The position numbers were made by a program, and so were the translations under genes. From Glutamicibacter sp. JC586 (GTDB lineage Bacteria; Actinomycetota; Actinomycetes; Actinomycetales; Micrococcaceae), in contig NZ_VHIN01000006.1 of assembly GCF_009805585.1 (NCBI RefSeq), positions 1 to 63,499 of the forward strand: a DNA stretch of 63,499 nucleotides. Direction: 5' to 3'. This document shows positions 1 through 63,499 of this stretch, piece after piece. Numbering within the stretch: position 1 is the stretch's first letter; each line of letters opens with the position of its first letter. Below the pieces are notes generated by a model. That model saw only the letters and a list, made by a program, of their open reading frames with translations. It did no database searches and was not told the DNA's origin.

Positions 1-248
1 ACAACCACCATTTCTCAGTGACTGCTTCGCTCCGGAGCAACTTTTCTAGCCTACCATGCTTCGTGATCCAGTCAAAACTGGTCGAAACTCTTCGGTGAAA
101 AGTGATTGGCTACCGGGTAAACAACTCGTATATTCCGTGTTGTTTCCGTTCCGGCAACAGATAAAAACTATACAGAGGTTTCCGTGATGTTACAAATCGA
201 GGAGCCGCGTTCTAGGTCACATTCAAATTGCTGTTCTAGTCTGGGCAC

Positions 249-1202
249 ATGAATGACCTACAAAGACTGCTTGGCTACCGTGAACCAATCTTCAACGCCC
301 CCATGGCAGGAGCCGCAGGTGGCGCTTTGGCCGCTGCGGTGTCTGCCGCCGGCGGAGTCGGAATGATCGGGGTATCGGGTTCGCCCCAAAAAACGTGGAT
401 CGAAGAACAGGTATCGCACGTTGCCGAGCTGGATACGCCCTGGGGCGTCGGATTCATGGCTTGGTCCCTAGAGCAGGATCTCGCGCCCTTGGAGAACTTC
501 CTCGAATATTCGCCGGCGCTTGTATCCCTAAGCTTTGGCGACGTGACCCGCGGTGCTGCCCTAGCGCATGAGGCCGGGGTACTCACTGCCATGCAGGTAG
601 GCAACGCCGCAGAGCTAGAACGGTCTATGCAGGACGACATCGACATCATCGTTGTTCGTGGCGGCGAAGGCGGCGGACACGGTCGCAATGAGGTAGGCAC
701 ACTACCCCTACTGCAACTGGCCACCGCGCAACAAGTGAAACCGGTCGTTGCTGCCGGCGGTATCGGAACTGCTCACGGTATGGCTGCGGTGTTGGCTGCC
801 GGCGCCCAGGCCGCGTGGGTAGGAACGCGATTTTTGTCCGCAACCGAGTCACTGGGTCACGAGAATTTCAAGAAGGCAGCCAGAGCGGCCGGGATGGATC
901 AGACCGTCTACACCCGCGCTTTCGACATCGCCCAACAGCTTGCCTGGCCAGCAGAGTTTGGTGGTCGCGCGCTGCGCAATGAGTTCAGCGATGCGCATCA
1001 GGATTTGTCGTCCTGGGAAGCGACGTCGGACTTGCGCGAAGAGATGGTGCAAGCTCGCGCTCAGGCACGCGAACAGATAGCCCCGGTCTATGCCGGACAG
1101 GCAGTGGAATTTGTCCGAGCGGAAACTTCCGCGGCGCAGGTGGTGACCGAGCTGGCCGGCTTCCGCCAGATCCTGAGAGAAGCCGCCGGCCGGTTCAGCT
1201 AG
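249..1202 (+). CDS. Nitronate monooxygenase-like FMN oxidoreductase
   Basis: A 317-residue TIM-barrel flavoprotein of the NAD(P)H-dependent flavin oxidoreductase / nitronate monooxygenase family, which oxidises alkyl nitronates with FMN and O2. Visible family marks are APMAG at residues 17-21, the glycine-rich GGEGGGHGR at 138-146 whose His144 matches the catalytic-base position, AAGGIG at 168-173 (phosphate binding) and GTRFL at 192-196. Length is normal for the family. The gene is monocistronic and convergent with panC, with only nine bases between the stops. The ATG has no strong Shine-Dalgarno site but no better start exists. The exact substrate cannot be told from sequence; enoyl-reductase-like roles are an alternative. 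Confidence 0.85.
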   Translation: MNDLQRLLGYREPIFNAPMAGAAGGALAAAVSAAGGVGMIGVSGSPQKTWIEEQVSHVAELDTPWGVGFMAWSLEQDLAPLENFLEYSPALVSLSFGDVTRGAALAHEAGVLTAMQVGNAAELERSMQDDIDIIVVRGGEGGGHGRNEVGTLPLLQLATAQQVKPVVAAGGIGTAHGMAAVLAAGAQAAWVGTRFLSATESLGHENFKKAARAAGMDQTVYTRAFDIAQQLAWPAEFGGRALRNEFSDAHQDLSSWEATSDLREEMVQARAQAREQIAPVYAGQAVEFVRAETSAAQVVTELAGFRQILREAAGRFS

Positions 1203-1211
1203 GGGCAGGCC

Positions 1212-2084
1212 CTAATCGCCGATCGGCTGGTTATCAATCAGCCGCACCTTGCCTACCGTGGCAGCCACGAGGATCAGGCCCTGGCCGGTGAACGGGGTGT
1301 CCTGACAGTTGAAGGCCAGCTCTTCTAGGGTGTTGGGATCAACCACCGTGAAGTAGTCCAGCTCAACTAATGGTTCCATCTGGAACATGCCAACGGCATC
1401 CTCCACGTTCAGTGGCTCGTTGCGGGCGGCTCGATCGGCGATCAGGCTAATGGCACGGTGCAGTACCAGGGCCGCTTCCTTCTCTTCTGCGCTGAGCAGT
1501 GCGTTGCGGCTGGAGAGGGCCAAACCCTTCTCGCTGCGCACGATCGGCACCGATCGCAGCTGGACCGGGTAGTCCAGGTCGGCAACCATACGGCGAATCA
1601 GCACCACCTGCTGGGCATCCTTCTGACCAAAATACGCGCGGTATTGACCCTGACGCGGGTCGGCCAGATGCAACAGTTTGGCGACTACGGCCAGCATGCC
1701 ATCAAAGTGACCGGGGCGTGAGGCGCCCTCATAGAGTTCGCCCATACGCCCGGAGCTCAGACGGATCAACGGTAGGCCCGCCTGGTAGACCTCAACAGGT
1801 GCTGGGGCAAAGATAATGTCGACCCCGGCCTGTGCTGCCAGTTGAACGTCCGCATCCAGTTGGCGCGGGTAGCGGGAGTAGTCGCCGGCGTCGTTGAACT
1901 GCAGTTCGTTGACGAAGATCGAGATGACCACCAGCTCGTTTTCTTCTCGAGCGACGCTAAAGAGGGAACCGTGGCCTTCATGCAGGGCGCCCATGGTGGG
2001 GACGAAGCCCAGGGACTCCGGGTTAGCTTCGGCAATAGCTGCCTTCAGCTCGGCACGGGTTTTGCAAATTTTTGGGGTTTTCAC
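1212..2084 (-). CDS. panC: Pantoate--beta-alanine ligase
   Basis: Pantothenate synthetase: joins D-pantoate and beta-alanine using ATP, via a pantoyl-adenylate, in the cytoplasm. At 290 residues it has the expected length. Motifs are PTMGALHEGH at 29-38 (the HIGH-like nucleotidyl-transferase motif), GHFDG at 125-129, FGQKDAQQ at 152-159 and SSRN at 191-194. The usual VNPxQF segment reads VNELQF at 58-63, a proline-to-glutamate change in an otherwise conserved strand end. It lies four bases after the DUF2520 gene and ends the long minus-strand run that starts at the folate genes, so it is probably its last cistron. Confidence 0.96.
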   Translation of the reverse strand: MKTPKICKTRAELKAAIAEANPESLGFVPTMGALHEGHGSLFSVAREENELVVISIFVNELQFNDAGDYSRYPRQLDADVQLAAQAGVDIIFAPAPVEVYQAGLPLIRLSSGRMGELYEGASRPGHFDGMLAVVAKLLHLADPRQGQYRAYFGQKDAQQVVLIRRMVADLDYPVQLRSVPIVRSEKGLALSSRNALLSAEEKEAALVLHRAISLIADRAARNEPLNVEDAVGMFQMEPLVELDYFTVVDPNTLEELAFNCQDTPFTGQGLILVAATVGKVRLIDNQPIGD

Positions 2085-2088
2085 CCCT

Positions 2089-2955
2089 CTATTCTAGAAC
2101 TCGCAACAGTTCCTCAAGGGTGCCCTGTGAGATTAGCCCCCGATCGGCCGCCCGCAAGGCAGTAGCACGCGACAGGGACCGGTAGGAATTGTTGGTTTCT
2201 GCAGGGTCCTGGGCAAGGGCCGTGAGGTGCGCGGACACGGTGCCGATGTCGCCTCGGGCCACCGGGCCGGTCAACGCCCCGGCGCCCGAACGCAGGGCGT
2301 TATCCAGGCTGGCACCCATCAGTGCGCGCAGGGTATTGGCCGGGTCTTCAACGCCGATGCGGCGCAAAATATCCGCGGACTGTGCGGTGATGGTATTGAG
2401 GTGATTAGCTGCATGGGCCAGGGCCGCGTGGTAGCTGGCACGGTCCGCCTCGGCGATCACTACCGGCTCGGCACGCATCTCTACCACCAGGGCTTGAGCG
2501 ACTGGCAGCATGATTTCATCGGCGGTCACCGCAAATACGCAGTCGGTCAGTCGGGTCAGATCCATACTGGTGCCGGTAAAGGTCATCGCCGGGTGAATGG
2601 CCAGGCCAAACGCGCCAAGTTCTAGGGCCGGGGACAAGATCGAGGTTCCGTAGCGTCCAGCGGTGTGTGCGATCAGCTGCCCGGGCTGAATATGGCCGGC
2701 GGCGGCCAGCCCGGCCACAAGCTCGCCGAGCACATCATCGGGCACCGCAAAAAGTACTAGTTCGCTGCGGCGCAGAATCTCGGCAGGGTCCAATAGTTCA
2801 ACGCCGGGCAGTAGCGCAGCGGCCCGATCTTGCGAGGCTTGGGACACCGCGTGGATGCCGGTGATTCGGTGACCGCTGGCGGCCAAGGCGGCAGCCAAAA
2901 CGGTGCCGACTTTGCCGGCGGAGATGATGCCGATTCCTAAACGTGGTGCGTCCAC
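2089..2955 (-). CDS. Rossmann-fold DUF2520 protein
   Basis: A 288-residue protein with an N-terminal NAD(P)-binding Rossmann domain (GIISAGKVG near residues 8-16, FAVPDD near 69-74) and a C-terminal helical dehydrogenase-like domain with HTAG at 97-100 and HPAMTF at 121-126. This is the F420-NADP-reductase-like N-terminal plus DUF2520 architecture, whose reaction is not established. It is commonly found next to panC in actinobacteria, and here it sits between the PH-domain gene (two bases upstream) and panC (four bases downstream), so a link to pantothenate or ketopantoate chemistry is possible but unproven. Confidence 0.85.
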   Translation of the reverse strand: MDAPRLGIGIISAGKVGTVLAAALAASGHRITGIHAVSQASQDRAAALLPGVELLDPAEILRRSELVLFAVPDDVLGELVAGLAAAGHIQPGQLIAHTAGRYGTSILSPALELGAFGLAIHPAMTFTGTSMDLTRLTDCVFAVTADEIMLPVAQALVVEMRAEPVVIAEADRASYHAALAHAANHLNTITAQSADILRRIGVEDPANTLRALMGASLDNALRSGAGALTGPVARGDIGTVSAHLTALAQDPAETNNSYRSLSRATALRAADRGLISQGTLEELLRVLE

Positions 2956-2957
2956 TT

Positions 2958-4325
2958 CTACCTTCCAACCTGGCGCTTGGCTTGTGCCAGGGTAAATTCT
3001 GCTGCGATCTGCGCATCAACCTGGTGCAGGTATCCGATGATACTTCCGCCGGCGCAGTGCAGGCGAACCCCGGCCAATTCACGCCGTTGCTCCCATGGCC
3101 CCTGCCTAAACTCCGTGCCTTGGATGCGATGGTGCGGAACAAAATTGGCGGTGCGGGCCAACCAGCCGTAGCGGGAGATCACGGTGGACTGCGTGACCAA
3201 AAAGCCTTGGTGCTTCCACGCTCCCGGGGAGAGCAATTTTGCCCGGTCAGGCGAGGCGGTGAAGCCATAATCGGTACCCGTTTTCACCGCGGTGGCCAGG
3301 ACCTCGCGCTGGTTGGGTACGCCCAGATCGGGCAATAAGATCCCCATAATGCGGGACAGGGACTCAAAGTCGCCGACCGGAAGCACCTGGAGGTTATCCA
3401 GGTCCTCGCTTTTGGTGCCCAGCACGTTCACTTCCACCTTGTACCAGCCCAGAAGTCGCCAGAGTAGCGGCGCGGTGACCGAGATGGCTTGGACCCGGCC
3501 GGCGGGGATGGAGTGCTGGCGGGTATCAGCCAGACCGTAGCTGATGCGCAGACCCGAATCGGTGGCGCTGGCGGTGAAGTTCCAACCCTGGTTCAGCTGC
3601 TTGTAAAAGTAGCTGCCAAAGGTCAGCAGGATCGGTAGCACACCGGCGATGATGCCGTTAATGCCGGTGAGCCACAAGATCACCATGGTTGCACAGCCCA
3701 GAGCGCCGATCACCACCGGAAGCTGAAGGAATAGCGAAGCCAGCAGCCGGCCTGCGGGAACCTTGGCCATCAGCGGTGCACTGCCTGCGTGTTGCTCGCC
3801 CAGCGGATTCAGGGTTGCGGGTTCTGCGGGCTGCTGGGCAGGATTTTCGACTGGCTGCTCGCCTTGGGCCCGTTGCAAAATGAGCTGGCGCAGATCGTGG
3901 GTGTCGGCCTTTTTCAGGAAGGATAGGCGCAGCACCGACTCGGAGGAATCGGCCACGTCGAAGCGCAGCTCGGCTAAACCAAGAAGCCTGGCCACCAGCG
4001 GTTGGGCGATGTCGATGGCCTGCACCTTATCGATCCGCGCCTGCTTCTGGCTACGAAAGAGCATGCCCGCGTTGACGTAGACGTGGGTGTCGGTGAGCTT
4101 GTAGCGAGTGAAGTACCAGGACAGGAAATAGAAGAAGAGCACCAGCAGTAGGGCTGCACCGGCAAGGACTACGGTCCAGAAAAGTCGTTGACCGGCGAAG
4201 CGTTCGGCGAAGGAGAGCTCGTCGGTGTTTTGCCAGTAGATCCAGAGCAGACCAACGATGGCTATCCAACCGTGCACAAAGGGGCTGGCGGGGTGGACCC
4301 GCTGCCAGTGGGCTACCTGGTTCAC
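2958..4325 (-). CDS. YdbT-like membrane protein with bacterial PH domains
   Basis: A 455-residue membrane protein of the YdbT type. Paired hydrophobic segments lie near residues 18-32 and 48-70, and again near 195-245. Each membrane unit is followed by a bacterial PH-like (bPH2) domain; a third such domain fills the C-terminus after about residue 365. Its ATG overlaps the stop of the upstream YdbS-like gene by four bases (ATGA), which argues for translational coupling and a two-subunit complex. The molecular role is not settled; homologues have been tied to envelope stress or immunity to secreted toxins in other bacteria, which I cannot test here. Confidence 0.8.
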   Translation of the reverse strand: MNQVAHWQRVHPASPFVHGWIAIVGLLWIYWQNTDELSFAERFAGQRLFWTVVLAGAALLLVLFFYFLSWYFTRYKLTDTHVYVNAGMLFRSQKQARIDKVQAIDIAQPLVARLLGLAELRFDVADSSESVLRLSFLKKADTHDLRQLILQRAQGEQPVENPAQQPAEPATLNPLGEQHAGSAPLMAKVPAGRLLASLFLQLPVVIGALGCATMVILWLTGINGIIAGVLPILLTFGSYFYKQLNQGWNFTASATDSGLRISYGLADTRQHSIPAGRVQAISVTAPLLWRLLGWYKVEVNVLGTKSEDLDNLQVLPVGDFESLSRIMGILLPDLGVPNQREVLATAVKTGTDYGFTASPDRAKLLSPGAWKHQGFLVTQSTVISRYGWLARTANFVPHHRIQGTEFRQGPWEQRRELAGVRLHCAGGSIIGYLHQVDAQIAAEFTLAQAKRQVGR

Positions 4326-4819
4326 AGCATTTTCTCTTCGCCGGCAGCCACCAGACGTTCACGCAGTTCTTGGCCTTGGGCTTGAGGTAGGCCGTAGACG
4401 TGGGCGGTGGCCCCGGCGCCTGCGGTATTCAGCGTGAGCTGGCACAGGCCGTAGCGACGCTCCAGCGGACCGCTGTTGACCTCCACATATTGCATGCGAC
4501 CGTAGGGGATGACCAGCTGTTTGCGCCACATCACCCCGGAGCGAACCACAAAGTCTTCTTCGCGTTCTAGATAGCCAAGTGCTAAAACTTGTCGGCGCAG
4601 GATGCGCAAAATCAGCAGGGCGATCACCACCACCAGTACCGGTGGGATGATCACCAGCCATAGCGGTGTGTCCACCGAGGCGACGAAGAGTATTCCCGGG
4701 ACCAAACTGGCCAGAAAAATCAGTCCCCAGGTGATAGAAAAGGTGATGAGCTTGACTTTAAAGTAGGCGGGGTCCGCCGGGGTGAAACTATTCGGTGACC
4801 ACGGATTCGTTGTTGTCAT
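4322..4819 (-). CDS. YdbS-like PH-domain membrane protein
   Basis: A 165-residue protein with two transmembrane helices in the first 70 residues followed by one bPH2 domain (from about residue 75). I place the start at the ATG ending at 4819 rather than a longer frame, because GGAGG stands six bases before it and the protein then begins MTTTNPWS. This start lies inside the 3' end of the DUF3180 gene (33-base overlap). It is the partner of the following YdbT-like gene, with which it shares an ATGA overlap. Small plus large PH-domain pairs are the usual arrangement in actinobacteria. Function unknown beyond membrane localisation. Confidence 0.82.
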   Translation of the reverse strand: MTTTNPWSPNSFTPADPAYFKVKLITFSITWGLIFLASLVPGILFVASVDTPLWLVIIPPVLVVVIALLILRILRRQVLALGYLEREEDFVVRSGVMWRKQLVIPYGRMQYVEVNSGPLERRYGLCQLTLNTAGAGATAHVYGLPQAQGQELRERLVAAGEEKML

Positions 4820-5249
4820 CGGTATCCTCCGGGGGTAGCTTGCATAGGTGCTGAACAATATAGCCGACGATCACCATCAAGATCCCGGCACCAGCTAAAA
4901 CTAGGGCGCGGGTGAATGTGGGGCTTTGGCCATTGGCCAGCCACAGCGTCAACAGCGAAGGCACATGCCATCCGGTGATCACTGCGCCGGCATACGCCGA
5001 GGCTTGGGCCAAGACCAAGGTCCGAGCGGCAGCGATCGGCTCAAAATGGGCTTTACCCATTGAGGATCGTTTAACCCTGATGCCCAGAAAAAGAACCACC
5101 GCACACACCGCACCCAGGGAGAATAGCGCAGAGTAGTCCAGCACCGGGGCATAGCGGCCAGCGCTGGTAAATAAGCGCAAGGTCAGCCATCCCGCGGCGG
5201 CACCGATCACGGCACACAAGATAATCCAACGCAGCTTCAGCTTGCTCAT
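4788..5249 (-). CDS. DUF3180 four-helix membrane protein
   Basis: A 153-residue integral membrane protein with four predicted helices (near residues 8-26, 38-56, 82-105 and 118-138), matching the DUF3180 family found next to folate genes in actinobacteria. The ATG overlaps the folB-folK stop by four bases (ATGA), so it is co-translated with the folate operon. No catalytic motif is visible and the family has no known function; its constant association with folK is the only clue. The acidic C-terminal tail contains the ribosome binding site of the next gene. Confidence 0.82.
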   Translation of the reverse strand: MSKLKLRWIILCAVIGAAAGWLTLRLFTSAGRYAPVLDYSALFSLGAVCAVVLFLGIRVKRSSMGKAHFEPIAAARTLVLAQASAYAGAVITGWHVPSLLTLWLANGQSPTFTRALVLAGAGILMVIVGYIVQHLCKLPPEDTDDNNESVVTE

Positions 5250-6079
5250 AGCCGGATGATGTCCTTGGTATCAGCAGCTTGCGCGGCCAGGCGGGCGACG
5301 AGCTGTCCCCCAAGCACCGCGTCGGGATCCATCCAGCTCCACGGAGCCAACACAAAACCGCGGATAGCTGCCCGCGGATGCGGCAACGTCAAGCGTTCAT
5401 CGTTCAAGCGCAGTTGGTCAAAGGTGATCAGGTCCAAATCCAGGGTGCGCGCTTCCCAACGTACCTCGCGGGTGCGGTGGTGTTTGGCTTCGATCTGCTG
5501 GCATAGATCCAGCAGTTCATGGGCGGATAACCGGGTGTGCACTTGAATGACTTGATTGGTGTAATCGGGCTGATCGGGTGGGCCACCGACCGGCTTGGTA
5601 ATAGCCAACGGCGAAGTCTTGAGGATTTCCAGCTCTTCACCCAAGTCTTGGAGCGCCTGCGCCAAGGTGGCCTGCGGGTCACCCAGGTTGGCGCCCAGCG
5701 CAATGATCGCGGTGTGCTGCTTCTGCTTACGGGTTAGCGAGATGGTGACATCGGTGAAGGGCACCGGGATGGGGGCTTGTGGCTTATGCACCACCACGTC
5801 CACTTCAAGCACCGTAGGGTAGGCGGCGAGGATGGCGTCGGCGATTTCGCTGCCCAGCTTCTCGATCAGATCCCACGGTCCGGCCTGGATCTGCGCAACT
5901 ACCAGTTCGCTGACCTCGCCGTAGTGCACGGTGTCCAGAACATTGTCGCTGGCCGCGGCGCGGGTGATGTCCACGTGCAGCACCACGTCGATAATGAACT
6001 TCTGCCCATCACGTTTTTCGTGGTCAAAAACCCCGTGATAGCCGGTGGCAGAAATGCCGTAAATGCTAATGCGATCCAT
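5246..6079 (-). CDS. folBK: Dihydroneopterin aldolase / HPPK fusion
   Basis: A bifunctional folate enzyme of 277 residues. Residues 1-118 are dihydroneopterin aldolase (FolB), with YGISATGYHGV near the N-terminus and VHKPQAPIP near 98. Residues 121-277 are 6-hydroxymethyl-dihydropterin pyrophosphokinase (FolK), with ALGANLGD near 127 and TLDLDLITFD near 212, carrying the two Mg-binding aspartates. The fusion joins consecutive steps: removal of glycolaldehyde from dihydroneopterin, then pyrophosphorylation of the product, which folP uses. The start overlaps the folP stop by 14 bases, and the gene sits in the order folE-folP-folBK. Separate folB and folK genes are the alternative layout in related genera. 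Confidence 0.95.
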   Translation of the reverse strand: MDRISIYGISATGYHGVFDHEKRDGQKFIIDVVLHVDITRAAASDNVLDTVHYGEVSELVVAQIQAGPWDLIEKLGSEIADAILAAYPTVLEVDVVVHKPQAPIPVPFTDVTISLTRKQKQHTAIIALGANLGDPQATLAQALQDLGEELEILKTSPLAITKPVGGPPDQPDYTNQVIQVHTRLSAHELLDLCQQIEAKHHRTREVRWEARTLDLDLITFDQLRLNDERLTLPHPRAAIRGFVLAPWSWMDPDAVLGGQLVARLAAQAADTKDIIRL

Positions 6080-6968
6080 AGGCCTTCACGACTTCGATGG
6101 CGTCACGGCTACCGATCACGTCATGAACGCGCACCGCCCAAACCTGATCTTTGGCGGCCAGTACGGTGGTGGCTATGGTGGCAGCATCGCGTTCCAACGG
6201 CTTACGGCTGGTGCCGGCCTCGGCGAGTAGTTCACCGAGGAAGCGCTTGCGGCTGGTGCCGATCAGCACCTGGTGTCCTAGCTCTTCAATGGCAGCGACG
6301 TTGGATAGTAGCGCCCAGTTGTGTTCCGCGTCTTTGGCGAAGCCCAACCCCGGATCGATGATGATCTTTTCCGGTGCAACACCCTTGGCCACAAACTCAT
6401 CACGTAGGGTGCGCAGTTCGCTCACCACTTCGCGCACAACGTCTTGATAGTTGGCCTCGGCCACCATCGACTGCGCGGTGCCACGGCGGTGCATCAGCAC
6501 ATAGGGTACGCCGGTTTCTGCAATCAGCTCGGGCATGCCCGGCTCATAGGTCAGCCCGGAAACGTCGTTGATGATGTGCGCACCGGCCTCGATGGCTGCA
6601 CGGGCGGTGGACACGTGCATGGTGTCCACCGAAATCACCGCTCCGGCCTTCACCAAAGCCCCGATCACCGGAATGATCCGTGACTGCTCCAGTTCCGGGT
6701 CAACATCCTTGGCTCCGGGGCGGGTGGACTCGCCACCCACATCGATAATGTCCGCGCCCGAGTACAACAGCTTCAGACCCTGATCGATGGCCGCATCGAG
6801 AGAAAGGTACGCTCCCCCGTCGGAGAAGGAGTCTTCGGTGACGTTTAGGATACCCATCACCAAGGTGCGGTCGGTGGGCAGATCCGCCATGGTCTTAACC
6901 TTGGACTTGCGGATCACGGGCAATGGACTGGTGTTCGGGCCGGTGCCCGGGATGGCTCCAAGGGACAA
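6066..6968 (-). CDS. folP: Dihydropteroate synthase (TTG start)
   Basis: Condenses hydroxymethyl-dihydropterin pyrophosphate with p-aminobenzoate; target of sulfonamides. Motifs are VMGILNVTEDSFSDGG, DVGGESTRPGA, DPGLGFAK, IGTSRKRFLG and a final RVHDV, all expected for the TIM barrel. The open frame continues upstream to 7097, but that extension lies in the folE coding sequence and looks unlike the family. I choose the TTG ending at 6968, five bases after AGGA and nine bases after the folE stop, giving 300 residues. An internal ATG before ADLPTDRT would give about 275 residues and is the alternative. It is coupled downstream to folBK. Confidence 0.93.
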   Translation of the reverse strand: MSLGAIPGTGPNTSPLPVIRKSKVKTMADLPTDRTLVMGILNVTEDSFSDGGAYLSLDAAIDQGLKLLYSGADIIDVGGESTRPGAKDVDPELEQSRIIPVIGALVKAGAVISVDTMHVSTARAAIEAGAHIINDVSGLTYEPGMPELIAETGVPYVLMHRRGTAQSMVAEANYQDVVREVVSELRTLRDEFVAKGVAPEKIIIDPGLGFAKDAEHNWALLSNVAAIEELGHQVLIGTSRKRFLGELLAEAGTSRKPLERDAATIATTVLAAKDQVWAVRVHDVIGSRDAIEVVKAYGSH

Positions 6969-6976
6969 AGGATTTC

Positions 6977-7555
6977 CTACTTTCCGAGGATCAGGCTCAT
7001 GGCTTCGGCACGGGTGGCGGTTTCCCGCAACTGTCCACGCACCGCACTGGTCACGGTCTTCGCTCCGGGTTTTTGCACCCCGCGCATCGACATGCACATG
7101 TGCTCACATTCGATGACAACGATCGCTCCAGCCGGGTTCAGGTGCTCCACGAGCGAATCTACGATCTGCGTGGTCAAACGTTCCTGAACCTGTGGGCGAC
7201 GGGCGTAAACCTCGACTAGGCGGGCCAGTTTGGACAGGCCAGTGACCTTGCCGCCCTTGCCCGGGATGTAACCGATGTGCGCCGAACCGTAGAACGGCAC
7301 TAGGTGATGCTCACAGGTCGAATAGAACGGGATGTCCTTAACCAGCACCATCTCGTCATGTTCGATGTCGAAGGTGGTGGACAGGTGGTCTGCCGCGTCC
7401 TGGTGTAAACCAGCGAAAAATTCCGCGTAGGCCTTGGCTACCCGCTTAGGGGTATCTACCAGGCCGTCGCGATCTGGATCTTCGCCAATGGCTTCCAGAA
7501 TCTCGCGGACGGCTGCCGCGATCCGCGGCTGATCGATCTGTTGTTGTTCACTCAC
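6977..7555 (-). CDS. folE: GTP cyclohydrolase I
   Basis: First enzyme of folate synthesis: opens GTP to give dihydroneopterin triphosphate and formate. It has 192 residues, of normal length. The zinc ligands are visible as the Cys and His of CEHHLVP and the second Cys in [19 protein letters not shown] and [17 protein letters not shown] form the active-site region. It starts nine bases after the ftsH stop on the same strand, so ftsH and the folate genes are probably co-transcribed, as in other actinobacteria. Confidence 0.97.
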
Positions 7556-7564
7556 GTTTCGATC

Positions 7565-9490
7565 CTAGTCGGTCGAGGAAGCTGCGCGCTCCTTGGGGCT
7601 TAACACCGGGCCATCTGTGTGCACTGGGCGACCTTCATTGCTCAGCCACACATCACGGATTTCGCGCTTTTGCAGGTCGGCAAAGATCTCCGCGATTTCC
7701 TTCTGGTTCAGCGTCTCATGCTCCAGCAGGGCAAGGGCAAGACGGTCCAGCACGTGACGGTTTCGCATCAGGGCCTGGTAGGCGTCGTTGTGTGCCTGTT
7801 CGATCAGCTCACGCACTTCCTGGTCCACCAGGTGAGCCATTTCGTCCGAGTACTCTCGTGAGGCGGTACCCATCTGCTGTTCCGCGGCGGAACTAGCCAG
7901 GCGTACCGCGCCGACCTTTTCACTCATACCGTATTCGGTGACCATCTTGCGGGCGGTGTCGGTAGCTTTCTCGATATCATTCGAGGCTCCGGTGGAAGGA
8001 TCGTGGAAGACGATTTCCTCTGCCACACGACCACCCATGGCGTAGGCCATTTGATCCAGCAGCTCGTTGCGGGTCACCGAGTACTTATCGGACTCTGGAA
8101 CCACCATGGTGTAACCCAAGGCGCGACCACGAGGCAAGATCGTAATCTTGGTGACCGGTGCGGTCTGGTTCATCGCTGCAGCTACCAGGGCGTGTCCACC
8201 CTCGTGGTACGCGGTGACCTTACGTTCGTGCTCATCCATCAGACGGGTGCGCTTCTGCGGGCCAGCCATCACACGGTCAATTGCCTCATCCAGCGCGCGG
8301 TCGTCAATCAGGTTGGCGTTGGAGCGGGCGGTGAGCAGGGCAGCCTCGTTGAGCACGTTGGCCAAGTCGGCACCGGTGTAGCCTGGGGTCTTCTTGGCAA
8401 CGGCGTTCAGATCCACGGTGGCATCCATTGGCTTGCCTTTAACGTGGACTTCCAGAATCTGCTCGCGGCCCTTCAGATCCGGCGCTTCTACCGGAATCTG
8501 ACGGTCAAAACGACCCGGGCGCAGCAAGGCTGGGTCCAAGACATCGGGACGGTTGGTAGCCGCGATCAGGATGACGTTGGTGGTGGCGTCGAATCCGTCC
8601 ATCTCCACCAGCAACTGGTTCAGTGTCTGCTCGCGCTCATCGTTACCGCCACCGATTCCGGCGCCACGGTGACGACCCACGGCGTCAATCTCATCAACAA
8701 AGATGATCGCAGGGGAATTGTTCTTGGCCTGCTCAAACAGGTCACGCACGCGGGAAGCACCGACACCGACGAACATTTCAACGAAGTCAGAACCGGAGAT
8801 CGAGTAGAACGGCACCTGGGCTTCACCGGCAACAGCCTTGGCCAGCAGGGTCTTACCGGTACCTGGAGGACCGTAAAGCAGCACACCCTTAGGGATCTTT
8901 GCGCCCACTGCTTGGAACTTCGCTGGCTCCTGTAGGAATTCCTTGATTTCGTGGAGTTCTTCCACGGCCTCATCGGCACCGGCGACATCCTTGAAGGTCA
9001 CCTGTGGCATGTCCTTGGTGATCAGTTTGGCCTTGGACTTGCCGAACTGCATGACCTTGGAGCCACCGCCCTGGGAGCGGGCGAGGATGAACCAGAAAAT
9101 ACCGGCAATCAGCAAGAACGGAACGATCACGCCGAGCATCGAGAGCAACCAGTTGCTTTCCACTGGCTGATCGGTGAACTTACCAGGCTCTGCCTTGTTG
9201 ATGGCGTTCACTACCTGCTCGGCACGCGCGCTGGAGTAGTAGAAGCTCACCGATTTGCCCTTGTCTACGCCATCCACCTTGAGGGAATCACGCAGTTTCA
9301 GGTCGACTCGCTGGTCTCCATCAAACATTTTGGCTTCGGTGACGTTGCCGCTGGTTAGCTGCGACAAACCTACCGAGGTGTCTACCTTGGCAGAATTATT
9401 GCCAAAGACCATCGGCAAGAACAGTGCCACGGCGATCACGCCGAGCAAAACCCAAATGATCCAGCTGTTAAAAAGCTTCTTCGTTTTCAT
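7565..9490 (-). CDS. ftsH: ATP-dependent zinc metalloprotease FtsH
   Basis: Membrane-anchored AAA+ protease that degrades misfolded membrane proteins and some regulators; acts as a hexamer. The 641 residues show TM1 at 10-30, an extracytoplasmic domain, TM2 at 114-137, Walker A GPPGTGKT at 207-214, Walker B IIFVDEID at 262-269, the second region of homology with ATNRP and RPGRFDRQ near 311-329, and the zinc site HEGGH at 429-433. HEGGH in place of HEAGH still fits HExxH and I recall it as usual in actinobacteria. The C-terminal tail is short and lacks a long disordered extension. The 107 bases upstream, before hpt, likely hold its promoter. Confidence 0.97.
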
Positions 9491-9597
9491 TGATCCGCGA
9501 GGCCCCGCGCCTCACGCATCCCCCTCACGCACTACTCAGGCGTCCGGGTCACGCCACCTTCGATACTTCTCAACGCCCTAATGGCGAAAAAAGTTCC

Positions 9598-10149
9598 CTA
9601 CTCGTAGATATGCGGAGCCAAGGTGCCCACGCAGTCTAGGTTGCGGTACTTTTCCGCGAAGTCTAGGCCGTAGCCCACAACAAATTCATTAGGAATGTCC
9701 ATGCCGACGTACTTCACATCGATCTCTACCTTGGCAGCCTCAGGCTTGCGCAGCAGGGTGCAGATTTCTACCGAGGCCGGGCCACGGGATTCAAGGTTGG
9801 ACTTCAGCCAGGACAGGGTCAGGCCGGAGTCGATGATGTCTTCAACAATCAACACGTGCTTGCCCATCAGATCCGAGTCCAGGTCCTTGAGGATGCGTAC
9901 CACGCCAGAGGACTGGGTTCCCGAACCGTAGGAGGACACTGCCATCCAATCCATGGTCAGGTGTGAGTTCAGAGCGCGAACCAGGTCAGCCATGATCATC
10001 ACAGCGCCCTTGAGCACACCCACGACGAGAATGTCGCGACCCTCGTAATCCTTGTCGATCTGCGCGGCGAGCTCGGCCACGCGTTCCTGAATTTCTTCCT
10101 TGGTGTACAGAACATGCGCCAGATCGGCTTTGACTGCAGTGGAATCCAC
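9598..10149 (-). CDS. hpt: Hypoxanthine phosphoribosyltransferase
   Basis: Purine salvage enzyme that makes IMP (and usually GMP) from the free base and PRPP. It has 183 residues with the PRPP-binding motif VEDIIDSGLT at 102-111 and the loop VLKGA at 45-49. The start is a GTG, supported by GGAGAA eight bases upstream. It is flanked by tilS upstream and ftsH downstream on the same strand, the conserved actinobacterial order. Confidence 0.96.
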   Translation of the reverse strand: MDSTAVKADLAHVLYTKEEIQERVAELAAQIDKDYEGRDILVVGVLKGAVMIMADLVRALNSHLTMDWMAVSSYGSGTQSSGVVRILKDLDSDLMGKHVLIVEDIIDSGLTLSWLKSNLESRGPASVEICTLLRKPEAAKVEIDVKYVGMDIPNEFVVGYGLDFAEKYRNLDCVGTLAPHIYE

Positions 10150-10198
10150 GAGGGTTCTCCTGATTCTAGAGGTGTGGTACTTACCTAGAGTGCCACAT

Positions 10199-11140
10199 TT
10201 AGTGAACTGTTGTTGAGCCGGTATTCGTGAAAACGATCACCGAACGCTGCCTAAAGGCACTGATTTTTCCGTCCAGTTGCACCGGACCAGCAGATTTGGA
10301 CTTCCCGACGCCGATTCCGGCCAGCGCGCAAAGGGCCTGTGTTCGCTCATGGCCCACATTTTTTGCGCCGGATTCGATGGCGGCTAGGCGTAACACTCGA
10401 GACGCTATCGCCACCGGTAGCTTGGCGAGTTCAAGAAGATTCAGTCCGTGCTCGTTCTTGGCTCGTTGTGCCCACAGATCCAACGCATCGGCATCGGCGG
10501 CAGCCAAGGAAGCTGTGCGAGCCAACGCTTCGGGTACATGCTCACCGAGTTCGGAATTCAAATAAGGCAAGATCCGATGCCTGATCAGGTTCCGGCGGTA
10601 CCTGGTATCTGCGTTACTCGGATCTTCCCAATACTGAATCCCGGCGTCGTGGCAGATCTTTTCGGTCTGTGCTCGGGTCAACTCAAGTAACGGTCGACGG
10701 TAGGGACCGCGAGCAGGTGGTATCCCAGCTAAAGAGCGTGTACCCGAACCTCGCAGCAGACCTAGAAGAACCTGCTCGGCTTGATCATCGCGGGTATGCG
10801 CCAAGAGCAAGGTTTCAGTTTGGTGGTGGGCTAGCGCCCATTCGAACTGTTCGTACCGTGCCGCACGAGCCGAAGCTTCATCCCCAGCGGTGGATACCTT
10901 GCGAATCACCACCGGATCCAGTCCGAGCCCGCGACACCGCTCGGCTGCCTCGTGAGCAACCTGCGCACTATTCGGTTGCAAACCATGATCCACAATCACC
11001 GCGCCAAAAGCTGAAGGCAAAGACGAAGCCACGATGGCTAGAGCCATCGAATCCGCGCCGCCGGAGACCCCAATCAGGGTCAGCCCCGGCCCGCTTTCCT
11101 GGGCAATAGCGTTGCGGGCGTCATGAAAAGCTTGGTTCAT
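10199..11140 (-). CDS. tilS: tRNA(Ile)-lysidine synthase
   Basis: Modifies C34 of the CAU-anticodon tRNA-Ile to lysidine, so that it reads AUA codons; essential in most bacteria. The N-type ATP pyrophosphatase motif SGGADS is at residues 26-31. The rest is the HUP-fold domain with TRDDQAEQ and the family's central RYRRNLIRHRILP segment. At 313 residues it is short, lacking the extended C-terminal domains of E. coli TilS, as is usual in actinobacteria. The start is the ATG ending at 11140, which overlaps the upstream metalloprotease stop by four bases (ATGA). Confidence 0.95.
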   Translation of the reverse strand: MNQAFHDARNAIAQESGPGLTLIGVSGGADSMALAIVASSLPSAFGAVIVDHGLQPNSAQVAHEAAERCRGLGLDPVVIRKVSTAGDEASARAARYEQFEWALAHHQTETLLLAHTRDDQAEQVLLGLLRGSGTRSLAGIPPARGPYRRPLLELTRAQTEKICHDAGIQYWEDPSNADTRYRRNLIRHRILPYLNSELGEHVPEALARTASLAAADADALDLWAQRAKNEHGLNLLELAKLPVAIASRVLRLAAIESGAKNVGHERTQALCALAGIGVGKSKSAGPVQLDGKISAFRQRSVIVFTNTGSTTVH

Positions 11141-12057
11141 CGGGTGCGAGCCAGCCAACGTTCTGGGTGGTCCAGTTCTTCGGCGTTGGGGAAGAGCTCG
11201 CGGGCAGTAAAGATCTCGTTGAATCCTTCGTAACCGATTTCATCAACAATGTGTCGCACAAACTTTGCTCCGCGCTTATATTGCAGAGCCTTTTCATCCA
11301 TGCCCAAGAGCTTGCCTAACAACGTGGCCCACACTGAACGATTCTCGCCTCGCGCCTCGAAACGACGACGGATGGTCTTGATGCTGCGGATGGAGGTGAC
11401 ATCGTTCATCACCACCATGGCGTGACCTTCAAGTACCGACATGATGCTAGTCAGCTCGCTGACCTCTGACTTCATTGATTTGAGTCGCTCACCAATTTGG
11501 CTGACAGAATTTTGACCATCCATGGGCTCAAAGGCCTGAGCAAGGATAGATTTCATCACTTCAGGAATCCACGGCGCTTGCTCAAACTGCAGTCGGTGCG
11601 TCTGCTCATGGGTAGCTATCCACAGATAAAAATCTCTGGCATTTAGATTCAGCTCGCCGCGGATCTGTGTAATGGTTGGAGCGTTGAGTAGCAAACGAGG
11701 GCCAACAAATGGGTCAAATTGGCCAAGTACGCGGGTACCCAAGACTGAGAGTACCGCCCCGAGCTCGGCACCTGCTACAGCTGGCACCACGGCCGGGACA
11801 TCCAACTCGGCAGGAAGCATCGCTGCGAAGTTTTGGCTTACCGCCTTAGCCCAACCGGCGCGGTCCACGACCAACGTCTGTGAAGGTGCGCTGGAGACAA
11901 GTTTGGAGATCTTCTCGGCTTCTACCAGTCCCTCACCCGCGGCAATCCGTAGTTCCTCAACGATGCGTGCGGCATCCTGTTTGATAATTTTGGGGCCGGC
12001 AGGCATCAGAGTTTTAGCGGCGCTGGCCGCAAGTTTCCAATCAACAAGTTGCTTCAT
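11137..12057 (-). CDS. DUF2342-type zinc-dependent metalloprotease
   Basis: A 306-residue member of the actinobacterial putative zinc metalloprotease family (DUF2342). It has the zincin motif HEQTH at residues 150-154, and FDPFV followed by NAPTI near 115-129 precede it. I use the ATG ending at 12057 (MKQLVDWK), preceded by a purine-rich GGAGCAGGA stretch, rather than the longer frame from 12093 that runs into dacB. The place between dacB and tilS is conserved from Mycobacterium to Arthrobacter. The substrate is unknown; no signal peptide is visible, so it should act in the cytoplasm. Confidence 0.83.
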   Translation of the reverse strand: MKQLVDWKLAASAAKTLMPAGPKIIKQDAARIVEELRIAAGEGLVEAEKISKLVSSAPSQTLVVDRAGWAKAVSQNFAAMLPAELDVPAVVPAVAGAELGAVLSVLGTRVLGQFDPFVGPRLLLNAPTITQIRGELNLNARDFYLWIATHEQTHRLQFEQAPWIPEVMKSILAQAFEPMDGQNSVSQIGERLKSMKSEVSELTSIMSVLEGHAMVVMNDVTSIRSIKTIRRRFEARGENRSVWATLLGKLLGMDEKALQYKRGAKFVRHIVDEIGYEGFNEIFTARELFPNAEELDHPERWLARTR

Positions 12058-12074
12058 GTGCTTTTCCTGCTCCT

Positions 12075-13439
12075 TCAGCTCTGGCAGCCACAACCGCGGA
12101 TAGCGGCGACGGCTGAGTCGATGGTCGGCTTATGAGGTGCGAGTGTTCCGTTGGATTGGTGGGCAAAAATTGAGAAGACGAGTAGTCGCCCGTCTTGGGT
12201 GGTAGTCATTCCGGTAAGTGTTGCGACCCCAGTCAATGAACCGGTCTTGGCATGAACCAATCCCAGCGTAGTGTCCTGTCCCAAACGTTGCATCAAGGTT
12301 CCGCTGTATCCGGCAACCGGCAACGAATACAACAGTTCGCGAAGTTCTGGTTTTGGGCTGGTTGCCGCGGCACGTAGTACTGCGGTCAACGTAGCTGGGG
12401 AAACCTTATTCCCTGCCGCGAGTCCACTAGTATCGAGCAGTTCGGCACCTTCGGCGCCATGTTCCGCTGCAACGTCGGCTACTGCTTGGCCGTTTTGCGC
12501 TGGTTCGATTCCGCGCTTGATCGCGACTAGACGACCCATGCTTTCGGCAATGTAGTTATCCGAGACCAAGAGCATGTGCTTAATAATCTGTCGCAGTGGA
12601 GCTGACTTCACTTCAGCAATCTGTTCACCACCGTCGTGCGTTCCGCGACCGCCCTCGTTAACTTTGATCGATGCGCCAAGAGCTTTGGCAAAAACTTTGC
12701 GCACTTGTTCTGCGGCATCTGACTGATACGGCGTATCGGTACTAAAACCTGCGCGCCCGGCGTAATGCGCAATCGGGTACACCTGCGCAATGTTGTTAGA
12801 GGTGAACAACGACTTATCCCACGCCGAATTATTGTGGGCATCGCCGAACAGAGAGTCGTCAAGCCACAGTGAGACTTCACTGATCCCACGGGATTTGAGT
12901 TCTTTTGCAGTCTGTTCTGCCAGAGTTGCTAATCCGGCGTAACCCTTGGCTTGGCTTGGGTCAGATTTGCCGTCACCCAGAAGAACATCTCCCCCGCCTC
13001 GTAAGACGAGAGTATTGCCGTCTAGGAATACGGAAGTAGATAGCTGGCTGTCGCCGCCCAAGGTGTCTAGCGCGGCCAGTGCAGTCATGACCTTCAGGCT
13101 GGAAGCCGGTGCGCCCTTGGCATCAGCGTTTCGGTCATAAAGAACTTTTTGGCTGGCAACGTCAACGACTTGCGCATTGAACTTAGTACCGTCTGACTTG
13201 TCGGCCAGGATCTTATCTAGTTGTGCGGTGAGCGCTGCAGGATCTGGTTCAGGGGCGTTTGAATCAAGGTCCGAGACGGTCACCGGCTCTTGCTCAGCGC
13301 TTTGAGCACTCGCTGGCGTATAAAACGCTTCGGGTTCTCCAGTAAAAAATCGAGGGGCCAAAACCATGGCCACAACCATGACAATTACGGCCAGCACGGC
13401 CACCCCCAGCGTAATCGCGCGTCGGGCGGCAGTGTTCAT
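12075..13439 (-). CDS. dacB: D-alanyl-D-alanine carboxypeptidase / endopeptidase (PBP4 type)
   Basis: A class C low-molecular-mass penicillin-binding protein that trims peptidoglycan stem peptides outside the membrane. The 454 residues begin with a membrane anchor or uncleaved signal at 8-28. They then show the serine active site S113-S-L-K116, the SDN triad in LVSDNYIAE and the KTG motif in HAKTGSLTG. A disordered, acidic linker covers about 40-70. It is divergent from ppa and is the first gene of the dacB-metalloprotease-tilS-hpt-ftsH-fol run. Confidence 0.93.
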   Translation of the reverse strand: MNTAARRAITLGVAVLAVIVMVVAMVLAPRFFTGEPEAFYTPASAQSAEQEPVTVSDLDSNAPEPDPAALTAQLDKILADKSDGTKFNAQVVDVASQKVLYDRNADAKGAPASSLKVMTALAALDTLGGDSQLSTSVFLDGNTLVLRGGGDVLLGDGKSDPSQAKGYAGLATLAEQTAKELKSRGISEVSLWLDDSLFGDAHNNSAWDKSLFTSNNIAQVYPIAHYAGRAGFSTDTPYQSDAAEQVRKVFAKALGASIKVNEGGRGTHDGGEQIAEVKSAPLRQIIKHMLLVSDNYIAESMGRLVAIKRGIEPAQNGQAVADVAAEHGAEGAELLDTSGLAAGNKVSPATLTAVLRAAATSPKPELRELLYSLPVAGYSGTLMQRLGQDTTLGLVHAKTGSLTGVATLTGMTTTQDGRLLVFSIFAHQSNGTLAPHKPTIDSAVAAIRGCGCQS

Positions 13440-13536
13440 ATGGTTACATTCCTCTCGAAGTTTTATCGAAGGTGCCCTTCGGGGCGATACCCTTATATTC
13501 GGATAACCCTAAGACTAGTTTAGGAGCGTGCTTTTC

Positions 13537-14016
13537 ATGAGCCATGACGTGACCATCGAGATCCCTACCGGATCACGCGTCAAGTACGAGATCGACCACG
13601 AGACCCACCGCCTGCGTTTGGATCGCGTGCTGTTCACCTCGATGCAGTACCCAACCCACTACGGCTACTTCGACGATACTCTGGGCGAAGATGGCGATCC
13701 TCTGGACGCCATGGTCTTCATCCCAGGCGTAGACCTGATCCCAGGTGTTGTTGTTGAAGCTCGCCCAATTGGCGTCTTCAACATGACCGACGATGGCGGC
13801 GGAGATGCCAAGTTGCTGTGTGTTCCTACCGACAAGCGCTTTGACCACATCAAGGAGCTTGAGGACATCGACGAATGGTTGATCAAGGAGATCGAGCACT
13901 TCTTCACCCGCTACAAGGACCTAGAACCAGGCAAGTGGGTTAAGGCTGAGGGCTGGGAAGGCCGCGAGGCTGCCGAGGCCGAGCTGGCTCGCTCCATCGA
14001 GCGTTTCAAGGCCTAG
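13537..14016 (+). CDS. ppa: Inorganic pyrophosphatase
   Basis: Family I soluble pyrophosphatase, which hydrolyses the pyrophosphate released by biosynthesis. The 159-residue protein begins MSHDVTIEIPTGS and has the metal-binding signature EDGDPLD at 51-57 and the YPTHYGY strand at 38-44. The ATG at 13537 is preferred over an in-frame GTG at 13528, because AGGAG at 13522-13526 sits ten bases before the ATG and only one base before the GTG. It is divergent from dacB, with a likely -10 element TATATT at 13494-13499, and ends in a strong terminator. Confidence 0.96.
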   Translation: MSHDVTIEIPTGSRVKYEIDHETHRLRLDRVLFTSMQYPTHYGYFDDTLGEDGDPLDAMVFIPGVDLIPGVVVEARPIGVFNMTDDGGGDAKLLCVPTDKRFDHIKELEDIDEWLIKEIEHFFTRYKDLEPGKWVKAEGWEGREAAEAELARSIERFKA

Positions 14017-14030
14017 TCTCCAAGACTTGA

Positions 14031-14080
14031 GCTGACAATGGCGGTGACCCCCCTGCGGGTCACCGCCATTGTCAGCTTTC
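14031..14080 (+). terminator. Rho-independent terminator after ppa
   Basis: A perfect 20-bp stem (14031-14050 pairing with 14057-14076) around a six-base loop, followed by TTTC. It stands 15 bases past the ppa stop. As an almost symmetric hairpin it may also stop the converging rmuC transcript. Confidence 0.85.
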
Positions 14081-14142
14081 GGGGTCTTCCTGGAAGACCC
14101 GGACTTCCCACGCATTGAGCATGACCGGCGCAAGAACCGTTT

Positions 14143-15351
14143 CTAGGCTTCGGGAAGCAATCCGCTCAGGACATCTTCTTGGGGCGTGACTTCCAAGGTC
14201 TGGACATCCTTGAGCCTGCGTTCCACGGCCCGCGTGCGCGTACCGGCATCACGAACTGTGTTCTGCGCGGTGGCCAGTTGCTTGCCCAGCTTGTCCCAGA
14301 CGTCCCCGTATTTGCGGAATTCTTCCTTGGCAGCGGAGAGCACCTGCCATACTTCGCTGCTGCGCTTCTCGATGGCCAGGGTGCGGAAGCCCATCTGCAG
14401 CGAGTTGAGCAGACTCATCAGGGTTGTTGGACCGGTGACGAGCACCCGATGCTCTGTTTGCAGTTTGCTGGCCAGGCCGGGGCTGCGCACGACTTCGGCG
14501 AAGAGCCCTTCGGTGGGCAGGTACATGATCGCGAAATCGGTGCTGTAGGGCGGGGCGATATATTTGCTGGAGATCAGTTTGGCCTGCTCGATAATCGCGC
14601 GGTCCAGGGCCTTGGCCGCTGCGTCAATGGCAGCCTTTTCCCCGGATTCCTGGGCATCGAGCAGGCGCTCATAATCTTCTTGCGGGAGCTTGGAGTCGAT
14701 AGGCAGGTAGATGGTGCCGGCCTCGCGTCCGGGCAAGATCACCGCGAATTCCACCACTTCGCGGCTTCCCGGAACGACTACAACATTCTGCTCGTATTGA
14801 TCAGCGGTGAGGATGTCTTCCAACTGGCGCGAGAGCTGCACTTCGCCCCAGGAGCCGCGGCTTTTCACATTGGTAAGCACGCGCTTGAGCCCGCCGACAT
14901 CCTGGGCCAGCGATTGCATTTCTCCCAATCCCTGCTGGACCATTTCCAGGCGCTTGCTGACCAACTCGAATGATTCGCCCAAGCGCTTCTCGAGGGTTCC
15001 CTGCAACTTCTCGTCCACGGTTTCGCGCATCTTTTCCAGCTTTGCTTCATTGCCCGCGCGCAGCTTTTCCATTTCCTGCTGCAGCAGATGCTGGATCTGG
15101 ATGTGCCGGTTGGCATTGGATTCGCTCATGGCGCTGAGCTTCGCATCAATCTCGGAGCGCACTTCTCCCATGCCCTGGCGCAGTTCATTGCGCTGGGTTC
15201 CCAGCTCCTGCCGAAGCTCTGAATTGGCGGACCGCACCGACTCCCGGATCTGGCCAGCATCATTGCCCTGGGTGCGTCGAATCAGCAGCAAAGCAATACA
15301 TGCCGTTGCGAGAATATTGAGGATGACGAGGATTAAAACCGCGATAACCAT
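14143..15351 (-). CDS. rmuC: DNA recombination protein RmuC
   Basis: RmuC-family protein, which limits recombination at inverted repeats and carries a PD-(D/E)xK nuclease-like core. Of 402 residues, the first 25 form a membrane anchor. About residues 30-150 are a charged coiled coil with KLSAMSES and EKMRETVDEKL stretches. The core follows, with SRGSWGEVQL near 165, LPIDSKLPQEDY near 220 and IMYLPTEGLFAEV near 280. The ATG ending at 15351 follows GGATAGG; a GTG six bases earlier is the only rival. It is convergent with ppa and divergent from pcp. Confidence 0.93.
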   Translation of the reverse strand: MVIAVLILVILNILATACIALLLIRRTQGNDAGQIRESVRSANSELRQELGTQRNELRQGMGEVRSEIDAKLSAMSESNANRHIQIQHLLQQEMEKLRAGNEAKLEKMRETVDEKLQGTLEKRLGESFELVSKRLEMVQQGLGEMQSLAQDVGGLKRVLTNVKSRGSWGEVQLSRQLEDILTADQYEQNVVVVPGSREVVEFAVILPGREAGTIYLPIDSKLPQEDYERLLDAQESGEKAAIDAAAKALDRAIIEQAKLISSKYIAPPYSTDFAIMYLPTEGLFAEVVRSPGLASKLQTEHRVLVTGPTTLMSLLNSLQMGFRTLAIEKRSSEVWQVLSAAKEEFRKYGDVWDKLGKQLATAQNTVRDAGTRTRAVERRLKDVQTLEVTPQEDVLSGLLPEA

Positions 15352-15434
15352 GAGCACCTATCCAGTGGCTTTCAATTGGACCTATACCCAAGCTCTATCA
15401 ACACGCACCGACAGTTTAGGGACATAATGGGCTC

Positions 15435-16073
15435 ATGCATCTTTTGGTGACCGGCTTCGAGCCTTTCGGCAACGACCAGTTCAACGCGAGTGGCGAGGCC
15501 GTGCGGCTGGTTCCCGACAAAGCCGATGGCCATCAAATCACCAAGGCGATCTTGCCGGTATCCTTCCAGCGCTCTGGCGAAGTTCTGGCAGCTTTGCTGC
15601 AGGATCACCAGCCCGATGCTTTGATCTGCGTCGGAGAGGCTGGCGGGCGAGATGAAATCAGCCTGGAAGTCCAAGGCGCCAACGTGGACGATGCCCGCAT
15701 CCCTGATAATGATGGCGCCCAGCCGGTGAAACAGAGCATCGTTCGTGGCGGCGAAGACTACCGCCCCGCGACCTTGGATCCAGAAATGATCCTCCGGGCA
15801 TTGCATCAGGCGGGCCACGGCGCTTACCTATCCGAAGACGCGGGCAAATTTGTTTGCAACCGCATCGCATACCTCGCCTATGGGCAGAAAGTACCGGCGC
15901 TGTTCATCCATGTTCCCGCGCTTCGACCTGCCGGCCAGAAGGCCACGGTGGGCGCCGAGACGGACAACCGTGAAGCTGCGCTTAAGGCGCAGCCTCGGAC
16001 TGGCTGCACTCTCCCCGAGCTTGCCGAAGCACTGACCGTGGTCCTAGCGTCCCTTGCCGACCAAACGAAATAG
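15435..16073 (+). CDS. pcp: Pyroglutamyl-peptidase I
   Basis: Cysteine peptidase (family C15) that removes N-terminal pyroglutamate from peptides in the cytoplasm. Length of 212 is typical. The catalytic triad is visible: Glu78 at the end of GEAGGRDEISLE, Cys141 in KFVCNRIAY and His159 in LFIHVP. VTGFEPFG at 5-12 and DARIPDN at 86-92 are further signatures. Two small membrane-protein frames follow within 230 bases on the same strand. Confidence 0.95.
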   Translation: MHLLVTGFEPFGNDQFNASGEAVRLVPDKADGHQITKAILPVSFQRSGEVLAALLQDHQPDALICVGEAGGRDEISLEVQGANVDDARIPDNDGAQPVKQSIVRGGEDYRPATLDPEMILRALHQAGHGAYLSEDAGKFVCNRIAYLAYGQKVPALFIHVPALRPAGQKATVGAETDNREAALKAQPRTGCTLPELAEALTVVLASLADQTK

Positions 16074-16082
16074 ACTACTGAC

Positions 16083-16289
16083 ATGGACAACGCTCTTGCT
16101 CTAGACCCCTTTGAAGTATCCGTACTGCTTCTTTGGGCCACCGGGGTCATCTACGTGTGCTGGCGCTACGTCCAGTGCCGTTCGGCGTACATGCTGATCG
16201 TACTGGTGGGGACTTTATGCATTCCAGGGCTTGGCATTTGCTACGCTGCCGGCCAGGCAATTCGGAAATTCACCAACCGCGAAAGCTAG
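16083..16289 (+). CDS. Small two-helix membrane protein
   Basis: A 68-residue frame starting nine bases after pcp. It holds two hydrophobic helices (about 10-27 and 35-57) and a short basic tail ending RKFTNRES. The pattern fits many small actinobacterial membrane proteins; I recognise no family. Close spacing suggests co-transcription with pcp. Function unknown. Confidence 0.55.
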   Translation: MDNALALDPFEVSVLLLWATGVIYVCWRYVQCRSAYMLIVLVGTLCIPGLGICYAAGQAIRKFTNRES

Positions 16290-16298
16290 GTCTAAAGA

Positions 16299-16412
16299 AT
16301 GAATAAACCTGAAACTCGCTGGCTCGTACTATTCTCAGTCATCATCGGTGTCTTGTTTGTTGGCACCTTCGCACTTATCACCTCTGGGGCATTGGCCGCT
16401 TGGTTGGATTAG
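16299..16412 (+). CDS. Tiny single-helix membrane peptide (37 aa)
   Basis: A 37-codon frame beginning ATG nine bases after the 68-residue membrane protein. It reads MNKPETRWLVLFSV at the start, followed by one hydrophobic helix to about residue 33 and the end AAWLD. A purine-rich TCTAAAGA lies just upstream. Its N-terminal positive charge, single helix and tight spacing make it a plausible expressed small protein. No homologue is known to me, and it could be chance. Confidence 0.4.
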   Translation: MNKPETRWLVLFSVIIGVLFVGTFALITSGALAAWLD

Positions 16413-16452
16413 TCCACGGATTGCCCCATCACGTCCAAGGATCAGTTCAATC

Positions 16453-17853
16453 TCACGCAGCCACCTTGTGCCACGCCTCGGCAATAGCCGGAAGCGCCTG
16501 TTCAAGATCGGCTCGGTCCTGGGCAAATGGCAAACGCAGATAATGCTCCAAGCCGTGGCCTTCCACGGCGAAGGTGGATCCCGGCGCCAGCAACACTGAT
16601 TTGAGCTGTCGAGCCAGCGCGCTGGAACGTGGCTGCGGCAGTTGGCACCACAGGCTCAGGCCGCCTGCAGGCTTATTGGGCTTCCATTCCGGCAGCAACC
16701 GCTGCAGTTCAGCGATCATCCAGTCTCGGTTGTCCCGCAATCCCTCCCGGGCACTCTGTGCGAGGCTAGCGCCTGCATTCAGCAGGTTGGCCAGCACCAA
16801 TTGCTCCAGCACGGGCGCCCCGAGATCCATGCTCATGCGCGAGCGGGCGATGGCACCCGAGAGATGCCGTGGCGTTCGAATCCAGCCAAGGCGCAATCCG
16901 CCCCAGTGCGATTTGCTGGCACTGCCCACGGTGACCAGGTTCTTGGAAAAGGCCGCCATCGGCAAAACGTCCGGCTCAGTATCAAGCCACAGCTCGGCGC
17001 AGGTTTCATCGATGATGCCGACGGTTCCCGCCCGGTCCAGTTCTGCCGCCCAGCGTTCTCGCCTTGCGTCATCCAGCAAGGTTCCCACGGGGTTGTGGAA
17101 GTCGGGCAGGCACAGCATCACTGTCGGGGACACCGTGTGAAGAGCCGAGGCGATCTGCTCCATATCGGAACCGTCCGGACCGATGGGCACCGCTGCGGTG
17201 CGAGCGCCATGCGCCTTGAGCGCAAGCAAGGAATTGGGGTAGGTCGGGGATTCAGCCAGCACGCTCTGCCCGCGACCCATGACCGCGCGTCCTGCGGCTG
17301 CCACCGAGGATAGCGCACCTGAGGTGACAATGATCTGATCCGGACCGGTGGGAAGACCCTTGCGCGTGTAGTAATCGGCGAGGGCCAGCCTTAACGGCTC
17401 GAGGCCCAACGGGTAGTAGCCCATTGTGGCCGCATAACGCGGAAGCTGCTCCAACGCGACTTGGAATTCTCCGAGCATTCCGGTCGGGGCATTGGGCGCC
17501 GCGCAGGTCAGATCTAGCGCGGTGCTTCCAGGCATTGGCCCGAAACCGCCGAGCGGCAGTGGCTCTGCTCCGCCGGCAACCGGCCCTCCGGGAATCTGGG
17601 CGACTGTTCCCGAGCCTTGGCGGGAACTGGCGTAGCCGCTATCGCGAAGTTCTGCGTAGGCACGTGAAATGGTGGTGCGGCTCAGCCCCAGTCGAGCCAC
17701 GACTTCGCGTTCGCTGGGCAGTACCGAGCCGTGCAGGATGCGGCCATTGGCTATGAGCGAGCGCAGCGTTTCAAAAAGCCATCGGTATGCAGGTTGAGAA
17801 GTGTCGACTGCCCCGAGCATTCCGGCGAGCGCAGCACCTGTGACGCGGCCCAT
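16453..17853 (-). CDS. MocR-type GntR/aminotransferase regulator (YczR-like)
   Basis: A 466-residue transcription factor: winged helix-turn-helix at residues 20-85 (LPSEREVVARLGLSRTTISR) joined to a fold-type I aminotransferase domain. The PLP lysine is K314 in GSASKSHWGG, and the NPVG turn near 254 is present. MocR proteins use PLP or an amino compound as effector rather than as a true transaminase. It diverges from yczE across a 61-bp gap, and this pairing is known for the YczR subgroup, so control of yczE and itself is likely. Confidence 0.9.
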   Translation of the reverse strand: MGRVTGAALAGMLGAVDTSQPAYRWLFETLRSLIANGRILHGSVLPSEREVVARLGLSRTTISRAYAELRDSGYASSRQGSGTVAQIPGGPVAGGAEPLPLGGFGPMPGSTALDLTCAAPNAPTGMLGEFQVALEQLPRYAATMGYYPLGLEPLRLALADYYTRKGLPTGPDQIIVTSGALSSVAAAGRAVMGRGQSVLAESPTYPNSLLALKAHGARTAAVPIGPDGSDMEQIASALHTVSPTVMLCLPDFHNPVGTLLDDARRERWAAELDRAGTVGIIDETCAELWLDTEPDVLPMAAFSKNLVTVGSASKSHWGGLRLGWIRTPRHLSGAIARSRMSMDLGAPVLEQLVLANLLNAGASLAQSAREGLRDNRDWMIAELQRLLPEWKPNKPAGGLSLWCQLPQPRSSALARQLKSVLLAPGSTFAVEGHGLEHYLRLPFAQDRADLEQALPAIAEAWHKVAA

Positions 17854-17868
17854 AAGTCCACCTCTTCA

Positions 17869-17897
17869 AAATTGGCTATTTTTTACGTGGCCAATTT
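17869..17897. promoter_or_regulatory. Candidate MocR operator between the regulator and yczE
   Basis: Two inverted half-sites, AAATTGGC (17869-17876) and GCCAATTT (17890-17897), are spaced 21 bases start to start, two helical turns. They fill most of the 61-bp gap. The arrangement suits a dimeric wHTH regulator binding one face of the DNA. Confidence 0.55.
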
Positions 17898-17914
17898 ACC
17901 GGATTATTTTATTC

Positions 17915-18550
17915 ATGACCATCACTAATCTGACTCCGCGCCAACAGCTCGCCAGCGGGCGGTTGCCTTTGCGATTCTTCAACCTCTTTGCCGGCCTGTC
18001 ACTCTACGCATTGGCGATGGCCATGATCATTCGAGCGCAGCTGGGCGTGGATCCATGGGATGTATTGCACCTAGGCATCGCCAACCATGTGCCCTTGTCG
18101 TTGGGCACCATCATCATCTTTGTTGGCGCGTTGGTCTTGCTCGCCTGGATCCCGTTACGCCAATGGCCGGGGCTGGGCACCATCGCCAACACACTGTACC
18201 TGGGTGTCGCACTCGATTTCTTTCTGCTCTTCCTGCCCGAAATCAACGGTCTGAGCTGGCAGATCCTCACCCTCGTGGTCGCAATCCTCATCAACGGCTT
18301 GGGTGGAGCCCTCTACATCGGAAGCCATTTCGGCCCCGGCCCGCGCGATGGCCTAATGACCGGACTGCACCTGCGTACTGGGCTTTCGTTGCGGCTGATC
18401 CGCACCGCTCTGGAACTCTCGGTACTGGGCATCGGCTGGCTGCTCGGCGGCCCGGTGGGTCTGGGTACGGTGGCCTATGCTGTACTCATCGGACCGGCGA
18501 CGCAGCTCTTTGTTGCGCGAACCAGTGTGCGCTTGCCACAAGAGCGCTAA
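17915..18550 (+). CDS. yczE: YczE-like membrane protein
   Basis: A 211-residue integral membrane protein of the YczE/YitT group, with about five to six helices (near 20-42, 53-72, 78-95, 102-126 and 170-200) and the family segments RAQLGVDPWDVLH near 40-52 and GPGPRDGLM near 142-150. I start it at the ATG at 17915, because the longer frame enters the divergent regulator. No Shine-Dalgarno is visible and the AT-rich stretch just upstream suggests a short or absent leader. Transport or sensing of an amino compound is suspected for the family but not shown. Confidence 0.82.
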   Translation: MTITNLTPRQQLASGRLPLRFFNLFAGLSLYALAMAMIIRAQLGVDPWDVLHLGIANHVPLSLGTIIIFVGALVLLAWIPLRQWPGLGTIANTLYLGVALDFFLLFLPEINGLSWQILTLVVAILINGLGGALYIGSHFGPGPRDGLMTGLHLRTGLSLRLIRTALELSVLGIGWLLGGPVGLGTVAYAVLIGPATQLFVARTSVRLPQER

Positions 18551-18608
18551 GGTCAACGTGTCGCGTTGAACTCGCGACAAACCCGCCTACACAGGCAATA
18601 CTGGAAAC

Positions 18609-19211
18609 ATGTTTGTCGTTGCGCTCAGCCCCCGGCCCCGCTCGGTCACCGATGTTGCCGACGCCAGCGAGCAGTTGTGGCATCAGCTTTCCCAAGTTCA
18701 TACTCATGCTCCGTTCACCGCACTGAGCGGACAATTGCTGCTGGGCGTGCCCAAAGATCCCGACGCGGCAGTAGATGCACTCATGCGAGTGGCGAGGTTG
18801 AACTTCTGCAATATCGGCCTGGGCATAGGCAGCCTTTATGAGCCGGTACCTACCGAAGCGGACCTGGTTGAAGGCAAAGCTGCACGTCGCGCTCTGGGCG
18901 CTTTGGAGGCCGCAAGTCACCGAGGGGAACGCGTTCCTATTTGTGTGTCGTCAGGCAATGACGAAATGGATGCCGAGCTCGAGGGTCTTTTGCGCATGCT
19001 CGGCCAGTGGATTCGTACTCGCACTGAAGCCGAATGGTCTGTAGTTGATCTGCTCACTCCTGGTGTGCGCGGCCAGCAGAAAGCTGTGGCCGAGATCCTT
19101 GGGATCACTCCGCAGGCGGTATCAGCCGCGATTGTGCGCTCAGGCTACAACGATGAGCTCGGCGCACGCGCAGCCATCGCCCGGCTACTGGAATTCACTG
19201 ACCAGCTCTAG
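18609..19211 (+). CDS. SatD-like protein with C-terminal HTH
   Basis: A 200-residue protein whose layout follows the SatD family: an N-terminal alpha/beta part with LSGQLLLGV near 39-47, a GLGIGSLY segment near 70-77, EGKAARRALGAL near 87-98 (cf. GpAfxxAR), then a C-terminal helix-turn-helix QQKAVAEILGITPQAVSAAI near 157-176. The similarity is by eye and distant. It follows yczE on the same strand after 58 bases and is convergent with a HAD phosphatase (stops overlap by four bases). The role is unknown; regulatory DNA binding is the simplest reading. Confidence 0.5.
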   Translation: MFVVALSPRPRSVTDVADASEQLWHQLSQVHTHAPFTALSGQLLLGVPKDPDAAVDALMRVARLNFCNIGLGIGSLYEPVPTEADLVEGKAARRALGALEAASHRGERVPICVSSGNDEMDAELEGLLRMLGQWIRTRTEAEWSVVDLLTPGVRGQQKAVAEILGITPQAVSAAIVRSGYNDELGARAAIARLLEFTDQL

Positions 19212-20038
19212 CCTTGCAACAGTCCCTCGAGGACAATCGCCAAACCGTCCTCATCCACGCCTTCGGTCACAGCGTCAGCTACATCCTTAACTTCATCCGG
19301 TGCCTGCCCCATGGCCACACCGTGGCCGGCCCACTGAAGCATTTCGATGTCATTGCGGCCATCACCCACGGCCAGTGAATCGGCCAGATCAAATTTGAGG
19401 ATCGCTCGCAGGCGCTCCAGACCACTAGCTTTGGTGGTGCCGTCGGCGGCGATATCCAGCCAGGCGGTCCACCCTACCGAGTAGGTCACGCCGGAGAGTC
19501 CAAGTCCCTGCACCGCATGTCCGAACTCCTCGGCTGTATTGTCGGTGGAGAACACCACGACACGCACTGCCTTGTTGGCCAGCAATTCCTCGAAATCAAC
19601 AACCCTGGATTCGGCGCCAAAACTGGCATCGCCAAATTCCTGGTTAGAAAGAAATTCGCCGCGCTCATTCTCCAGCGCGTACTTGGCCTTGGGCAACTGC
19701 TTCCACAAGGCAGTGAGTGCCTTTGATGGATCAAAAACTTCACGGTGAATCACTTCGACGTCTCCGTCGCTCACCTTGGCCAGTACGCCGCCGTTGCTGA
19801 CCACGACGTAGCCGTGATCAATGCCCAGTTCTTCCATGATTGGAAGGGCCGCACCAAGGGAACGTCCAGTGGAGATGACCACTTCGTGGCCCTGCTCAAC
19901 CACTGCCCGGGCTGCGTTACGTACCCGCTGACTCATCTGGCCCTGATGGTTGACGATGGTTCCGTCCACATCAAGGCAAATCATCATTTTCTGCTTATTT
20001 AGTCGGTCGTCGTTGCCGATCTTTGTCATAACTGTCAT
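19208..20038 (-). CDS. Cof-type HAD phosphatase
   Basis: A 276-residue HAD-superfamily hydrolase with a C2 (Cof) cap. It has the nucleophile motif CLDVDGTIV near 22-30, STGRS near 56-60 (motif II) and VGDGRNDIEML near 226-236 (motif IV). Such enzymes dephosphorylate sugar phosphates or flavin nucleotides; the substrate cannot be assigned. The start is uncertain: the first 18 residues are not family-like, and MMICLDVDG could begin at an internal ATG. It lies downstream of serS on the same strand, a frequent neighbour in actinobacteria. Confidence 0.86.
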   Translation of the reverse strand: MTVMTKIGNDDRLNKQKMMICLDVDGTIVNHQGQMSQRVRNAARAVVEQGHEVVISTGRSLGAALPIMEELGIDHGYVVVSNGGVLAKVSDGDVEVIHREVFDPSKALTALWKQLPKAKYALENERGEFLSNQEFGDASFGAESRVVDFEELLANKAVRVVVFSTDNTAEEFGHAVQGLGLSGVTYSVGWTAWLDIAADGTTKASGLERLRAILKFDLADSLAVGDGRNDIEMLQWAGHGVAMGQAPDEVKDVADAVTEGVDEDGLAIVLEGLLQG

Positions 20039-20114
20039 GGCTCAAGTTAACCATCACCGCCGCAATTTAGCGATGATCCACGGCACAGGCGCACTTGAAT
20101 AGCTGGTTAACGGC

Positions 20115-20149
20115 AATTGCCGGCCACCTGGATAAGGTGACCGGCAATT
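20115..20149 (-). terminator. Hairpin downstream of serS
   Basis: A 15-bp stem with one mismatch (20115-20129 pairing with 20135-20149) and a five-base loop, 13 bases past the serS stop. The trailing T-run is poor in either direction, so termination may be partial, allowing read-through into the HAD gene. Confidence 0.5.
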
Positions 20150-20162
20150 TGTTAATCACGAA

Positions 20163-21440
20163 TTACTTGAGAACTTCGAGTCCGCCGAGGTATGGCTGCA
20201 GAGCCTTAGGAACGTTGACCGAACCGTCTGCATTCTGGTGGTTTTCCAGAATCGCAACGATCCAGCGTGTGGTTGCCAAGGTACCGTTCAGTGTAGCTAC
20301 CGAACGGGTCTTGCCTGGCTTGCCGTCAACAATTTCGCGTTCGCGAATGTTAAGGCGGCGGGCCTGGAAGGTGGTGCAATTTGAGGTCGAGGTCAGTTCG
20401 CGGTATGCGTCCTGAGTTGGAACCCAAGCTTCACAGTCGAACTTGCGAGCAGCACTCATTCCGAGGTCGCCGGCGGCGGTGTCGATCACGCGATATGGAA
20501 GTTCCATGCGGCCAAGCATTTCTTCCTCCATGGCCAGCAAATTCTGGTGTTCAGCTTCAGCGTTCTCAACGCTGGTGTAGGTGAACATTTCCAGTTTGTT
20601 GAACTGATGAACGCGGATAATGCCACGGGTGTCCTTGCCGGCCGAACCAGCTTCTCGTCGGTAGCACGAGGACCAACCGGCGTAGCGAATTGGGCCCTGA
20701 GACAGATCCATGATCTCGTCCGAGTGGTAACCGGCCAGGGCCACCTCGGAGGTGCCCACCAGGTACATGTTGTCGCGCTCGAGCTTGTAGATCTCGTCGT
20801 CGTGCGCCACATCGAAGCCGGTGCCCTGCATGGTTTCTGGGCGGACCAAGGTCGGGGTGATCATTGGGATGAAGCCACGCTCCATAGCCACGTCCAGCGC
20901 CATGTTCATCATCGCGATTTCCAGTCGGGCACCAATGCCCTTGAGGAAGTAGAAACGCGAGCCAGAAACCTTTGCGCCGCGCTCCATGTCGATGGCGCCC
21001 AGCTTCTCGCCGATCTGCAGGTGATCCAACGGTTCAAAGCCTTCGGCCTTGAAGTCGCGGATGGTACCCACATGCTTCACGACGGTGAAGTCCTCCTCAC
21101 CACCGGCAGGGATGCCGTCGATGATCAGGTTAGGGATCAGACGCTGCAGTTCGGTGCACTTAGCAGCGGCTTCATCGGAGGCAGCCTGGGCAGACTTGAC
21201 CGAAGTGGCCAGTTCTTTGACCTCGGCCAGCAGCGCGGCGCGTTCCTCGCCCTTGGCCTGGCCGACCTTCTTAGAGAACGCATTCTGCTCGGCACGCAGG
21301 CGCTCGTAGGTGGCAATGGTTTCGCGACGCGCCGTGTCAGCAGCCATAAGCTGGTCAACTAACGACTCGTCGGCACCGCGCGCGCGTTGCGAGGCGCGGT
21401 ACAAATCCGGATTTTCGGTGAGCATTTTCAGGTCGATCAC
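20163..21440 (-). CDS. serS: Seryl-tRNA synthetase
   Basis: Class II aminoacyl-tRNA synthetase of 425 residues, normal length. An N-terminal tRNA-binding coiled coil (about 30-100) is followed by the catalytic core: motif 2 with [17 protein letters not shown] and the serine/ATP-binding [10 protein letters not shown]. Motif 3 has [20 protein letters not shown] near the end, and [11 protein letters not shown] is present. The start MIDLKML is family-typical. It is divergent from the lipid-kinase-like gene. Confidence 0.98.
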
Positions 21441-21478
21441 ACGTTAAGCGTAACAATCTTGAGTACGATGAAAGCACT

Positions 21479-22525
21479 ATGCAGACAAATCGTGTGATCG
21501 TTTTCTCTGCCGTGGCCGCCGCAGCTGCCGTCGCGGCAACAAGTTGGTACTCGGTGCGTAAGCTTTCGCACTACCGCAAGCCCTCGGCGCAAGAGCCGTT
21601 CGCAGCCGAACAGCAGAGTCCGGGCAAGGTCGCACTGGTCATCAATCCGTCCAAGTCAGGTGCTGAAGAAGCGCAGAAGGCCGTAGAGCGAGTCTGCGCT
21701 GAAGCCGGGGTTGAGGCTCCCCTTGTACTGCACACGACGAAGGAAAATGCGGGCCAAGATGCTGCCCGGGAAGCCTTGGATGCGCAGTGCGACACAATTA
21801 TTGCCGCAGGCGGAGATGGAACTATCCGTGCCGTCGCAGAAGTACTCGAAGGTACCGAAGCCGCACTTGGCGTGTTGCCTCTAGGTACCGGCAACCTGCT
21901 AGCCCGAAATGTCGATATTCCGCTCGATGATCTGCACACCGCCGCACTTGCTGCCGTGCGTGGCATGGTCCGCCGGATCGACGTGGGGCACATGAAACTC
22001 AAACTGCTCGACGGCTCAGAGGCAGACCACGCATTCTTGGTCATTGCCGGGGTAGGCACGGACGCGGATCTTTTTGATGACACCAATGAGGAGCTGAAGT
22101 CCAAGGTTGGTTGGCTCGCTTATTCTGAGGCGGGTCTGCGTCAGCTTCCGGGCAAGCGCAAAAAGGTCAACTTCAAATTAGATGACGACGAAAACTGGCA
22201 AACCCGTAAGGTCCGCTCGGTGCTTTTCGCTAACTGTGGCAAACTGCAGGGCTTGGACTTTGTCCCCGACGCCAAAATTGATGATGGCGTCTTAGATGCA
22301 GTGATCCTGTCTCCTCGTTCAGCCGCTGGCTGGATGTGGATTTTACTCAAGACAGCATTCCGCGCTAAAAACAAGATCCCTGTGATGAGCTTCTACCAGA
22401 CCCCAGGGATCGCCTTGCGTTGTGCTGAGCCTATGAATACCCAGATCGATGGGGATCCCACCGGTCAGGTCAACGAACTGAAAGTGAGTATTTCACCGAG
22501 TTCGTTGCGCCTACGCACCCCGTAG
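21479..22525 (+). CDS. Diacylglycerol kinase family protein
   Basis: A 348-residue lipid-kinase-like protein (DagK/YegS/LCB5 family) with GGDGT at 111-115 and PLGTGN at 134-139. An N-terminal hydrophobic segment (6-24) should tether it to the membrane. Such enzymes phosphorylate diacylglycerol or related lipids with ATP. It sits between serS and pheA, the usual actinobacterial place, and ends in a shared terminator. Confidence 0.9.
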   Translation: MQTNRVIVFSAVAAAAAVAATSWYSVRKLSHYRKPSAQEPFAAEQQSPGKVALVINPSKSGAEEAQKAVERVCAEAGVEAPLVLHTTKENAGQDAAREALDAQCDTIIAAGGDGTIRAVAEVLEGTEAALGVLPLGTGNLLARNVDIPLDDLHTAALAAVRGMVRRIDVGHMKLKLLDGSEADHAFLVIAGVGTDADLFDDTNEELKSKVGWLAYSEAGLRQLPGKRKKVNFKLDDDENWQTRKVRSVLFANCGKLQGLDFVPDAKIDDGVLDAVILSPRSAAGWMWILLKTAFRAKNKIPVMSFYQTPGIALRCAEPMNTQIDGDPTGQVNELKVSISPSSLRLRTP

Positions 22526-22547
22526 TTGACATTCGTCTCAAGACGCT

Positions 22548-22588
22548 GTGAAGGCCTCGATAATCCTGAAGACTATCGAGACCTTCAC
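22548..22588. terminator. Terminator between converging lipid kinase and pheA
   Basis: A 15-bp stem with one mismatch (22548-22562 pairing with 22574-22588) and an 11-base loop in the 70-base convergent gap. No long T-run follows on either strand. Its place suggests it serves both genes. Confidence 0.6.
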
Positions 22589-22595
22589 GGCCTCT

Positions 22596-23519
22596 CTATA
22601 GCCGATTGCGCAGCGACTGCACCCACGCACGAGCATCACTAAATGCGCCGTCCGAATTATGCTTATCAACAAGAGGTTCAACACCCTGCGCCGCCGGATA
22701 GGAACCAAGGAAGCGTAGATCTGGGGTCAGTCGGTGCAATCCGGACAGGGCCGCAGCCACACGTTCATCGGCCACGTGCCCCTCAAAGTCCACAGAGAAG
22801 AAGTACTGGCCTAAACCTTGGCCGGTGGGACGAGATTCAATGCGCGAAAGGTTCACGCCGCGAGCGGTAAATTGCTCAAGTAGTTCCATCAGCGCACCGG
22901 GGCGATCTTGCCGCAACGGCAGGATCAGAGTGGATTTATCCACCCCGCTGGGAGCCGGAATCTTCCCCGGACGGGTGACCAGAATGAAGCGAGTCACCGC
23001 ACCCACATTGTCCTCAACCCCGCGCACCATTACCTTCAGTGCGCGTTCCTCAGCCACCAAAGGGTTGCAGATCGCAGCATCATGCTGTGGGTCATCCTCG
23101 ACCAGGGCCACCGCAGCGGCCGCCGTAGATGATGCCGGAGTGAAGACGGCGCCGGGGATATTCGCTTCTGCCCACAACCGGCATTGTGCCCAAGCGTGCC
23201 CGTGAGTGGAGACTAGCTTGATCTGATCCAGCGAGTCGATGCCCGGGCGTACCGCCAGCACAAAACTGATGGGGACAAGGATTTCAGCAACAATCTGCAA
23301 GGCTTGACCTTGGGCAATGGCGTCCAAGGTGGCCGAAACGCCACCTTCCACCGAATTTTCAATCGGTACCATCGCAGCATCGACGCTGCCATCTCGCACC
23401 ATCGCCAAGGCAATGTTCACATTAGTTGCGGGGATACGTTGCGCGTCCGGTGCCCCGGGAACCTGCAGCAGCGCCGACTCGGTGAAGGTGCCTGCAGGTC
23501 CCAGATAGGCGTATTTCAT
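22596..23519 (-). CDS. pheA: Prephenate dehydratase
   Basis: Converts prephenate to phenylpyruvate in phenylalanine synthesis. The 307 residues hold the PDT domain (1-185; PIENS at 52-56, STHGHAWAQC near 104-113, the catalytic TRF at 176-178) and an ACT regulatory domain (about 196-270), where ESRP at 228-231 binds phenylalanine for feedback inhibition. Its ATG overlaps the upstream rhodanese stop by four bases. Confidence 0.96.
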   Translation of the reverse strand: MKYAYLGPAGTFTESALLQVPGAPDAQRIPATNVNIALAMVRDGSVDAAMVPIENSVEGGVSATLDAIAQGQALQIVAEILVPISFVLAVRPGIDSLDQIKLVSTHGHAWAQCRLWAEANIPGAVFTPASSTAAAAVALVEDDPQHDAAICNPLVAEERALKVMVRGVEDNVGAVTRFILVTRPGKIPAPSGVDKSTLILPLRQDRPGALMELLEQFTARGVNLSRIESRPTGQGLGQYFFSVDFEGHVADERVAAALSGLHRLTPDLRFLGSYPAAQGVEPLVDKHNSDGAFSDARAWVQSLRNRL

Positions 23520-23842
23520 CGGACTGCTGGCTCCTGCCCATTTTCTGATTCCATTGGCAGGCCGGCTTCAATCCATGCATCCGAACCACCGGCAACGTTA
23601 AACGCCGTGTAGCCCATTCCGGTCAGCCAGGCTGCTGCCTGCGCGGAACGTCCACCGGTGCGGCAGATGACATAAGTGTCCACATCTGGATCCAGTTCGC
23701 CAACACGCTCAGGAAGGGTGCCCAATACGACATGGGTAGCACCAGTTGCGTGGCCGGCTTCCCATTCAAAGTCTTCACGTACGTCAAGGATGAAGGCATC
23801 CTTAGGGACATCATTGACCGAAACAGTCTCAAAATCGCTCAT
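23516..23842 (-). CDS. Rhodanese-domain protein
   Basis: A single-domain rhodanese of 108 residues. The active-site loop CRTGGR starts at Cys60, which would carry a persulfide in sulfur transfer; the CH2A-like LDVREDFEWEAGH is near 19-31. I start at MSDFETVS (ATG ending at 23842), nine bases after GAGGA; two ATG codons lie upstream without a fitting site. Overlap with pheA suggests a two-gene unit, but no metabolic link is evident. Confidence 0.88.
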   Translation of the reverse strand: MSDFETVSVNDVPKDAFILDVREDFEWEAGHATGATHVVLGTLPERVGELDPDVDTYVICRTGGRSAQAAAWLTGMGYTAFNVAGGSDAWIEAGLPMESENGQEPAVR

Positions 23843-23909
23843 AGCTAGCATTCCTCTCACATAGGGTGTTTGCTTATAAGACTAGTCATTTCCTGCGTCG
23901 AAAGCTGAC

Positions 23910-25256
23910 ATGTTTCCCACTAGCGCCCTGAAATTGCGTGACGACTTGGCCCGAGGCGAGATTTCCAGTCGCGAGCTGACCGAACACTACCTGAACCGCA
24001 TAGAGCAACAGCGGGATTTGGGCGCCTTTGTGCACGTGGCCGAGGATGCCATGGCCGCCGCTGCGGCAGCCGATGAAGCGCAGGTACGTGGGCAGTTGGG
24101 GCGGCTTCACGGAATGCCCACCGCATTCAAAGATTTGAACGATGTGACCGGCATGCCTACGACCTACGGATCAGCTGCCATCGATCACCCGGTGGCCACT
24201 CGCGATCATTCCCTCGTTGCGCAGCTGCGCAGTGAAGGAGTGGTGGTTCTAGGCAAAACGCAGGTCCCAGAATTTGGGCTGAGCAGCCATTCAGAAAACC
24301 TGGTGGCTCCAGCTTCACGCAATCCTTTTGATCCAACGCGCTCTTCGGGCGGTTCCTCGGGCGGACAGGCTGCGGCGATCGCCGCCGGAATGATTCCGGT
24401 GGGACCGGGCTCTGATGGTGGTGGCTCGGTACGCATCCCGGCAGCAGCTTGTGGACTCATTGGGCTCAAGCCGTCACTCGGACGAGTCCCCACCGATGTG
24501 TTAGACGGTTATGTTGATCCGCTGGGGGCGCCAAAGCTCGCCGTCTCAGGCCCACTGGCCCATGATGCTTTAGATGCAGCGCTGTTGCTGGATGCGATGC
24601 GCGGCAAGGATCATTACCTGCCGCTGTTGCAAGGCAGCTACCCCGAACGTTTAAACGAGTTGAGCATCGGCTTCAGCACCCACTCACCCTTTGAATCGGT
24701 CTACGACATCTCGATTTCTCCTCAAGCCCGCGCTGCCTTTGACCGAGGCCTTAAGCTACTGGGCCAGCGCCACCGCGTACAGCCAGCGGATATGAACTAT
24801 GCGGAGGACTACCCTCAGACCTTTGCCACGGTGTGGACCAACGGACTCAAAGATGTTCCTATCAATGACGAGTCACTGTTGGGCGAGTTGGCCCGCGATT
24901 ACCGGCGCCGGGCCGCGGGGCGTTCGCTGGAACAGAATCTACAGGCCGGTTCACGGCTTAAACAGATTGCCGCGGACTTTGTTCGCCAATGGTCAGCCTA
25001 TGACGTTATTGCCACCCCAGCGATGGCAACCATTCCACCGTTGCTCGGGCACTATACCCAAGGCGATGCGGATCGCGATTATATGTTGCAGTGTCAGTAC
25101 ACGCCGTACACCTCAATGGTGAACGTCGCCTCAGTAGCTGCCATCACCATTCCGGTGATGACCACTGAGGATGGGTTACCAATGAGTATTCAGCTGATTT
25201 CCCCTCGTTCAGACGAAGGACTTCTGCTCGCGCTGGCCGCCCAGATGCAGCTGTGA
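23910..25256 (+). CDS. Amidase signature family enzyme
   Basis: A 448-residue amidase with the Ser-cisSer-Lys triad visible: Lys74 in AFKDLND, the cis-Ser at 149 in GGSSGGQ and the nucleophile Ser173 in GSDGGGSVRIPA. It hydrolyses an amide to acid plus ammonia. The gene is alone, lacking gatB/gatC neighbours, and its C-terminal part is not GatA-like, so a catabolic amidase (aryl or aliphatic) rather than the tRNA amidotransferase subunit is likely. Confidence 0.9.
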   Translation: MFPTSALKLRDDLARGEISSRELTEHYLNRIEQQRDLGAFVHVAEDAMAAAAAADEAQVRGQLGRLHGMPTAFKDLNDVTGMPTTYGSAAIDHPVATRDHSLVAQLRSEGVVVLGKTQVPEFGLSSHSENLVAPASRNPFDPTRSSGGSSGGQAAAIAAGMIPVGPGSDGGGSVRIPAAACGLIGLKPSLGRVPTDVLDGYVDPLGAPKLAVSGPLAHDALDAALLLDAMRGKDHYLPLLQGSYPERLNELSIGFSTHSPFESVYDISISPQARAAFDRGLKLLGQRHRVQPADMNYAEDYPQTFATVWTNGLKDVPINDESLLGELARDYRRRAAGRSLEQNLQAGSRLKQIAADFVRQWSAYDVIATPAMATIPPLLGHYTQGDADRDYMLQCQYTPYTSMVNVASVAAITIPVMTTEDGLPMSIQLISPRSDEGLLLALAAQMQL

Positions 25257-25308
25257 GCTTTGCCATATAAGTAGGTACTCGAGTAGCCAAAAGCGAAAAA
25301 TATTACGT

Positions 25309-26766
25309 ATGTCTACTGCAACAACGAGCACTTCTAACACCGGAAGGACCTTCTTTGGTCACCCCGGTGCGCTCGCAAGCCTCTTCAGCGTAGAAATGTG
25401 GGAGCGATTCTCTTTCTACGGTATGCAGGGCTTGCTGGCTTACTACATGTATTACTCGGCCACCGATGGTGGTCTGGGAATGGACCAGGGCTTGGCCCTG
25501 TCCCTGGTTGGCGCTTACGGTGGCGCCGTATACCTGTCCACCATTCTTGGCGCGTGGCTCTCTGACCGTCTCTTCGGTTCCGAGCGCGTATTGTTCTTCT
25601 CGGCCATTGGCATCATGGTTGGGCACATTGCCCTAGCATTGCTGCCTAGTTACATTGGCTTAATCATTGGTCTGATTCTGGTCGCTGTCGGTTCCGGTGG
25701 CCTGAAGGCCAACGCCGTAGCACTGGTTGGCTCGCTCTACGCCAAGGAAGATCCACGCATTGATGCTGGCTTCTCCCTGTTCTACATGGGCGTGAACATT
25801 GGTGGCTTGATCGGCCCACTGCTCACCGGCTGGCTTCAGGTGACCTACGGCTTCCATATCGGTTTCGGCGCTGCCGCCATCGGTATGGCTATCGGCCTGG
25901 GGATCTACGCTGCGGGGCGCAAGAAGCTTCCTGCCAGTGGCAACATCCCGAATAACCCGTTGCCTGCCAACGAGCGCAAGCGTTACGTACTGATCTTTGC
26001 GGCTGTTTTGGTCATCATCATTGCCGCTTTCGCGACCAAGATCGTCACCCCTGAAAACCTTGCCAGCACCGTGGCTTATGTGGTTATCGTGGCTTCGGTC
26101 ATCTACTTTGCTTTGATCCTGCGCAGCAAGAAGGTTGATGCGACCGAGCGCAAGCAGGTCTGGGCATTTATCCCGTTCTACATTGGATCGGCTGCCTTCT
26201 GGGCGCTGTTCCAGCAGCAGTTCACCTTCATCGCCGCATACTCGGATCAGCGTTTGGACCGCCACATTGGTAGCTGGGAGATGCCACCGAGCTGGGTCAC
26301 CTCGATCAACCCAGTATTCATCATCATCTTCGCCGGCGTTTTCGCCGCCATGTGGACCAAGCTGGGCAAACGTCAGCCACACACTGCCGTCAAGTTCGGG
26401 CTCTCACTGGTAATTGTGGGTGCTGCGTTCCTATGCTTCATTCCGTTGGAGTCCTTCACCATGACCCCACTGTTGGCCTTGGTGGGTATTTTGTTGCTGT
26501 GCACTTTTGCTGAGCTACTGCTCTCCCCAGTGGGACAGGCCATCGCTACTAAGTTGGCTCCGGCTGCCTTTGGTACCCAGATGATTGCACTGTTCTTCCT
26601 GTCGGTATCCTTGGGCACCACCCTGTCCGGTGTGCTGGCTGGTTACTACACTCCGGGTAACGAGATCCCTTACTTCATCGCCATGGGCGGCACCGCTGTC
26701 GTTCTGGGTATCGCCATGATGGCGGCAACCCCGGGGCTGAAGAAGTTGATGGGCTCGATTCACTAG
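25309..26766 (+). CDS. POT-family di-/tripeptide:proton symporter
   Basis: A 485-residue MFS transporter of the peptide (PTR2/POT, DtpT-like) family with about 12 to 14 helices. The proton-coupling signature E29-x-x-E32-R33-F34 is intact, and FYMGVNIGG near 158-166 matches the FYxxINxG motif. It imports di- and tripeptides. No strong Shine-Dalgarno precedes the ATG. A strong terminator follows. The peptidase Pcp and the amidase nearby could use its cargo, but they are not in its operon. Confidence 0.93.
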   Translation: MSTATTSTSNTGRTFFGHPGALASLFSVEMWERFSFYGMQGLLAYYMYYSATDGGLGMDQGLALSLVGAYGGAVYLSTILGAWLSDRLFGSERVLFFSAIGIMVGHIALALLPSYIGLIIGLILVAVGSGGLKANAVALVGSLYAKEDPRIDAGFSLFYMGVNIGGLIGPLLTGWLQVTYGFHIGFGAAAIGMAIGLGIYAAGRKKLPASGNIPNNPLPANERKRYVLIFAAVLVIIIAAFATKIVTPENLASTVAYVVIVASVIYFALILRSKKVDATERKQVWAFIPFYIGSAAFWALFQQQFTFIAAYSDQRLDRHIGSWEMPPSWVTSINPVFIIIFAGVFAAMWTKLGKRQPHTAVKFGLSLVIVGAAFLCFIPLESFTMTPLLALVGILLLCTFAELLLSPVGQAIATKLAPAAFGTQMIALFFLSVSLGTTLSGVLAGYYTPGNEIPYFIAMGGTAVVLGIAMMAATPGLKKLMGSIH

Positions 26767-26784
26767 GCTCACAACTGCGAAAAT

Positions 26785-26817
26785 TAGCTGGTCCCGATTT
26801 CGGGACCAGCTATTTTT
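26785..26817 (+). terminator. Rho-independent terminator after the peptide transporter
   Basis: A perfect 12-bp stem (26785-26796 with 26801-26812), ATTT loop and TTTTTG tail, 18 bases past the stop. Confidence 0.9.
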
Positions 26818-26845
26818 GTTGGAATTGTTCTGCAGAGGTCAACGC

Positions 26846-27169
26846 CTATGCATAGGTCACATTCTCGTAATAGGAACTGTCTCCAAACCCGCTGGCAATG
26901 AACCAAACGAACCAGATGACCACCGCATATGTGACGATGGCTAGGACTAATCCGATCCATGACGTGATCAGCCCAGCCAATGCTAGGTCTCGGGAACGTG
27001 GTTCGCGTCGGTAGGCAAGGTGTCCGGTAATGACTCCAGCGAGCGGAACAAGGATAATAGCAGCAAAGCCCAACATCGATAAGATGCCCAGCACCAAGGA
27101 AGCCACGGACAATCCGTTGGGTTCTCGCGGTGGCTGGTACGGGTTCTGCGGATATGGGTAGTAGCTCAT
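26846..27169 (-). CDS. Small DUF4190-like membrane protein
   Basis: A 107-residue protein: a Tyr/Pro/Asn-rich cytoplasmic N-terminus (MSYYPYPQNPYQPP) and two transmembrane blocks (about 22-48 and 65-92) with the family's charged loop AYRREPRSRDLALAG between them. This is the DUF4190 layout found across actinobacteria. The ATG ending at 27169 follows GTAGGTG; a GTG one codon earlier is possible. Convergent with the peptide transporter and divergent from pgm. Function unknown. Confidence 0.75.
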   Translation of the reverse strand: MSYYPYPQNPYQPPREPNGLSVASLVLGILSMLGFAAIILVPLAGVITGHLAYRREPRSRDLALAGLITSWIGLVLAIVTYAVVIWFVWFIASGFGDSSYYENVTYA

Positions 27170-27224
27170 CACCTACTATTCTTCTACGAATTCGCATAAG
27201 GCGCATTAACCTGAGAGGCAATCT

Positions 27225-28820
27225 GTGGCACATCTTCGAGCTGGCCAACCAGCAACTGAATCCGACCTGATTAATCTTCAGGAGGTGCTCGACGCCTACA
27301 GCAACATCATTCCTTCCAGCGACAACGCCGATCAGGCAGTCATCTTTGGCACCTCGGGACACCGCGGGACCTCATTGAACGGCACCTTCAACGAAGCACA
27401 TATCGCCGCCATCACGCAGGCCGTCGTCGATTACCGCGTCGACGCAGGGATCACCGGCCCTATGTATGTTGGCAAGGATAGCCACGCACTCTCGGACCCT
27501 GCCTACCAGACCGCACTAGAGGTTTTGGCAGGAAACAACGTTGAGGTTCTTGCCGAAGACGGTCTGACCCCAACCCCGGCAGTAAGCCACGCCATCCTCG
27601 TTCATAATGCCAAGGGCGGGGATCAGGCGGACGGTCTGATCATCACCCCGTCGCACAATCCACCCACCGATGGTGGCATCAAGTACAACCCACCACACGG
27701 CGGACCAGCGGAATCCGAAATTACTGGACCCATCGCTGCCCGCGCCAACGAGCTGTTGGCAAGCGGAAAAATTAAGCGCGGCGAAGCAAACGCCAAGCCT
27801 TTTGATTTCCGCGAGCTTTACATCACCGACCTGGCTGGGGTCATCGACTTTAAAGTCATCGCCGACTCAGGGATTTCCATCGGCGCTGATCCGCTGGGTG
27901 GCGCCTCGGTGCACTACTGGGGAGAAATCGGACGCCGCTACGGGTTGAACCTCGAAGTAGTCAACGAAAGTGTTGACCCGCGCTTCGGTTTCATGACCTT
28001 GGATAAAGACGGCAAGATCCGCATGGACTGCTCCTCGGCGCACGCCATGGCTTCCTTGGTAGCCAACCGCGAGAAGTACGACATCGCCACCGGTAATGAT
28101 GCGGATGCTGACCGCCACGGCATCGTCACGCCGGATGCCGGGCTAATGAACCCTAACCACTTCTTGGCCGTGGCCATCGACTACCTGTTGACCCACCGCG
28201 AAAACTGGCCAGCAGACGCCGAGATCGGCAAGACCTTGGTCTCCTCGGTGCTCATCGACAAGGTCGTGGCTTCCCATAACCGGACCCTGCGCGAAGTACC
28301 AGTGGGCTTCAAATACTTCGTAGAACCGTTGGCCTCCGGCAAGGTGGCCTTCTGCGGCGAGGAATCCGCAGGCGCAAGCTTCTTGGACTTCTCCGGCAAG
28401 GCCTTCAGCACCGACAAGGACGGGCTGATGCTCGCCTTGCTAGCTAGCGAAATGCGCGCTGTCACCGGCAAGAGCCCAAGCCAGTTGCACGCAGAACTAG
28501 TAAAGCGCCACGGTTCCAGCTTCTACGACCGCTTTGACGCCCCGGCTAATCGCGAACAGAAGGCCGTGCTTTCCAAGCTGGACCCTTCGATGGTTTCCGC
28601 CACCGAATTGGCGGGCGATTCGATCACCGCAAAGGTGACCGAGGCTGCTGGGTTCGCCATTGGAGGCCTGAAGGTTTCAAGCGAGCACGCATGGTTCGCG
28701 GCCCGCCCTTCGGGCACCGAAGACATTTACAAGATCTATGCAGAATCAACAAAATCACCCGAGCATCTGCAGCAAGTGCTCGCTGAAGCTCGGGTGATTG
28801 TTGACGCTGCTCTGGCATAA
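27225..28820 (+). CDS. pgm: Phosphoglucomutase (alpha-D-glucose phosphate-specific)
   Basis: Interconverts glucose-1- and glucose-6-phosphate, feeding glycogen and cell-wall sugar nucleotides. The 531 residues have TSGHRG near 43-48, the phosphoserine loop TPSHNPP with Ser143, the Mg loop GNDADADRHG and the phosphate-binding ARPSGTED near the end. The start is GTG at 27225, six bases after GAGAGG. It also provides the exit for glucose-1-phosphate made by a GH65 phosphorylase such as the one at 50-53 kb. Confidence 0.95.
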   Translation: MAHLRAGQPATESDLINLQEVLDAYSNIIPSSDNADQAVIFGTSGHRGTSLNGTFNEAHIAAITQAVVDYRVDAGITGPMYVGKDSHALSDPAYQTALEVLAGNNVEVLAEDGLTPTPAVSHAILVHNAKGGDQADGLIITPSHNPPTDGGIKYNPPHGGPAESEITGPIAARANELLASGKIKRGEANAKPFDFRELYITDLAGVIDFKVIADSGISIGADPLGGASVHYWGEIGRRYGLNLEVVNESVDPRFGFMTLDKDGKIRMDCSSAHAMASLVANREKYDIATGNDADADRHGIVTPDAGLMNPNHFLAVAIDYLLTHRENWPADAEIGKTLVSSVLIDKVVASHNRTLREVPVGFKYFVEPLASGKVAFCGEESAGASFLDFSGKAFSTDKDGLMLALLASEMRAVTGKSPSQLHAELVKRHGSSFYDRFDAPANREQKAVLSKLDPSMVSATELAGDSITAKVTEAAGFAIGGLKVSSEHAWFAARPSGTEDIYKIYAESTKSPEHLQQVLAEARVIVDAALA

Positions 28821-28843
28821 GTCAGAGATTTATTACCCTTGTG

Positions 28844-28886
28844 CAGTGGCTCGGGCACAGAGAATTTTTCTGCGGCCGGGCCACTG
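28844..28886 (+). terminator. Possible imperfect hairpin after pgm
   Basis: CAGTGGC (28844-28850) can pair with GCCACTG (28880-28886) around an inner CAGAGAA/TTCTG hairpin, 24 bases past the pgm stop. There is no clear T-run after it; the call is weak. The rest of the 179-base gap to the AbiE genes shows no gene. Confidence 0.3.
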
Positions 28887-28999
28887 TGGTTTCCGAACTA
28901 TTGTCCGTTTCTGAATACAATATCGGCCACGCCGAGTACTCTTCGATCTGCCTCTCTTGTCGACAAACAGCGAACTGAGATTCATCAGAGACTTGGCGC

Positions 29000-29932
29000 T
29001 CAACGACCATCTAGCTCGCCCAGCGGTGACTTCTGGATGTCTTCAATCAATTTTGTAAGCCATTCGCGAGTTGCATCGATGTTCGGGAGCGCGAGCGTTT
29101 CACCGCGCACGAGGGTCTCCTTGCGCGCCTCCCCGTACTGCGTTTCCCATCCGTCCATTTCACGCAGTGGAAGTGGCGGCCACTTCTGCGAACGGCGGAA
29201 ATCAAATGTACGCACGCAAAATGCCCTCACCGTGGAAAGATCAGGACCAGCACTGCATAGCAACTGCAAATCCACCAGGTCATGTGCACGGTTATAGGCA
29301 GGGTCTGTCACGGCATGAATTTTCTGTGCAATTTGATATTCCAAGTCGATCAGTTCGACCGGCAGTAAGTCTCCGAATCCAAAGAACGCACCGAGCTCTA
29401 CGAGCTCGGGGTCTATATCGAGCCGACGATGGGCATGCGGTTCGATTTCAGGGTCAGACACCTCTACGTCCACGCCAGCCCAATCCTTCCCAAGGAAGGC
29501 GAGGGTAAGCCTATAGGGGTGCACCACATACCCCGGCATCCCTAGCCCAGGGTCATGCTGACGTTGCTTCTTGAGGGTCGCGGTGAAGGCGACGCGGTCA
29601 GGTGCCGTAGGGGACTTCCTCAGCGAGCCCTTTGACGCTGGCACTGTTCCCCAGCCTTTTGCCAATCGTTCCCGGAAAGATTCTTCGAAGTCCTTGCCAC
29701 GTTGCTCGGTTGAAACATCTAAATCAGCTGTAGCCCGCGTTCCACTCTCGCCCATACGAAGCTTGATACCCATACCACCCTTGATGGCTACTGCACTGGG
29801 AAGCATCTGAGAAATGATGAGCGTACAAAGCATGCGGCGTACACGTGCAATTGGAACCCCAAGATCTCGAGAAACTTCCTCCAACCGGACGTTCAGTTGC
29901 GCAATATTCAGCACCGGGACCACAGCACTCAT
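29000..29932 (-). CDS. abiEii: AbiEii-type nucleotidyltransferase toxin
   Basis: A 310-residue nucleotidyltransferase of the AbiEii/AbiGii toxin family, the toxin of type IV toxin-antitoxin systems, first known from phage abortive infection. The defining residues are visible: KGGMGIKLR at 51-59 (the GG-containing loop) and RATADLD at 66-72 (catalytic aspartates). The N-terminal 45 residues form a short helical segment. Its ATG overlaps the antitoxin stop by four bases, the classic coupled order antitoxin then toxin. Relatives transfer nucleotides to tRNA ends; whether this one does is unknown. Confidence 0.9.
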   Translation of the reverse strand: MSAVVPVLNIAQLNVRLEEVSRDLGVPIARVRRMLCTLIISQMLPSAVAIKGGMGIKLRMGESGTRATADLDVSTEQRGKDFEESFRERLAKGWGTVPASKGSLRKSPTAPDRVAFTATLKKQRQHDPGLGMPGYVVHPYRLTLAFLGKDWAGVDVEVSDPEIEPHAHRRLDIDPELVELGAFFGFGDLLPVELIDLEYQIAQKIHAVTDPAYNRAHDLVDLQLLCSAGPDLSTVRAFCVRTFDFRRSQKWPPLPLREMDGWETQYGEARKETLVRGETLALPNIDATREWLTKLIEDIQKSPLGELDGR

Positions 29933-30471
29933 GTTAGGTGTCGCCCATTCTTAGGATCAATGGCCTCGCAGTCACCTATTAGATCACGTCGATGCGCCTG
30001 GTCAACTAGTGATTTCCATCGGTTCCACGGCATCCTGCCACGGATGTCCGATAGGGCCCGTCCGACTGTGGTGGACGGCACCCCCTCGTAATGAGTCAGA
30101 TCTTCGTCAGCGACATCCATACGCTGTTCCAACTCGACCCATTCAGGCATGACTCGTCGTACCCTGCGTCGAGTCCCCACCATGATTCGGTGCGGGTTGA
30201 ACTGCCCTAGACCTAGCAGGTCAAAAACTGCCTCCCGCTGCAGAAAAGCCCCTGGTCCAGCCAGTGCCACTGCTACTGCCGCTTGAGTAAATTCGGTCAT
30301 TGGCACACTGAGATGAACATATACGCCTTTGCCATACGAACGTAGCGCGCCTCGATGCGCAAGCTTACGTACTTCCACGGCAGGAACTCCCGCATCCTCG
30401 GCTTCTGCAATGGTCACTACGCCGTGGCGCCCTGAGGCAATCTCCCACAAGTCATGCCTATACCCGTTCAT
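29929..30471 (-). CDS. abiEi: AbiEi-type antitoxin with N-terminal wHTH
   Basis: The antitoxin partner, 180 residues. The N-terminus (about 5-55) is a winged helix with GVVTIAEAEDAGVP and LAHRGALRSYGKGVY; the rest is the AbiEi C-terminal domain with VPSTTVGRALSD. I start at the ATG ending at 30471 (MNGYRHDLW), after AAGGG, because the longer frame crosses a 34-base palindrome that looks like the operator. In known AbiE systems this protein silences the toxin without contact and represses its own promoter, which the upstream palindrome supports. Confidence 0.88.
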   Translation of the reverse strand: MNGYRHDLWEIASGRHGVVTIAEAEDAGVPAVEVRKLAHRGALRSYGKGVYVHLSVPMTEFTQAAVAVALAGPGAFLQREAVFDLLGLGQFNPHRIMVGTRRRVRRVMPEWVELEQRMDVADEDLTHYEGVPSTTVGRALSDIRGRMPWNRWKSLVDQAHRRDLIGDCEAIDPKNGRHLT

Positions 30472-30485
30472 TTCAAACCCTTCCC

Positions 30486-30519
30486 GCCAAAAGTGTACCA
30501 TTTTTGGTACGCTTTTGGC
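30486..30519 (-). promoter_or_regulatory. Palindromic operator/promoter of the AbiE pair
   Basis: Inverted repeat with 15-base arms (30486-30500 and 30505-30519, one mismatch) and a TTTT centre, ending 15 bases before the AbiEi start. On the minus strand it contains TGGTACACT, an extended -10 element, so a bound repressor would cover the promoter. The arms read GCCAAAAGTGTACCA on the plus strand. Confidence 0.75.
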
Positions 30520-30548
30520 GCGGACTGCGACTAAGTCCAGGCACAACA

Positions 30549-30592
30549 AAGCCGGCAGTCCCGCATTCAAAAAATGCGAACTCTGCCGGCTT
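30549..30592 (-). terminator. Terminator after the amino acid permease
   Basis: A two-part hairpin: outer 10-bp stem (30549-30558 with 30583-30592) and inner 5-bp stem (30563-30567 with 30573-30577). On the minus strand it is followed by TGTTGTG after CTT. It separates the permease from the AbiE operator. Confidence 0.7.
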
Positions 30593-30609
30593 GGCTGGTC
30601 ATGAAATTA

Positions 30610-32058
30610 CTAGTTCAGCTTCGCGGTCCATGGGTCAATGACCTCGGCTGGCTGCTTGCGAGTAGCCAGCCAGTGGCCCAGCCACAGCAAGAGGAAGATC
30701 GGTAGGCCGACATAGCTTGAGGCCATCTGCAGCAGATTGCCGTCCAGAACTGCCTGGTAGTTCTGGCCAGCGATGACCACCAGCAGGATGACGAAGGCAA
30801 GGAATGGACCCAGCGGGAACAGCGGAGCCTTGTACGGCAAATCGGCAAGACTCTGACCGCTGGCGATGTACGCCTTACGGAATTGATAGTGGCTCACCGC
30901 AATCCCGACCCACGCGATAAATCCGGACAGCCCCGAGACGTTCAGCAGCCAGGTGTAAGCCTCGCCCTGTCCGATGATCGCGGTCAGGAACCCGAAGAGC
31001 CCCACCGAGGCGGTCAAAAGCATGGCCGGCACCGGAACACCTCGCTTGTTCAAGCGTGCAAAGATCTTCGGAGCTTTGCCGTCTTTGGCCATGGAATAAA
31101 GCATGCGCGCAGAGGCATATAGGCCTGAGTTGCCTGCCGACAAGATGGCCGAGAGGATCACGGCGTTCATCAACGCGGCAGCGAAGGCGATGCCGGCTCG
31201 CTCGAAGACCAAGGTGAACGGTGAGGTGGCGATATCAGATGCTTCGGATGACAGCAGCGAAGGATCCAGGTACGGGATCAACATGCCGATGACAAAGATG
31301 GCGCCGATGTAGAAGAGCATGATTCGCCAGAAGATGGTCTTGATGGCCTTTGGGACATCGCGCTGCGGGTTTTCCGCTTCACCTGCGGCGACACCAACCA
31401 GCTCAGTTCCCTGGAACGAGAAGCCGGCAATCATGAACACCGAAACGATGGACAGCCAGCCGCCCACAAATGGCGCGTCCCCGTCGGTCCAGTTGCTAAA
31501 TCCTGGCGAGGTTCCGCCGATGATGCCGAAGATCATCGCGAAGCCGCAGATCAGGAACACGATGACCGTGATGACCTTGATAGCAGCCAGCCAGTATTCG
31601 CCTTCACCGAAGGCCTTGGACGACAGGGCGTTGAGCCCGGTGAGCAGCACCAGGAAGATGGCGGCCCAGATCCATCCGGGAGAGTCCGGGAACCAGTAAG
31701 ACATCACGATGCCCGCAGCAACCAGCTCGGCGGCGACGGTAATGGCCCAGTTGAACCAGTAGTTCCACCCGATCGCAAAGCCGAAGTGGCGGTTGACGAA
31801 GACGGTGGCGTAGGTCTGGAACGAGCCTGCGACAGGAAGCCGTGCACTCATCTCGCCCAGCGATTGCATCAACAGCAGCACCATGATGCCAATCAGGGCA
31901 TAAGCGACGAGCGCGCCACCGGGGCCAGCTTCAGAGATCGTGCCGCCGGACGCGACGAATAGTCCGGTACCAATTGAGCCGCCAATGGCAATCATCTGCA
32001 TGTGGCGAGCTTTGAGGCCACGCTTCAGGCCGTCCTGGGACGGTGCGGGCTCAGTCAT
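30610..32058 (-). CDS. Amino acid permease (APC superfamily, LysP-like)
   Basis: A 482-residue, 12-helix amino acid:proton symporter of the AAT family. The N-terminal signature LKARHMQMIAIGGSIGTGLF at about 14-33 and the GFSFQGTELVGVAAGE segment near 215-230 are family hallmarks. Overall pattern is closest, from memory, to lysine-specific permeases, though basic versus neutral substrates cannot be settled by eye. It follows the aldehyde dehydrogenase after 79 bases on the same strand. Confidence 0.88.
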   Translation of the reverse strand: MTEPAPSQDGLKRGLKARHMQMIAIGGSIGTGLFVASGGTISEAGPGGALVAYALIGIMVLLLMQSLGEMSARLPVAGSFQTYATVFVNRHFGFAIGWNYWFNWAITVAAELVAAGIVMSYWFPDSPGWIWAAIFLVLLTGLNALSSKAFGEGEYWLAAIKVITVIVFLICGFAMIFGIIGGTSPGFSNWTDGDAPFVGGWLSIVSVFMIAGFSFQGTELVGVAAGEAENPQRDVPKAIKTIFWRIMLFYIGAIFVIGMLIPYLDPSLLSSEASDIATSPFTLVFERAGIAFAAALMNAVILSAILSAGNSGLYASARMLYSMAKDGKAPKIFARLNKRGVPVPAMLLTASVGLFGFLTAIIGQGEAYTWLLNVSGLSGFIAWVGIAVSHYQFRKAYIASGQSLADLPYKAPLFPLGPFLAFVILLVVIAGQNYQAVLDGNLLQMASSYVGLPIFLLLWLGHWLATRKQPAEVIDPWTAKLN

Positions 32059-32137
32059 GCGTTACATCTCCTGATGCTTAGAAATTTCCAACCTTTCAAT
32101 CCAAGCACTCTGACCAGTCCCAATGCTATGAACCGCG

Positions 32138-33571
32138 CTACAGTAAGCGATCAATAATCTTTCGCTTAGCCCAAGAATACGGAGGATAAATTGCGCTCAG
32201 CGTATCTACCACCGTTGTTTTGTTGAGTTCTGAGCGCATCTGCGAAAGACGATCAAAGCCATGTTTGCCATGATAAGAACCCATACCGCTGGCACCCACG
32301 CCGCCAAACGGCAGGGTTGGAATCACCATTTGAGCCAGTGGGGCGTTGTGTACGATCGCTCCAGCACGAACCCGATCCGAGAAAATCGACTGCAGTCGGG
32401 GACTCTCACTCATCAAATAGGCAGCTAGCGGTGAAGGACGCCGGGCAATAAATTCCAAGGCTTCTTCAAAGGTCTTGACCTCGATGACCGGAAGAATCGG
32501 ACCGAAGATTTCCTCGGTCATCAAGGTGCCTTCTAGATCTACGTTGCGCATGATGGTCGGCGCAATGCGTAGCGTCTCTTCGTCATACTCACCACCAACA
32601 ACAACTTCACCTTGCTCCAACATTGCCAGGAGGCGGTCAAAGTGCTGACGGCTAGCAATCCTGCCGAAGTCTTGATGAGTGATCGGCTCTTTACCGTAGA
32701 AGCTGGTGATGGCCTGTCCCAGCCGGTTGATCAACGATGTAGCATCACCGATGCACAAGATGTAGTCCGGCGCGACACAGGTCTGTCCTGCATTCATGAA
32801 TTTCGCGTAGGTCAGTCGTTTAGCAGTAGCCGGCGAGTGATTGTCCACCACCGCAGGGGACTTTCCTCCCAGCTCCAAAGTGGTTGGGGTCAGATGCTTT
32901 GCTGCCGCCATGGCGACAATCTTTGCAACTCTCTCACCCCCGGTATAGAAGATGTGGTCCCAGCGGGCCGCGAGTAGCTCAGTGGCTGTATCCACTCCGC
33001 CTTCGATAACCGCAAAGACTCGCTCATCGAGGTAGAGCGGAAGGAATTTGGCTAAGGCACCAGAAGTGGCCGGAGCCAGTTCTGAAGGCTTGATGACCGC
33101 CGCGTTGCCAGCAGCAATAGCGGCCACCAAAGGGGCCAGCACCAGCTGCAGAGGATAGTTCCACGCGCCAATAATCAAAACCACTCCTAGAGGGCGTGGT
33201 TCGATCTTGGCCATGGCCGGCTGTAGTGACAATGGGACCTTAACGCCGGTGCTGTCCATCCATTCAGCCAAGTGCCGCAGCGCATGATCTATCTCGGCAC
33301 GAACCACATCGACTTCAGCGAATTTTGCTTCTGTCGCACTTTTTCCAAGGTCTTCATTCAGAGCCTGCAGGAAGTCCTCAAGATGCTCTTCGAGCATCTT
33401 CTCCAGCGCTCGCAATTGTTGGACGCGGAAGCGGCGCGGGTGCGTAATTCTGGTATCGGCTGAACGACGAAGATGGCTCAGGACCGTAGCAATACGAGAA
33501 GGATGCTCGTCCACCGGCGGCGCGGAATCGCCGACCGGTTCAGGCAATGGAGTGGAAGTAAACAGACCCAT
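32138..33571 (-). CDS. Class 3-type aldehyde dehydrogenase
   Basis: A 477-residue NAD(P)-dependent aldehyde dehydrogenase of the class 3 / fatty aldehyde (CALDH) type, which lacks the long N-terminal part of class 1 enzymes. Catalytic Glu234 is in LELGGKSP and Cys265 in NAGQTCVAP. The C-terminal RSELNKTTVVDTL plus a hydrophobic end is like membrane-associated relatives. Divergent from the membrane protein at 33660. A role with the following amino acid permease (amine or amino acid-derived aldehydes) is possible but not shown. Confidence 0.92.
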   Translation of the reverse strand: MGLFTSTPLPEPVGDSAPPVDEHPSRIATVLSHLRRSADTRITHPRRFRVQQLRALEKMLEEHLEDFLQALNEDLGKSATEAKFAEVDVVRAEIDHALRHLAEWMDSTGVKVPLSLQPAMAKIEPRPLGVVLIIGAWNYPLQLVLAPLVAAIAAGNAAVIKPSELAPATSGALAKFLPLYLDERVFAVIEGGVDTATELLAARWDHIFYTGGERVAKIVAMAAAKHLTPTTLELGGKSPAVVDNHSPATAKRLTYAKFMNAGQTCVAPDYILCIGDATSLINRLGQAITSFYGKEPITHQDFGRIASRQHFDRLLAMLEQGEVVVGGEYDEETLRIAPTIMRNVDLEGTLMTEEIFGPILPVIEVKTFEEALEFIARRPSPLAAYLMSESPRLQSIFSDRVRAGAIVHNAPLAQMVIPTLPFGGVGASGMGSYHGKHGFDRLSQMRSELNKTTVVDTLSAIYPPYSWAKRKIIDRLL

Positions 33572-33620
33572 GATTTGAGACTACGTTACGAAGCGAAAGT
33601 TTCCTCAAATAATTCCCAAG

Positions 33621-33650
33621 TTCTTCAATATGTATCAAGTATTTGATACA
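33621..33650 (+). promoter_or_regulatory. Promoter with palindromic operator before the membrane protein-GntR operon
   Basis: Palindrome TGTATCAA-N4-TTGATACA at 33631-33650. It overlaps a possible -10 (TGATAC, 33644-33649) that lies 17 bases after TTCTTC (33621-33626). The expected transcript start falls on or near the ATG at 33660, so the mRNA may be leaderless. The palindrome is a natural target for the GntR regulator encoded by the second gene. Confidence 0.65.
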
Positions 33651-33659
33651 TTAACTGTC

Positions 33660-35192
33660 ATGGATCAACTCTCGGCGAGCGCTTTGTCGGTAGCCATTGC
33701 GGCCACCATAATCTATCTTTGGCTGCGCTCGGTGGCTACGGGAGGCAAGGTCCCTGCCCTTCAGCGGGCCAGGTCTCATTCGTTCTGGTGTGCGTTAATT
33801 GCTTTCTTCGTCTCTACGTCCGGGGAGCTTAGAAAGTTGTGGGTGATTGATGGACAGACGGAGCCGACAATCTCACTGATCATCATCGCGCTGAGTGCCG
33901 GAGGGTGGATCGCTCTGGTCTACATCATCGGTTTGTTTACCTGGCCACAGGAGCTACAGCCGGTCCGTGTTGCTTCCTTAGAACCTCGGACATTTACCTC
34001 ACCTTTCCCCCGAAAATTGGGGGCACTTGTTGGTGCCCTCGCTGTGGTTTCAATTGCGCTTCTCTGGCCGGTATCTCAAGTTTCGGGTCAGAGTCCCCAG
34101 GGTTATTCCGAGACCGAATCCACTAGCGACTTTGGCGAACCCTTCGAGCAAGTTTCAACCGTCACGCCCGGATGGCACTCCGGCACTGAAGTGGCTCCAC
34201 TTTTAGCACTGAGCATTCTAGGAGTGTTGGTTGCTGCCGCATTGGTCAGTTTCGTCATTCTCAAGCGCCAACCTTTGACCGGAATATCGACTGCGCATAA
34301 CCAACAGTTGCGCACCGTATGGCTCAACAGGCTCTTGCGGCATACCGGCTGGATCCTCGTTGGCATTAGTGTTTCTGCAATCTCCTATGCCGACCCCATA
34401 CTAGGTCCCGAGTGGAGCCGCATCTCAACATTTGCGTACCTTGGTCTGGGCTTCGTATTGCTCGTTTGGGGACCGAACGTTCCAGCGCTGAAGAACGAAC
34501 ACCCCAATGTGCATTCAGCTTTCGCGCGGATGCGATCGCACACTCTGACGGTTTCGTATATTGCAACGGCAGTATTGCTGGTCTGTTCCTACGTCATCGC
34601 TGTAGTTGCCAGTGAACGCACTTATGAAGTGTCCACTGTTTATGGCGACATGAGAGCCAGACTTTCAAACACTTCACTCGTAATCGTCTGGGGCGCACTT
34701 GCCGTAGTGCTCTTCTTGGTCATTTCGGCCGGTTTCGCGCTCTATGCTGACCGACGCGCCAAACATGGCGCAACACGCTCCCCACAGACTCAGAATCTCC
34801 CTTTTTGGGTGTATCTCATTGCCGCGCTTTGCGTAACCAGTGGTAGCGTTTTGCTCTACATTCCCGACGCAGTCCCCTCGAACATGCGAGTTTCCCCCTG
34901 GTTGACCACGGGGGTTATTGTCGGGTTGCTGATATTCGCTGCCGGTTATCACTGGTGGATCCGCCGTTGCGCGGTACCGTGGGACGTCACAATGGAGCAG
35001 GAGATCTGGTATCGACAAGTGTTGGAATTCCGCGCCCTGCGGGTGTTAAGTAGCGCGTTCTTCCTGCTGCCTGGATTAGCTTATCCAGACGAACCGGCCG
35101 TAATCGCCCTTGGTGTGGGCCTATTCTGCATTCCAGCTTTCTTAGTGGTACCCCGACCAAATCCCGTTGCTCTCCAAAGCGCACGCGCATGA
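33660..35192 (+). CDS. Polytopic membrane protein of unknown function
   Basis: A 510-residue protein with about 12 hydrophobic helices, grouped as four, then a soluble extracytoplasmic-like Ser/Glu-rich loop (about 150-180), then eight more. I start at ATG 33660, since the longer frame begins inside a palindromic operator. I recognise no transporter signature or catalytic motif. The stop overlaps the start of a YtrA-type GntR gene (ATGA), so the two are co-translated. YtrA regulators usually control ABC transporters or membrane proteins in their own operon; this pair fits that, minus the ATPase. Confidence 0.75.
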   Translation: MDQLSASALSVAIAATIIYLWLRSVATGGKVPALQRARSHSFWCALIAFFVSTSGELRKLWVIDGQTEPTISLIIIALSAGGWIALVYIIGLFTWPQELQPVRVASLEPRTFTSPFPRKLGALVGALAVVSIALLWPVSQVSGQSPQGYSETESTSDFGEPFEQVSTVTPGWHSGTEVAPLLALSILGVLVAAALVSFVILKRQPLTGISTAHNQQLRTVWLNRLLRHTGWILVGISVSAISYADPILGPEWSRISTFAYLGLGFVLLVWGPNVPALKNEHPNVHSAFARMRSHTLTVSYIATAVLLVCSYVIAVVASERTYEVSTVYGDMRARLSNTSLVIVWGALAVVLFLVISAGFALYADRRAKHGATRSPQTQNLPFWVYLIAALCVTSGSVLLYIPDAVPSNMRVSPWLTTGVIVGLLIFAAGYHWWIRRCAVPWDVTMEQEIWYRQVLEFRALRVLSSAFFLLPGLAYPDEPAVIALGVGLFCIPAFLVVPRPNPVALQSARA

Positions 35193-35554
35193 GCACGCAG
35201 ATCAGTGTAGATCTTGAGGCTGCTACCGCACCTTATGAGCAAATCCGTTCGCAGGTAGCCTCGCTGATCAATCTTGGCGAACTAACTGCCGGTAGCAAGC
35301 TACCTACCGTTCGTGCGCTGGCCACGGACCTTGGTGTAGCCGCAGGAACGGTAGCCCGCGCCTATAAGGAGCTTGAAGCTGAAGGTCTCATTTCTTCGCG
35401 ACGTCGCGCCGGCACGGTGGTGAACGAACGCTTAGCACCCGTCGATACGCATGAAGACCTTGTGGTTGCGGTAGACAACTTGTGGAAACTGGCCGCAGCG
35501 CACCATGTCGATGCCGCGACGCTTAAGGCTTTGGTGGCGCGACGTGAACCGTAA
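35189..35554 (+). CDS. GntR-family regulator, YtrA subgroup
   Basis: A 121-residue regulator: the winged helix (about 10-75; LPTVRALATDLGVAAGTVARAY) followed by only a short two-helix tail of about 45 residues with no ligand domain, which defines the YtrA subgroup. It begins in a four-base overlap with the membrane protein gene and probably represses the operon through the palindrome at 33631-33650. The effector is unknown. Confidence 0.88.
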   Translation: MSTQISVDLEAATAPYEQIRSQVASLINLGELTAGSKLPTVRALATDLGVAAGTVARAYKELEAEGLISSRRRAGTVVNERLAPVDTHEDLVVAVDNLWKLAAAHHVDAATLKALVARREP

Positions 35555-35593
35555 GAATTTGTTCTAGCCATCCCTACTGCGTACGCTCTAGAC

Positions 35594-35670
35594 CAGTGAC
35601 ACGGGGTGTCGGAGAAGCCGACTGAGATAAGACCCGTCGAACCTGATCTAGTTCACGCTAGCGGAGGGAT
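35594..35670 (+). ncRNA. TPP riboswitch (THI element)
   Basis: The conserved thiamine pyrophosphate aptamer elements are all readable: ACACGGGGTG at 35600-35609, CTGAGATAAGACCC at 35622-35635, GAACCTGATCT at 35639-35649 and the 3' GCGGAGGGAT at 35661-35670. The final GGAGGGA doubles as the Shine-Dalgarno of thiM, whose ATG is at 35676. Ligand binding should therefore hide the ribosome binding site, i.e. translational control, the usual mode in actinobacteria. No separate terminator hairpin is seen. Confidence 0.93.
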
Positions 35671-35675
35671 GTCGC

Positions 35676-36470
35676 ATGACTCTACCTACCGTTGCCCAAA
35701 AATATCGGCAGCACTCCCCCTTGGTTTTTTGTCTGACGAATACTGTCGTCACCAACTTCACCGCCAATGCTCTCTTAGCTTCGGGCGCTTCACCGGCGAT
35801 GACCAATCTGCCCGGCGAGGCCGGGCCGTTTGCGGCCGTCGCATCTGCAGTACTGGTCAACCTCGGTACACCGAGCACCGAGCAAATGGTTGCTATGGAA
35901 GAAGCAATACACTCGGCGAACGCAGCTGGCACCCCATGGGTCCTAGATCCAGTGGCAGTGGGCGCTCTACCAGTGCGCACCGACTTTGCGCGTCGTATCG
36001 TGCAGCAGAAGCCGACATTGATCCGCGGTAATGCTTCGGAAATTCTCGCCTTAGCGGGTAAGGACTCCACCGGCCGGGGCGTTGATGCAACAGATACCGT
36101 ACACGCCGCTGTGGCCGCCGGGCGTGAATTGGCTCAGGCTCACGATTGCATTGTTGCCATCTCCGGTGAGGCAGACGCGATCATCGATTCACACCGCACG
36201 GCTCTGGTGCACACCAATGGCATCGGGCTGACCAGAATCACCGGAGGCGGTTGCGCACTTGGTGCTTTTAGTGCTGGCATGCTCGCCGTGCATGATGACC
36301 CCTTTGAAGCCACCATCGCTGCACACGGCTTTTATGGCCTAGCCGCCGAAAAGGCATTGGCTAACAGCACTGGACCGGGAAGTTTCGCAGTGGCATTCAT
36401 TGATTCACTGGCATCCGCTGAGCCCGAGGAACTACAGAATTTGAAGTACGAGGAATTGAACCATGCATAA
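35676..36470 (+). CDS. thiM: Hydroxyethylthiazole kinase
   Basis: Salvages the thiazole half of thiamine by phosphorylating 4-methyl-5-(2-hydroxyethyl)thiazole. It has 264 residues, normal for the family. Visible motifs are NFTANALLASGASP near 27-40, PWVLDPVAVGA near 88-98, RGNASEI near 115-121 and the anion-hole ITGGGCALGAF near 188-198 with the catalytic Cys. First gene after the TPP riboswitch; it overlaps thiE by eight bases. Confidence 0.96.
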   Translation: MTLPTVAQKYRQHSPLVFCLTNTVVTNFTANALLASGASPAMTNLPGEAGPFAAVASAVLVNLGTPSTEQMVAMEEAIHSANAAGTPWVLDPVAVGALPVRTDFARRIVQQKPTLIRGNASEILALAGKDSTGRGVDATDTVHAAVAAGRELAQAHDCIVAISGEADAIIDSHRTALVHTNGIGLTRITGGGCALGAFSAGMLAVHDDPFEATIAAHGFYGLAAEKALANSTGPGSFAVAFIDSLASAEPEELQNLKYEELNHA

Positions 36471-37104
36471 TATCGGCGCTTACTTAGTAGCCAACACTGC
36501 CAGCTGTACCCCACGCACCACACTGGAAGTAATCGAAGGTGCAGTAGCTGGTGGCATCGAATGGATCCAGCTGCGAGCCAAAGATGAGACCGCCCGCGAA
36601 TTCTTCGAACTGACCTGCGCTGCGGCCAGGCTAACCGAAGGCAAAGCGAAGCTACTGGTCAACGACCGCATTGACGTGTTCCTGGCAGCACGCGCGGCCT
36701 CTGCAGCTGTCAGTGGAATTCATATCGGTCAGAAGGATGTTCCGGTGCGTCTGGCACGTCAAATCATTGGCGAAGGCGTCATCGGGCTGAGCGCTTCCAC
36801 CGATGAACAGCTGTCACAGGCCAATCTTGATGCTGAAGTCATCGACTACCTAGGCGTGGGGGCAGTACGCGCTACCCCCACCAAAAAAGATCACCCCACC
36901 CCGCTGGGATTGGATGGGTTTACCCGCGCAGCCTCGCTGACCGAGTTGCCCTGTGTAGCTATTGGCGCAATCACTGCAGAGGATGCCACCGCAATCCGTG
37001 CAGGTGGCGGCTCCGGTCTAGCCGTCGTTCGGGCCATCTGCAACGCCGAGAATCCGCAAGAAGCTAGCGAGCAACTAGTTGCCGCATGGAAGGCAGCACA
37101 GTGA
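36463..37104 (+). CDS. thiE: Thiamine-phosphate synthase
   Basis: Couples HMP pyrophosphate and thiazole phosphate to thiamine phosphate. The 213-residue TIM barrel has QLRAKDETAREF near 32-43, VNDRIDVFLAARA near 66-78, GIHIGQKD near 85-92, SASTDEQL near 109-116 and the VVRAI end. It is coupled to thiM upstream and shares a GTGA overlap with the thiD-tenA fusion. ThiM, ThiD and TenA supply its two substrates by salvage; no thiC or thiG is in the window. Confidence 0.95.
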   Translation: MHNIGAYLVANTASCTPRTTLEVIEGAVAGGIEWIQLRAKDETAREFFELTCAAARLTEGKAKLLVNDRIDVFLAARAASAAVSGIHIGQKDVPVRLARQIIGEGVIGLSASTDEQLSQANLDAEVIDYLGVGAVRATPTKKDHPTPLGLDGFTRAASLTELPCVAIGAITAEDATAIRAGGGSGLAVVRAICNAENPQEASEQLVAAWKAAQ

Positions 37105-38528
37105 AAAACATTCTCTCCATCGCCGGCTCCGACCCATCCGGTGGCGCCGGAATCCAGGCGGACCTAAAAGCCATCGCCGCTAATGGTGCCTATGGTATGT
37201 CCGTCATCACCGCCCTGACTGCACAGAACACCCAAGGGGTCAGCGCGGTTCAGGCCATCGGCGGCGAGTTTGTCCTTGCCCAGCTTGAAGCCATCGGTGC
37301 TGATATACAGATTGATGCCATCAAGATTGGGATGCTGGCCAACGCCGATGTCATCCGGGCTGTCACCAGCTGGTTGGATTCCGTGGATGCCCCTGTCGTT
37401 CTTGACCCCGTCATGGTGGCTACCAGCGGGGATCGCCTCCTCGAGAATGAGACCGCGCTTGATTCTTTGCTCAACCGTGCCTCGGTAATTACCCCCAACC
37501 TATTGGAGCTGGCCACATTATTGCGCGAGCCCGCAGCTGACAACTGGGCTGATGTCCTAGAACAGGCCCAACGCCTGGCAGCCAAACATGACGTTCTAGT
37601 TTTGGCTAAGGGAGGGCATCTGGCCGAAGATCGTTGCCCAGACGCACTCGTTGAGGCCGAAGGGGTTGTAGCCGAGTTCAGTAATCCCCGGCATCACACC
37701 AAGAACACCCATGGCACCGGCTGTACCCTGTCCAGCGCTCTGGCCGGCCAGTACGCAACCACTGGTGATTGGGTGCAGTCTCTGGAAAATGCCAAGGCCT
37801 ACCTGTTCCGGGCCATCGGCACCGCCGATGAGCTCAACGTGGGTAGTGGGCACGGCCCGGTCAACCATTTTGCCGACTTCTTCGACGCTTCTGATCCAAT
37901 GCAGGATTGGTGGCAGCAAATCGAGGGCTTGCGTGAGTCCATCGATAATTTGGAGTTCATCACCCAGTTGGCCGACGGCACACTGGCACCAGCTGACTTT
38001 GAGCACTACCTCGCGCAAGACGCCTTATACCTTCAGCGTTACGCTCAGGTGTTAGCTGAGGCCAGTGCCCTAGCGCCCGAGCTTGATGCTCAGCGTTTCT
38101 GGGCCAACTCTGCCAGCCAGATCCTAGAGGGTGAACTTCAGTTGCACCGCAGCTACCTCGCCGAGGGAAGCGCCAACCCCAGCTCTATCACGCTGAACTA
38201 TGTGAACCACCTTGCGGCGTCAAAGCACAGTTACGGTGAGCTGATTGCGGCGATTCTGCCCTGCTACTGGCTGTATCAGGACATTGGCAAGCGCCTTGCT
38301 TCGGCCAATCATGAGCAACACCCCTATAACAAGTGGCTGGTTACCTATGCCTCGGAAGAATTCGACCTGGCTACCGAGCAGGCCATCAACATGGTGCGTA
38401 GCGCGTGGAAGAAAGCCGATGCGGACCAGCGCGAGCGAATGCGGCTTGCCTTTATGCGTTCTTCGGAGCACGAGGTGGCCTTCTTCGACCAGGCGCGAGT
38501 GAACCGAGTAGAATTCTCTACGGTCTAA
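37101..38528 (+). CDS. thiD: HMP/HMP-phosphate kinase fused to TenA
   Basis: A 475-residue fusion. Residues 1 to about 255 are ThiD (IAGSDPSGGAGIQADLK near 6-22, KGGHL, HGTGCTLSSAL near 208-218), which phosphorylates hydroxymethylpyrimidine twice. Residues about 265-475 are TenA, an aminopyrimidine hydrolase (thiaminase II) with the nucleophile Cys388 in ILPCYWLYQ and YASEEF further on. TenA turns degraded thiamine into HMP, which ThiD then uses. I start at GTG 37101, seven bases after AAGG and overlapping the thiE stop by four bases; an ATG 15 bases upstream lacks such a site. Confidence 0.95.
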   Translation: MKNILSIAGSDPSGGAGIQADLKAIAANGAYGMSVITALTAQNTQGVSAVQAIGGEFVLAQLEAIGADIQIDAIKIGMLANADVIRAVTSWLDSVDAPVVLDPVMVATSGDRLLENETALDSLLNRASVITPNLLELATLLREPAADNWADVLEQAQRLAAKHDVLVLAKGGHLAEDRCPDALVEAEGVVAEFSNPRHHTKNTHGTGCTLSSALAGQYATTGDWVQSLENAKAYLFRAIGTADELNVGSGHGPVNHFADFFDASDPMQDWWQQIEGLRESIDNLEFITQLADGTLAPADFEHYLAQDALYLQRYAQVLAEASALAPELDAQRFWANSASQILEGELQLHRSYLAEGSANPSSITLNYVNHLAASKHSYGELIAAILPCYWLYQDIGKRLASANHEQHPYNKWLVTYASEEFDLATEQAINMVRSAWKKADADQRERMRLAFMRSSEHEVAFFDQARVNRVEFSTV

Positions 38529-38557
38529 AACGCACGGGCCACAACCTGGAGGATTGT

Positions 38558-39835
38558 ATGAGCTGGAGCATTCACGGCAATGGAAAGACCATCAGCCCGG
38601 GCGAGGTTGTTGCCCCCGATGAGCGCTTGCACTGGCCGCAGACCATTTCCATTGGAGCCCAGCACATCTTGGCCATGTTCGGGTCCAGCATTTTGGTACC
38701 TACGTTGACCGGTTTCCCGGTCACCACCACCTTGCTGTTCACCGGCTTGGCCACCATTATCTTCTTGCTGATGACTAAGAACAAGGTGCCTAGCTACCTT
38801 GGCTCGTCCTTCGCGTTGATTGCTCCGGTCATCTCCACCACCCAGTCACACAGTATGGCTGGTGCGCTGGGCGGAATCGTGATGACCGGTGCATTGCTCT
38901 TTGTGGTGGGTCTGATTGTGCAGGTCACCGGCACGGCGTGGATTCACACTCTGATGCCCCCGGTAGTCATGGGTACCATTGTTGCGCTGATTGGCCTGAA
39001 CTTGGCTAGTGCAACCTTGGCACCAATGACCGACTTCCCACTGACCACCTTCCTGACGGTGATCTTCACGGTGGTAGCCACCGTGGCCTTCAAGGGCTTG
39101 CTGGGACGCCTGTCGATTCTGGTCGGGTTGGTTCTTGGTTACTTGCTCGCATTGGTGCAGGGTCAGGTTGATTTCAGTGCAGTCGCCAAAGCTGACTGGG
39201 TTGGCCTGCCACAGTTCACCACTCCAACCTTTCATCTGGACACCGCGCTAATGTTCCTACCTGCGGTCTTTGTGTTGATTGCTGAGAACATTGGACACGT
39301 GCGTACCGTGGGTGTGATGACCGGCCGAGACCTCTCAAAGTTCAACGGACGCGCGTTAATGGCTGATGGTGCAGGCACTGTTCTCGCTGGACTCGGCGGC
39401 GGCTCTGCGACAACTACCTATGCAGAGAACATCGGCGTGATGGCTGCATCACGCGTGTACTCCACCGCAGCCTATTGGGTAGCGGCCATTGTTGCTATGG
39501 CTTTGGCCTTCCTGCCAAAGTTCGGCGCACTAGTGGGCACCATTCCAGTGGGTGTTATCGGCGGTTTGGGCATTGTCCTGTACGGCATGATCGGTATTGT
39601 TGGTGCCCGCTTGTGGATCGAAGCGAAGGTTGATTTTGGCAATCCGGTCAACCTGATGACAGCTGGTACGGGTTTGATCATCGCTATCGCGGTCACCAGT
39701 GACATCACCTTCGGGCAGATCCAGCTCGGTGGTATCGCCCTGGGGTCGATCGCCACGTTGGTCGTCTTCCACTTGATGAGCCTGGTAGCCAAGCTTCGTG
39801 GTTTCGACCCTGCCGAAGTGTCGAAGCAATCTTGA
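38558..39835 (+). CDS. NCS2-family (UraA-like) permease in the thiamine operon
   Basis: A 425-residue nucleobase:cation symporter-2 protein with about 12 to 14 helices. It resembles uracil permeases, with SSFALIAPV near 86-94, the conserved AENIGHVRTVGVMTG near 244-258 and GLGGGSATTTYAENIGVMA near 277-295. The start is the ATG at 38558, five bases after GGAGG, 29 bases after thiD-tenA. No promoter is evident in the gap, so it is probably in the TPP-controlled operon. Uracil is the default substrate; a pyrimidine precursor of thiamine is an attractive alternative. Confidence 0.88.
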   Translation: MSWSIHGNGKTISPGEVVAPDERLHWPQTISIGAQHILAMFGSSILVPTLTGFPVTTTLLFTGLATIIFLLMTKNKVPSYLGSSFALIAPVISTTQSHSMAGALGGIVMTGALLFVVGLIVQVTGTAWIHTLMPPVVMGTIVALIGLNLASATLAPMTDFPLTTFLTVIFTVVATVAFKGLLGRLSILVGLVLGYLLALVQGQVDFSAVAKADWVGLPQFTTPTFHLDTALMFLPAVFVLIAENIGHVRTVGVMTGRDLSKFNGRALMADGAGTVLAGLGGGSATTTYAENIGVMAASRVYSTAAYWVAAIVAMALAFLPKFGALVGTIPVGVIGGLGIVLYGMIGIVGARLWIEAKVDFGNPVNLMTAGTGLIIAIAVTSDITFGQIQLGGIALGSIATLVVFHLMSLVAKLRGFDPAEVSKQS

Positions 39836-39855
39836 GAGATTAAGAATATTTTTTG

Positions 39856-39901
39856 ATCGGTCGGCGCCGCGAGTTTTTTCGCGACACCGACCGATTTTTT
39901 G
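39856..39901 (+). terminator. Terminator of the thiamine operon
   Basis: Outer 9-bp stem (39856-39864 with 39887-39895) and inner 5-bp stem (39868-39872 with 39879-39883), then TTTTTTG. It ends the thiM-thiE-thiD/tenA-permease unit 20 bases past the last stop. Confidence 0.85.
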
Positions 39902-40057
39902 TTGTAATCTCCCGGCTGGTTAGGCATGAGAGATAGTAGGGATTCACCCTTCCTGAACGTCTCATGTAAGGACTCCTTCCAAAATGTGACGGTTATCCCA
40001 CAAAAAACTGAAAATAAGTGATTTTCATACCATCCAAATCGGATAGCATGGCTCATT

Positions 40058-41464
40058 GTGACTGCGACAACATCAGACGGAAAACTCTCCGCGCGACTCA
40101 TCTTTATCGCCCTTGGGGCGGCACTAGGTGGGTTCGTTTTTGGATATGACTCATCAATCGTTAACGGCACCGTGGACGCTGTCGAGCACGAATTCGGGCT
40201 CAACGCGGTAACCATCGGTTTCACTGTTTCCTGCGCCTTACTCGGTGCAGCACTAGGGGCTTGGGTGGCCGGCATGGTCTCCCAACGTGTGGGACGCGTA
40301 CGCACCATGGTGTTCGCCTCCGCCCTCCTCATCATCTCGGCCATCGGCTGTGGCCTGTGCTTCAGCGCAGTTGACCTGATCGTTTGGCGTATTGTCGGCG
40401 GCATTGGCGTGGGCTTCGCTTCGGTAATTGCTCCGGCCTACATCGCCGAAATTTCCCCAGCAGCCGTCCGCGGCCGTCTGGGCACCATGCAACAGATGGC
40501 CATCGTATTGGGCATCTTCGTAGCATTCTTGGTCAGCGCGCTGCTGGTCTTCGTCATGGGCTCTGCCGATGCCACCGGCCTGTTCGGTCTGGCTGCTTGG
40601 CGTTGGATGTACCTCTCGCTGGTAGTTCCAGCAGTGATCTACGGGCTTATGGCACTTCGTCTTCCCGAGTCTCCTCGCTACCTCGTTGAGCGTGGACGCG
40701 TGGTTGAAGCTGCTGCGGTTCTGACCCGCGATATGGGCATGACCCCAGGCACAGAAACCGAGCAGAAGATCGAAGAGATTCGCTCTACCGTGCACGTAGA
40801 AAACCGTCAGAAGTTTAAGGACCTTTTGGGCCGCTTCGGCTTCCACCCACTGGTCTGGACCGGTATTCTACTTTCGGTTTTCCAGCAGTTTGTTGGCATC
40901 AACGTGATCTTCTACTACTCCACTACGCTGTGGAAGTCAGTAGGCTTCGCTGAATCGGATTCGTTCACGATTTCACTGATTACTTCGATCACCAACGTCG
41001 TGGCCACCGTCGTGGCAGTGCTGCTGATCGACGTGCTTGGACGTAAGCTGCTACTGACCATCGGTTCGGCAATTATGACCCTGTCTTTGGGCATGATGGC
41101 TATTGCCTTCGCCCAGTCGGTCACCGTCGACGGTGCCGTCTCCCTGCCTGGTAGCTGGGGCATCATCGCCCTGGTTTCGGCGAACCTGTTTGTTGTGGGC
41201 TTCGGTGCCACTTGGGGTCCAGCGGTATGGGTACTGCTCGGGGAAATCTTCCCGAACTCCATCCGAGCCATGGCCTTGGGTGTGGCAGCCGCCGCGCAGT
41301 GGATCGCCAACTTCGTTGTTTCCACCACCTTCCCGGCCCTGGCCGACGCAGGTCTGGCCCTGGCCTACGGCATCTACGCGGTCTTCGCATTACTCTCCTT
41401 GATCTTCGTGATCTTCATGGTCAAGGAAACCAAGGGACGCACCCTGGAAGACATGAAGCTGTAA
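40058..41464 (+). CDS. MFS sugar porter (sugar:H+ symporter)
   Basis: A 468-residue, 12-helix transporter of the sugar porter family. Hallmarks are GFVFGYDSSIVNG near 21-33, PESPRYLVERGR near 205-216 and the C-terminal VKETKGRTLEDM. Such proteins carry hexoses, pentoses or myo-inositol with protons. The start is GTG. A -10-like TAGCAT lies close upstream, suggesting a short leader. It converges on the phosphate-ester operon at a shared terminator, but has its own promoter. An inositol substrate would suit that neighbour but is only a guess. Confidence 0.9.
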   Translation: MTATTSDGKLSARLIFIALGAALGGFVFGYDSSIVNGTVDAVEHEFGLNAVTIGFTVSCALLGAALGAWVAGMVSQRVGRVRTMVFASALLIISAIGCGLCFSAVDLIVWRIVGGIGVGFASVIAPAYIAEISPAAVRGRLGTMQQMAIVLGIFVAFLVSALLVFVMGSADATGLFGLAAWRWMYLSLVVPAVIYGLMALRLPESPRYLVERGRVVEAAAVLTRDMGMTPGTETEQKIEEIRSTVHVENRQKFKDLLGRFGFHPLVWTGILLSVFQQFVGINVIFYYSTTLWKSVGFAESDSFTISLITSITNVVATVVAVLLIDVLGRKLLLTIGSAIMTLSLGMMAIAFAQSVTVDGAVSLPGSWGIIALVSANLFVVGFGATWGPAVWVLLGEIFPNSIRAMALGVAAAAQWIANFVVSTTFPALADAGLALAYGIYAVFALLSLIFVIFMVKETKGRTLEDMKL

Positions 41465-41480
41465 ACGTAACGTACTCAGA

Positions 41481-41513
41481 AGCACGGCGGAGCATGCTCC
41501 GCCGTGCTTTTTA
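41481..41513 (+). terminator. Terminator between the sugar porter and the phosphatase lipoprotein
   Basis: A perfect 28-base palindrome (41481-41508; 14-base arms, so about a 12-bp stem with a four-base loop) followed by TTTT. It serves the sugar porter and probably also the converging operon. Confidence 0.88.
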
Positions 41514-41519
41514 CTACCT

Positions 41520-42908
41520 TCATTCAGTGAGTTTGCTCAGGCACCGTTCAAGCTCTGTATCTTCATAAAAGAAGCTACCCTCTTCAACGGGCTTGCAATC
41601 AAAGCCGAACGGGATTTCCTTTTCGTTATACAACATCCGAACAATCACCTGCTGATCGTCATTTGAAAATACATCCCACTGGATGTTCGCCCCCATTGGG
41701 GCAACTTCCGCACCACGCCACTCATTAGTGTCATAACTGAACAACGTATCTGCTGGCTGTTGTTCTTCACTACCTGGTAGCTTGAGCAGTGCCGCCAACG
41801 GAATGAGTTCCTCTGCGTGGGCAAAGCGGAAATCTGCAGCCTGGGTGGTCTTACCCTCACGCACCCCAGCTACCGCATCAAGCATGTCCGTTAGCAACAC
41901 GTCGGCCATCTTGTAGGTGACATCGTTGCCGGCAATGCTCGGTCCCTTTTCGTAGAAGTCTTCGGCTTCTGAGACCCGCGAGAGCACTAGCGCGTCTTCG
42001 CTGGTGAGGAATTCACCGAAGTCGACTTGGTAGTCCTCACCCATACCCGGAGAGATCACATACAACTCGTAAAGGTACATGGCTGCATCCACTACGCTTT
42101 CCAGATGCTTCTCGCCTTTGCCGCGGTCCACCAAATCAATGGCTCCACTATCAAGCTTGGTAATGAACTCTTCGGTAAAGAGTCGCGAGAGCACATGCTT
42201 GGATGCGTCAACGATCTGCGGATCCTCTTCAACCTTCTCCAAGGTCTCAACCAGAACCGGGTCATTGTCGATGAAGTCGTTGTAGGCCTGATCTGTGTCA
42301 TGGAAATACAGCAGCTTTTTGTCCGTGCGTGGTTCACTGATCAGTGGCTTAATATCCTGATCTTCTTCAACTAGTCCCTGCGAAAAATTTTGCGCGCTAT
42401 CCACGGCACGGTCCACACCGGAGGTCACGATGTTGATCTTCTTCTGCTCGTCTTCGGCGCCCTCGAAAAGCCCCTCCATACGTTCGTAGGCGCGTTCAGC
42501 CATCTGCTGATGCTCGTGTTCTCCCTCGGTGCTTAGCATTCCGTAGCCAACCTTTTCGTGCACCGCGGTAATCTGCGCAACCACCGGACCCAAGCGTTCT
42601 CCGGTTTCGGTCAGGGCGTTTTCTTTCTTAGCCATTTCCCACAGTTGGGTGATGAGGTCGTCGTATTTTTTGCTCGAGAGCAATCGTGAACCATGTCGGG
42701 CCACATGCTCAATGAGTACTGGTTCGAACTCTTCTGGTGGCTGCGAATACTGCACATCTTGTACTGGGGCGGGATAGGTGGCCTTGGTACCCAAGGCCAG
42801 GCGTGCCGCCTGATCGTCATGGGCGGCTTGGCTCGGTGCGCTGCATCCGGTCAGGGCGAGCATCACCCCTGCCAGTGCTAGTGAGGTGAAACGAGTGTAC
42901 TTGGCCAT
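41520..42908 (-). CDS. MINPP-like histidine phosphatase lipoprotein (phytase-like)
   Basis: A 462-residue secreted lipoprotein: signal peptide with lipobox ALTGC (Cys22), then a branch-2 histidine phosphatase. The phosphohistidine motif RHGSR is at 71-75. The proton donor motif is HAE at 363-365 rather than the HD of AppA-type phytases; HAE is typical of multiple inositol polyphosphate phosphatases. It should remove phosphates from phytate or other phosphoesters at the cell surface. It starts six bases after AAGGAG and 33 bases after the LacI gene, so it is the last gene of the ABC operon. The exact substrate is inferred. Confidence 0.82.
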   Translation of the reverse strand: MAKYTRFTSLALAGVMLALTGCSAPSQAAHDDQAARLALGTKATYPAPVQDVQYSQPPEEFEPVLIEHVARHGSRLLSSKKYDDLITQLWEMAKKENALTETGERLGPVVAQITAVHEKVGYGMLSTEGEHEHQQMAERAYERMEGLFEGAEDEQKKINIVTSGVDRAVDSAQNFSQGLVEEDQDIKPLISEPRTDKKLLYFHDTDQAYNDFIDNDPVLVETLEKVEEDPQIVDASKHVLSRLFTEEFITKLDSGAIDLVDRGKGEKHLESVVDAAMYLYELYVISPGMGEDYQVDFGEFLTSEDALVLSRVSEAEDFYEKGPSIAGNDVTYKMADVLLTDMLDAVAGVREGKTTQAADFRFAHAEELIPLAALLKLPGSEEQQPADTLFSYDTNEWRGAEVAPMGANIQWDVFSNDDQQVIVRMLYNEKEIPFGFDCKPVEEGSFFYEDTELERCLSKLTE

Positions 42909-42941
42909 GCATTGCTCCTTGGGTGAGAGTGATGAGTGATT

Positions 42942-43937
42942 TTAGGGTTGTGCAGTTGAGGCGCGAGCCACCAGTTGCGGGGTGTAGAGCTCGCGCAGTG
43001 CTTGAGTACGTCCGGCGGTGCGTTCGGCAATCGCGTCCACGGCCCGGCGGCCCATATCGACCTGCGGCTGGTCGATACTGGTGAGGCTGGGGTAGAGCAA
43101 TCGGGCTAGGGCCGTGTTGTCATAGCCGATCACCGCTAGTTGCCCGGGCACCTGAACCTGCTGTTCATGGGCCAACCGGATCACTTCAGCGGCCGTTAGG
43201 TCGTTATTGCACAGCACCGCATCTATCCCGCTGGCGCTGAGCTGCTCTAGGTTTATGTCTTCTCCGCTCTCCACCTGAAGAATGGTGCACGGCAGCTTGG
43301 CTGCTTCAAGGGCCAGGACCACCCCATCGATACGTGCGTGGCTGGTCGCGCTGGCGGAGCGAGAGAGATAGGCGATGCGCTGGTGCCCGGCCTGAACCAA
43401 ATGTTCTACCGCTAGTTGGGCACCAGAGACATCGTCGCTGGCGATGGTGTCCACCTGCGCGGGTGGATCCGCCAAATGGGTGAGCACCACCGTCGGGACC
43501 TCACTGCCGGCACGTTCCAACACCTGACGTGGAACCCACGAAGAAACAATGACCAACCCATCAACCCGCAACTCGATCATGGTGTCGATTTGGCGTTCTA
43601 ACTCTTCGGGATTCTGTCCACCATTGCCGATAATCACCCGCGCATTCAGTTCCTTGGCGCGAGTCTGGACTCCCTGAACAATTCCGGTGTGGTGTTGGTT
43701 ATCGAGCTGATTGAGCACCACTCCCACCAGCCCGGAGACCCCGCGCACCAGTGAACGCGCCGCTGAATTAGGGCGATAGCCTAACTCTTGGGCAGCATCG
43801 AGCACTAGATCACGATTATTCGCGCTCACTCCGCCGTCCCCGCGGAGCGCCCGGGAGGCCAAAGACTTGGAGACTCCAGCACGTTTGGCCACATCAATAA
43901 TGGTCGGGCGGCGACCGGCCGTCAGTTCCGCTACCAT
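42942..43937 (-). CDS. LacI-family regulator of the phosphate-ester operon
   Basis: A 331-residue LacI/GalR regulator. The HTH and hinge are at about 10-70 (TIIDVAKRAGVSKSLASRAL, then SAARSLVRG), followed by a periplasmic-binding-protein-like effector domain. The true start is the ATG ending at 43937, just after the phosphatase stop; the open frame continues upstream only inside that gene. It probably acts on the two GGAACGTTCC operators at the head of the operon. The effector may be a sugar or polyol released by the encoded phosphatases. Confidence 0.9.
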   Translation of the reverse strand: MVAELTAGRRPTIIDVAKRAGVSKSLASRALRGDGGVSANNRDLVLDAAQELGYRPNSAARSLVRGVSGLVGVVLNQLDNQHHTGIVQGVQTRAKELNARVIIGNGGQNPEELERQIDTMIELRVDGLVIVSSWVPRQVLERAGSEVPTVVLTHLADPPAQVDTIASDDVSGAQLAVEHLVQAGHQRIAYLSRSASATSHARIDGVVLALEAAKLPCTILQVESGEDINLEQLSASGIDAVLCNNDLTAAEVIRLAHEQQVQVPGQLAVIGYDNTALARLLYPSLTSIDQPQVDMGRRAVDAIAERTAGRTQALRELYTPQLVARASTAQP

Positions 43938-43938
43938 C

Positions 43939-44763
43939 TCAGCTACCAACCCGAATGCGGGTGAATTCCTCGACAAAATGGTCCAGTGCCGGGTAGTGCG
44001 CACCGGGCCCCTGGGCGACGAACGCCGGGGCAAGGTGTTCGCCCATTTCTCCCGCGTCGAGCAACAGTGGCTGATAGCTGCCTCCGGCGCGTTGGACAAT
44101 CAACGCACCAGCGGCCACATCCCAAGGATTCACCGAACCACCAAAGGCACAGTCCACCCATCCGGCGGCCACATGGGCCAGGGTCAATGCGCCTGAACCG
44201 GTGCGCCGCAGTGAGGAGAACGCCTCAGCGAGATCACCAAAGTGACCCAATGCAGTCTCCCTATCAGCTTCGAGATCCCGGGCCGTGGGGTACCCAGTGA
44301 TCATGGTCGCTGCCGCTGCCGGCTGTGTCGCCGGGGTGCGCAGGATCTGACCATCTAGGTAGGCATGTTCATGATCGGCGCTAAAGAGTCGTCGTGCTAT
44401 CGGATCAAAGATCGCCCCGGCCACCAGTTCGCCATCCACGGCGACTCCGATAGAGACACAGAAGAAAGCTAGACCCTGAGCAAAGTTGGAGGTGCCATCG
44501 ATTGGATCCACATACCAGGTCACCGGGCCTTGCCCGCCCTGGGCTCCACCTTCTTCACCGATGATTCGCCAGCTAGGATCACGTTCTAGCAAAAACGGCA
44601 CAATCAACTCTTCGGCGGCTCGGTCATGTTCGGTGACCAGGTCGTGGCGGTCGCGCTTGTAGTCGATGTCCATCTGACCGCGGAATACCTTTTGCAAATA
44701 TTCTCCGGCGAGAAGGGCGGCTTCTTCGGCGGTGGTACGCAGGAGGCTGGGCAGTTCAGGCAC
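43939..44763 (-). CDS. Inositol monophosphatase family enzyme
   Basis: A 274-residue Mg-dependent, Li-sensitive-type phosphomonoesterase. Metal-binding motifs are GEEGG at 69-73, DPIDGTSNF at 86-94 and NPWDVAAG near 211-218. Family members act on inositol phosphates, histidinol phosphate, fructose bisphosphate or PAP. Its start overlaps the HAD gene by eight bases. Being inside an operon with an importer and a MINPP-like phosphatase, a cytoplasmic sugar or inositol phosphate phosphatase is the best guess. Confidence 0.9.
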   Translation of the reverse strand: MPELPSLLRTTAEEAALLAGEYLQKVFRGQMDIDYKRDRHDLVTEHDRAAEELIVPFLLERDPSWRIIGEEGGAQGGQGPVTWYVDPIDGTSNFAQGLAFFCVSIGVAVDGELVAGAIFDPIARRLFSADHEHAYLDGQILRTPATQPAAAATMITGYPTARDLEADRETALGHFGDLAEAFSSLRRTGSGALTLAHVAAGWVDCAFGGSVNPWDVAAGALIVQRAGGSYQPLLLDAGEMGEHLAPAFVAQGPGAHYPALDHFVEEFTRIRVGS

Positions 44764-45523
44764 TGTACTTTCTCATTTCATTCAGTAATTCTTGGGGTGT
44801 GGCGACCACGAGGTCGGCAGTCACCTCAACGGTGTAGGGGCGTTTGGCGCTTCCCGGGGAGGGCATCAGCACGTTGCCACCAATCCCGGCGCGCACCCCG
44901 CATAGGACATCGCGATCCAGGTGGTCCCCGACATACCAGCAGTCGGCGGCACTCAGCCCCAGCGCCTGGGCACCCAGATGCAGGAAGTCCGGGTTGGGTT
45001 TACGCAGCTCACACTCATCGGAATACAGTTCGGCAACAAAATAGTCGCTGAGCTTTTGTTCTGCCAGATAGTCGCGGTGCACCTGCCCACACATGGCATT
45101 GGAGACCACTGCCACCGGCAAGTCGATTTTTGCGCACCAGGCCAATAGCTCGGTGATACCCTCACGTAGTTCGCGGTGCTCCTTGGTGAAGCTGATCAGG
45201 TAGCACAGCTGCTGATAGTGAGCTTCGATGGTACGACGAGCTTCTTCGGGCCAGTCCGCGGCGATGAAGTCCAAAACGTAGGTGTGCTGGTCTAGTTCTT
45301 TGGGGTGGCGCGGCCGGGACATGGCATTGCGCCAGAGCCCAGCGGCCACCGCCCCGGCGGTGATGTCTGCGATCAACCGGTCGCGTGAGACCATGGGTTC
45401 TGATCCGATCAGTACCAGGAACTCATCGGCCACCAATTGCTGCCAGTTCGCCGGTTTTTCGCTGTTGACAATGACTCCGCCGAAATCTAAAAGTAGGCCT
45501 TTGGGCAATGCTTGCAAGCTCAT
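44756..45523 (-). CDS. HAD-family phosphatase (YihX-like)
   Basis: A 255-residue HAD hydrolase with the nucleophile Asp13 in LLLDFGGVIVN, where the usual second Asp is Gly, as in glucose-1-phosphatase-like members. VVSNAMCG near 126-133 is motif II, and CWYVGDHLDRDVLCG near 199-213 is motif IV. A helical cap covers about 20-100. It is coupled to the ATPase gene by a four-base overlap and to the inositol-phosphatase-like gene by eight bases. The second phosphatase in the operon; substrate unknown. Confidence 0.85.
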   Translation of the reverse strand: MSLQALPKGLLLDFGGVIVNSEKPANWQQLVADEFLVLIGSEPMVSRDRLIADITAGAVAAGLWRNAMSRPRHPKELDQHTYVLDFIAADWPEEARRTIEAHYQQLCYLISFTKEHRELREGITELLAWCAKIDLPVAVVSNAMCGQVHRDYLAEQKLSDYFVAELYSDECELRKPNPDFLHLGAQALGLSAADCWYVGDHLDRDVLCGVRAGIGGNVLMPSPGSAKRPYTVEVTADLVVATPQELLNEMRKYSA

Positions 45524-46599
45524 GCTGCTACCGCCTCTACATTTCTCACGCGTTCTCCCGTGGCATCAAAGAGGTGCAGTTTCTGTGCGAGGGCCTGCAC
45601 CTGTTGTCCCTCGGCGAGCGCTGGGCGTTGCTGTGAGGTGGCGAAGTAACGCCGCTCACCGTCACTCAGCTCGATAATCCACGAACCACCGGTGGGCAGT
45701 AGTGCACTGACCGTTACGGACAAGGAGAATTTCCCGGGCGTCGGCGTCGTGGTGATGTGCAGGTCTTCAGGCCGGATACCCAGTGACGTTGCGGTGGAGT
45801 CCATTGACTTCATCCAGGTATCTGCGGATTGGTTGTGCCCCGATTCAATGATGTTCATCGGTGGACTTCCCATGAATTCTGCGACAAACCGATTGGCTGG
45901 GGAATCGTAGATCTCGCTGGGGGATCCGACCTGTTGGATCCGTCCCTGATCCATCACCACAATTCTGGTAGCCAAGGTCATGGCCTCAAATTGGTCGTGG
46001 GTTACAAAAACCATCGTGTTACCGGTATCCCGATGGAGCCGCTGAAATTCTGCACGCATTTCTAGACGCAGTCGGGCATCGAGGTTGGAGAGCGGCTCAT
46101 CTAAGAGCATCACCTGCGGGCGTGCTGCCAGTGTTCGGGCAATGGCCACACGCTGTTGCTGCCCGCCGGAGAGCTCCCCGGGGTAGCGGTCAGCTAATTC
46201 GCTAATCGACAAGGTCGCCAGGGCCTGGTCCACAAGGGTTGCACGTTCGGCTTTGGCTAGCTTTTGCACGCGCGGGGCAAAACCCACGTTGTCTTTGACA
46301 TTGAGGTGCGGCCATAGCGCGTAGTTCTGGAACACCAATCCGAGTCCGCGGCGCTCGGCAGGAACACACTTACCTCCGGGCACGTCGTCGAAGGTGGTCC
46401 CGTTCACCACAATTTCGCCGGTTGTGGGATGTTCCAGCCCTGCGATCATGCGTAGTGTTGTGGACTTGCCGCACCCCGACGGTCCCAGCAGGCATAGGAA
46501 CTCCCCTCGTTCCACCTCAAGGTCTACGTCCTGTACGCTCGGGCGGCGGCTCCCAGAGTATGTTTTGCCCAAGCCTCGCAAACTGATCATCGGCTCCAT
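45520..46599 (-). CDS. ABC transporter ATPase (Fe3+/hexose-phosphate type)
   Basis: A 359-residue nucleotide-binding subunit: Walker [10 protein letters not shown] at 39-47, signature LSGGQQQR at 143-150 and Walker B MLLDEP ending in Asp167-Glu168. A C-terminal TOBE-like regulatory domain follows from about 275. It is of the CysA/FbpC/PotA group. The start MEPMISL at 46599 follows AAGGAG by five bases; the longer frame enters the binding-protein gene. It powers the two-domain permease encoded upstream. Confidence 0.93.
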
Positions 46600-46622
46600 A
46601 TGAACTCCTTGTCGCTGTGCTT

Positions 46623-47780
46623 TTACTTGGCCGAGGTGCGCCACAGGTCTTGCCAGATTTCGCGTGATGCCCAGTCGGTTTCCAGCCCAGCGTTATCAAA
46701 CTGGAAGATTTCATTGAGGTGTTTTCCTACATGGGCAGCGTCTTCAGGCTGTTTGATCGACGAGTTTGCCGAGATCTTTCCATCGGAGATCTGAGGTTCG
46801 ATGCCCTCTTGAGTCAGTACGAAGTGTACAAAGAGCTTGGCGGCATTGGGGCTCTTGCTACCCGAGGCAATAGTCAGTGACTTAGGCGAGGCCTTGCCCA
46901 CCCATGGAACCAACCCTTCACACACACCAAGGGAGTAACCCTTTTCCTCAATATTTCGGTACTTCGCGCTGGACATCAGTGCCATCGGAGGATCATCCTG
47001 CCCGCCTGCTCCCACCGCTTCGGAAGCCTCTTCACTGGATTTGGTAAGGATCGGCTGATTGGCAGCCATTCGAGAAACCCATTCTGCAGCGGCCGAATCC
47101 TTGTCGGTTACCAGGTCCTCACCGAATGCTTCCTTATAGGCATCGCGGAGTTGCTGGTCACCGAACTGTGCCATCTGGCTGTACCAGTCCAGAGCCCCGT
47201 TATCACCGACGGGGTCCTGGAAGGCGACCTTCTTAGTGAATTTCTCCGTGGTGAAGTCCCATATGTTGGTTGCTGGGCAGGTATTAAAAGCCTCGGTGTT
47301 ATAGGTCCAGAAGCTCGGGTCGGTAATCATGACCAATGGTTCTTGCATCGAAGCATCGATATTCGGGGCTAGGTCTGCCGGGACCCAGTTGGTGACAAAG
47401 TTATTGGGCAACAGCTGGTTTTTGACCGCGGGTAGATCAGAAATCGCCACGACGTCCCCAACCACATTTCCGGCCTGTGCTTCCCGGGTCACTTTTTCAA
47501 TGGCTTCGGCCGCATCAGTTTTCACGCCGGTGGCTTTGATCCCGTAAGCCTTGGTAAAAGCAGCAGCCATGTCTTCTACCTTGGAAGTGCTGTCGTAAAT
47601 GGTAATCGGGCCTTCTGCCTTAGCTGCTGAGATTAGTTGGTCCAGATCAAAATCTTCAGCAGACTGGGCCACGGGTGCAGTGGTGGCCGCCGGGGCCTGG
47701 CCAGCGCAGCCGGTGAACAACAGGGCGCTCAGCCCTAGGCCCACAACGGTGGTCCATCGGTGAGTTGATGTAGTGCTCAT
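46623..47780 (-). CDS. ABC transporter substrate-binding lipoprotein (AfuA/iron-type fold)
   Basis: A 385-residue binding lipoprotein; signal peptide with lipobox LFTGC (Cys25). The mature part (GPITIYDSTSKVEDMAAAF from about 55, WTYNTEAF near 160) is of the Fe3+/polyamine/phosphonate cluster of binding proteins. In that cluster AfuA is known to bind hexose phosphates. The iron-binding paired tyrosines near the C-terminus are not apparent. Second gene of the operon, after the permease. Ligand inferred to be a phosphorylated compound. Confidence 0.88.
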   Translation of the reverse strand: MSTTSTHRWTTVVGLGLSALLFTGCAGQAPAATTAPVAQSAEDFDLDQLISAAKAEGPITIYDSTSKVEDMAAAFTKAYGIKATGVKTDAAEAIEKVTREAQAGNVVGDVVAISDLPAVKNQLLPNNFVTNWVPADLAPNIDASMQEPLVMITDPSFWTYNTEAFNTCPATNIWDFTTEKFTKKVAFQDPVGDNGALDWYSQMAQFGDQQLRDAYKEAFGEDLVTDKDSAAAEWVSRMAANQPILTKSSEEASEAVGAGGQDDPPMALMSSAKYRNIEEKGYSLGVCEGLVPWVGKASPKSLTIASGSKSPNAAKLFVHFVLTQEGIEPQISDGKISANSSIKQPEDAAHVGKHLNEIFQFDNAGLETDWASREIWQDLWRTSAK

Positions 47781-47825
47781 GGTGAGGCTCCTTAGATATT
47801 GGTACTGCGGTGGATGATGTTTGGC

Positions 47826-49658
47826 TCAACCCAGCGAATCTGCCAGGTTGCTTCGAAAGAGTTTCTGTGTCGCCCAGGTGCCCAAGAGGGCTATTGCGCA
47901 GATCATGACCACTACCGCGTTGGCGGCATGGCTATAACCGAAGTCGATGAGAGTCATGGACAGCGTGGTCATGAGTTCCGTACCTGGCGTCGCCAAGATA
48001 ATCACCAGACTCAATCCTTGAACTCCGGAGACGAAGGGCAGCAGGGTTGCGCTGGCCAACGAACTACGCACCATGGGCAGTATTACCGTGCGTAGGCGAT
48101 AGCCGAACCGTGCACCAAGACTCTGAGCTGCTTCTTCGCTTTCCGCCCCGAGCTGCATCATGGCAGTGACCCCGGCCCGGGAAGCAAAGGGCATTTCGTC
48201 GGCGATCATGATCAAAATCAGAATGGTTGCCGTGCCATACAGCGCCGGGATGGGGCCACGGGGCACCGCGAAGAGGGAGAGATAAGCTACCGCAAAGGCT
48301 AGTCCGGGAACGAGGTAAGGCATGAAGGTGATCACGCGCAGTGCCGTGCCCAACTGTCGCAGGGGAGAGCGCACCACTACATATCCCACGAGCAACCCGA
48401 GTAGGCCAGTGCATAATGCCGCTAGGCCCACCATCCACACGGTATTCCACACTGCACGCCAGGTTGCGGCCGAAACCAATACGCCTTGGCTGAAACCAAC
48501 GGTTGGGAGATCATGGCCTATCCAATAATCCGCGGTGAAGTTTTGTACGGAAAAGTCCCCCGGAACCCGCATCACGGTGGAAAGTACCAAAGTGCCTAGC
48601 GGTATCAGTACTGAAATAGTGAAGAGCAGGCTAACCACGGCCAACGCCGGAATACGCCAACGGATCAACGGTTCAGTTTGGGTGAGCGTTGCCTTGCCGT
48701 TAAGGGTTGTAAAGCGTTGGGCCTCGCGCAGGAACCTCAGATCAACCATCAGTGAGATGCCGCCTAAGGCCACCATCACGGCGGCGATCACCGCGGCGAT
48801 TCCAGATTGCTGGGTTGAGATACTTTGGTGCAACGTGGTGGACAGAACCTGAAATCCTGCCGGAAGTCCCAGAACATAGGCCACACCAAATTCGCCGATG
48901 GCTTTGGCGAACATGAGGGTAGCCGCGGAGAGAAGAGCAGGGCGTAGCAGGGGCAAGGTCACCCGCCACCACCGTTGTTGTGCACTGGCGCCACTGATCC
49001 GAGCGGCCTCATCGAGTTGCCCAGGAAGATTTTTCAGGGCGTTGGAGACTAGAAGGATCACAAACGGTGTGAAGTGCAGGGAAAAGATCACGATTATCGG
49101 AACTGGGCCGTAAGCCAACCAATTCGGCGGTTCCCAGCCGAGGGTTTCCATCCAGCCTTGTTGGCCGGCGTTGCTGCGGTTTCGGAAGATCGTGGTCCAG
49201 GCCAAGGCGAAGGTCCAGGCCGGCAGCATATAAGGAACGATCAGCGCGCTAGCGAACCATCTCCGGGCGGGTAAATCGGTGCGGACCAGTAGCCAGGCCA
49301 CGGGAACTCCCACTGCCAGCGCGATAAGCATCGAGCACAGTGAAACCCAGAGGGTATTGAGCAGCGGCGTGTAAAAAATAATGTCCGAGACGGGGGAGGA
49401 AAAAACTCGGTCAAGGTAATATCCGGTGAGCGTCCCGGCTGATGCTCCAGCCTTCGCTTCATCGCCAAATCCCACCTGGATCGCACCTAGTAACAGGGAA
49501 ATCACTGGGGCAAGGATGAGGTACCCAAATATCAATAGAAGAAGGACCCCAAGCAACGTAGCTGGGTGACGAAGAATAATTCTGGCGCGGTAACGCGGTG
49601 AATCTTGTGTTGATTTAGCTGATGTGGAACGTTCCCTTTGTGGCGTAAGCAGTGCCAT
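47826..49658 (-). CDS. Two-domain ABC permease
   Basis: A 610-residue permease holding two consecutive MetI-type membrane domains of about six helices each (about 45-310 and 345-600). Each has an EAA-like loop (DEAARISGASAQQRWWRVTLP near 235, and EEAAQSLGARFGYRLRTVILP near 520). This one-chain layout is known for FbpB and AfuB. The start MALLTPQRE follows GGAGG by five bases; the longer frame has no support. It is the first gene of the seven-gene operon, and codons about 8-12 contain a LacI-type operator. Confidence 0.92.
   Translation of the reverse strand: MALLTPQRERSTSAKSTQDSPRYRARIILRHPATLLGVLLLLIFGYLILAPVISLLLGAIQVGFGDEAKAGASAGTLTGYYLDRVFSSPVSDIIFYTPLLNTLWVSLCSMLIALAVGVPVAWLLVRTDLPARRWFASALIVPYMLPAWTFALAWTTIFRNRSNAGQQGWMETLGWEPPNWLAYGPVPIIVIFSLHFTPFVILLVSNALKNLPGQLDEAARISGASAQQRWWRVTLPLLRPALLSAATLMFAKAIGEFGVAYVLGLPAGFQVLSTTLHQSISTQQSGIAAVIAAVMVALGGISLMVDLRFLREAQRFTTLNGKATLTQTEPLIRWRIPALAVVSLLFTISVLIPLGTLVLSTVMRVPGDFSVQNFTADYWIGHDLPTVGFSQGVLVSAATWRAVWNTVWMVGLAALCTGLLGLLVGYVVVRSPLRQLGTALRVITFMPYLVPGLAFAVAYLSLFAVPRGPIPALYGTATILILIMIADEMPFASRAGVTAMMQLGAESEEAAQSLGARFGYRLRTVILPMVRSSLASATLLPFVSGVQGLSLVIILATPGTELMTTLSMTLIDFGYSHAANAVVVMICAIALLGTWATQKLFRSNLADSLG
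49623..49636. promoter_or_regulatory. LacI-type operator inside the permease gene
   Basis: TGTGGAACGTTCCC with the palindromic core GGAACGTTCC, lying 22-36 bases into the permease coding sequence. Identical over 14 bases to the site at 49779-49792, in the same orientation. Confidence 0.7.
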
Positions 49659-49778
49659 CAAATCCTCCGCGTGCTCGCCGTGCCTCATGCCAGCAGGGAG
49701 AATTCCCGGGCACAATCACGAGATTAGGGAGGCTAAACGACGCGTAGATGGCATAAAGGTGAACGATTCGATACTGCT

Positions 49779-49792
49779 TGTGGAACGTTCCC
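49779..49792. promoter_or_regulatory. LacI-type operator upstream of the phosphate-ester operon
   Basis: TGTGGAACGTTCCC, core GGAACGTTCC, 121 bases before the permease ATG. The CG-centred palindrome is typical of LacI-family sites. A weak -10 (TAAGAT on the minus strand, 49802-49807) lies just upstream; no good -35 is seen. Confidence 0.75.
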
Positions 49793-49822
49793 ATCTGAGG
49801 GATCTTAAAAACGCTGATGCCA

Positions 49823-49860
49823 ACAAGGGCTGCCGCTCTTATAGGAAGGGCAGCCCTTGT
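49823..49860 (-). terminator. Hairpin after the GH65 fusion gene
   Basis: A perfect 12-bp stem (49823-49834 with 49849-49860) with a 14-base loop, 30 bases past the stop of the disaccharide phosphorylase gene. The T-run is weak. Confidence 0.6.
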
Positions 49861-49890
49861 CAGCTTGCACTACTTAGAAGAATTTGCGTT

Positions 49891-52800
49891 CTACCAAGCC
49901 TTGCGGGGTACATCGATCCCCGCCTCGCTTTGCACTTCAAGGACCTTATCTAAGGTCGGACGCCCAACACGCACCGGACCCTGATCCGCCAGGGGAATCG
50001 TGATCGACTGCCCAGGAAATAGATCTATTTGCTCGTCGCGAACCCAGATCGGGCGGGAGTGGGCTCCTTCAAGGGTGAACTGGATAGAGTCCTTCTCCAA
50101 GCGCACCGCAATACTCATGCCGTGCCAGGCTAGGTTGAAGCTAATTGAACGCCACTGCTCAGGCAGGCGCGGGTCAAAGCACAGCCGGTCATCGTCATCG
50201 CGCAATCCGGCAAAACCGTAAATCAGCGCGGACCACACACCACCGGTGGAGGCCACATGAATCCCGTCCCCGGTATTACCGTGCAAGTTCTCCAAATCCA
50301 CGTTCAGCGCATGTTCGAAGTATTCCCACGACAGTTCGCGGTAACCCACTTCGGCAGCCAATATTGACTGCACCGTGGCAGAGAGCGTGGAGTCTCCCGT
50401 AGTCAGCGGATCATAGTAGTTAAAGTCCGCAAGCTTTTGTTCGGCGGTGAAGTCACTGGAGCGAAGCCACAGGGCCAGCACCGCGTCGGCCTGCTTGATC
50501 ACCTGGAAACGGTAGATCACCAGTGGGTGATAGTGCAGCAGTAGTGGTCGCTTATCAGGTCCGGTGTTTTCCAGATCCCACACTTCACGGTTCAAAAAGT
50601 GCTCATCCTGCGGGTGAATACCCACCGATTCCGAGTACGGAATGTGCATGCAGTCCGCCGCCTTGAGCCACAAGGCAATTTCCTCGGCTTCAAGTTTCAA
50701 CGACTCAGCCAACTTGGCATAGCGTTCGGGGTGCGCCAAGGCCAGTTCGGTGAGCAGTTGGGCGCTTCGGCGAAGGTTAAACCGCGCCATGACATTGGTA
50801 TATAGGTTGTCGTTGACCACCGCAGTGTACTCATCAGGACCGGTCACCCCGTGAATATGGAAACGCTCGTTGCCTTCCTGACCGCGCCAGAAACCCAACG
50901 AAGCCCACATTCGGGCGGTTCCTACCAAGATCTCAGCTCCACCAGCGAGCAGGAATTCATCATCATCCATCACGCTCAGGTAGCGGTTCAGCGAATAAAC
51001 GACGTCCGCGTTGATGTGATACTGCGCAGTTCCTGCTGGGTAGTAGGCGCTGGCTTCTTCACCGTTGATGGTGCGCCATGGGAAGAGCAACCCTTCCTCA
51101 TTCATGATCCTGGCCCGGCGGGTAGCCGCCGGAATCATCGCCACCCTGGCTCGCAGGGTATTACGCGCCCATTGCTGGTTGGTATAGGTCAAGAACGGCA
51201 TCACATAGATTTCTGTATCCCAGAAGTAGTGTCCGGAATAACCGTTGCCGCTCACGCCCTTGGCGCTAATTCCTAGCCCGTCAGCACGACCGGCAGCCTG
51301 AGCCAACTGGAAAAGATTCCAACGGATCTTGCGTTGCATGGTTGTGTCGTCGGTTTCCACCACAACATCGCTACGCTTCCAGAAATCGGCCATGAATGCG
51401 CGCTGGGTGCGTAGGTGCTCGTCCATGCCCTGTTCTACCAAATGATCCAGCGCACGATCTGAACGTAGCAGCATTTCTTGGGCCGGATGGCGGCGCGAAC
51501 AGTTGTAGACCGCGAACTTGGAGACACGAATTCCTTGGCCGGTCTCAAGTCGGGCGCTGATGACCTCATCGGCTCGCTCCTCGGCGCTATTTCGGGTGAT
51601 GTGCAGATCCTGCTGCGCCCCACCGGTGGTGGCGACTTTGTGTTCCACCACCGTGGCTACCGACATCCCTGAACCTGGGACTTGATAGGAGACGCCGAGC
51701 CGCGAATCATTCACCGAATTACCGGCTGGACGCAGCGGGTTAACGCTGGCTTCTTCACTCTTGCGTGGGTCCCAAACCCCAGCATTCGACGCGTCAGTCT
51801 CCGCCGGAGTTGCGACGGTACGCGCGGAACTGTAGCCAATGACCGAAGACTGCACGAGCACGCGCGCCGGAGCGTCGAGTAGGCGTACGTGGACATCCTG
51901 GAGTGCTAAGTGACGGTCAGTGAAGGAAATCATGCTGCGAGCCATTACCGCGACGCGGTGCCCCTCTGCGGTACGCCACAAGGTGCGGGCGCACAGGGTG
52001 CCGTCGCGGAAGTCCAAACGTAGCTCGTCGTTCAACATCTCGGTACGCCCGACTTCCAGGGCCTCATCGTTGATGAATACGCGCATGGTTCGAAAGTCTG
52101 GCGCGCTGATCATGGTCTGTCCGGTTTCGGCTAGGCCGAAAGCACTTTCTGCGTGCCGAATCTCCCAGGCCTCATGCAATCCGTTGATGAACGTGCCCCC
52201 ACTTTGGTCACCGAGACCCAGCTGGGCGGCCCGTGAACCAAGGAAACCGTTACCGAGAGAGAAGACGGTATCTTGAGCGCCATCGGTGTCTCGGTTTTCA
52301 TCGCGCAGCAACGACCAAGGGTCGGTTTCCCATGCCGTGGCCGATTCCTCGGTGGCTAGTTCTGCCAGGTCTTCGATGACAAAGTGGGCTCCTGCTTCAA
52401 GTAGTTCAGCCTCATTGTCTTCCCGTGCCACACCGATCACACCAAAACCACCGGCGCGCGCAGCGGCCACTCCGCTGGTGGCATCTTCAATGACCACACA
52501 TTCTTCGGGGCGCCAGCCCAGGTCAGCGGCGGCAGCTAGGAAGGTGTCTGGGGCGGGCTTGCCAGGCAGAGACCGGGTGGCGGCTTCTTGTCCGCTCATC
52601 ACCATCGGGAAGTGTTCCTCCAAGCCAGCGGCGGCCAACACCGTGCGTGCATTGCGTGAGGAAGACACCACGGCAACGTCTAGCCCGGCATCCAGGACTT
52701 GCTTGAGGAAAGCCACCGAACCCGCATAGGGCTCAATCCCGTCACGCGTGAGCACTTCGGTGAACTTGTCGTTTTTCATATTGCCCAAGGCACAGACGGT

Positions 52801-53079
52801 GTCTTGGCCCGCCGGATCATCCACGGTGCCCCACGGAAGTTCTATGCCGCGTGAAGCAAGTGTGGCTTGGACCGCGTCATACCGTGGGCGTCCGTCAAGC
52901 AACTCAAAATAGTCTTGGTCGGTGTAACTGGCCACGCCCGGGTATTGGTCAAAAAAGGCGGTGAAGAGTTCATGCCACGCCTTGCGATGAAGCAACGCGG
53001 TCGGGGTGATCACACCATCCAAATCAAAGAGGACGGCTTTGTAATCACGGTGTCGGTACTCAGGTCGATAAGCGTTCAC
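49891..53079 (-). CDS. HAD (beta-phosphoglucomutase-like) / GH65 disaccharide phosphorylase fusion
   Basis: A 1062-residue two-enzyme chain. Residues 1 to about 250 are a HAD domain of the beta-phosphoglucomutase type (LFDLDGVITPTA near 17-28, VVIEDATSGVAAARAG). Residues about 270-1062 are a GH65 phosphorylase, with the catalytic acid Glu750 in GVTGPDEYT. GH65 splits trehalose, maltose or kojibiose with phosphate to beta-glucose-1-phosphate, which the HAD part can isomerise to glucose-6-phosphate. The start is GTG, eight bases after AAGGA; the longer frame runs into the divergent gene. Which disaccharide is used cannot be told by eye. Confidence 0.93.
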   Translation of the reverse strand: MNAYRPEYRHRDYKAVLFDLDGVITPTALLHRKAWHELFTAFFDQYPGVASYTDQDYFELLDGRPRYDAVQATLASRGIELPWGTVDDPAGQDTVCALGNMKNDKFTEVLTRDGIEPYAGSVAFLKQVLDAGLDVAVVSSSRNARTVLAAAGLEEHFPMVMSGQEAATRSLPGKPAPDTFLAAAADLGWRPEECVVIEDATSGVAAARAGGFGVIGVAREDNEAELLEAGAHFVIEDLAELATEESATAWETDPWSLLRDENRDTDGAQDTVFSLGNGFLGSRAAQLGLGDQSGGTFINGLHEAWEIRHAESAFGLAETGQTMISAPDFRTMRVFINDEALEVGRTEMLNDELRLDFRDGTLCARTLWRTAEGHRVAVMARSMISFTDRHLALQDVHVRLLDAPARVLVQSSVIGYSSARTVATPAETDASNAGVWDPRKSEEASVNPLRPAGNSVNDSRLGVSYQVPGSGMSVATVVEHKVATTGGAQQDLHITRNSAEERADEVISARLETGQGIRVSKFAVYNCSRRHPAQEMLLRSDRALDHLVEQGMDEHLRTQRAFMADFWKRSDVVVETDDTTMQRKIRWNLFQLAQAAGRADGLGISAKGVSGNGYSGHYFWDTEIYVMPFLTYTNQQWARNTLRARVAMIPAATRRARIMNEEGLLFPWRTINGEEASAYYPAGTAQYHINADVVYSLNRYLSVMDDDEFLLAGGAEILVGTARMWASLGFWRGQEGNERFHIHGVTGPDEYTAVVNDNLYTNVMARFNLRRSAQLLTELALAHPERYAKLAESLKLEAEEIALWLKAADCMHIPYSESVGIHPQDEHFLNREVWDLENTGPDKRPLLLHYHPLVIYRFQVIKQADAVLALWLRSSDFTAEQKLADFNYYDPLTTGDSTLSATVQSILAAEVGYRELSWEYFEHALNVDLENLHGNTGDGIHVASTGGVWSALIYGFAGLRDDDDRLCFDPRLPEQWRSISFNLAWHGMSIAVRLEKDSIQFTLEGAHSRPIWVRDEQIDLFPGQSITIPLADQGPVRVGRPTLDKVLEVQSEAGIDVPRKAW

Positions 53080-53135
53080 GATCGAAATCCTTCGAAAGAG
53101 GAGCAAATTACTAGCCGTAGTCCATACGGTAGCAA

Positions 53136-54149
53136 GTGAACACGTTTGCATCGACATACTACGATAAGAATGTGGCACAGTGGATAGATTTGTTCAACAG
53201 CGATACCTGGCGTGAGTCGACCGCACAATGGATCGACTCAGCATGCGAGGCCTACGGGATTAAGCGCACCGCTCCCCCTCAGTTCGCGCCTGCTCAATTG
53301 CACCAGATTCAGGCCTCGGTGAAGACCGATGCAGCTGATCTGATTTTTACTGCCAACGCCCCTGGGCTGGCTGCCGAACCGGCCATCACGGTGACCGCGG
53401 GCCAATTTTTGCCCGACCGTGTGGTGGTACCACTAGCCGTGGATCGCAGTGCAGGTTACATGCTCAGTCCTGATTTTGGTCATTCGCTGGCCGATCTTGG
53501 TGACTCCGTGGAGCACTGGGAGATGGCCATGGCTTCCCTAGGCTCCTTCCAAGTCGCTCTAATGGGCCACGAAGATGAATTTTTCGACTCCGGGGTGACC
53601 GTGGTGGACCCGCAGTTCCTGCCAGAGCAATTTGAGCAGGCATTGATGATGCATGTTTCGTTGCCACCCGAGCACCCATTGCATATTGATGGTGCTCACG
53701 CAGATCACCTGGCCGGTCACATCGACGAACTATCACGTGCCTGCAGCATCTTGCATGACGGACCGGTACCGCTGAGCCTGGAACATGGCAACTTTGATCT
53801 TTCCCAGGTGGTTGTTCCCGGCCAGGCGGGCGAACACGGACGCATCTTGAACCTGTCTTCGGCGCATTGGGCTCACCCATTCTCGTCCCTAAATGTTGCT
53901 CTTCAGGCAATGACCGAAGCTTGGGATTGTGACACCAATGACGAGCGAGTCATGCAGGTGTTGTTCTCCTACTTGGATCAGTTTGCGGCTTACGGCACCG
54001 CCGATGAACTGTACGAGCTGATCGACCCAGCGTGCCTGGTCGCTCCACTGTCTCAGCACGAGACCTGGCTGCGCCTATTGCTGGATGCTGACGATGACAA
54101 GCTACGAGAATATGCTCCCGCCGTTCTTGGAACGCTGGATCTAGCGTAG
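53136..54149 (+). CDS. APH-fold pseudokinase-like protein
   Basis: A 337-residue protein with a faint aminoglycoside-phosphotransferase/maltokinase pattern. The segment LSLEHGNFDLSQVVV (about 209-223) matches the catalytic HGDxxxxN loop, and ILNLSSAHWAHPFSSL (about 234-249) matches the metal-binding IDWxxA...HPxxDL loop. However, the catalytic Asp is Asn, the Asn is Gln and the metal Asp is Asn, so it may be inactive. It diverges from the GH65 gene over 56 bases. The GTG start follows a -10-like CATACGGT closely, perhaps leaderless. An unrelated fold cannot be excluded. Confidence 0.5.
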   Translation: MNTFASTYYDKNVAQWIDLFNSDTWRESTAQWIDSACEAYGIKRTAPPQFAPAQLHQIQASVKTDAADLIFTANAPGLAAEPAITVTAGQFLPDRVVVPLAVDRSAGYMLSPDFGHSLADLGDSVEHWEMAMASLGSFQVALMGHEDEFFDSGVTVVDPQFLPEQFEQALMMHVSLPPEHPLHIDGAHADHLAGHIDELSRACSILHDGPVPLSLEHGNFDLSQVVVPGQAGEHGRILNLSSAHWAHPFSSLNVALQAMTEAWDCDTNDERVMQVLFSYLDQFAAYGTADELYELIDPACLVAPLSQHETWLRLLLDADDDKLREYAPAVLGTLDLA

Positions 54150-54172
54150 GTTAGAGCGCTTAGTTCTTTAAC

Positions 54173-54213
54173 GAACTTCGGGCCCCTGATCAGGGGCCCG
54201 AAGTTCTGTTTTT
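54173..54213 (+). terminator. Strong bidirectional terminator at 54.2 kb
   Basis: A perfect 34-base palindrome (54173-54206; 17-base arms) followed by TGTTTTT, between converging genes. One of the strongest terminators in the window; it closes both the pseudokinase-like gene and the binding-protein gene, whose stop is at its edge. Confidence 0.9.
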
Positions 54214-55528
54214 ATTTGGACACTGCTGCTTGAATTTCTTTATAAGCGTTTTGTGCGGCATCACTGACGCTTTGTCGTCCGAAGAAGACTTCCATCTCGT
54301 ATCGGTAGAGCACGTCTTGAACCGCGCTGAAGCCCATCGGTGGGATCGCTTCGGTATCTTTCAATTCCTTTTCAAGGCTGGTGACGAACTTAGCTGAAGC
54401 AGTCTCAATTGAGTCGAGGTCGGCGACCACTTCTTTACGGACGTCCGTATTTGCCGGCAGTCCTCTGTCCATCTTGTTTAGCTTGCCTGCTTCTGGCGAG
54501 TTAACCATGAAGTCGATGAATTTCTTTACTTCTTCCGGGTGCTTTGTGCGACCGTAGCCTGACATCATCATCGATGACTTGTACCAGAGGCCATTATCTT
54601 CGGCCTTACCTGTATGACTTGGCAGTCGCAGTGGCACCAGATCCGAGCCTACCGCTGCCGATAGTCCGCCAAGCTGGTTACTCCACCACATGCCAAAGGC
54701 CGCCACTCCCGTACCGGTCATTGAGCGGTCGGGGCCAGCGTTCTGGTTTTCGGCCAGAACTGAGGCCTTAGGGTAGGTTCCGCCATCAAGAAGATCCTTG
54801 TGATGCTGGAAATATTTGGTCAAATCTTCCGCGGTGAATTCTAAATCGCCATTGGCTCCGGTTAGATGTTTGCCGTCTTGTCGCAGCCAAGTTTGCAGAC
54901 CGGCCGGTTCGTTAGGTGCTTCGGCACCATACTTACCATCGGATTCCTTGCTGACTTTTTCGGTGATCTCGCGGTAATCGTCCCAGGTCCAAGTCTTGTC
55001 ATCGGGCATTTCGATACCCACCTCGGCCAGCAGCTTTGGATTGGCAGTCAAGGTAAAGGAATTGATGCCAGTGGTAATGCCTACAAGTCCATCGTCGGTT
55101 GTACCGTTGGTGATTGAGACTTCTTCAAACTTGGAGACATCCACACCGGTCAGGTCCAGCAAGGCCCCGCGGTCAGCGTATTCACGCAGGAACTTGTCAT
55201 CCATCTGAATAATGTCAGGAGCGTCGTTGGAGGCCACCTGCGTTGCTAGCTTGTCCCAGTAGCCGCTCCAGTCAGAGAATTCGCCTTGGACGTCAATGTC
55301 CGGATTCTCAGCTTCAAACGCTTCGATGATTTGATTGGTGGCCTGCGCTCTTGAATCTGAGCCCCACCAAGAGAAGCGAAGCACCGTTTTTCCATCGGAG
55401 CTATCTGCGTTGCCGCTGCCCCCACACCCCGATAGGGCCAATGCCGCGACCGCGAGAAGTGCGACAGACTTACTCAAACGAGCGCCAAGATATTTTCGAC
55501 TTTTCTTCGACTGTTCCTGCTGGTCCAT
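54212..55528 (-). CDS. Orphan sugar ABC substrate-binding lipoprotein
   Basis: A 438-residue family 1 extracellular solute-binding protein; lipobox ALSGC with Cys35 after a hydrophobic signal. TVLRFSWWGSDSRAQATNQII opens the mature part (from about 49), and the family's WTWDDYREITEKVS is near 179-192. CUT1-type binding proteins normally stand before two permease genes; here it is a single gene between its promoter and a strong terminator, so its membrane partners must be encoded elsewhere. AAGGAGG precedes the ATG. Regulated by the LacI at 55.7 kb through a shared operator. Confidence 0.9.
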   Translation of the reverse strand: MDQQEQSKKSRKYLGARLSKSVALLAVAALALSGCGGSGNADSSDGKTVLRFSWWGSDSRAQATNQIIEAFEAENPDIDVQGEFSDWSGYWDKLATQVASNDAPDIIQMDDKFLREYADRGALLDLTGVDVSKFEEVSITNGTTDDGLVGITTGINSFTLTANPKLLAEVGIEMPDDKTWTWDDYREITEKVSKESDGKYGAEAPNEPAGLQTWLRQDGKHLTGANGDLEFTAEDLTKYFQHHKDLLDGGTYPKASVLAENQNAGPDRSMTGTGVAAFGMWWSNQLGGLSAAVGSDLVPLRLPSHTGKAEDNGLWYKSSMMMSGYGRTKHPEEVKKFIDFMVNSPEAGKLNKMDRGLPANTDVRKEVVADLDSIETASAKFVTSLEKELKDTEAIPPMGFSAVQDVLYRYEMEVFFGRQSVSDAAQNAYKEIQAAVSK

Positions 55529-55595
55529 GAGACTCCTCCTTGAGTGGGCCTGAAAGTGCGCCGATTCGGTAGCTGGGTATCATTTTCAGCTTTTC

Positions 55596-55643
55596 GGAAA
55601 GCGCTTGCCAAACAATCTATGTGTGACACCCATCACGAGTCAA
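55596..55643 (-). promoter_or_regulatory. Promoter and LacI operator of the binding-protein gene
   Basis: On the minus strand: -35 TTGACT (55643-55638), 18-base spacer, -10 TAGATT (55619-55614), then the operator GGCAAGCGCTTTCC (55609-55596) over the expected start point. The operator core AAGCGCTT is a typical CG-centred LacI site and matches those at 56553 and 56812. Confidence 0.75.
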
Positions 55644-55699
55644 GTGGTGCAGCGGAATCAGTCAATAACAATTGGGCATGACTCCATACCCGATTGGCA

Positions 55700-56722
55700 T
55701 CACGGTAGTCTCGTGAAAAATTCTGTGGATTCACGTAATACCGGAGTTCCAGTGACCACCATTTTCCGCGCATCACCATGACTGAGCACCATTTCACCAG
55801 CCCAACGGCCAATTTCTTCTAGTGGTAGATGGGCGGTGCTAATTGAAGGTATGACGTCCTCCAACGTTGGAATATCATCAAAACCGACAACCGCGATATC
55901 TTCGGGGACGCGAAGGCCTCTTTCTCTGATCGCACGCAGTGCGCCGAGGGCCATAACGTCAGAAACACAAAATACGCAGAGCTGTTGGTTTGAGATCTCA
56001 GCTGCGTGCGAAGCCAGGAAGTCACTCATCGCCATATATGCACCCTCACGGGAGAACGCTCCGTGAATCACGTCAACAGCACTTAGCCCAGTCCGCTTGA
56101 GCTTAGTCAGGAAACCATTGGCGCGGTCCGCCGAGGTCAACAGATTCCTGTCACCAGAAAGCACCACGAAGGACCTGTGACCCGCTCGAATTAGTTCTCC
56201 GGCAAGGTTTTCGGATGTCTTCGCATTATCTATTTGGATCCCACCAGTAGTCGCTAGCGGCTGCCCAATAACCACTACCTGGCCACCATTTTCTTGGTAA
56301 CTCTCAATGAGCCGAAGGAGCTGTTCATCCTCAGACATCCCGCGAGAACCGGAGAGGATAATTGCGTCGGTCCGCTGGGACATAAATGCCCTCACCGCTT
56401 CAATTTCCCGGGTCGGATCCGAATCAGTGCTCGCAAGTAGGACTTGTGTTCCACTATCACCTAGGCCGCGCTGAACTCCCCGGGCAATTGTTGAGAAATA
56501 TGGGTCCGCGATATCTCGCACAACCAGCCCGACCAACTTAGTGGAAGCGCGGGCAAGCGCTTGCGCTTGAGCATTGGGAAAATACCCAAGTTTCTCCGCA
56601 GCCGCACGGACTTTGTCTGAGATTTCAGGAGCAGGTTTTCTTGCGGAACCGTTAAGTACGCGCGACGCCGTCGCCAAGGAAACACCCGCTTCATTAGCGA
56701 CGTCAGTTAGTCGAATAGCCAT
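55700..56722 (-). CDS. LacI-family regulator of the sugar oxidation cluster
   Basis: A 340-residue LacI/GalR protein with the HTH at 4-24 (RLTDVANEAGVSLATASRVL) and the hinge LARASTKLVG near 58-67, then a type I periplasmic-binding-like domain. It lies between the binding-protein gene and the divergent five-gene operon. The same operator motif occurs in both promoters and once, perfectly palindromic, inside this gene. It is probably a repressor released by the cluster's substrate or an early intermediate. Confidence 0.92.
   Translation of the reverse strand: MAIRLTDVANEAGVSLATASRVLNGSARKPAPEISDKVRAAAEKLGYFPNAQAQALARASTKLVGLVVRDIADPYFSTIARGVQRGLGDSGTQVLLASTDSDPTREIEAVRAFMSQRTDAIILSGSRGMSEDEQLLRLIESYQENGGQVVVIGQPLATTGGIQIDNAKTSENLAGELIRAGHRSFVVLSGDRNLLTSADRANGFLTKLKRTGLSAVDVIHGAFSREGAYMAMSDFLASHAAEISNQQLCVFCVSDVMALGALRAIRERGLRVPEDIAVVGFDDIPTLEDVIPSISTAHLPLEEIGRWAGEMVLSHGDARKMVVTGTPVLRESTEFFTRLP
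56553..56564. promoter_or_regulatory. Perfect LacI-type palindrome inside the regulator gene
   Basis: GCAAGCGCTTGC, a perfect 12-base palindrome, centred 260 bases from the operator at 56812-56825 (close to 25 helical turns). It may be an auxiliary operator, or chance, since it encodes ordinary Gln/Ala codons. Confidence 0.45.
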
Positions 56723-56782
56723 CTCAAATCCTTATCATCCGCTTCGGGCCAGCACAAGCTTATCTTTCAAAAACACCAATGG

Positions 56783-56825
56783 TTGACACTCCAATATTGC
56801 ATCACTATCGTGGAAAGCGCATTCC
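56783..56825 (+). promoter_or_regulatory. Promoter and LacI operator of the sugar oxidation operon
   Basis: Consensus -35 TTGACA (56783-56788), 17-base spacer, -10 TATCGT (56806-56811), then the operator GGAAAGCGCATTCC (56812-56825) directly after the -10. Same architecture as the divergent binding-protein promoter. Confidence 0.8.
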
Positions 56826-56866
56826 CAAATCTGTTTCCATGTCTCACTTCAGCCCAGGAGCTTATC

Positions 56867-58033
56867 GTGACGAATACCAAAGTTCTCCGCATTGCCATGA
56901 ATGGCATTACCGGCCGCATGGGCTACCGCCAGCACCTACTGCGTTCGATTCTTCCCATCCGCGATCAAGGTGGCATCACACTGGCAGACGGATCCAAGCT
57001 CACTGTGGAGCCGATCCTCGTTGGGCGCAACGAAGATAAGTTGCGCGATCTAGCTCAAAAGCACCATGTAGAACACTTCAGCACCGACCTTGATTCACTC
57101 ATTGACGATCCGAGCATCGACATCATCTTTGACGCATCGATGACCTCTTTGAGGTACGACACTCTGTCAAAGGCCATCGCTGCAGGCAAACATATCTTCA
57201 CTGAAAAACCGACAGCCGAAACCCTCAGCGACGCAATTGATCTTGCTCGACAAGCTCAAGATAAGGGAATCACCGCCGGCGTAGTCCATGACAAGCTCTA
57301 CTTGCCGGGCCTAGTTAAGCTACGGCGGTTGGTAGATGAAGGGTTCTTCGGAAGAATTCTCTCGCTGCGAGGAGAGTTTGGATATTGGGTCTTCGAAGGA
57401 GAAATCCAAGAAGCTCAACGGCCGTCATGGAACTACCGACTCAAAGACGGTGGTTCGATGACCACGGACATGTACTGTCACTGGAATTATGTTCTGGAAG
57501 GAATCATCGGTCAGGTCAAGACCGTGACTTCAACTACCGCCACCCACATTCCAACACGCTGGGACGAAGAGGGCGAGCCCTACACGGCTACTGCAGACGA
57601 TGCAGCCTACGGCATTTTTGAACTGGAAACTCCAGCAGGCGATCCGGTGATCGCGCAAATCAATTCTTCGTGGGCGGTACGCGTTTACCGCGACGAATTA
57701 GTTGAATTCCAAATCGATGGGACCCACGGTTCTGCCGTTGCCGGCTTGAACAAGTGCGTGGCCCAGCAACGTGCCCACACTCCGAAACCCGTATGGAACC
57801 CTGACCTGCCTGTCACGGAGTCCTTCCGTGACCAGTGGTTAGAAGTACCAGCCAACGCCGATCTAGATAACGGATTCAAATTACAGTGGGAAGACTTCCT
57901 CGCTGACGTCGCGGCAGGACGTGAACATAAATATGGACTCCTCTCCGCTGCACGTGGTGTTCAGCTGGCAACCCTAGGACTGCAGTCAGCCGCCGAACGC
58001 CGGACCCTAGACATTCCGGAGATTACGCTATGA
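56867..58033 (+). CDS. Gfo/Idh/MocA-family sugar dehydrogenase
   Basis: A 388-residue NAD(P)-dependent oxidoreductase. The Rossmann motif MNGITGRMG is near 11-19 and the EKP motif is in HIFTEKPTAE, whose Lys takes part in catalysis. The start is GTG 56867, six bases after CAGGAG; an in-frame TTG upstream is actually the -35 box. Such enzymes oxidise a sugar or polyol hydroxyl to a ketone, often at C3. First gene of the operon; its stop overlaps the next start by four bases. Confidence 0.88.
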   Translation: MTNTKVLRIAMNGITGRMGYRQHLLRSILPIRDQGGITLADGSKLTVEPILVGRNEDKLRDLAQKHHVEHFSTDLDSLIDDPSIDIIFDASMTSLRYDTLSKAIAAGKHIFTEKPTAETLSDAIDLARQAQDKGITAGVVHDKLYLPGLVKLRRLVDEGFFGRILSLRGEFGYWVFEGEIQEAQRPSWNYRLKDGGSMTTDMYCHWNYVLEGIIGQVKTVTSTTATHIPTRWDEEGEPYTATADDAAYGIFELETPAGDPVIAQINSSWAVRVYRDELVEFQIDGTHGSAVAGLNKCVAQQRAHTPKPVWNPDLPVTESFRDQWLEVPANADLDNGFKLQWEDFLADVAAGREHKYGLLSAARGVQLATLGLQSAAERRTLDIPEITL

Positions 58034-59283
58034 AGGAGCTGAACTTCCCAGAACTCACGTTGGTTGACGAACACGGACAAGCCTTCACCTACACGATGAA
58101 AGGCCCCGGGAACTTCAGCCGTCCGCAAGCCCCCATCGCCTCCCGCAAGGTCTATGCAGCAGCACATGTCATCCCAAATATGGGAGCCGACAACACCCCC
58201 GGGTCGCCCGCGGTGATCGATTGGAACGCCACACTCGGGTACCGCCACGAGCTCTGGTCTTACGGACTAGGCGTTGCCGACGCGATGGATACGGCACAGC
58301 GTGGCATGGGGTTGGACTATTCAGCCACGTGCGATCTAGTCACTCGATCTGCTCAAGAAGCCGCCCTCGTTGTCCAAGAGAATCGCTATCCTGCTCTTGC
58401 CGGGCTTGGAGTGCGTGACATACTCGCTTGCGGAGTCGGAACCGACCAACTGGCAACCGATTCCGTGGAGCCTGGCCAATTACAACTTGTTATTGACGCC
58501 TACCTTGAAATGCTTCGCCTGGTAGAAGGGTCGGGAGCAAAATCCATTCTGATGTGCTCCCGCGCATTAGCTAAGGCCGCACGCACCCCTGAGGACTACC
58601 GTCAGGTCTACGGAACTCTGCTAGAAGCAGCGCAGGAACCAGTTATCCTGCACTGGCTGGGCGAGATGTTTGACCCTCAGTTGGCCGGTTATTGGGGCAC
58701 CTTTGACCTTGCCGAATCAACCGAGGTCTTCCAATCCATCTTGGAGGAATACTCGGAAAAAATTGACGGCGTCAAAGTCTCTTTGCTCAATTCAGAACAC
58801 GAGAAACAACTTCGTACGGCTCTGCCTGCTGGGGTCAGGCTCTACACCGGGGACGACTTCAACTATCCAGAACTCATTGATGGCGACGGTGAACTCCACT
58901 CCGATGCGCTACTGGGGATCTTCGCAGCAATCTATCCTGCAGCCTCAACGGCGTTACAAGCCTTCGATGCCGGGGATTCCACCCGAGGTCGCGCAATCTT
59001 GGACTCCACCCGGGAACTGGGACTACACGTCTTCAGTGCCCCGACTTTCTACTACAAGACCGGAATCGCCTTCCTTTCTTGGCTAAATGGCCACCAAAGT
59101 GGTTTCCAGATGGTGGGTGGGCTACACGCCGGACGCTCTCTACCTCACCTAGTCCGGACCTTTGTTTTGGCCGATTCAGCCGGACTACTGCTGAAACCAC
59201 AACTGGCTGCCGAACGCATGGAACAACTCCTAGCTGTATACGGAATCAAGGCACCAGACCGATCACTGACAGGAGTGTCATGA
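58030..59283 (+). CDS. DUF993 (dihydrodipicolinate synthase-like) protein
   Basis: A 417-residue protein of the DUF993 family, a TIM-barrel group distantly related to DapA-type aldolases. Features are NWNATLGYRHELWSYGLG-like text near 65-80 (here DWNATLGYRHELW), MDTAQRGMGLD near 87-97, LGVRDILACGVGTDQLA near 126-142, VILHWLGEMFDP near 206-217 and KVSLLNSEHE near 248-257. The central Lys may be the Schiff-base residue of an aldolase or dehydratase; this is inference. ATGA overlaps on both sides put it in tight coupling with its neighbours. Confidence 0.82.
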   Translation: MKELNFPELTLVDEHGQAFTYTMKGPGNFSRPQAPIASRKVYAAAHVIPNMGADNTPGSPAVIDWNATLGYRHELWSYGLGVADAMDTAQRGMGLDYSATCDLVTRSAQEAALVVQENRYPALAGLGVRDILACGVGTDQLATDSVEPGQLQLVIDAYLEMLRLVEGSGAKSILMCSRALAKAARTPEDYRQVYGTLLEAAQEPVILHWLGEMFDPQLAGYWGTFDLAESTEVFQSILEEYSEKIDGVKVSLLNSEHEKQLRTALPAGVRLYTGDDFNYPELIDGDGELHSDALLGIFAAIYPAASTALQAFDAGDSTRGRAILDSTRELGLHVFSAPTFYYKTGIAFLSWLNGHQSGFQMVGGLHAGRSLPHLVRTFVLADSAGLLLKPQLAAERMEQLLAVYGIKAPDRSLTGVS

Positions 59284-60188
59284 GTTTCGAACTTTCACTG
59301 AACACCGGCACCACCCCTAACCTCAGCCTGGAACAGGCCGTCGAAGCCGCGGCTACCGCCGGTCTAACCCACATCGGGCCCTGGCGCCACCTACTGGACG
59401 AAGCTGGTGGGGCGCAGCGTTCGGCCACCATCATCGCCGAAGGTGGACTTCAGGCCAGCACCTTATGTCGTGGTGGATTCTTGACGGCCGCTTCCGAGCA
59501 GGGACAGCAAGAAGCCCTAAAATCCAACCGAAAAGCCATCGAGGAAGCCGCCACCATTGGGGCCAATAATTTGATCATGGTTGTTGGTGGCCTACCTTCG
59601 GCGGCGCACATACTCGGTGGGACTGGCGACCCGGCCGATAAGAACATCGTTGCCGCGCGTGACCGCGTTGCACGAGCTCTTGATCAGCTCGTTCCGCTAG
59701 CTTTGGAACACGGCATTTGTCTCGTCCTTGAAGCGTTACACCCGATGTACGCAGTTGATCGGGCCGTGCTCTCAACCTTAGGTCAGGCGTTGGACCTGGC
59801 CACCGCACATCCTGCTGAAGCGGTCGGCGTTGTCGTTGATACCTTCCACGTTTTTTGGGATCCGCAGTTGCATCAGCAGATCCAACGTGCCGGCCACGAG
59901 CGTCGCCTCGTTAGCTATCAAATCTGCGACTTCAATCTACCTATTGCTAGCAATGCGCTGCAGTCACGCGGAATGATGGGTGATGGGCACATTGATTTCG
60001 AGACCATTTCACGTTGGGTGGCCACCGCTGGTTATCGCGGTCCGGTGGAAGTCGAAATCTTTAATGACCAGATCAATTCCCAGGACGCTCATCTGACACT
60101 GAACACCATGGGTGAGCGTTATGAGTCGTTGGTCCTTCCGCATCTGGAACAAGCTGCCGGCATCCAGCCGGCGAGCGCCATAAACTGA
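59280..60188 (+). CDS. Sugar phosphate isomerase/epimerase-like TIM barrel
   Basis: A 302-residue xylose-isomerase-like TIM barrel (AP endonuclease 2 superfamily). Metal ligands can be proposed: Glu in LVLEALHPMY near 146-155, Asp in VVDTFHVFWD near 184-193, His in GDGHIDF near 236-242 and Glu in VEVEIFND near 258-265. The start is the ATG at 59280 in the DUF993 stop (ATGA); the longer frame is a shadow. In oxidation-first sugar pathways such barrels act on 3-keto sugars as hydrolyases, lyases or epimerases. Confidence 0.88.
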   Translation: MSFELSLNTGTTPNLSLEQAVEAAATAGLTHIGPWRHLLDEAGGAQRSATIIAEGGLQASTLCRGGFLTAASEQGQQEALKSNRKAIEEAATIGANNLIMVVGGLPSAAHILGGTGDPADKNIVAARDRVARALDQLVPLALEHGICLVLEALHPMYAVDRAVLSTLGQALDLATAHPAEAVGVVVDTFHVFWDPQLHQQIQRAGHERRLVSYQICDFNLPIASNALQSRGMMGDGHIDFETISRWVATAGYRGPVEVEIFNDQINSQDAHLTLNTMGERYESLVLPHLEQAAGIQPASAIN

Positions 60189-60218
60189 TCTGACTTCGCG
60201 AATTCCCAGAGGAGCACC

Positions 60219-62339
60219 ATGAACCAGCACACCACCTCAGACGCCGGCCTTGAGCAGCGTTCCAAACTATCGTCAACAGCTCCTGCGGTGGTACTGGTTG
60301 GCCTGAATGGTTTTGGTCGTCAGCACCTAACAAACATCCACCGCTTGGTGGGAGAACAGAAGCTACAATTCCTAGCTGGTGTTGACCCCAAGGACCCTGG
60401 GGTTCTGGTTCGTGGCGAAGACACTGAAATTTTCTCCACCTTTGAAGAGTTCCTTGAATCGGGTCTCAAAGCAGAGATCATCATTATCTCGACCCCGATT
60501 AGTACCCATGCTGATCTAGCCATGAAGGCGTTGCAGACCGGCGCAAACCTATATTTGGAAAAACCGCCGACAGCAACGCTGGAGCAGTACGAGATCTTAC
60601 TCAAGGCTGCACAAGAAGCTGGGGTCAGAGTTCAAGTGGGTTTTCAAGCTCTGGGATCCCTAGCGCTCACTGCTGTTGATGAACTCTTTTCGGTCGGATC
60701 ACCAGATTTACCTATTGGTGAGCTTCGAGCAGTGGGGGCGAGCGGAAACTGGCAACGCACCACAGGCTATTACAACCGTTCCCCATGGGCTGGGCATCGC
60801 CAGCTCAACGGAATCGAGATTGCCGACGGTGTTGTCACCAACCCTCTAGCCCACGCGGTCGCGAGCGCTTTGCGGATTGCCGGTGCACGGCGCGCTGATG
60901 ACGTCGTTTCGATCGCCACAGATCTCTATCACGCACACGAAATTGAAGCCGATGACACCTCAGTAGTGAGAATCCAAACCAGAACGGGTATCCCCGTGAC
61001 TGCAGCCTTGACTGTCTGCGCTGAGGAACAGCAGGATCCGTGGATTACTATCTATGGCACCGAAGGCTCGGCAGTCTTGTATTACACCCGTGATGAACTG
61101 GTCATTCGCCCCAATCCAGATTCTCAGCTCCCTGAGACATCCAAGAAATTCAACCGCGTCAATCTGCTCGAAAATCTCGTTGAGGTCCGGGCAGGAACGG
61201 CGCCGCGACTGCTCAGCTCCCTCGAATCTTCTGGCGCGTTCATGCGAGTACTCGAGCAAATTCGCACCGGAACCGAGCCAGCATCCATTGGGCCTGAACA
61301 TGTCATCGCCACCGGAGAGGGCGATGAATTCCATCCGGTCATCCCAGATATCGAAGAGTTCATCAATCGAGCTGTAGCCGCACAATCGGATTTTTCTTCA
61401 CTTGCAGCCCCTTGGGCTACACGCCCCGACGCCAGTGGAAAACTTTCACTGAACAATCCTGTCACTGGCCAGCAACAGAGCATCGCTAGGCTCCGCACCG
61501 GCAAGGATATCTCTGTCACCAACTCACCTCGCCCTTTCCTCGACGAGTTAAAAACTTTGGGCGGCGTACATATCAGCGATCAACAACCTCTGGATCACAC
61601 CTGGCATCTCGGGGTTGGAGTAGCACTGCAAGATGTCAATGGAAATAATTTCTGGGGCGGACGGACCTATACCCGTGCCGACGCACGATATGTATGGCGC
61701 CACGATCACGGGCACATCAGAACAATCTCGAATTCATTCGACCGCAACACGGCTTCTCTCAGTTCGCATCTGGAGTGGGTCGGCCATGACCAGCAAGTGT
61801 TGCTCGAAGAACATCGCACGGTAGATTTCCATGCCTTCACCCATTCAGCCACACAGACACATGGGTGGATTATGGATTTTAGTTTCACCCTCAAAGCCCT
61901 AAACGAGACCGTGTCCATCGGTTCTCCTGGCTCTAATGGTCGGCGCAACGGTGGATACGGCGGTTTCTTCTGGAGGCTGCCCAAGGCCAACGGCGCAGAA
62001 ATTTTCACGGAATCGAATTCAGGTGAAGAACTAGTCCATGGGACGCGCACCCCTTGGTTAGCGTTCACCGCAGAATTTTCCGCTCAGTCGGTCAGCCTTG
62101 AAGAACGCGGCACGGGACATGGAGAGGCAACGCTCTTGTTCTGCAGCGACGATAATGATCCGTGGTTCGTCAGAAGCTCTGGATATCCCGGGGTGGGAAG
62201 TGCCTTGGCTTGGGATTCACCGGTCGTGCTAAATCCAGGTGCGTCGCTGACCCGTCAAATCCGAGTAGTGGCCATTGATGGTCGGTGTGATAAATCTACG
62301 GCTTCCACGCTGTTCCACGAATTTGGTAGAGACCACTAG
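60219..62339 (+). CDS. Gfo/Idh dehydrogenase fused to a DUF6807 (PmoA) domain
   Basis: A 706-residue fusion. Residues about 20-385 are a Gfo/Idh/MocA dehydrogenase (VLVGLNGFGRQH near 25-36, YLEKPPTATLEQ near 111-122). Residues about 430-706 match DUF6807/PmoA: RPFLDELKTLGG, DHTWHLGVG, GNNFWGGRTY, then GGFFWRLP and WLAFTAEFS. The two parts are usually separate neighbouring genes in carbohydrate clusters. The second dehydrogenase of the operon; it may act on a different carbon or a later intermediate. An SD-like GAGGAG precedes the ATG by five bases. Confidence 0.88.
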   Translation: MNQHTTSDAGLEQRSKLSSTAPAVVLVGLNGFGRQHLTNIHRLVGEQKLQFLAGVDPKDPGVLVRGEDTEIFSTFEEFLESGLKAEIIIISTPISTHADLAMKALQTGANLYLEKPPTATLEQYEILLKAAQEAGVRVQVGFQALGSLALTAVDELFSVGSPDLPIGELRAVGASGNWQRTTGYYNRSPWAGHRQLNGIEIADGVVTNPLAHAVASALRIAGARRADDVVSIATDLYHAHEIEADDTSVVRIQTRTGIPVTAALTVCAEEQQDPWITIYGTEGSAVLYYTRDELVIRPNPDSQLPETSKKFNRVNLLENLVEVRAGTAPRLLSSLESSGAFMRVLEQIRTGTEPASIGPEHVIATGEGDEFHPVIPDIEEFINRAVAAQSDFSSLAAPWATRPDASGKLSLNNPVTGQQQSIARLRTGKDISVTNSPRPFLDELKTLGGVHISDQQPLDHTWHLGVGVALQDVNGNNFWGGRTYTRADARYVWRHDHGHIRTISNSFDRNTASLSSHLEWVGHDQQVLLEEHRTVDFHAFTHSATQTHGWIMDFSFTLKALNETVSIGSPGSNGRRNGGYGGFFWRLPKANGAEIFTESNSGEELVHGTRTPWLAFTAEFSAQSVSLEERGTGHGEATLLFCSDDNDPWFVRSSGYPGVGSALAWDSPVVLNPGASLTRQIRVVAIDGRCDKSTASTLFHEFGRDH

Positions 62340-62350
62340 AAAGTTCACTT

Positions 62351-63445
62351 ATGCCGACGCTGGAATCAAATACATACGCAACAAAGCATACTCAACTCAT
62401 TGAACTCATCCGAGCCCGCGGCGCCCACGCGCTGATGTTATCAACTCCGGCATCACTGGCATGGTTCCTTGAAGGTGCCCGTACTCATGTTTCCCTTGCT
62501 GCACCAGCGGTGCTAAGAGTATTGGTACATGTCAAAGGTTGCGAACTGGCCACGTCCACTAGCGAAATCCAGCGAGTTAAAGACGAAGAAGTCGGCGAAG
62601 AATTGTCGGTGAAATTCCACGTCAGTGAGTGGTACGAATCAATTGATGATCTCGGTACGTGGTTCCCCGAAGCTTCTGACTGGACGATCCTGTCCGAATC
62701 TCAAGTCGAGCCCGAACTTCGTGCCTTGCGCACAGCTTTGTCACCCAGCGAGGTGCAACGCTATCGGCAGTTGTCTCAGGACACCGCTGCGGTAATGACT
62801 GACGTGCTCTCCGTCGCGTCCAAAGACGACACCGAATTTTGTCTCGCAGCTAAGCTTTCCGCCGGTGTAATAGCACTTGGCGCAGAAGTGTTGGTGGCAC
62901 TTGTTGGTTCTGCCTCTCGTGCAGATTACCGTCACCCTTTGCCTACGAGTGCTCCGTTGGGTCACAAGGCTATGGCAGTTTTGTGCGTACGACGCCAAGG
63001 GCTAATTACCAACCTCACGCGCTGGGTCCGGTTCGATACTCCCACCGCGGAAGAACTCGCCGGTGAAGCCGATATTCTCGGCGTGGAAGCAGAAATCATC
63101 TCCGGCATAAAACCTGACATGAAACTCGGGCAACTATTGCCCGTAATCCAGCGAGCTTATCCGGCCCATGGCTTTGACGAAAGGGAATGGACCCGTCATC
63201 ATCAAGGTGGAATCGCGGGATATAACGGGCGAGAACCACGTCTGGTTCCGGGAGCCACTGACCGCTTTCAGACCAATCAGGCATTCGCTTTCAACCCGAG
63301 CGCCCAACGCGATGGGCTGATGTTTAAGGTTGAGGACACCATGCTACTGACCGATTCTGGCTCTATCGAGGTACTCAGTACTGATCCGCGTTGGCCATCC
63401 ACAATAGTTAATGGGCTGCCCAGACCCGAAGTGCTACAACGCTAG
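62351..63445 (+). CDS. M24 (creatinase/aminopeptidase P-like) protein, probably not a metal enzyme
   Basis: A 364-residue homologue of the pita-bread-fold M24 family: N-terminal creatinase-like domain (1-130) and C-terminal catalytic-like domain. HHQGGIAGY near 281-289 keeps one metal-ligand His and VEDTM near 329-333 keeps the Glu. The two metal-binding aspartates (normally in D.G.....D.TR) are missing: the matching strand reads VRRQGLITNLTRWV. It may therefore lack the dinuclear metal site. M24-like proteins recur in sugar clusters, role unclear. Last gene, 11 bases after the fusion. Confidence 0.78.
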   Translation: MPTLESNTYATKHTQLIELIRARGAHALMLSTPASLAWFLEGARTHVSLAAPAVLRVLVHVKGCELATSTSEIQRVKDEEVGEELSVKFHVSEWYESIDDLGTWFPEASDWTILSESQVEPELRALRTALSPSEVQRYRQLSQDTAAVMTDVLSVASKDDTEFCLAAKLSAGVIALGAEVLVALVGSASRADYRHPLPTSAPLGHKAMAVLCVRRQGLITNLTRWVRFDTPTAEELAGEADILGVEAEIISGIKPDMKLGQLLPVIQRAYPAHGFDEREWTRHHQGGIAGYNGREPRLVPGATDRFQTNQAFAFNPSAQRDGLMFKVEDTMLLTDSGSIEVLSTDPRWPSTIVNGLPRPEVLQR

Positions 63446-63459
63446 GTGGTAAGGCAAAA

Positions 63460-63499
63460 AACCGGTGGGAGCAAGTCAGCTGACTTGCTCCCACCGGTT
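63460..63499 (+). terminator. Terminator at the window end
   Basis: A perfect 40-base palindrome (20-base arms) preceded by AAAAA, 15 bases past the M24-like stop. The downstream T-run lies outside the window. Confidence 0.8.

Follow-up and report, generated by a model that had tools for sequence, protein, structure and literature searches.

The window, a 63,499-nucleotide stretch of Glutamicibacter sp. JC586 DNA (contig NZ_VHIN01000006.1), carries seven open reading frames on its minus strand between positions 41520 and 49658. The ORF list and Pfam matches resolve them into a permease, a lipoprotein solute-binding protein (SBP), an ATPase, a HAD-family enzyme, an inositol monophosphatase (IMPase) family enzyme, a LacI-family regulator and a MINPP-type phosphatase (Table 1). 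Read from the sequence, the permease and SBP genes are separated by 45 bases and the SBP and ATPase genes by 23, the ATPase/HAD and HAD/IMPase junctions overlap by 4 and 8 bases, and the remaining gaps measure 1 base (IMPase/LacI) and 33 bases (LacI/MINPP). The first-pass annotation had described seven tightly packed same-strand genes with four- and eight-base overlaps, and its coordinates, families and junctions were all confirmed. The gene set is tightly packed and probably self-regulated.

Table 1. Features of the operon and its flanks (positions in the window)
Feature	Position	Strand	Evidence
Two-domain ABC permease	47826..49658	-	PF00528, two stretches
Lipoprotein SBP, marker of the conserved system	46623..47780	-	SBP_bac_8, PF13416
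ABC ATPase with TOBE domain	45520..46599	-	PF00005, PF08402
HAD-family enzyme	44756..45523	-	PF13419
IMPase family enzyme	43939..44763	-	PF00459 (Inositol_P), 1.9e-49
LacI-family regulator	42942..43937	-	PF00356, PF13377
MINPP-type histidine phosphatase, probable lipoprotein	41520..42908	-	PF00328 (His_Phos_2)
Upstream operator, palindrome GGAACGTTCC within TGTGGAACGTTCCC	49779..49792	-	Pattern match; kept in L001, L038, L002
Second operator, TGTGGAACGTTCCC, identical to upstream copy	49623..49636	-	156 bp downstream of upstream operator
Perfect 28-bp palindrome between the MINPP and sugar-porter genes, which converge; may mark an end of transcription	41481..41508	.	Read from sequence; not scored in terminator scan

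Both operator positions carry the core GGGAACGTTCCAC in the window as well as in the same three relatives, with a spacing of 156-158, while the DNA around the kept cores has otherwise diverged. The first-pass annotation had noted one operator pair at the head of the operon; the pair was found, but its downstream copy falls within the first permease codons if the ATG at 49658 is the start. The LacI protein presumably binds both operators. The pattern TGGAACGTTCC occurs five times in the window's own genome (reversed-pattern control, once), and the three further matches sit within open frames as judged by eye. One of these is near the beginning of its frame and so marks a possible second LacI target; a role for LacI as a global regulator is not supported. 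Between 41300 and 50000, the scan for sigma-70-like promoters found none (4.2 expected in shuffles), and terminator-like matches stood at chance level (8 versus 7.6).

By eye, the next gene upstream of the operon resembles a beta-phosphoglucomutase/GH65 fusion. Membership of this gene and of the downstream sugar porter in the system was considered and rejected: at locus L002, whose operon is complete, a search of the surrounding 21 kb turned up neither (E<=1e-6).

The MINPP-type protein shows full-length similarity to solved MINPPs (PDB 7zgf, E 3.3e-83; 6rxd, E 1.9e-74). Alignment revealed the catalytic motif RHGXRXh as RHGSRLL, the proton-donor triplet HAE instead of HD (FRFAHAEELIP) and the LYNE motif (MLYNEKEIPF). 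The RHGxR, HAE and LYNE motifs of MINPPs are described in the available portions of PMC9432691 and PMC7762957, and the PMAAN motif reported in the former appears here as PMGAN, a single change. Likeness to the bacterial MINPPs of these sources (Acinetobacter AC1-2 and BlMINPP, respectively) thus extends over the three motifs and the full length, whereas in the window one operon encodes the MINPP together with an importer and with phosphatases of the cytoplasm. Its lipobox, LTGC by eye, suggests a protein that is probably surface-anchored and not freely secreted, a correction to the first-pass annotation, which had called it secreted. BlMINPP, by contrast, carries a sortase-type anchor according to the accessible text of PMC7762957. 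Phytase activity of the gene product is predicted from these sequence features. MINPP genes (E<=1e-40) were present in 4 of 295 genomes of the family, exactly the four that hold the full operon.

The IMPase scored 169.1 bits against a Pfam cut-off of 27, with intact GEE, DPIDGTxNF and WD motifs and metal-site residues E70, E71, D86, D89 and D215 invariant in 8/8 aligned sequences. It fell below the cut-offs of both the inositol-1-monophosphatase equivalog NF008027 (125.3 versus 332 bits) and HisN TIGR02067 (136.5 versus 275.15), and the substrates of IMPase-family enzymes can include other phosphate esters. In the neighbouring HAD enzyme, motif I reads DFGG (DxG, not the DxD of HAD phosphatases) in the window and four relatives, the L002 row ending before the Asp; active HADs with DxG exist. 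Proteobacterial clusters carry a dual-specificity phosphatase (DSP) at the HAD's place. Fusions of IMPase to HAD or to DSP each occur in single lineages: HAD and IMPase form one 580-aa ORF in Actinobaculum suis, and IMPase and DSP form one ORF on a Klebsiella plasmid, where the DSPc score (30.9) lies just under the cut-off of 33.5.

We then compared the SBP neighbourhood across relatives. Clade A comprised 43 loci: 32 genome loci, window included, representing everything found at about 39% identity or above, and 11 plasmid loci hand-picked for taxonomic spread out of 158 matching records. Controls were 12 loci of the sister clade B at about 30% identity, a set that leaves out G088, G137, G040, G540, G871, G1001 and the second G115 place. 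A 100/100 branch of the SBP tree separates the 12 clade-B sequences from 49 of clade A, which represent 42 loci, L098 being omitted as decayed.

An IMPase or phytase-type gene lay in the first stretch of 42/43 clade-A loci, which are not independent in that 23 come from one family; each gene type was found in 0/12 clade-B loci. Co-occurrence in relatives, on which the first-pass annotation had made its reading depend, is therefore borne out. Taken singly, the IMPase was found in 29/43 first stretches, rising to 39/43 after ten were extended, and permease-ATPase-HAD-IMPase recurred in 10/10 extended f35 loci. Phytase-type genes also reached 29/43 first stretches (MINPP 7, beta-propeller 21, AppA/Agp-like 1), representing two clear kinds and, in the last, one possible kind. 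The 14 first stretches in which MINPP, AppA-like and beta-propeller profiles found none include every alphaproteobacterial plasmid locus whose cluster is intact, seven in number (L088-L091, L095-L097); other phytase classes could escape these profiles.

In other lineages, the SBP clade adjoins beta-propeller phytase and iolB/C/E/G-type genes, and in one family most clusters also carry myo-inositol catabolic genes. At L042, iolB (291.1) and iolC (369.1) exceeded their NCBIfam cut-offs, while iolE and iolG fell below theirs. Judged from such neighbourhoods, the transporter is conserved with IMPase, phytase-type and iol genes over two phyla. IolB (TIGR04378) was absent from the window genome (G000) by profile search and present in the other three operon holders (G004, G005, G016); genus-wide, it occurred in 3/4 operon holders versus 6/14 other genomes, no strong link. 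The window genome does have a cluster with iolC, but it is unlike a standard iol operon. With no IolB match in this genome, phosphorus gain may outweigh carbon there. Known iol systems import free inositol, whereas an inositol phosphate is the proposed cargo here; the two would share myo-inositol as an intermediate. Inositol uptake by iolT of an iol system is documented in the part of PMC12482443 available.

Collectively, these patterns suggest that the operon is very probably an inositol-phosphate scavenging system built around a transporter type usually annotated 'iron'. Outside the cell, the surface-anchored MINPP would strip phosphates from phytate or from another inositol polyphosphate, and the lipoprotein SBP would capture one of the lower inositol phosphates (InsP1 to InsP3, with InsP1 as first guess). 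The two-domain permease and ATPase would carry this compound into the cytoplasm, where IMPase and the HAD enzyme would break it down to inositol and phosphate. LacI, acting at the two operators, would keep the operon repressed as long as no inositol compound is present. We infer the ligand, the direction of each step and the inducer. The earlier proposal of phosphate-ester scavenging by outside cleavage, import and cytoplasmic dephosphorylation gains support from co-occurrence and from the phytase-type and iol neighbours.

More tentatively, and with somewhat less than even confidence, we propose a widespread, unrecognised class of ABC importers for inositol phosphates, annotated as iron transporters, that may take up the end product resistant to phytase, for example Ins2P, whose phosphate is axial. 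A second phosphatase in the cytoplasm, a HAD enzyme in Actinomycetota and one of dual-specificity type in Proteobacteria, might then remove what IMPase cannot. IMPase may spare Ins2P; a literature search on this point found nothing.

A less likely but serious alternative is that the ligand is InsP2/InsP3 or another inositol-containing phosphate (e.g., glycerophosphoinositol) instead of a monophosphate, the extra phosphatases removing more than one group; this overlaps the preferred explanation, so the probabilities do not sum to one. In 28/43 clade-A first stretches a HAD or DSP lies with the transporter, and several alphaproteobacterial loci add a metallophosphoesterase, some also a Na/Pi cotransporter, with no phytase-type gene seen. 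BlMINPP moreover appears to stop at InsP3 in the available text of PMC7762957, although in the same text and that of PMC9432691 AppA and, by assumption, the Acinetobacter MINPP end at Ins2P. Also counting against this alternative, no phosphodiesterase gene was seen in the window operon.

The transporter itself bears on two further readings. The SBP has a lipobox (LFTGC, by eye), and the best NCBIfam row of the permease is PhnU2 (153.5 bits, under the cut-off of 593.25). Searched singly against PDB, the window SBP returned chance matches only, none to AfuA; a profile of 15 relatives matched 8x1a best and AfuA (4r72, E 1.5e-9) second. All its named ABC-class matches other than P5PA are labelled in PDB as iron-binding or plain ABC binding proteins. 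An AlphaFold2 model of the SBP (window plus L001-L003) reached pLDDT 38, unusable for fold search or pocket comparison.

The AfuA match and the beta-phosphoglucomutase/GH65-like gene upstream would fit an importer of hexose or heptose phosphate like AfuABC, with phosphatases serving sugar phosphates generally. We consider this improbable, given that the upstream neighbour was not found at L002, despite the full operon there, and that phytase-type and iol genes recur beside the SBP clade (hexose genes lay outside the systematic tally). The AfuA stretch holding His205, Asp206 and Glu229, its ring-binding residues in the available text of PMC4546632, fell outside the aligned part of the match. 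There AfuABC is a cyclic hexose/heptose-phosphate ABC transporter; it resembles the window system in Fe-type ABC architecture, a profile-related SBP, an organophosphate ligand (proposed here) and past iron annotation, but sequence similarity is low, and phytase, IMPase and HAD partners are not mentioned in that text. The pyridoxal-5-phosphate transporter P5PA/P5PB (PMC8427247, in part) is likewise AfuA-like and handles a phosphorylated ring compound, with a different ligand and no phosphatase partner mentioned in the portion available.

Least probable is iron acquisition from ferric phytate, with phytase freeing iron for an FbpABC-type transporter: the permease of annotated plasmid relatives is named 'iron ABC transporter permease' and the PDB entry 8x1a is labelled as binding iron(III), yet the linked IMPase, the IMPase fusions and the iol genes would be left unexplained. 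FbpA-type ferric binding proteins carry adjacent iron-ligand tyrosines, a feature that the first-pass annotation had counted against its own reading; no adjacent Tyr-Tyr pair occurs in the window SBP and none is conserved in the 15 relatives. AfuA was initially regarded as an iron protein (PMC4546632, available text).

If the inositol-phosphate importer reading is correct, a dedicated importer would explain how the producing cell captures the end product of its phytase, set right a group of 'iron transporter' annotations found in rhizobia and elsewhere among bacteria, and supply testable genes for phytate as a phosphorus and carbon source. Phytate forms a major store of organic phosphorus in soil; bacteria using it are usually described as removing its phosphates outside the cytoplasm. 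Import of Ins2P, if true, would connect inositol catabolism inside the cell with phytases of different folds that act outside it. Titles and abstract openings among the literature matches listed held no description of a bacterial inositol-phosphate ABC importer; a narrower rare-phrase search also returned nothing, a weak negative, and literature on S. meliloti SMb tags yielded nothing useful. The nearest earlier idea found comes from a Caulobacter paper (PMC2597717, available part), which remarks that derivatised inositols, inositol phosphates for example, may be the cargo of a HlyB-family transporter.

A six-frame search with profiles made in this analysis covered 43 loci of clade A, the clade of solute-binding proteins (SBPs) that includes the window's (32 genome loci plus 11 plasmid loci chosen from 158 records to give spread), and 12 loci of its sister clade B. 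An inositol monophosphatase-family (IMPase) gene or a phytase-type gene was found at 42 of the 43 clade-A loci, whereas IMPase, phytase, HAD and dual-specificity phosphatase (DSP) genes were each found at 0 of the 12 clade-B loci; one iolC-profile (PfkB) match occurred in clade B, at L052. The first-pass annotation had stated that its proposal would fall if MINPP-like and IMPase genes did not accompany this transporter in relatives, and the proposal came through this comparison. The sole clade-A locus with neither gene, L098, is a decayed Agrobacterium copy.

Phytase-type genes were present at 29 of the 43 loci (MINPP 7, beta-propeller 21, AppA/Agp-like 1), HAD or DSP genes at 28, iolB or iolC at 18 and the permease at 39. 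IMPase genes numbered 29/43 in the first stretch. Ten loci of f35, the bacterial family that supplies 23 clade-A loci, were extended, and all ten carry PERM-ATPase-HAD-IMPase in the next stretch, which brings the IMPase total to 39/43. Besides L098, the loci still without IMPase (L044, L116 and L118) reach contig ends.

Cluster composition varied by lineage (table below). In f35, beta-propeller phytase occurs at 21/23 loci, and iolB or iolC at 16/23 in the first stretch; the L042 phytase matches PF02333 (E 3.6e-57), the other f35 phytases being assigned by similarity. At L042, iolB and iolC score above NCBIfam cut-offs and iolE and iolG below. HAD and DSP genes were searched for at L035, with none found at the locus. 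At 16% identity to the window MINPP, the Klebsiella His_Phos_2 enzyme could be either a phytase or a sugar phosphatase. Fusions join IMPase to HAD in Actinobaculum suis and to DSP in Klebsiella, where the DSP domain scores slightly below the Pfam cut-off. Because its permease is split, the A. suis copy may be broken. The rhizobial Na/Pi cotransporter perhaps exports excess phosphate freed in the cytoplasm.

Features of the window and of related loci
Locus	Coordinates	Content
Window, operon	41520-49658, minus strand	seven adjoining genes; Pfam families: permease, solute-binding protein, ABC ATPase, HAD hydrolase, Inositol_P, LacI, His_Phos_2
Window, between operators	49740-49770	GTTCAC(C/T)TT motif, conserved in window and three relatives
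Window, upstream of operon	49891-53178	large protein, by eye a beta-phosphoglucomutase-like and GH65-like fusion; gene common to operon relatives L001 and L038, not found in L002
Window	35676-38528	thiamine salvage genes: hydroxyethylthiazole kinase ThiM, ThiD/TenA-type protein
L063, window strain's genome	6732-12769	iolC equivalog, levoglucosan-dehydrogenase-like (below cut-off), iolE-like and LacD-like aldolase genes
L035, family of window		transporter and IMPase genes, with iolE-like and iolC genes in divergent orientation
L039		one side second SBP and iol-type genes; other side transporter-SBP-IMPase-HAD-IMPase
L040, L041		SBP-PERM-ATPase-HAD-MINPP, GntR gene, IMPase
L107, L111, L114 (fullest f35 clusters)		iolC, iolE, iolG, GntR, phytase, SBP, transporter, HAD, IMPase
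Proteobacteria		transporter, 1-3 SBPs, IMPase, dual-specificity phosphatase replacing HAD
Klebsiella plasmid locus		also KdgM porin and His_Phos_2 enzyme, AppA/Agp-like by eye
Vibrio locus		also porin and MINPP-like enzyme with HAE
L003, Actinobaculum suis	70-2069	permease in three ORFs; GGAACGTTCC palindrome 10 bp ahead of ATPase start
L098, Agrobacterium tumefaciens pAt	8451-10870	decayed-looking transporter and SBP fragments, without IMPase
L088, rhizobial	1935-5379	also calcineurin-type metallophosphoesterase, Na/Pi cotransporter with PhoU domain
L097, rhizobial	740-4239	as L088

Phytases of unrelated type and two nonhomologous second phosphatases accompany one transporter clade, which is hard to explain unless its ligand is an inositol phosphate. 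The SBP would capture a lower inositol phosphate, the ABC importer would carry it inward, and IMPase with the second phosphatase would complete its dephosphorylation. If IMPase spares the axial 2-phosphate (a literature search on this point returned no match), its pairing with a second phosphatase would make sense. Excerpts of PMC9432691 and PMC7762957 give Ins2P as the AppA endpoint and as the assumed product of Acinetobacter MINPP, and BlMINPP may halt at InsP3 (PMC7762957). The profile search found no phytase-type gene at the seven plasmid loci from Alphaproteobacteria whose cluster is intact; phytate therefore need not be the common source, and a lower inositol phosphate can still be the common ligand.

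Of PDB entries, the profile places 8x1a (an iron(III) binding protein according to its deposition) and AfuA (4r72) nearest to the SBP, with further ferric-binding proteins ranking behind. Iron import is disfavoured, because the conserved iron-ligand tyrosines that the first-pass annotation had set against its own reading were looked for and the SBP has no adjacent tyrosine pair. Since AfuA is near by profile, and AfuA and P5PA bind organophosphates (hexose phosphates and pyridoxal phosphate in excerpts of PMC4546632 and PMC8427247, respectively), the window transporter plausibly works as an organophosphate importer of AfuA/P5PA type; we claim this likeness, not AfuABC membership. No bacterial inositol-phosphate ABC importer was among the literature matches listed, in a search of limited coverage with few subscription journals.

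The tightly packed, same-strand operon with one operator pair at its head, as first annotated, is borne out by coordinates, Pfam families and a pair of identical 14-mers (TGTGGAACGTTCCC) spaced 156 bp apart. Neighbouring genes overlap or almost abut, and NCBIfam gave no match at cut-off for the seven proteins (for three, among the best 25). The operator core is kept at both sites in L001, L038 and L002 at a spacing of 156-158, the flanking DNA having diverged; three further TGGAACGTTCC matches in the window strain's genome all lie within open frames, one close to the frame start. LacI fits a mainly local repressor working via two operators. The motif between them resembles half of a PHO box.

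Along its full length, the histidine phosphatase resembles solved MINPPs (7zgf, E 3.3e-83; 6rxd, E 1.9e-74); it carries RHGSRLL, HAE and LYNE, with PMGAN instead of PMAAN, among motifs named in excerpts of PMC9432691 and PMC7762957. Its MINPP type thus stands as first proposed, but an LTGC lipobox, read by eye, suggests a lipoprotein at the cell surface rather than free secretion. IMPase metal-site motifs are present in 8/8 aligned members. The HAD protein is a predicted phosphatase whose activity is not assured, since motif I reads DFGG, its Gly invariant across six alignment rows, and a usual phosphatase Asp is thereby missing.

SBP matches, counting the window strain's genome, occurred in 4/18 genomes of the genus and 11/295 of the family (E<=1e-10), 7/396 of the order and 13/394 of the class (E<=1e-30), and 23/250 of f35 and 2/22 of the family of genome G752 (E<=1e-60); the family, order, class and f35 genomes are samples of larger groups. 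The 158 plasmid matches (E<=1e-20) are mainly rhizobial, with Klebsiella, Erwinia, Vibrio and Thioclava also represented. MINPP (E<=1e-40) was found in 4/295 family genomes, and these are the four with the full operon. In a tree of 61 SBPs, a 100/100 branch separates 49 clade-A from 12 clade-B sequences (about 30% identity), and L035 sits on a long branch. Among the clade-B transporter loci L036, L048 and L053, an RpiR-like regulator adjoins the SBP at L036 and L048, the latter also carrying, by eye, a branch-1-like histidine phosphatase.

IolB had no match in the window genome; it is present in the other three operon-holding genomes and in 6/14 genus members without the operon. The window strain's iolC-bearing cluster (L063) is not a standard iol operon and may represent a variant cyclitol or anhydrosugar pathway. 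What the strain gains may be phosphorus, or else inositol put to other uses.
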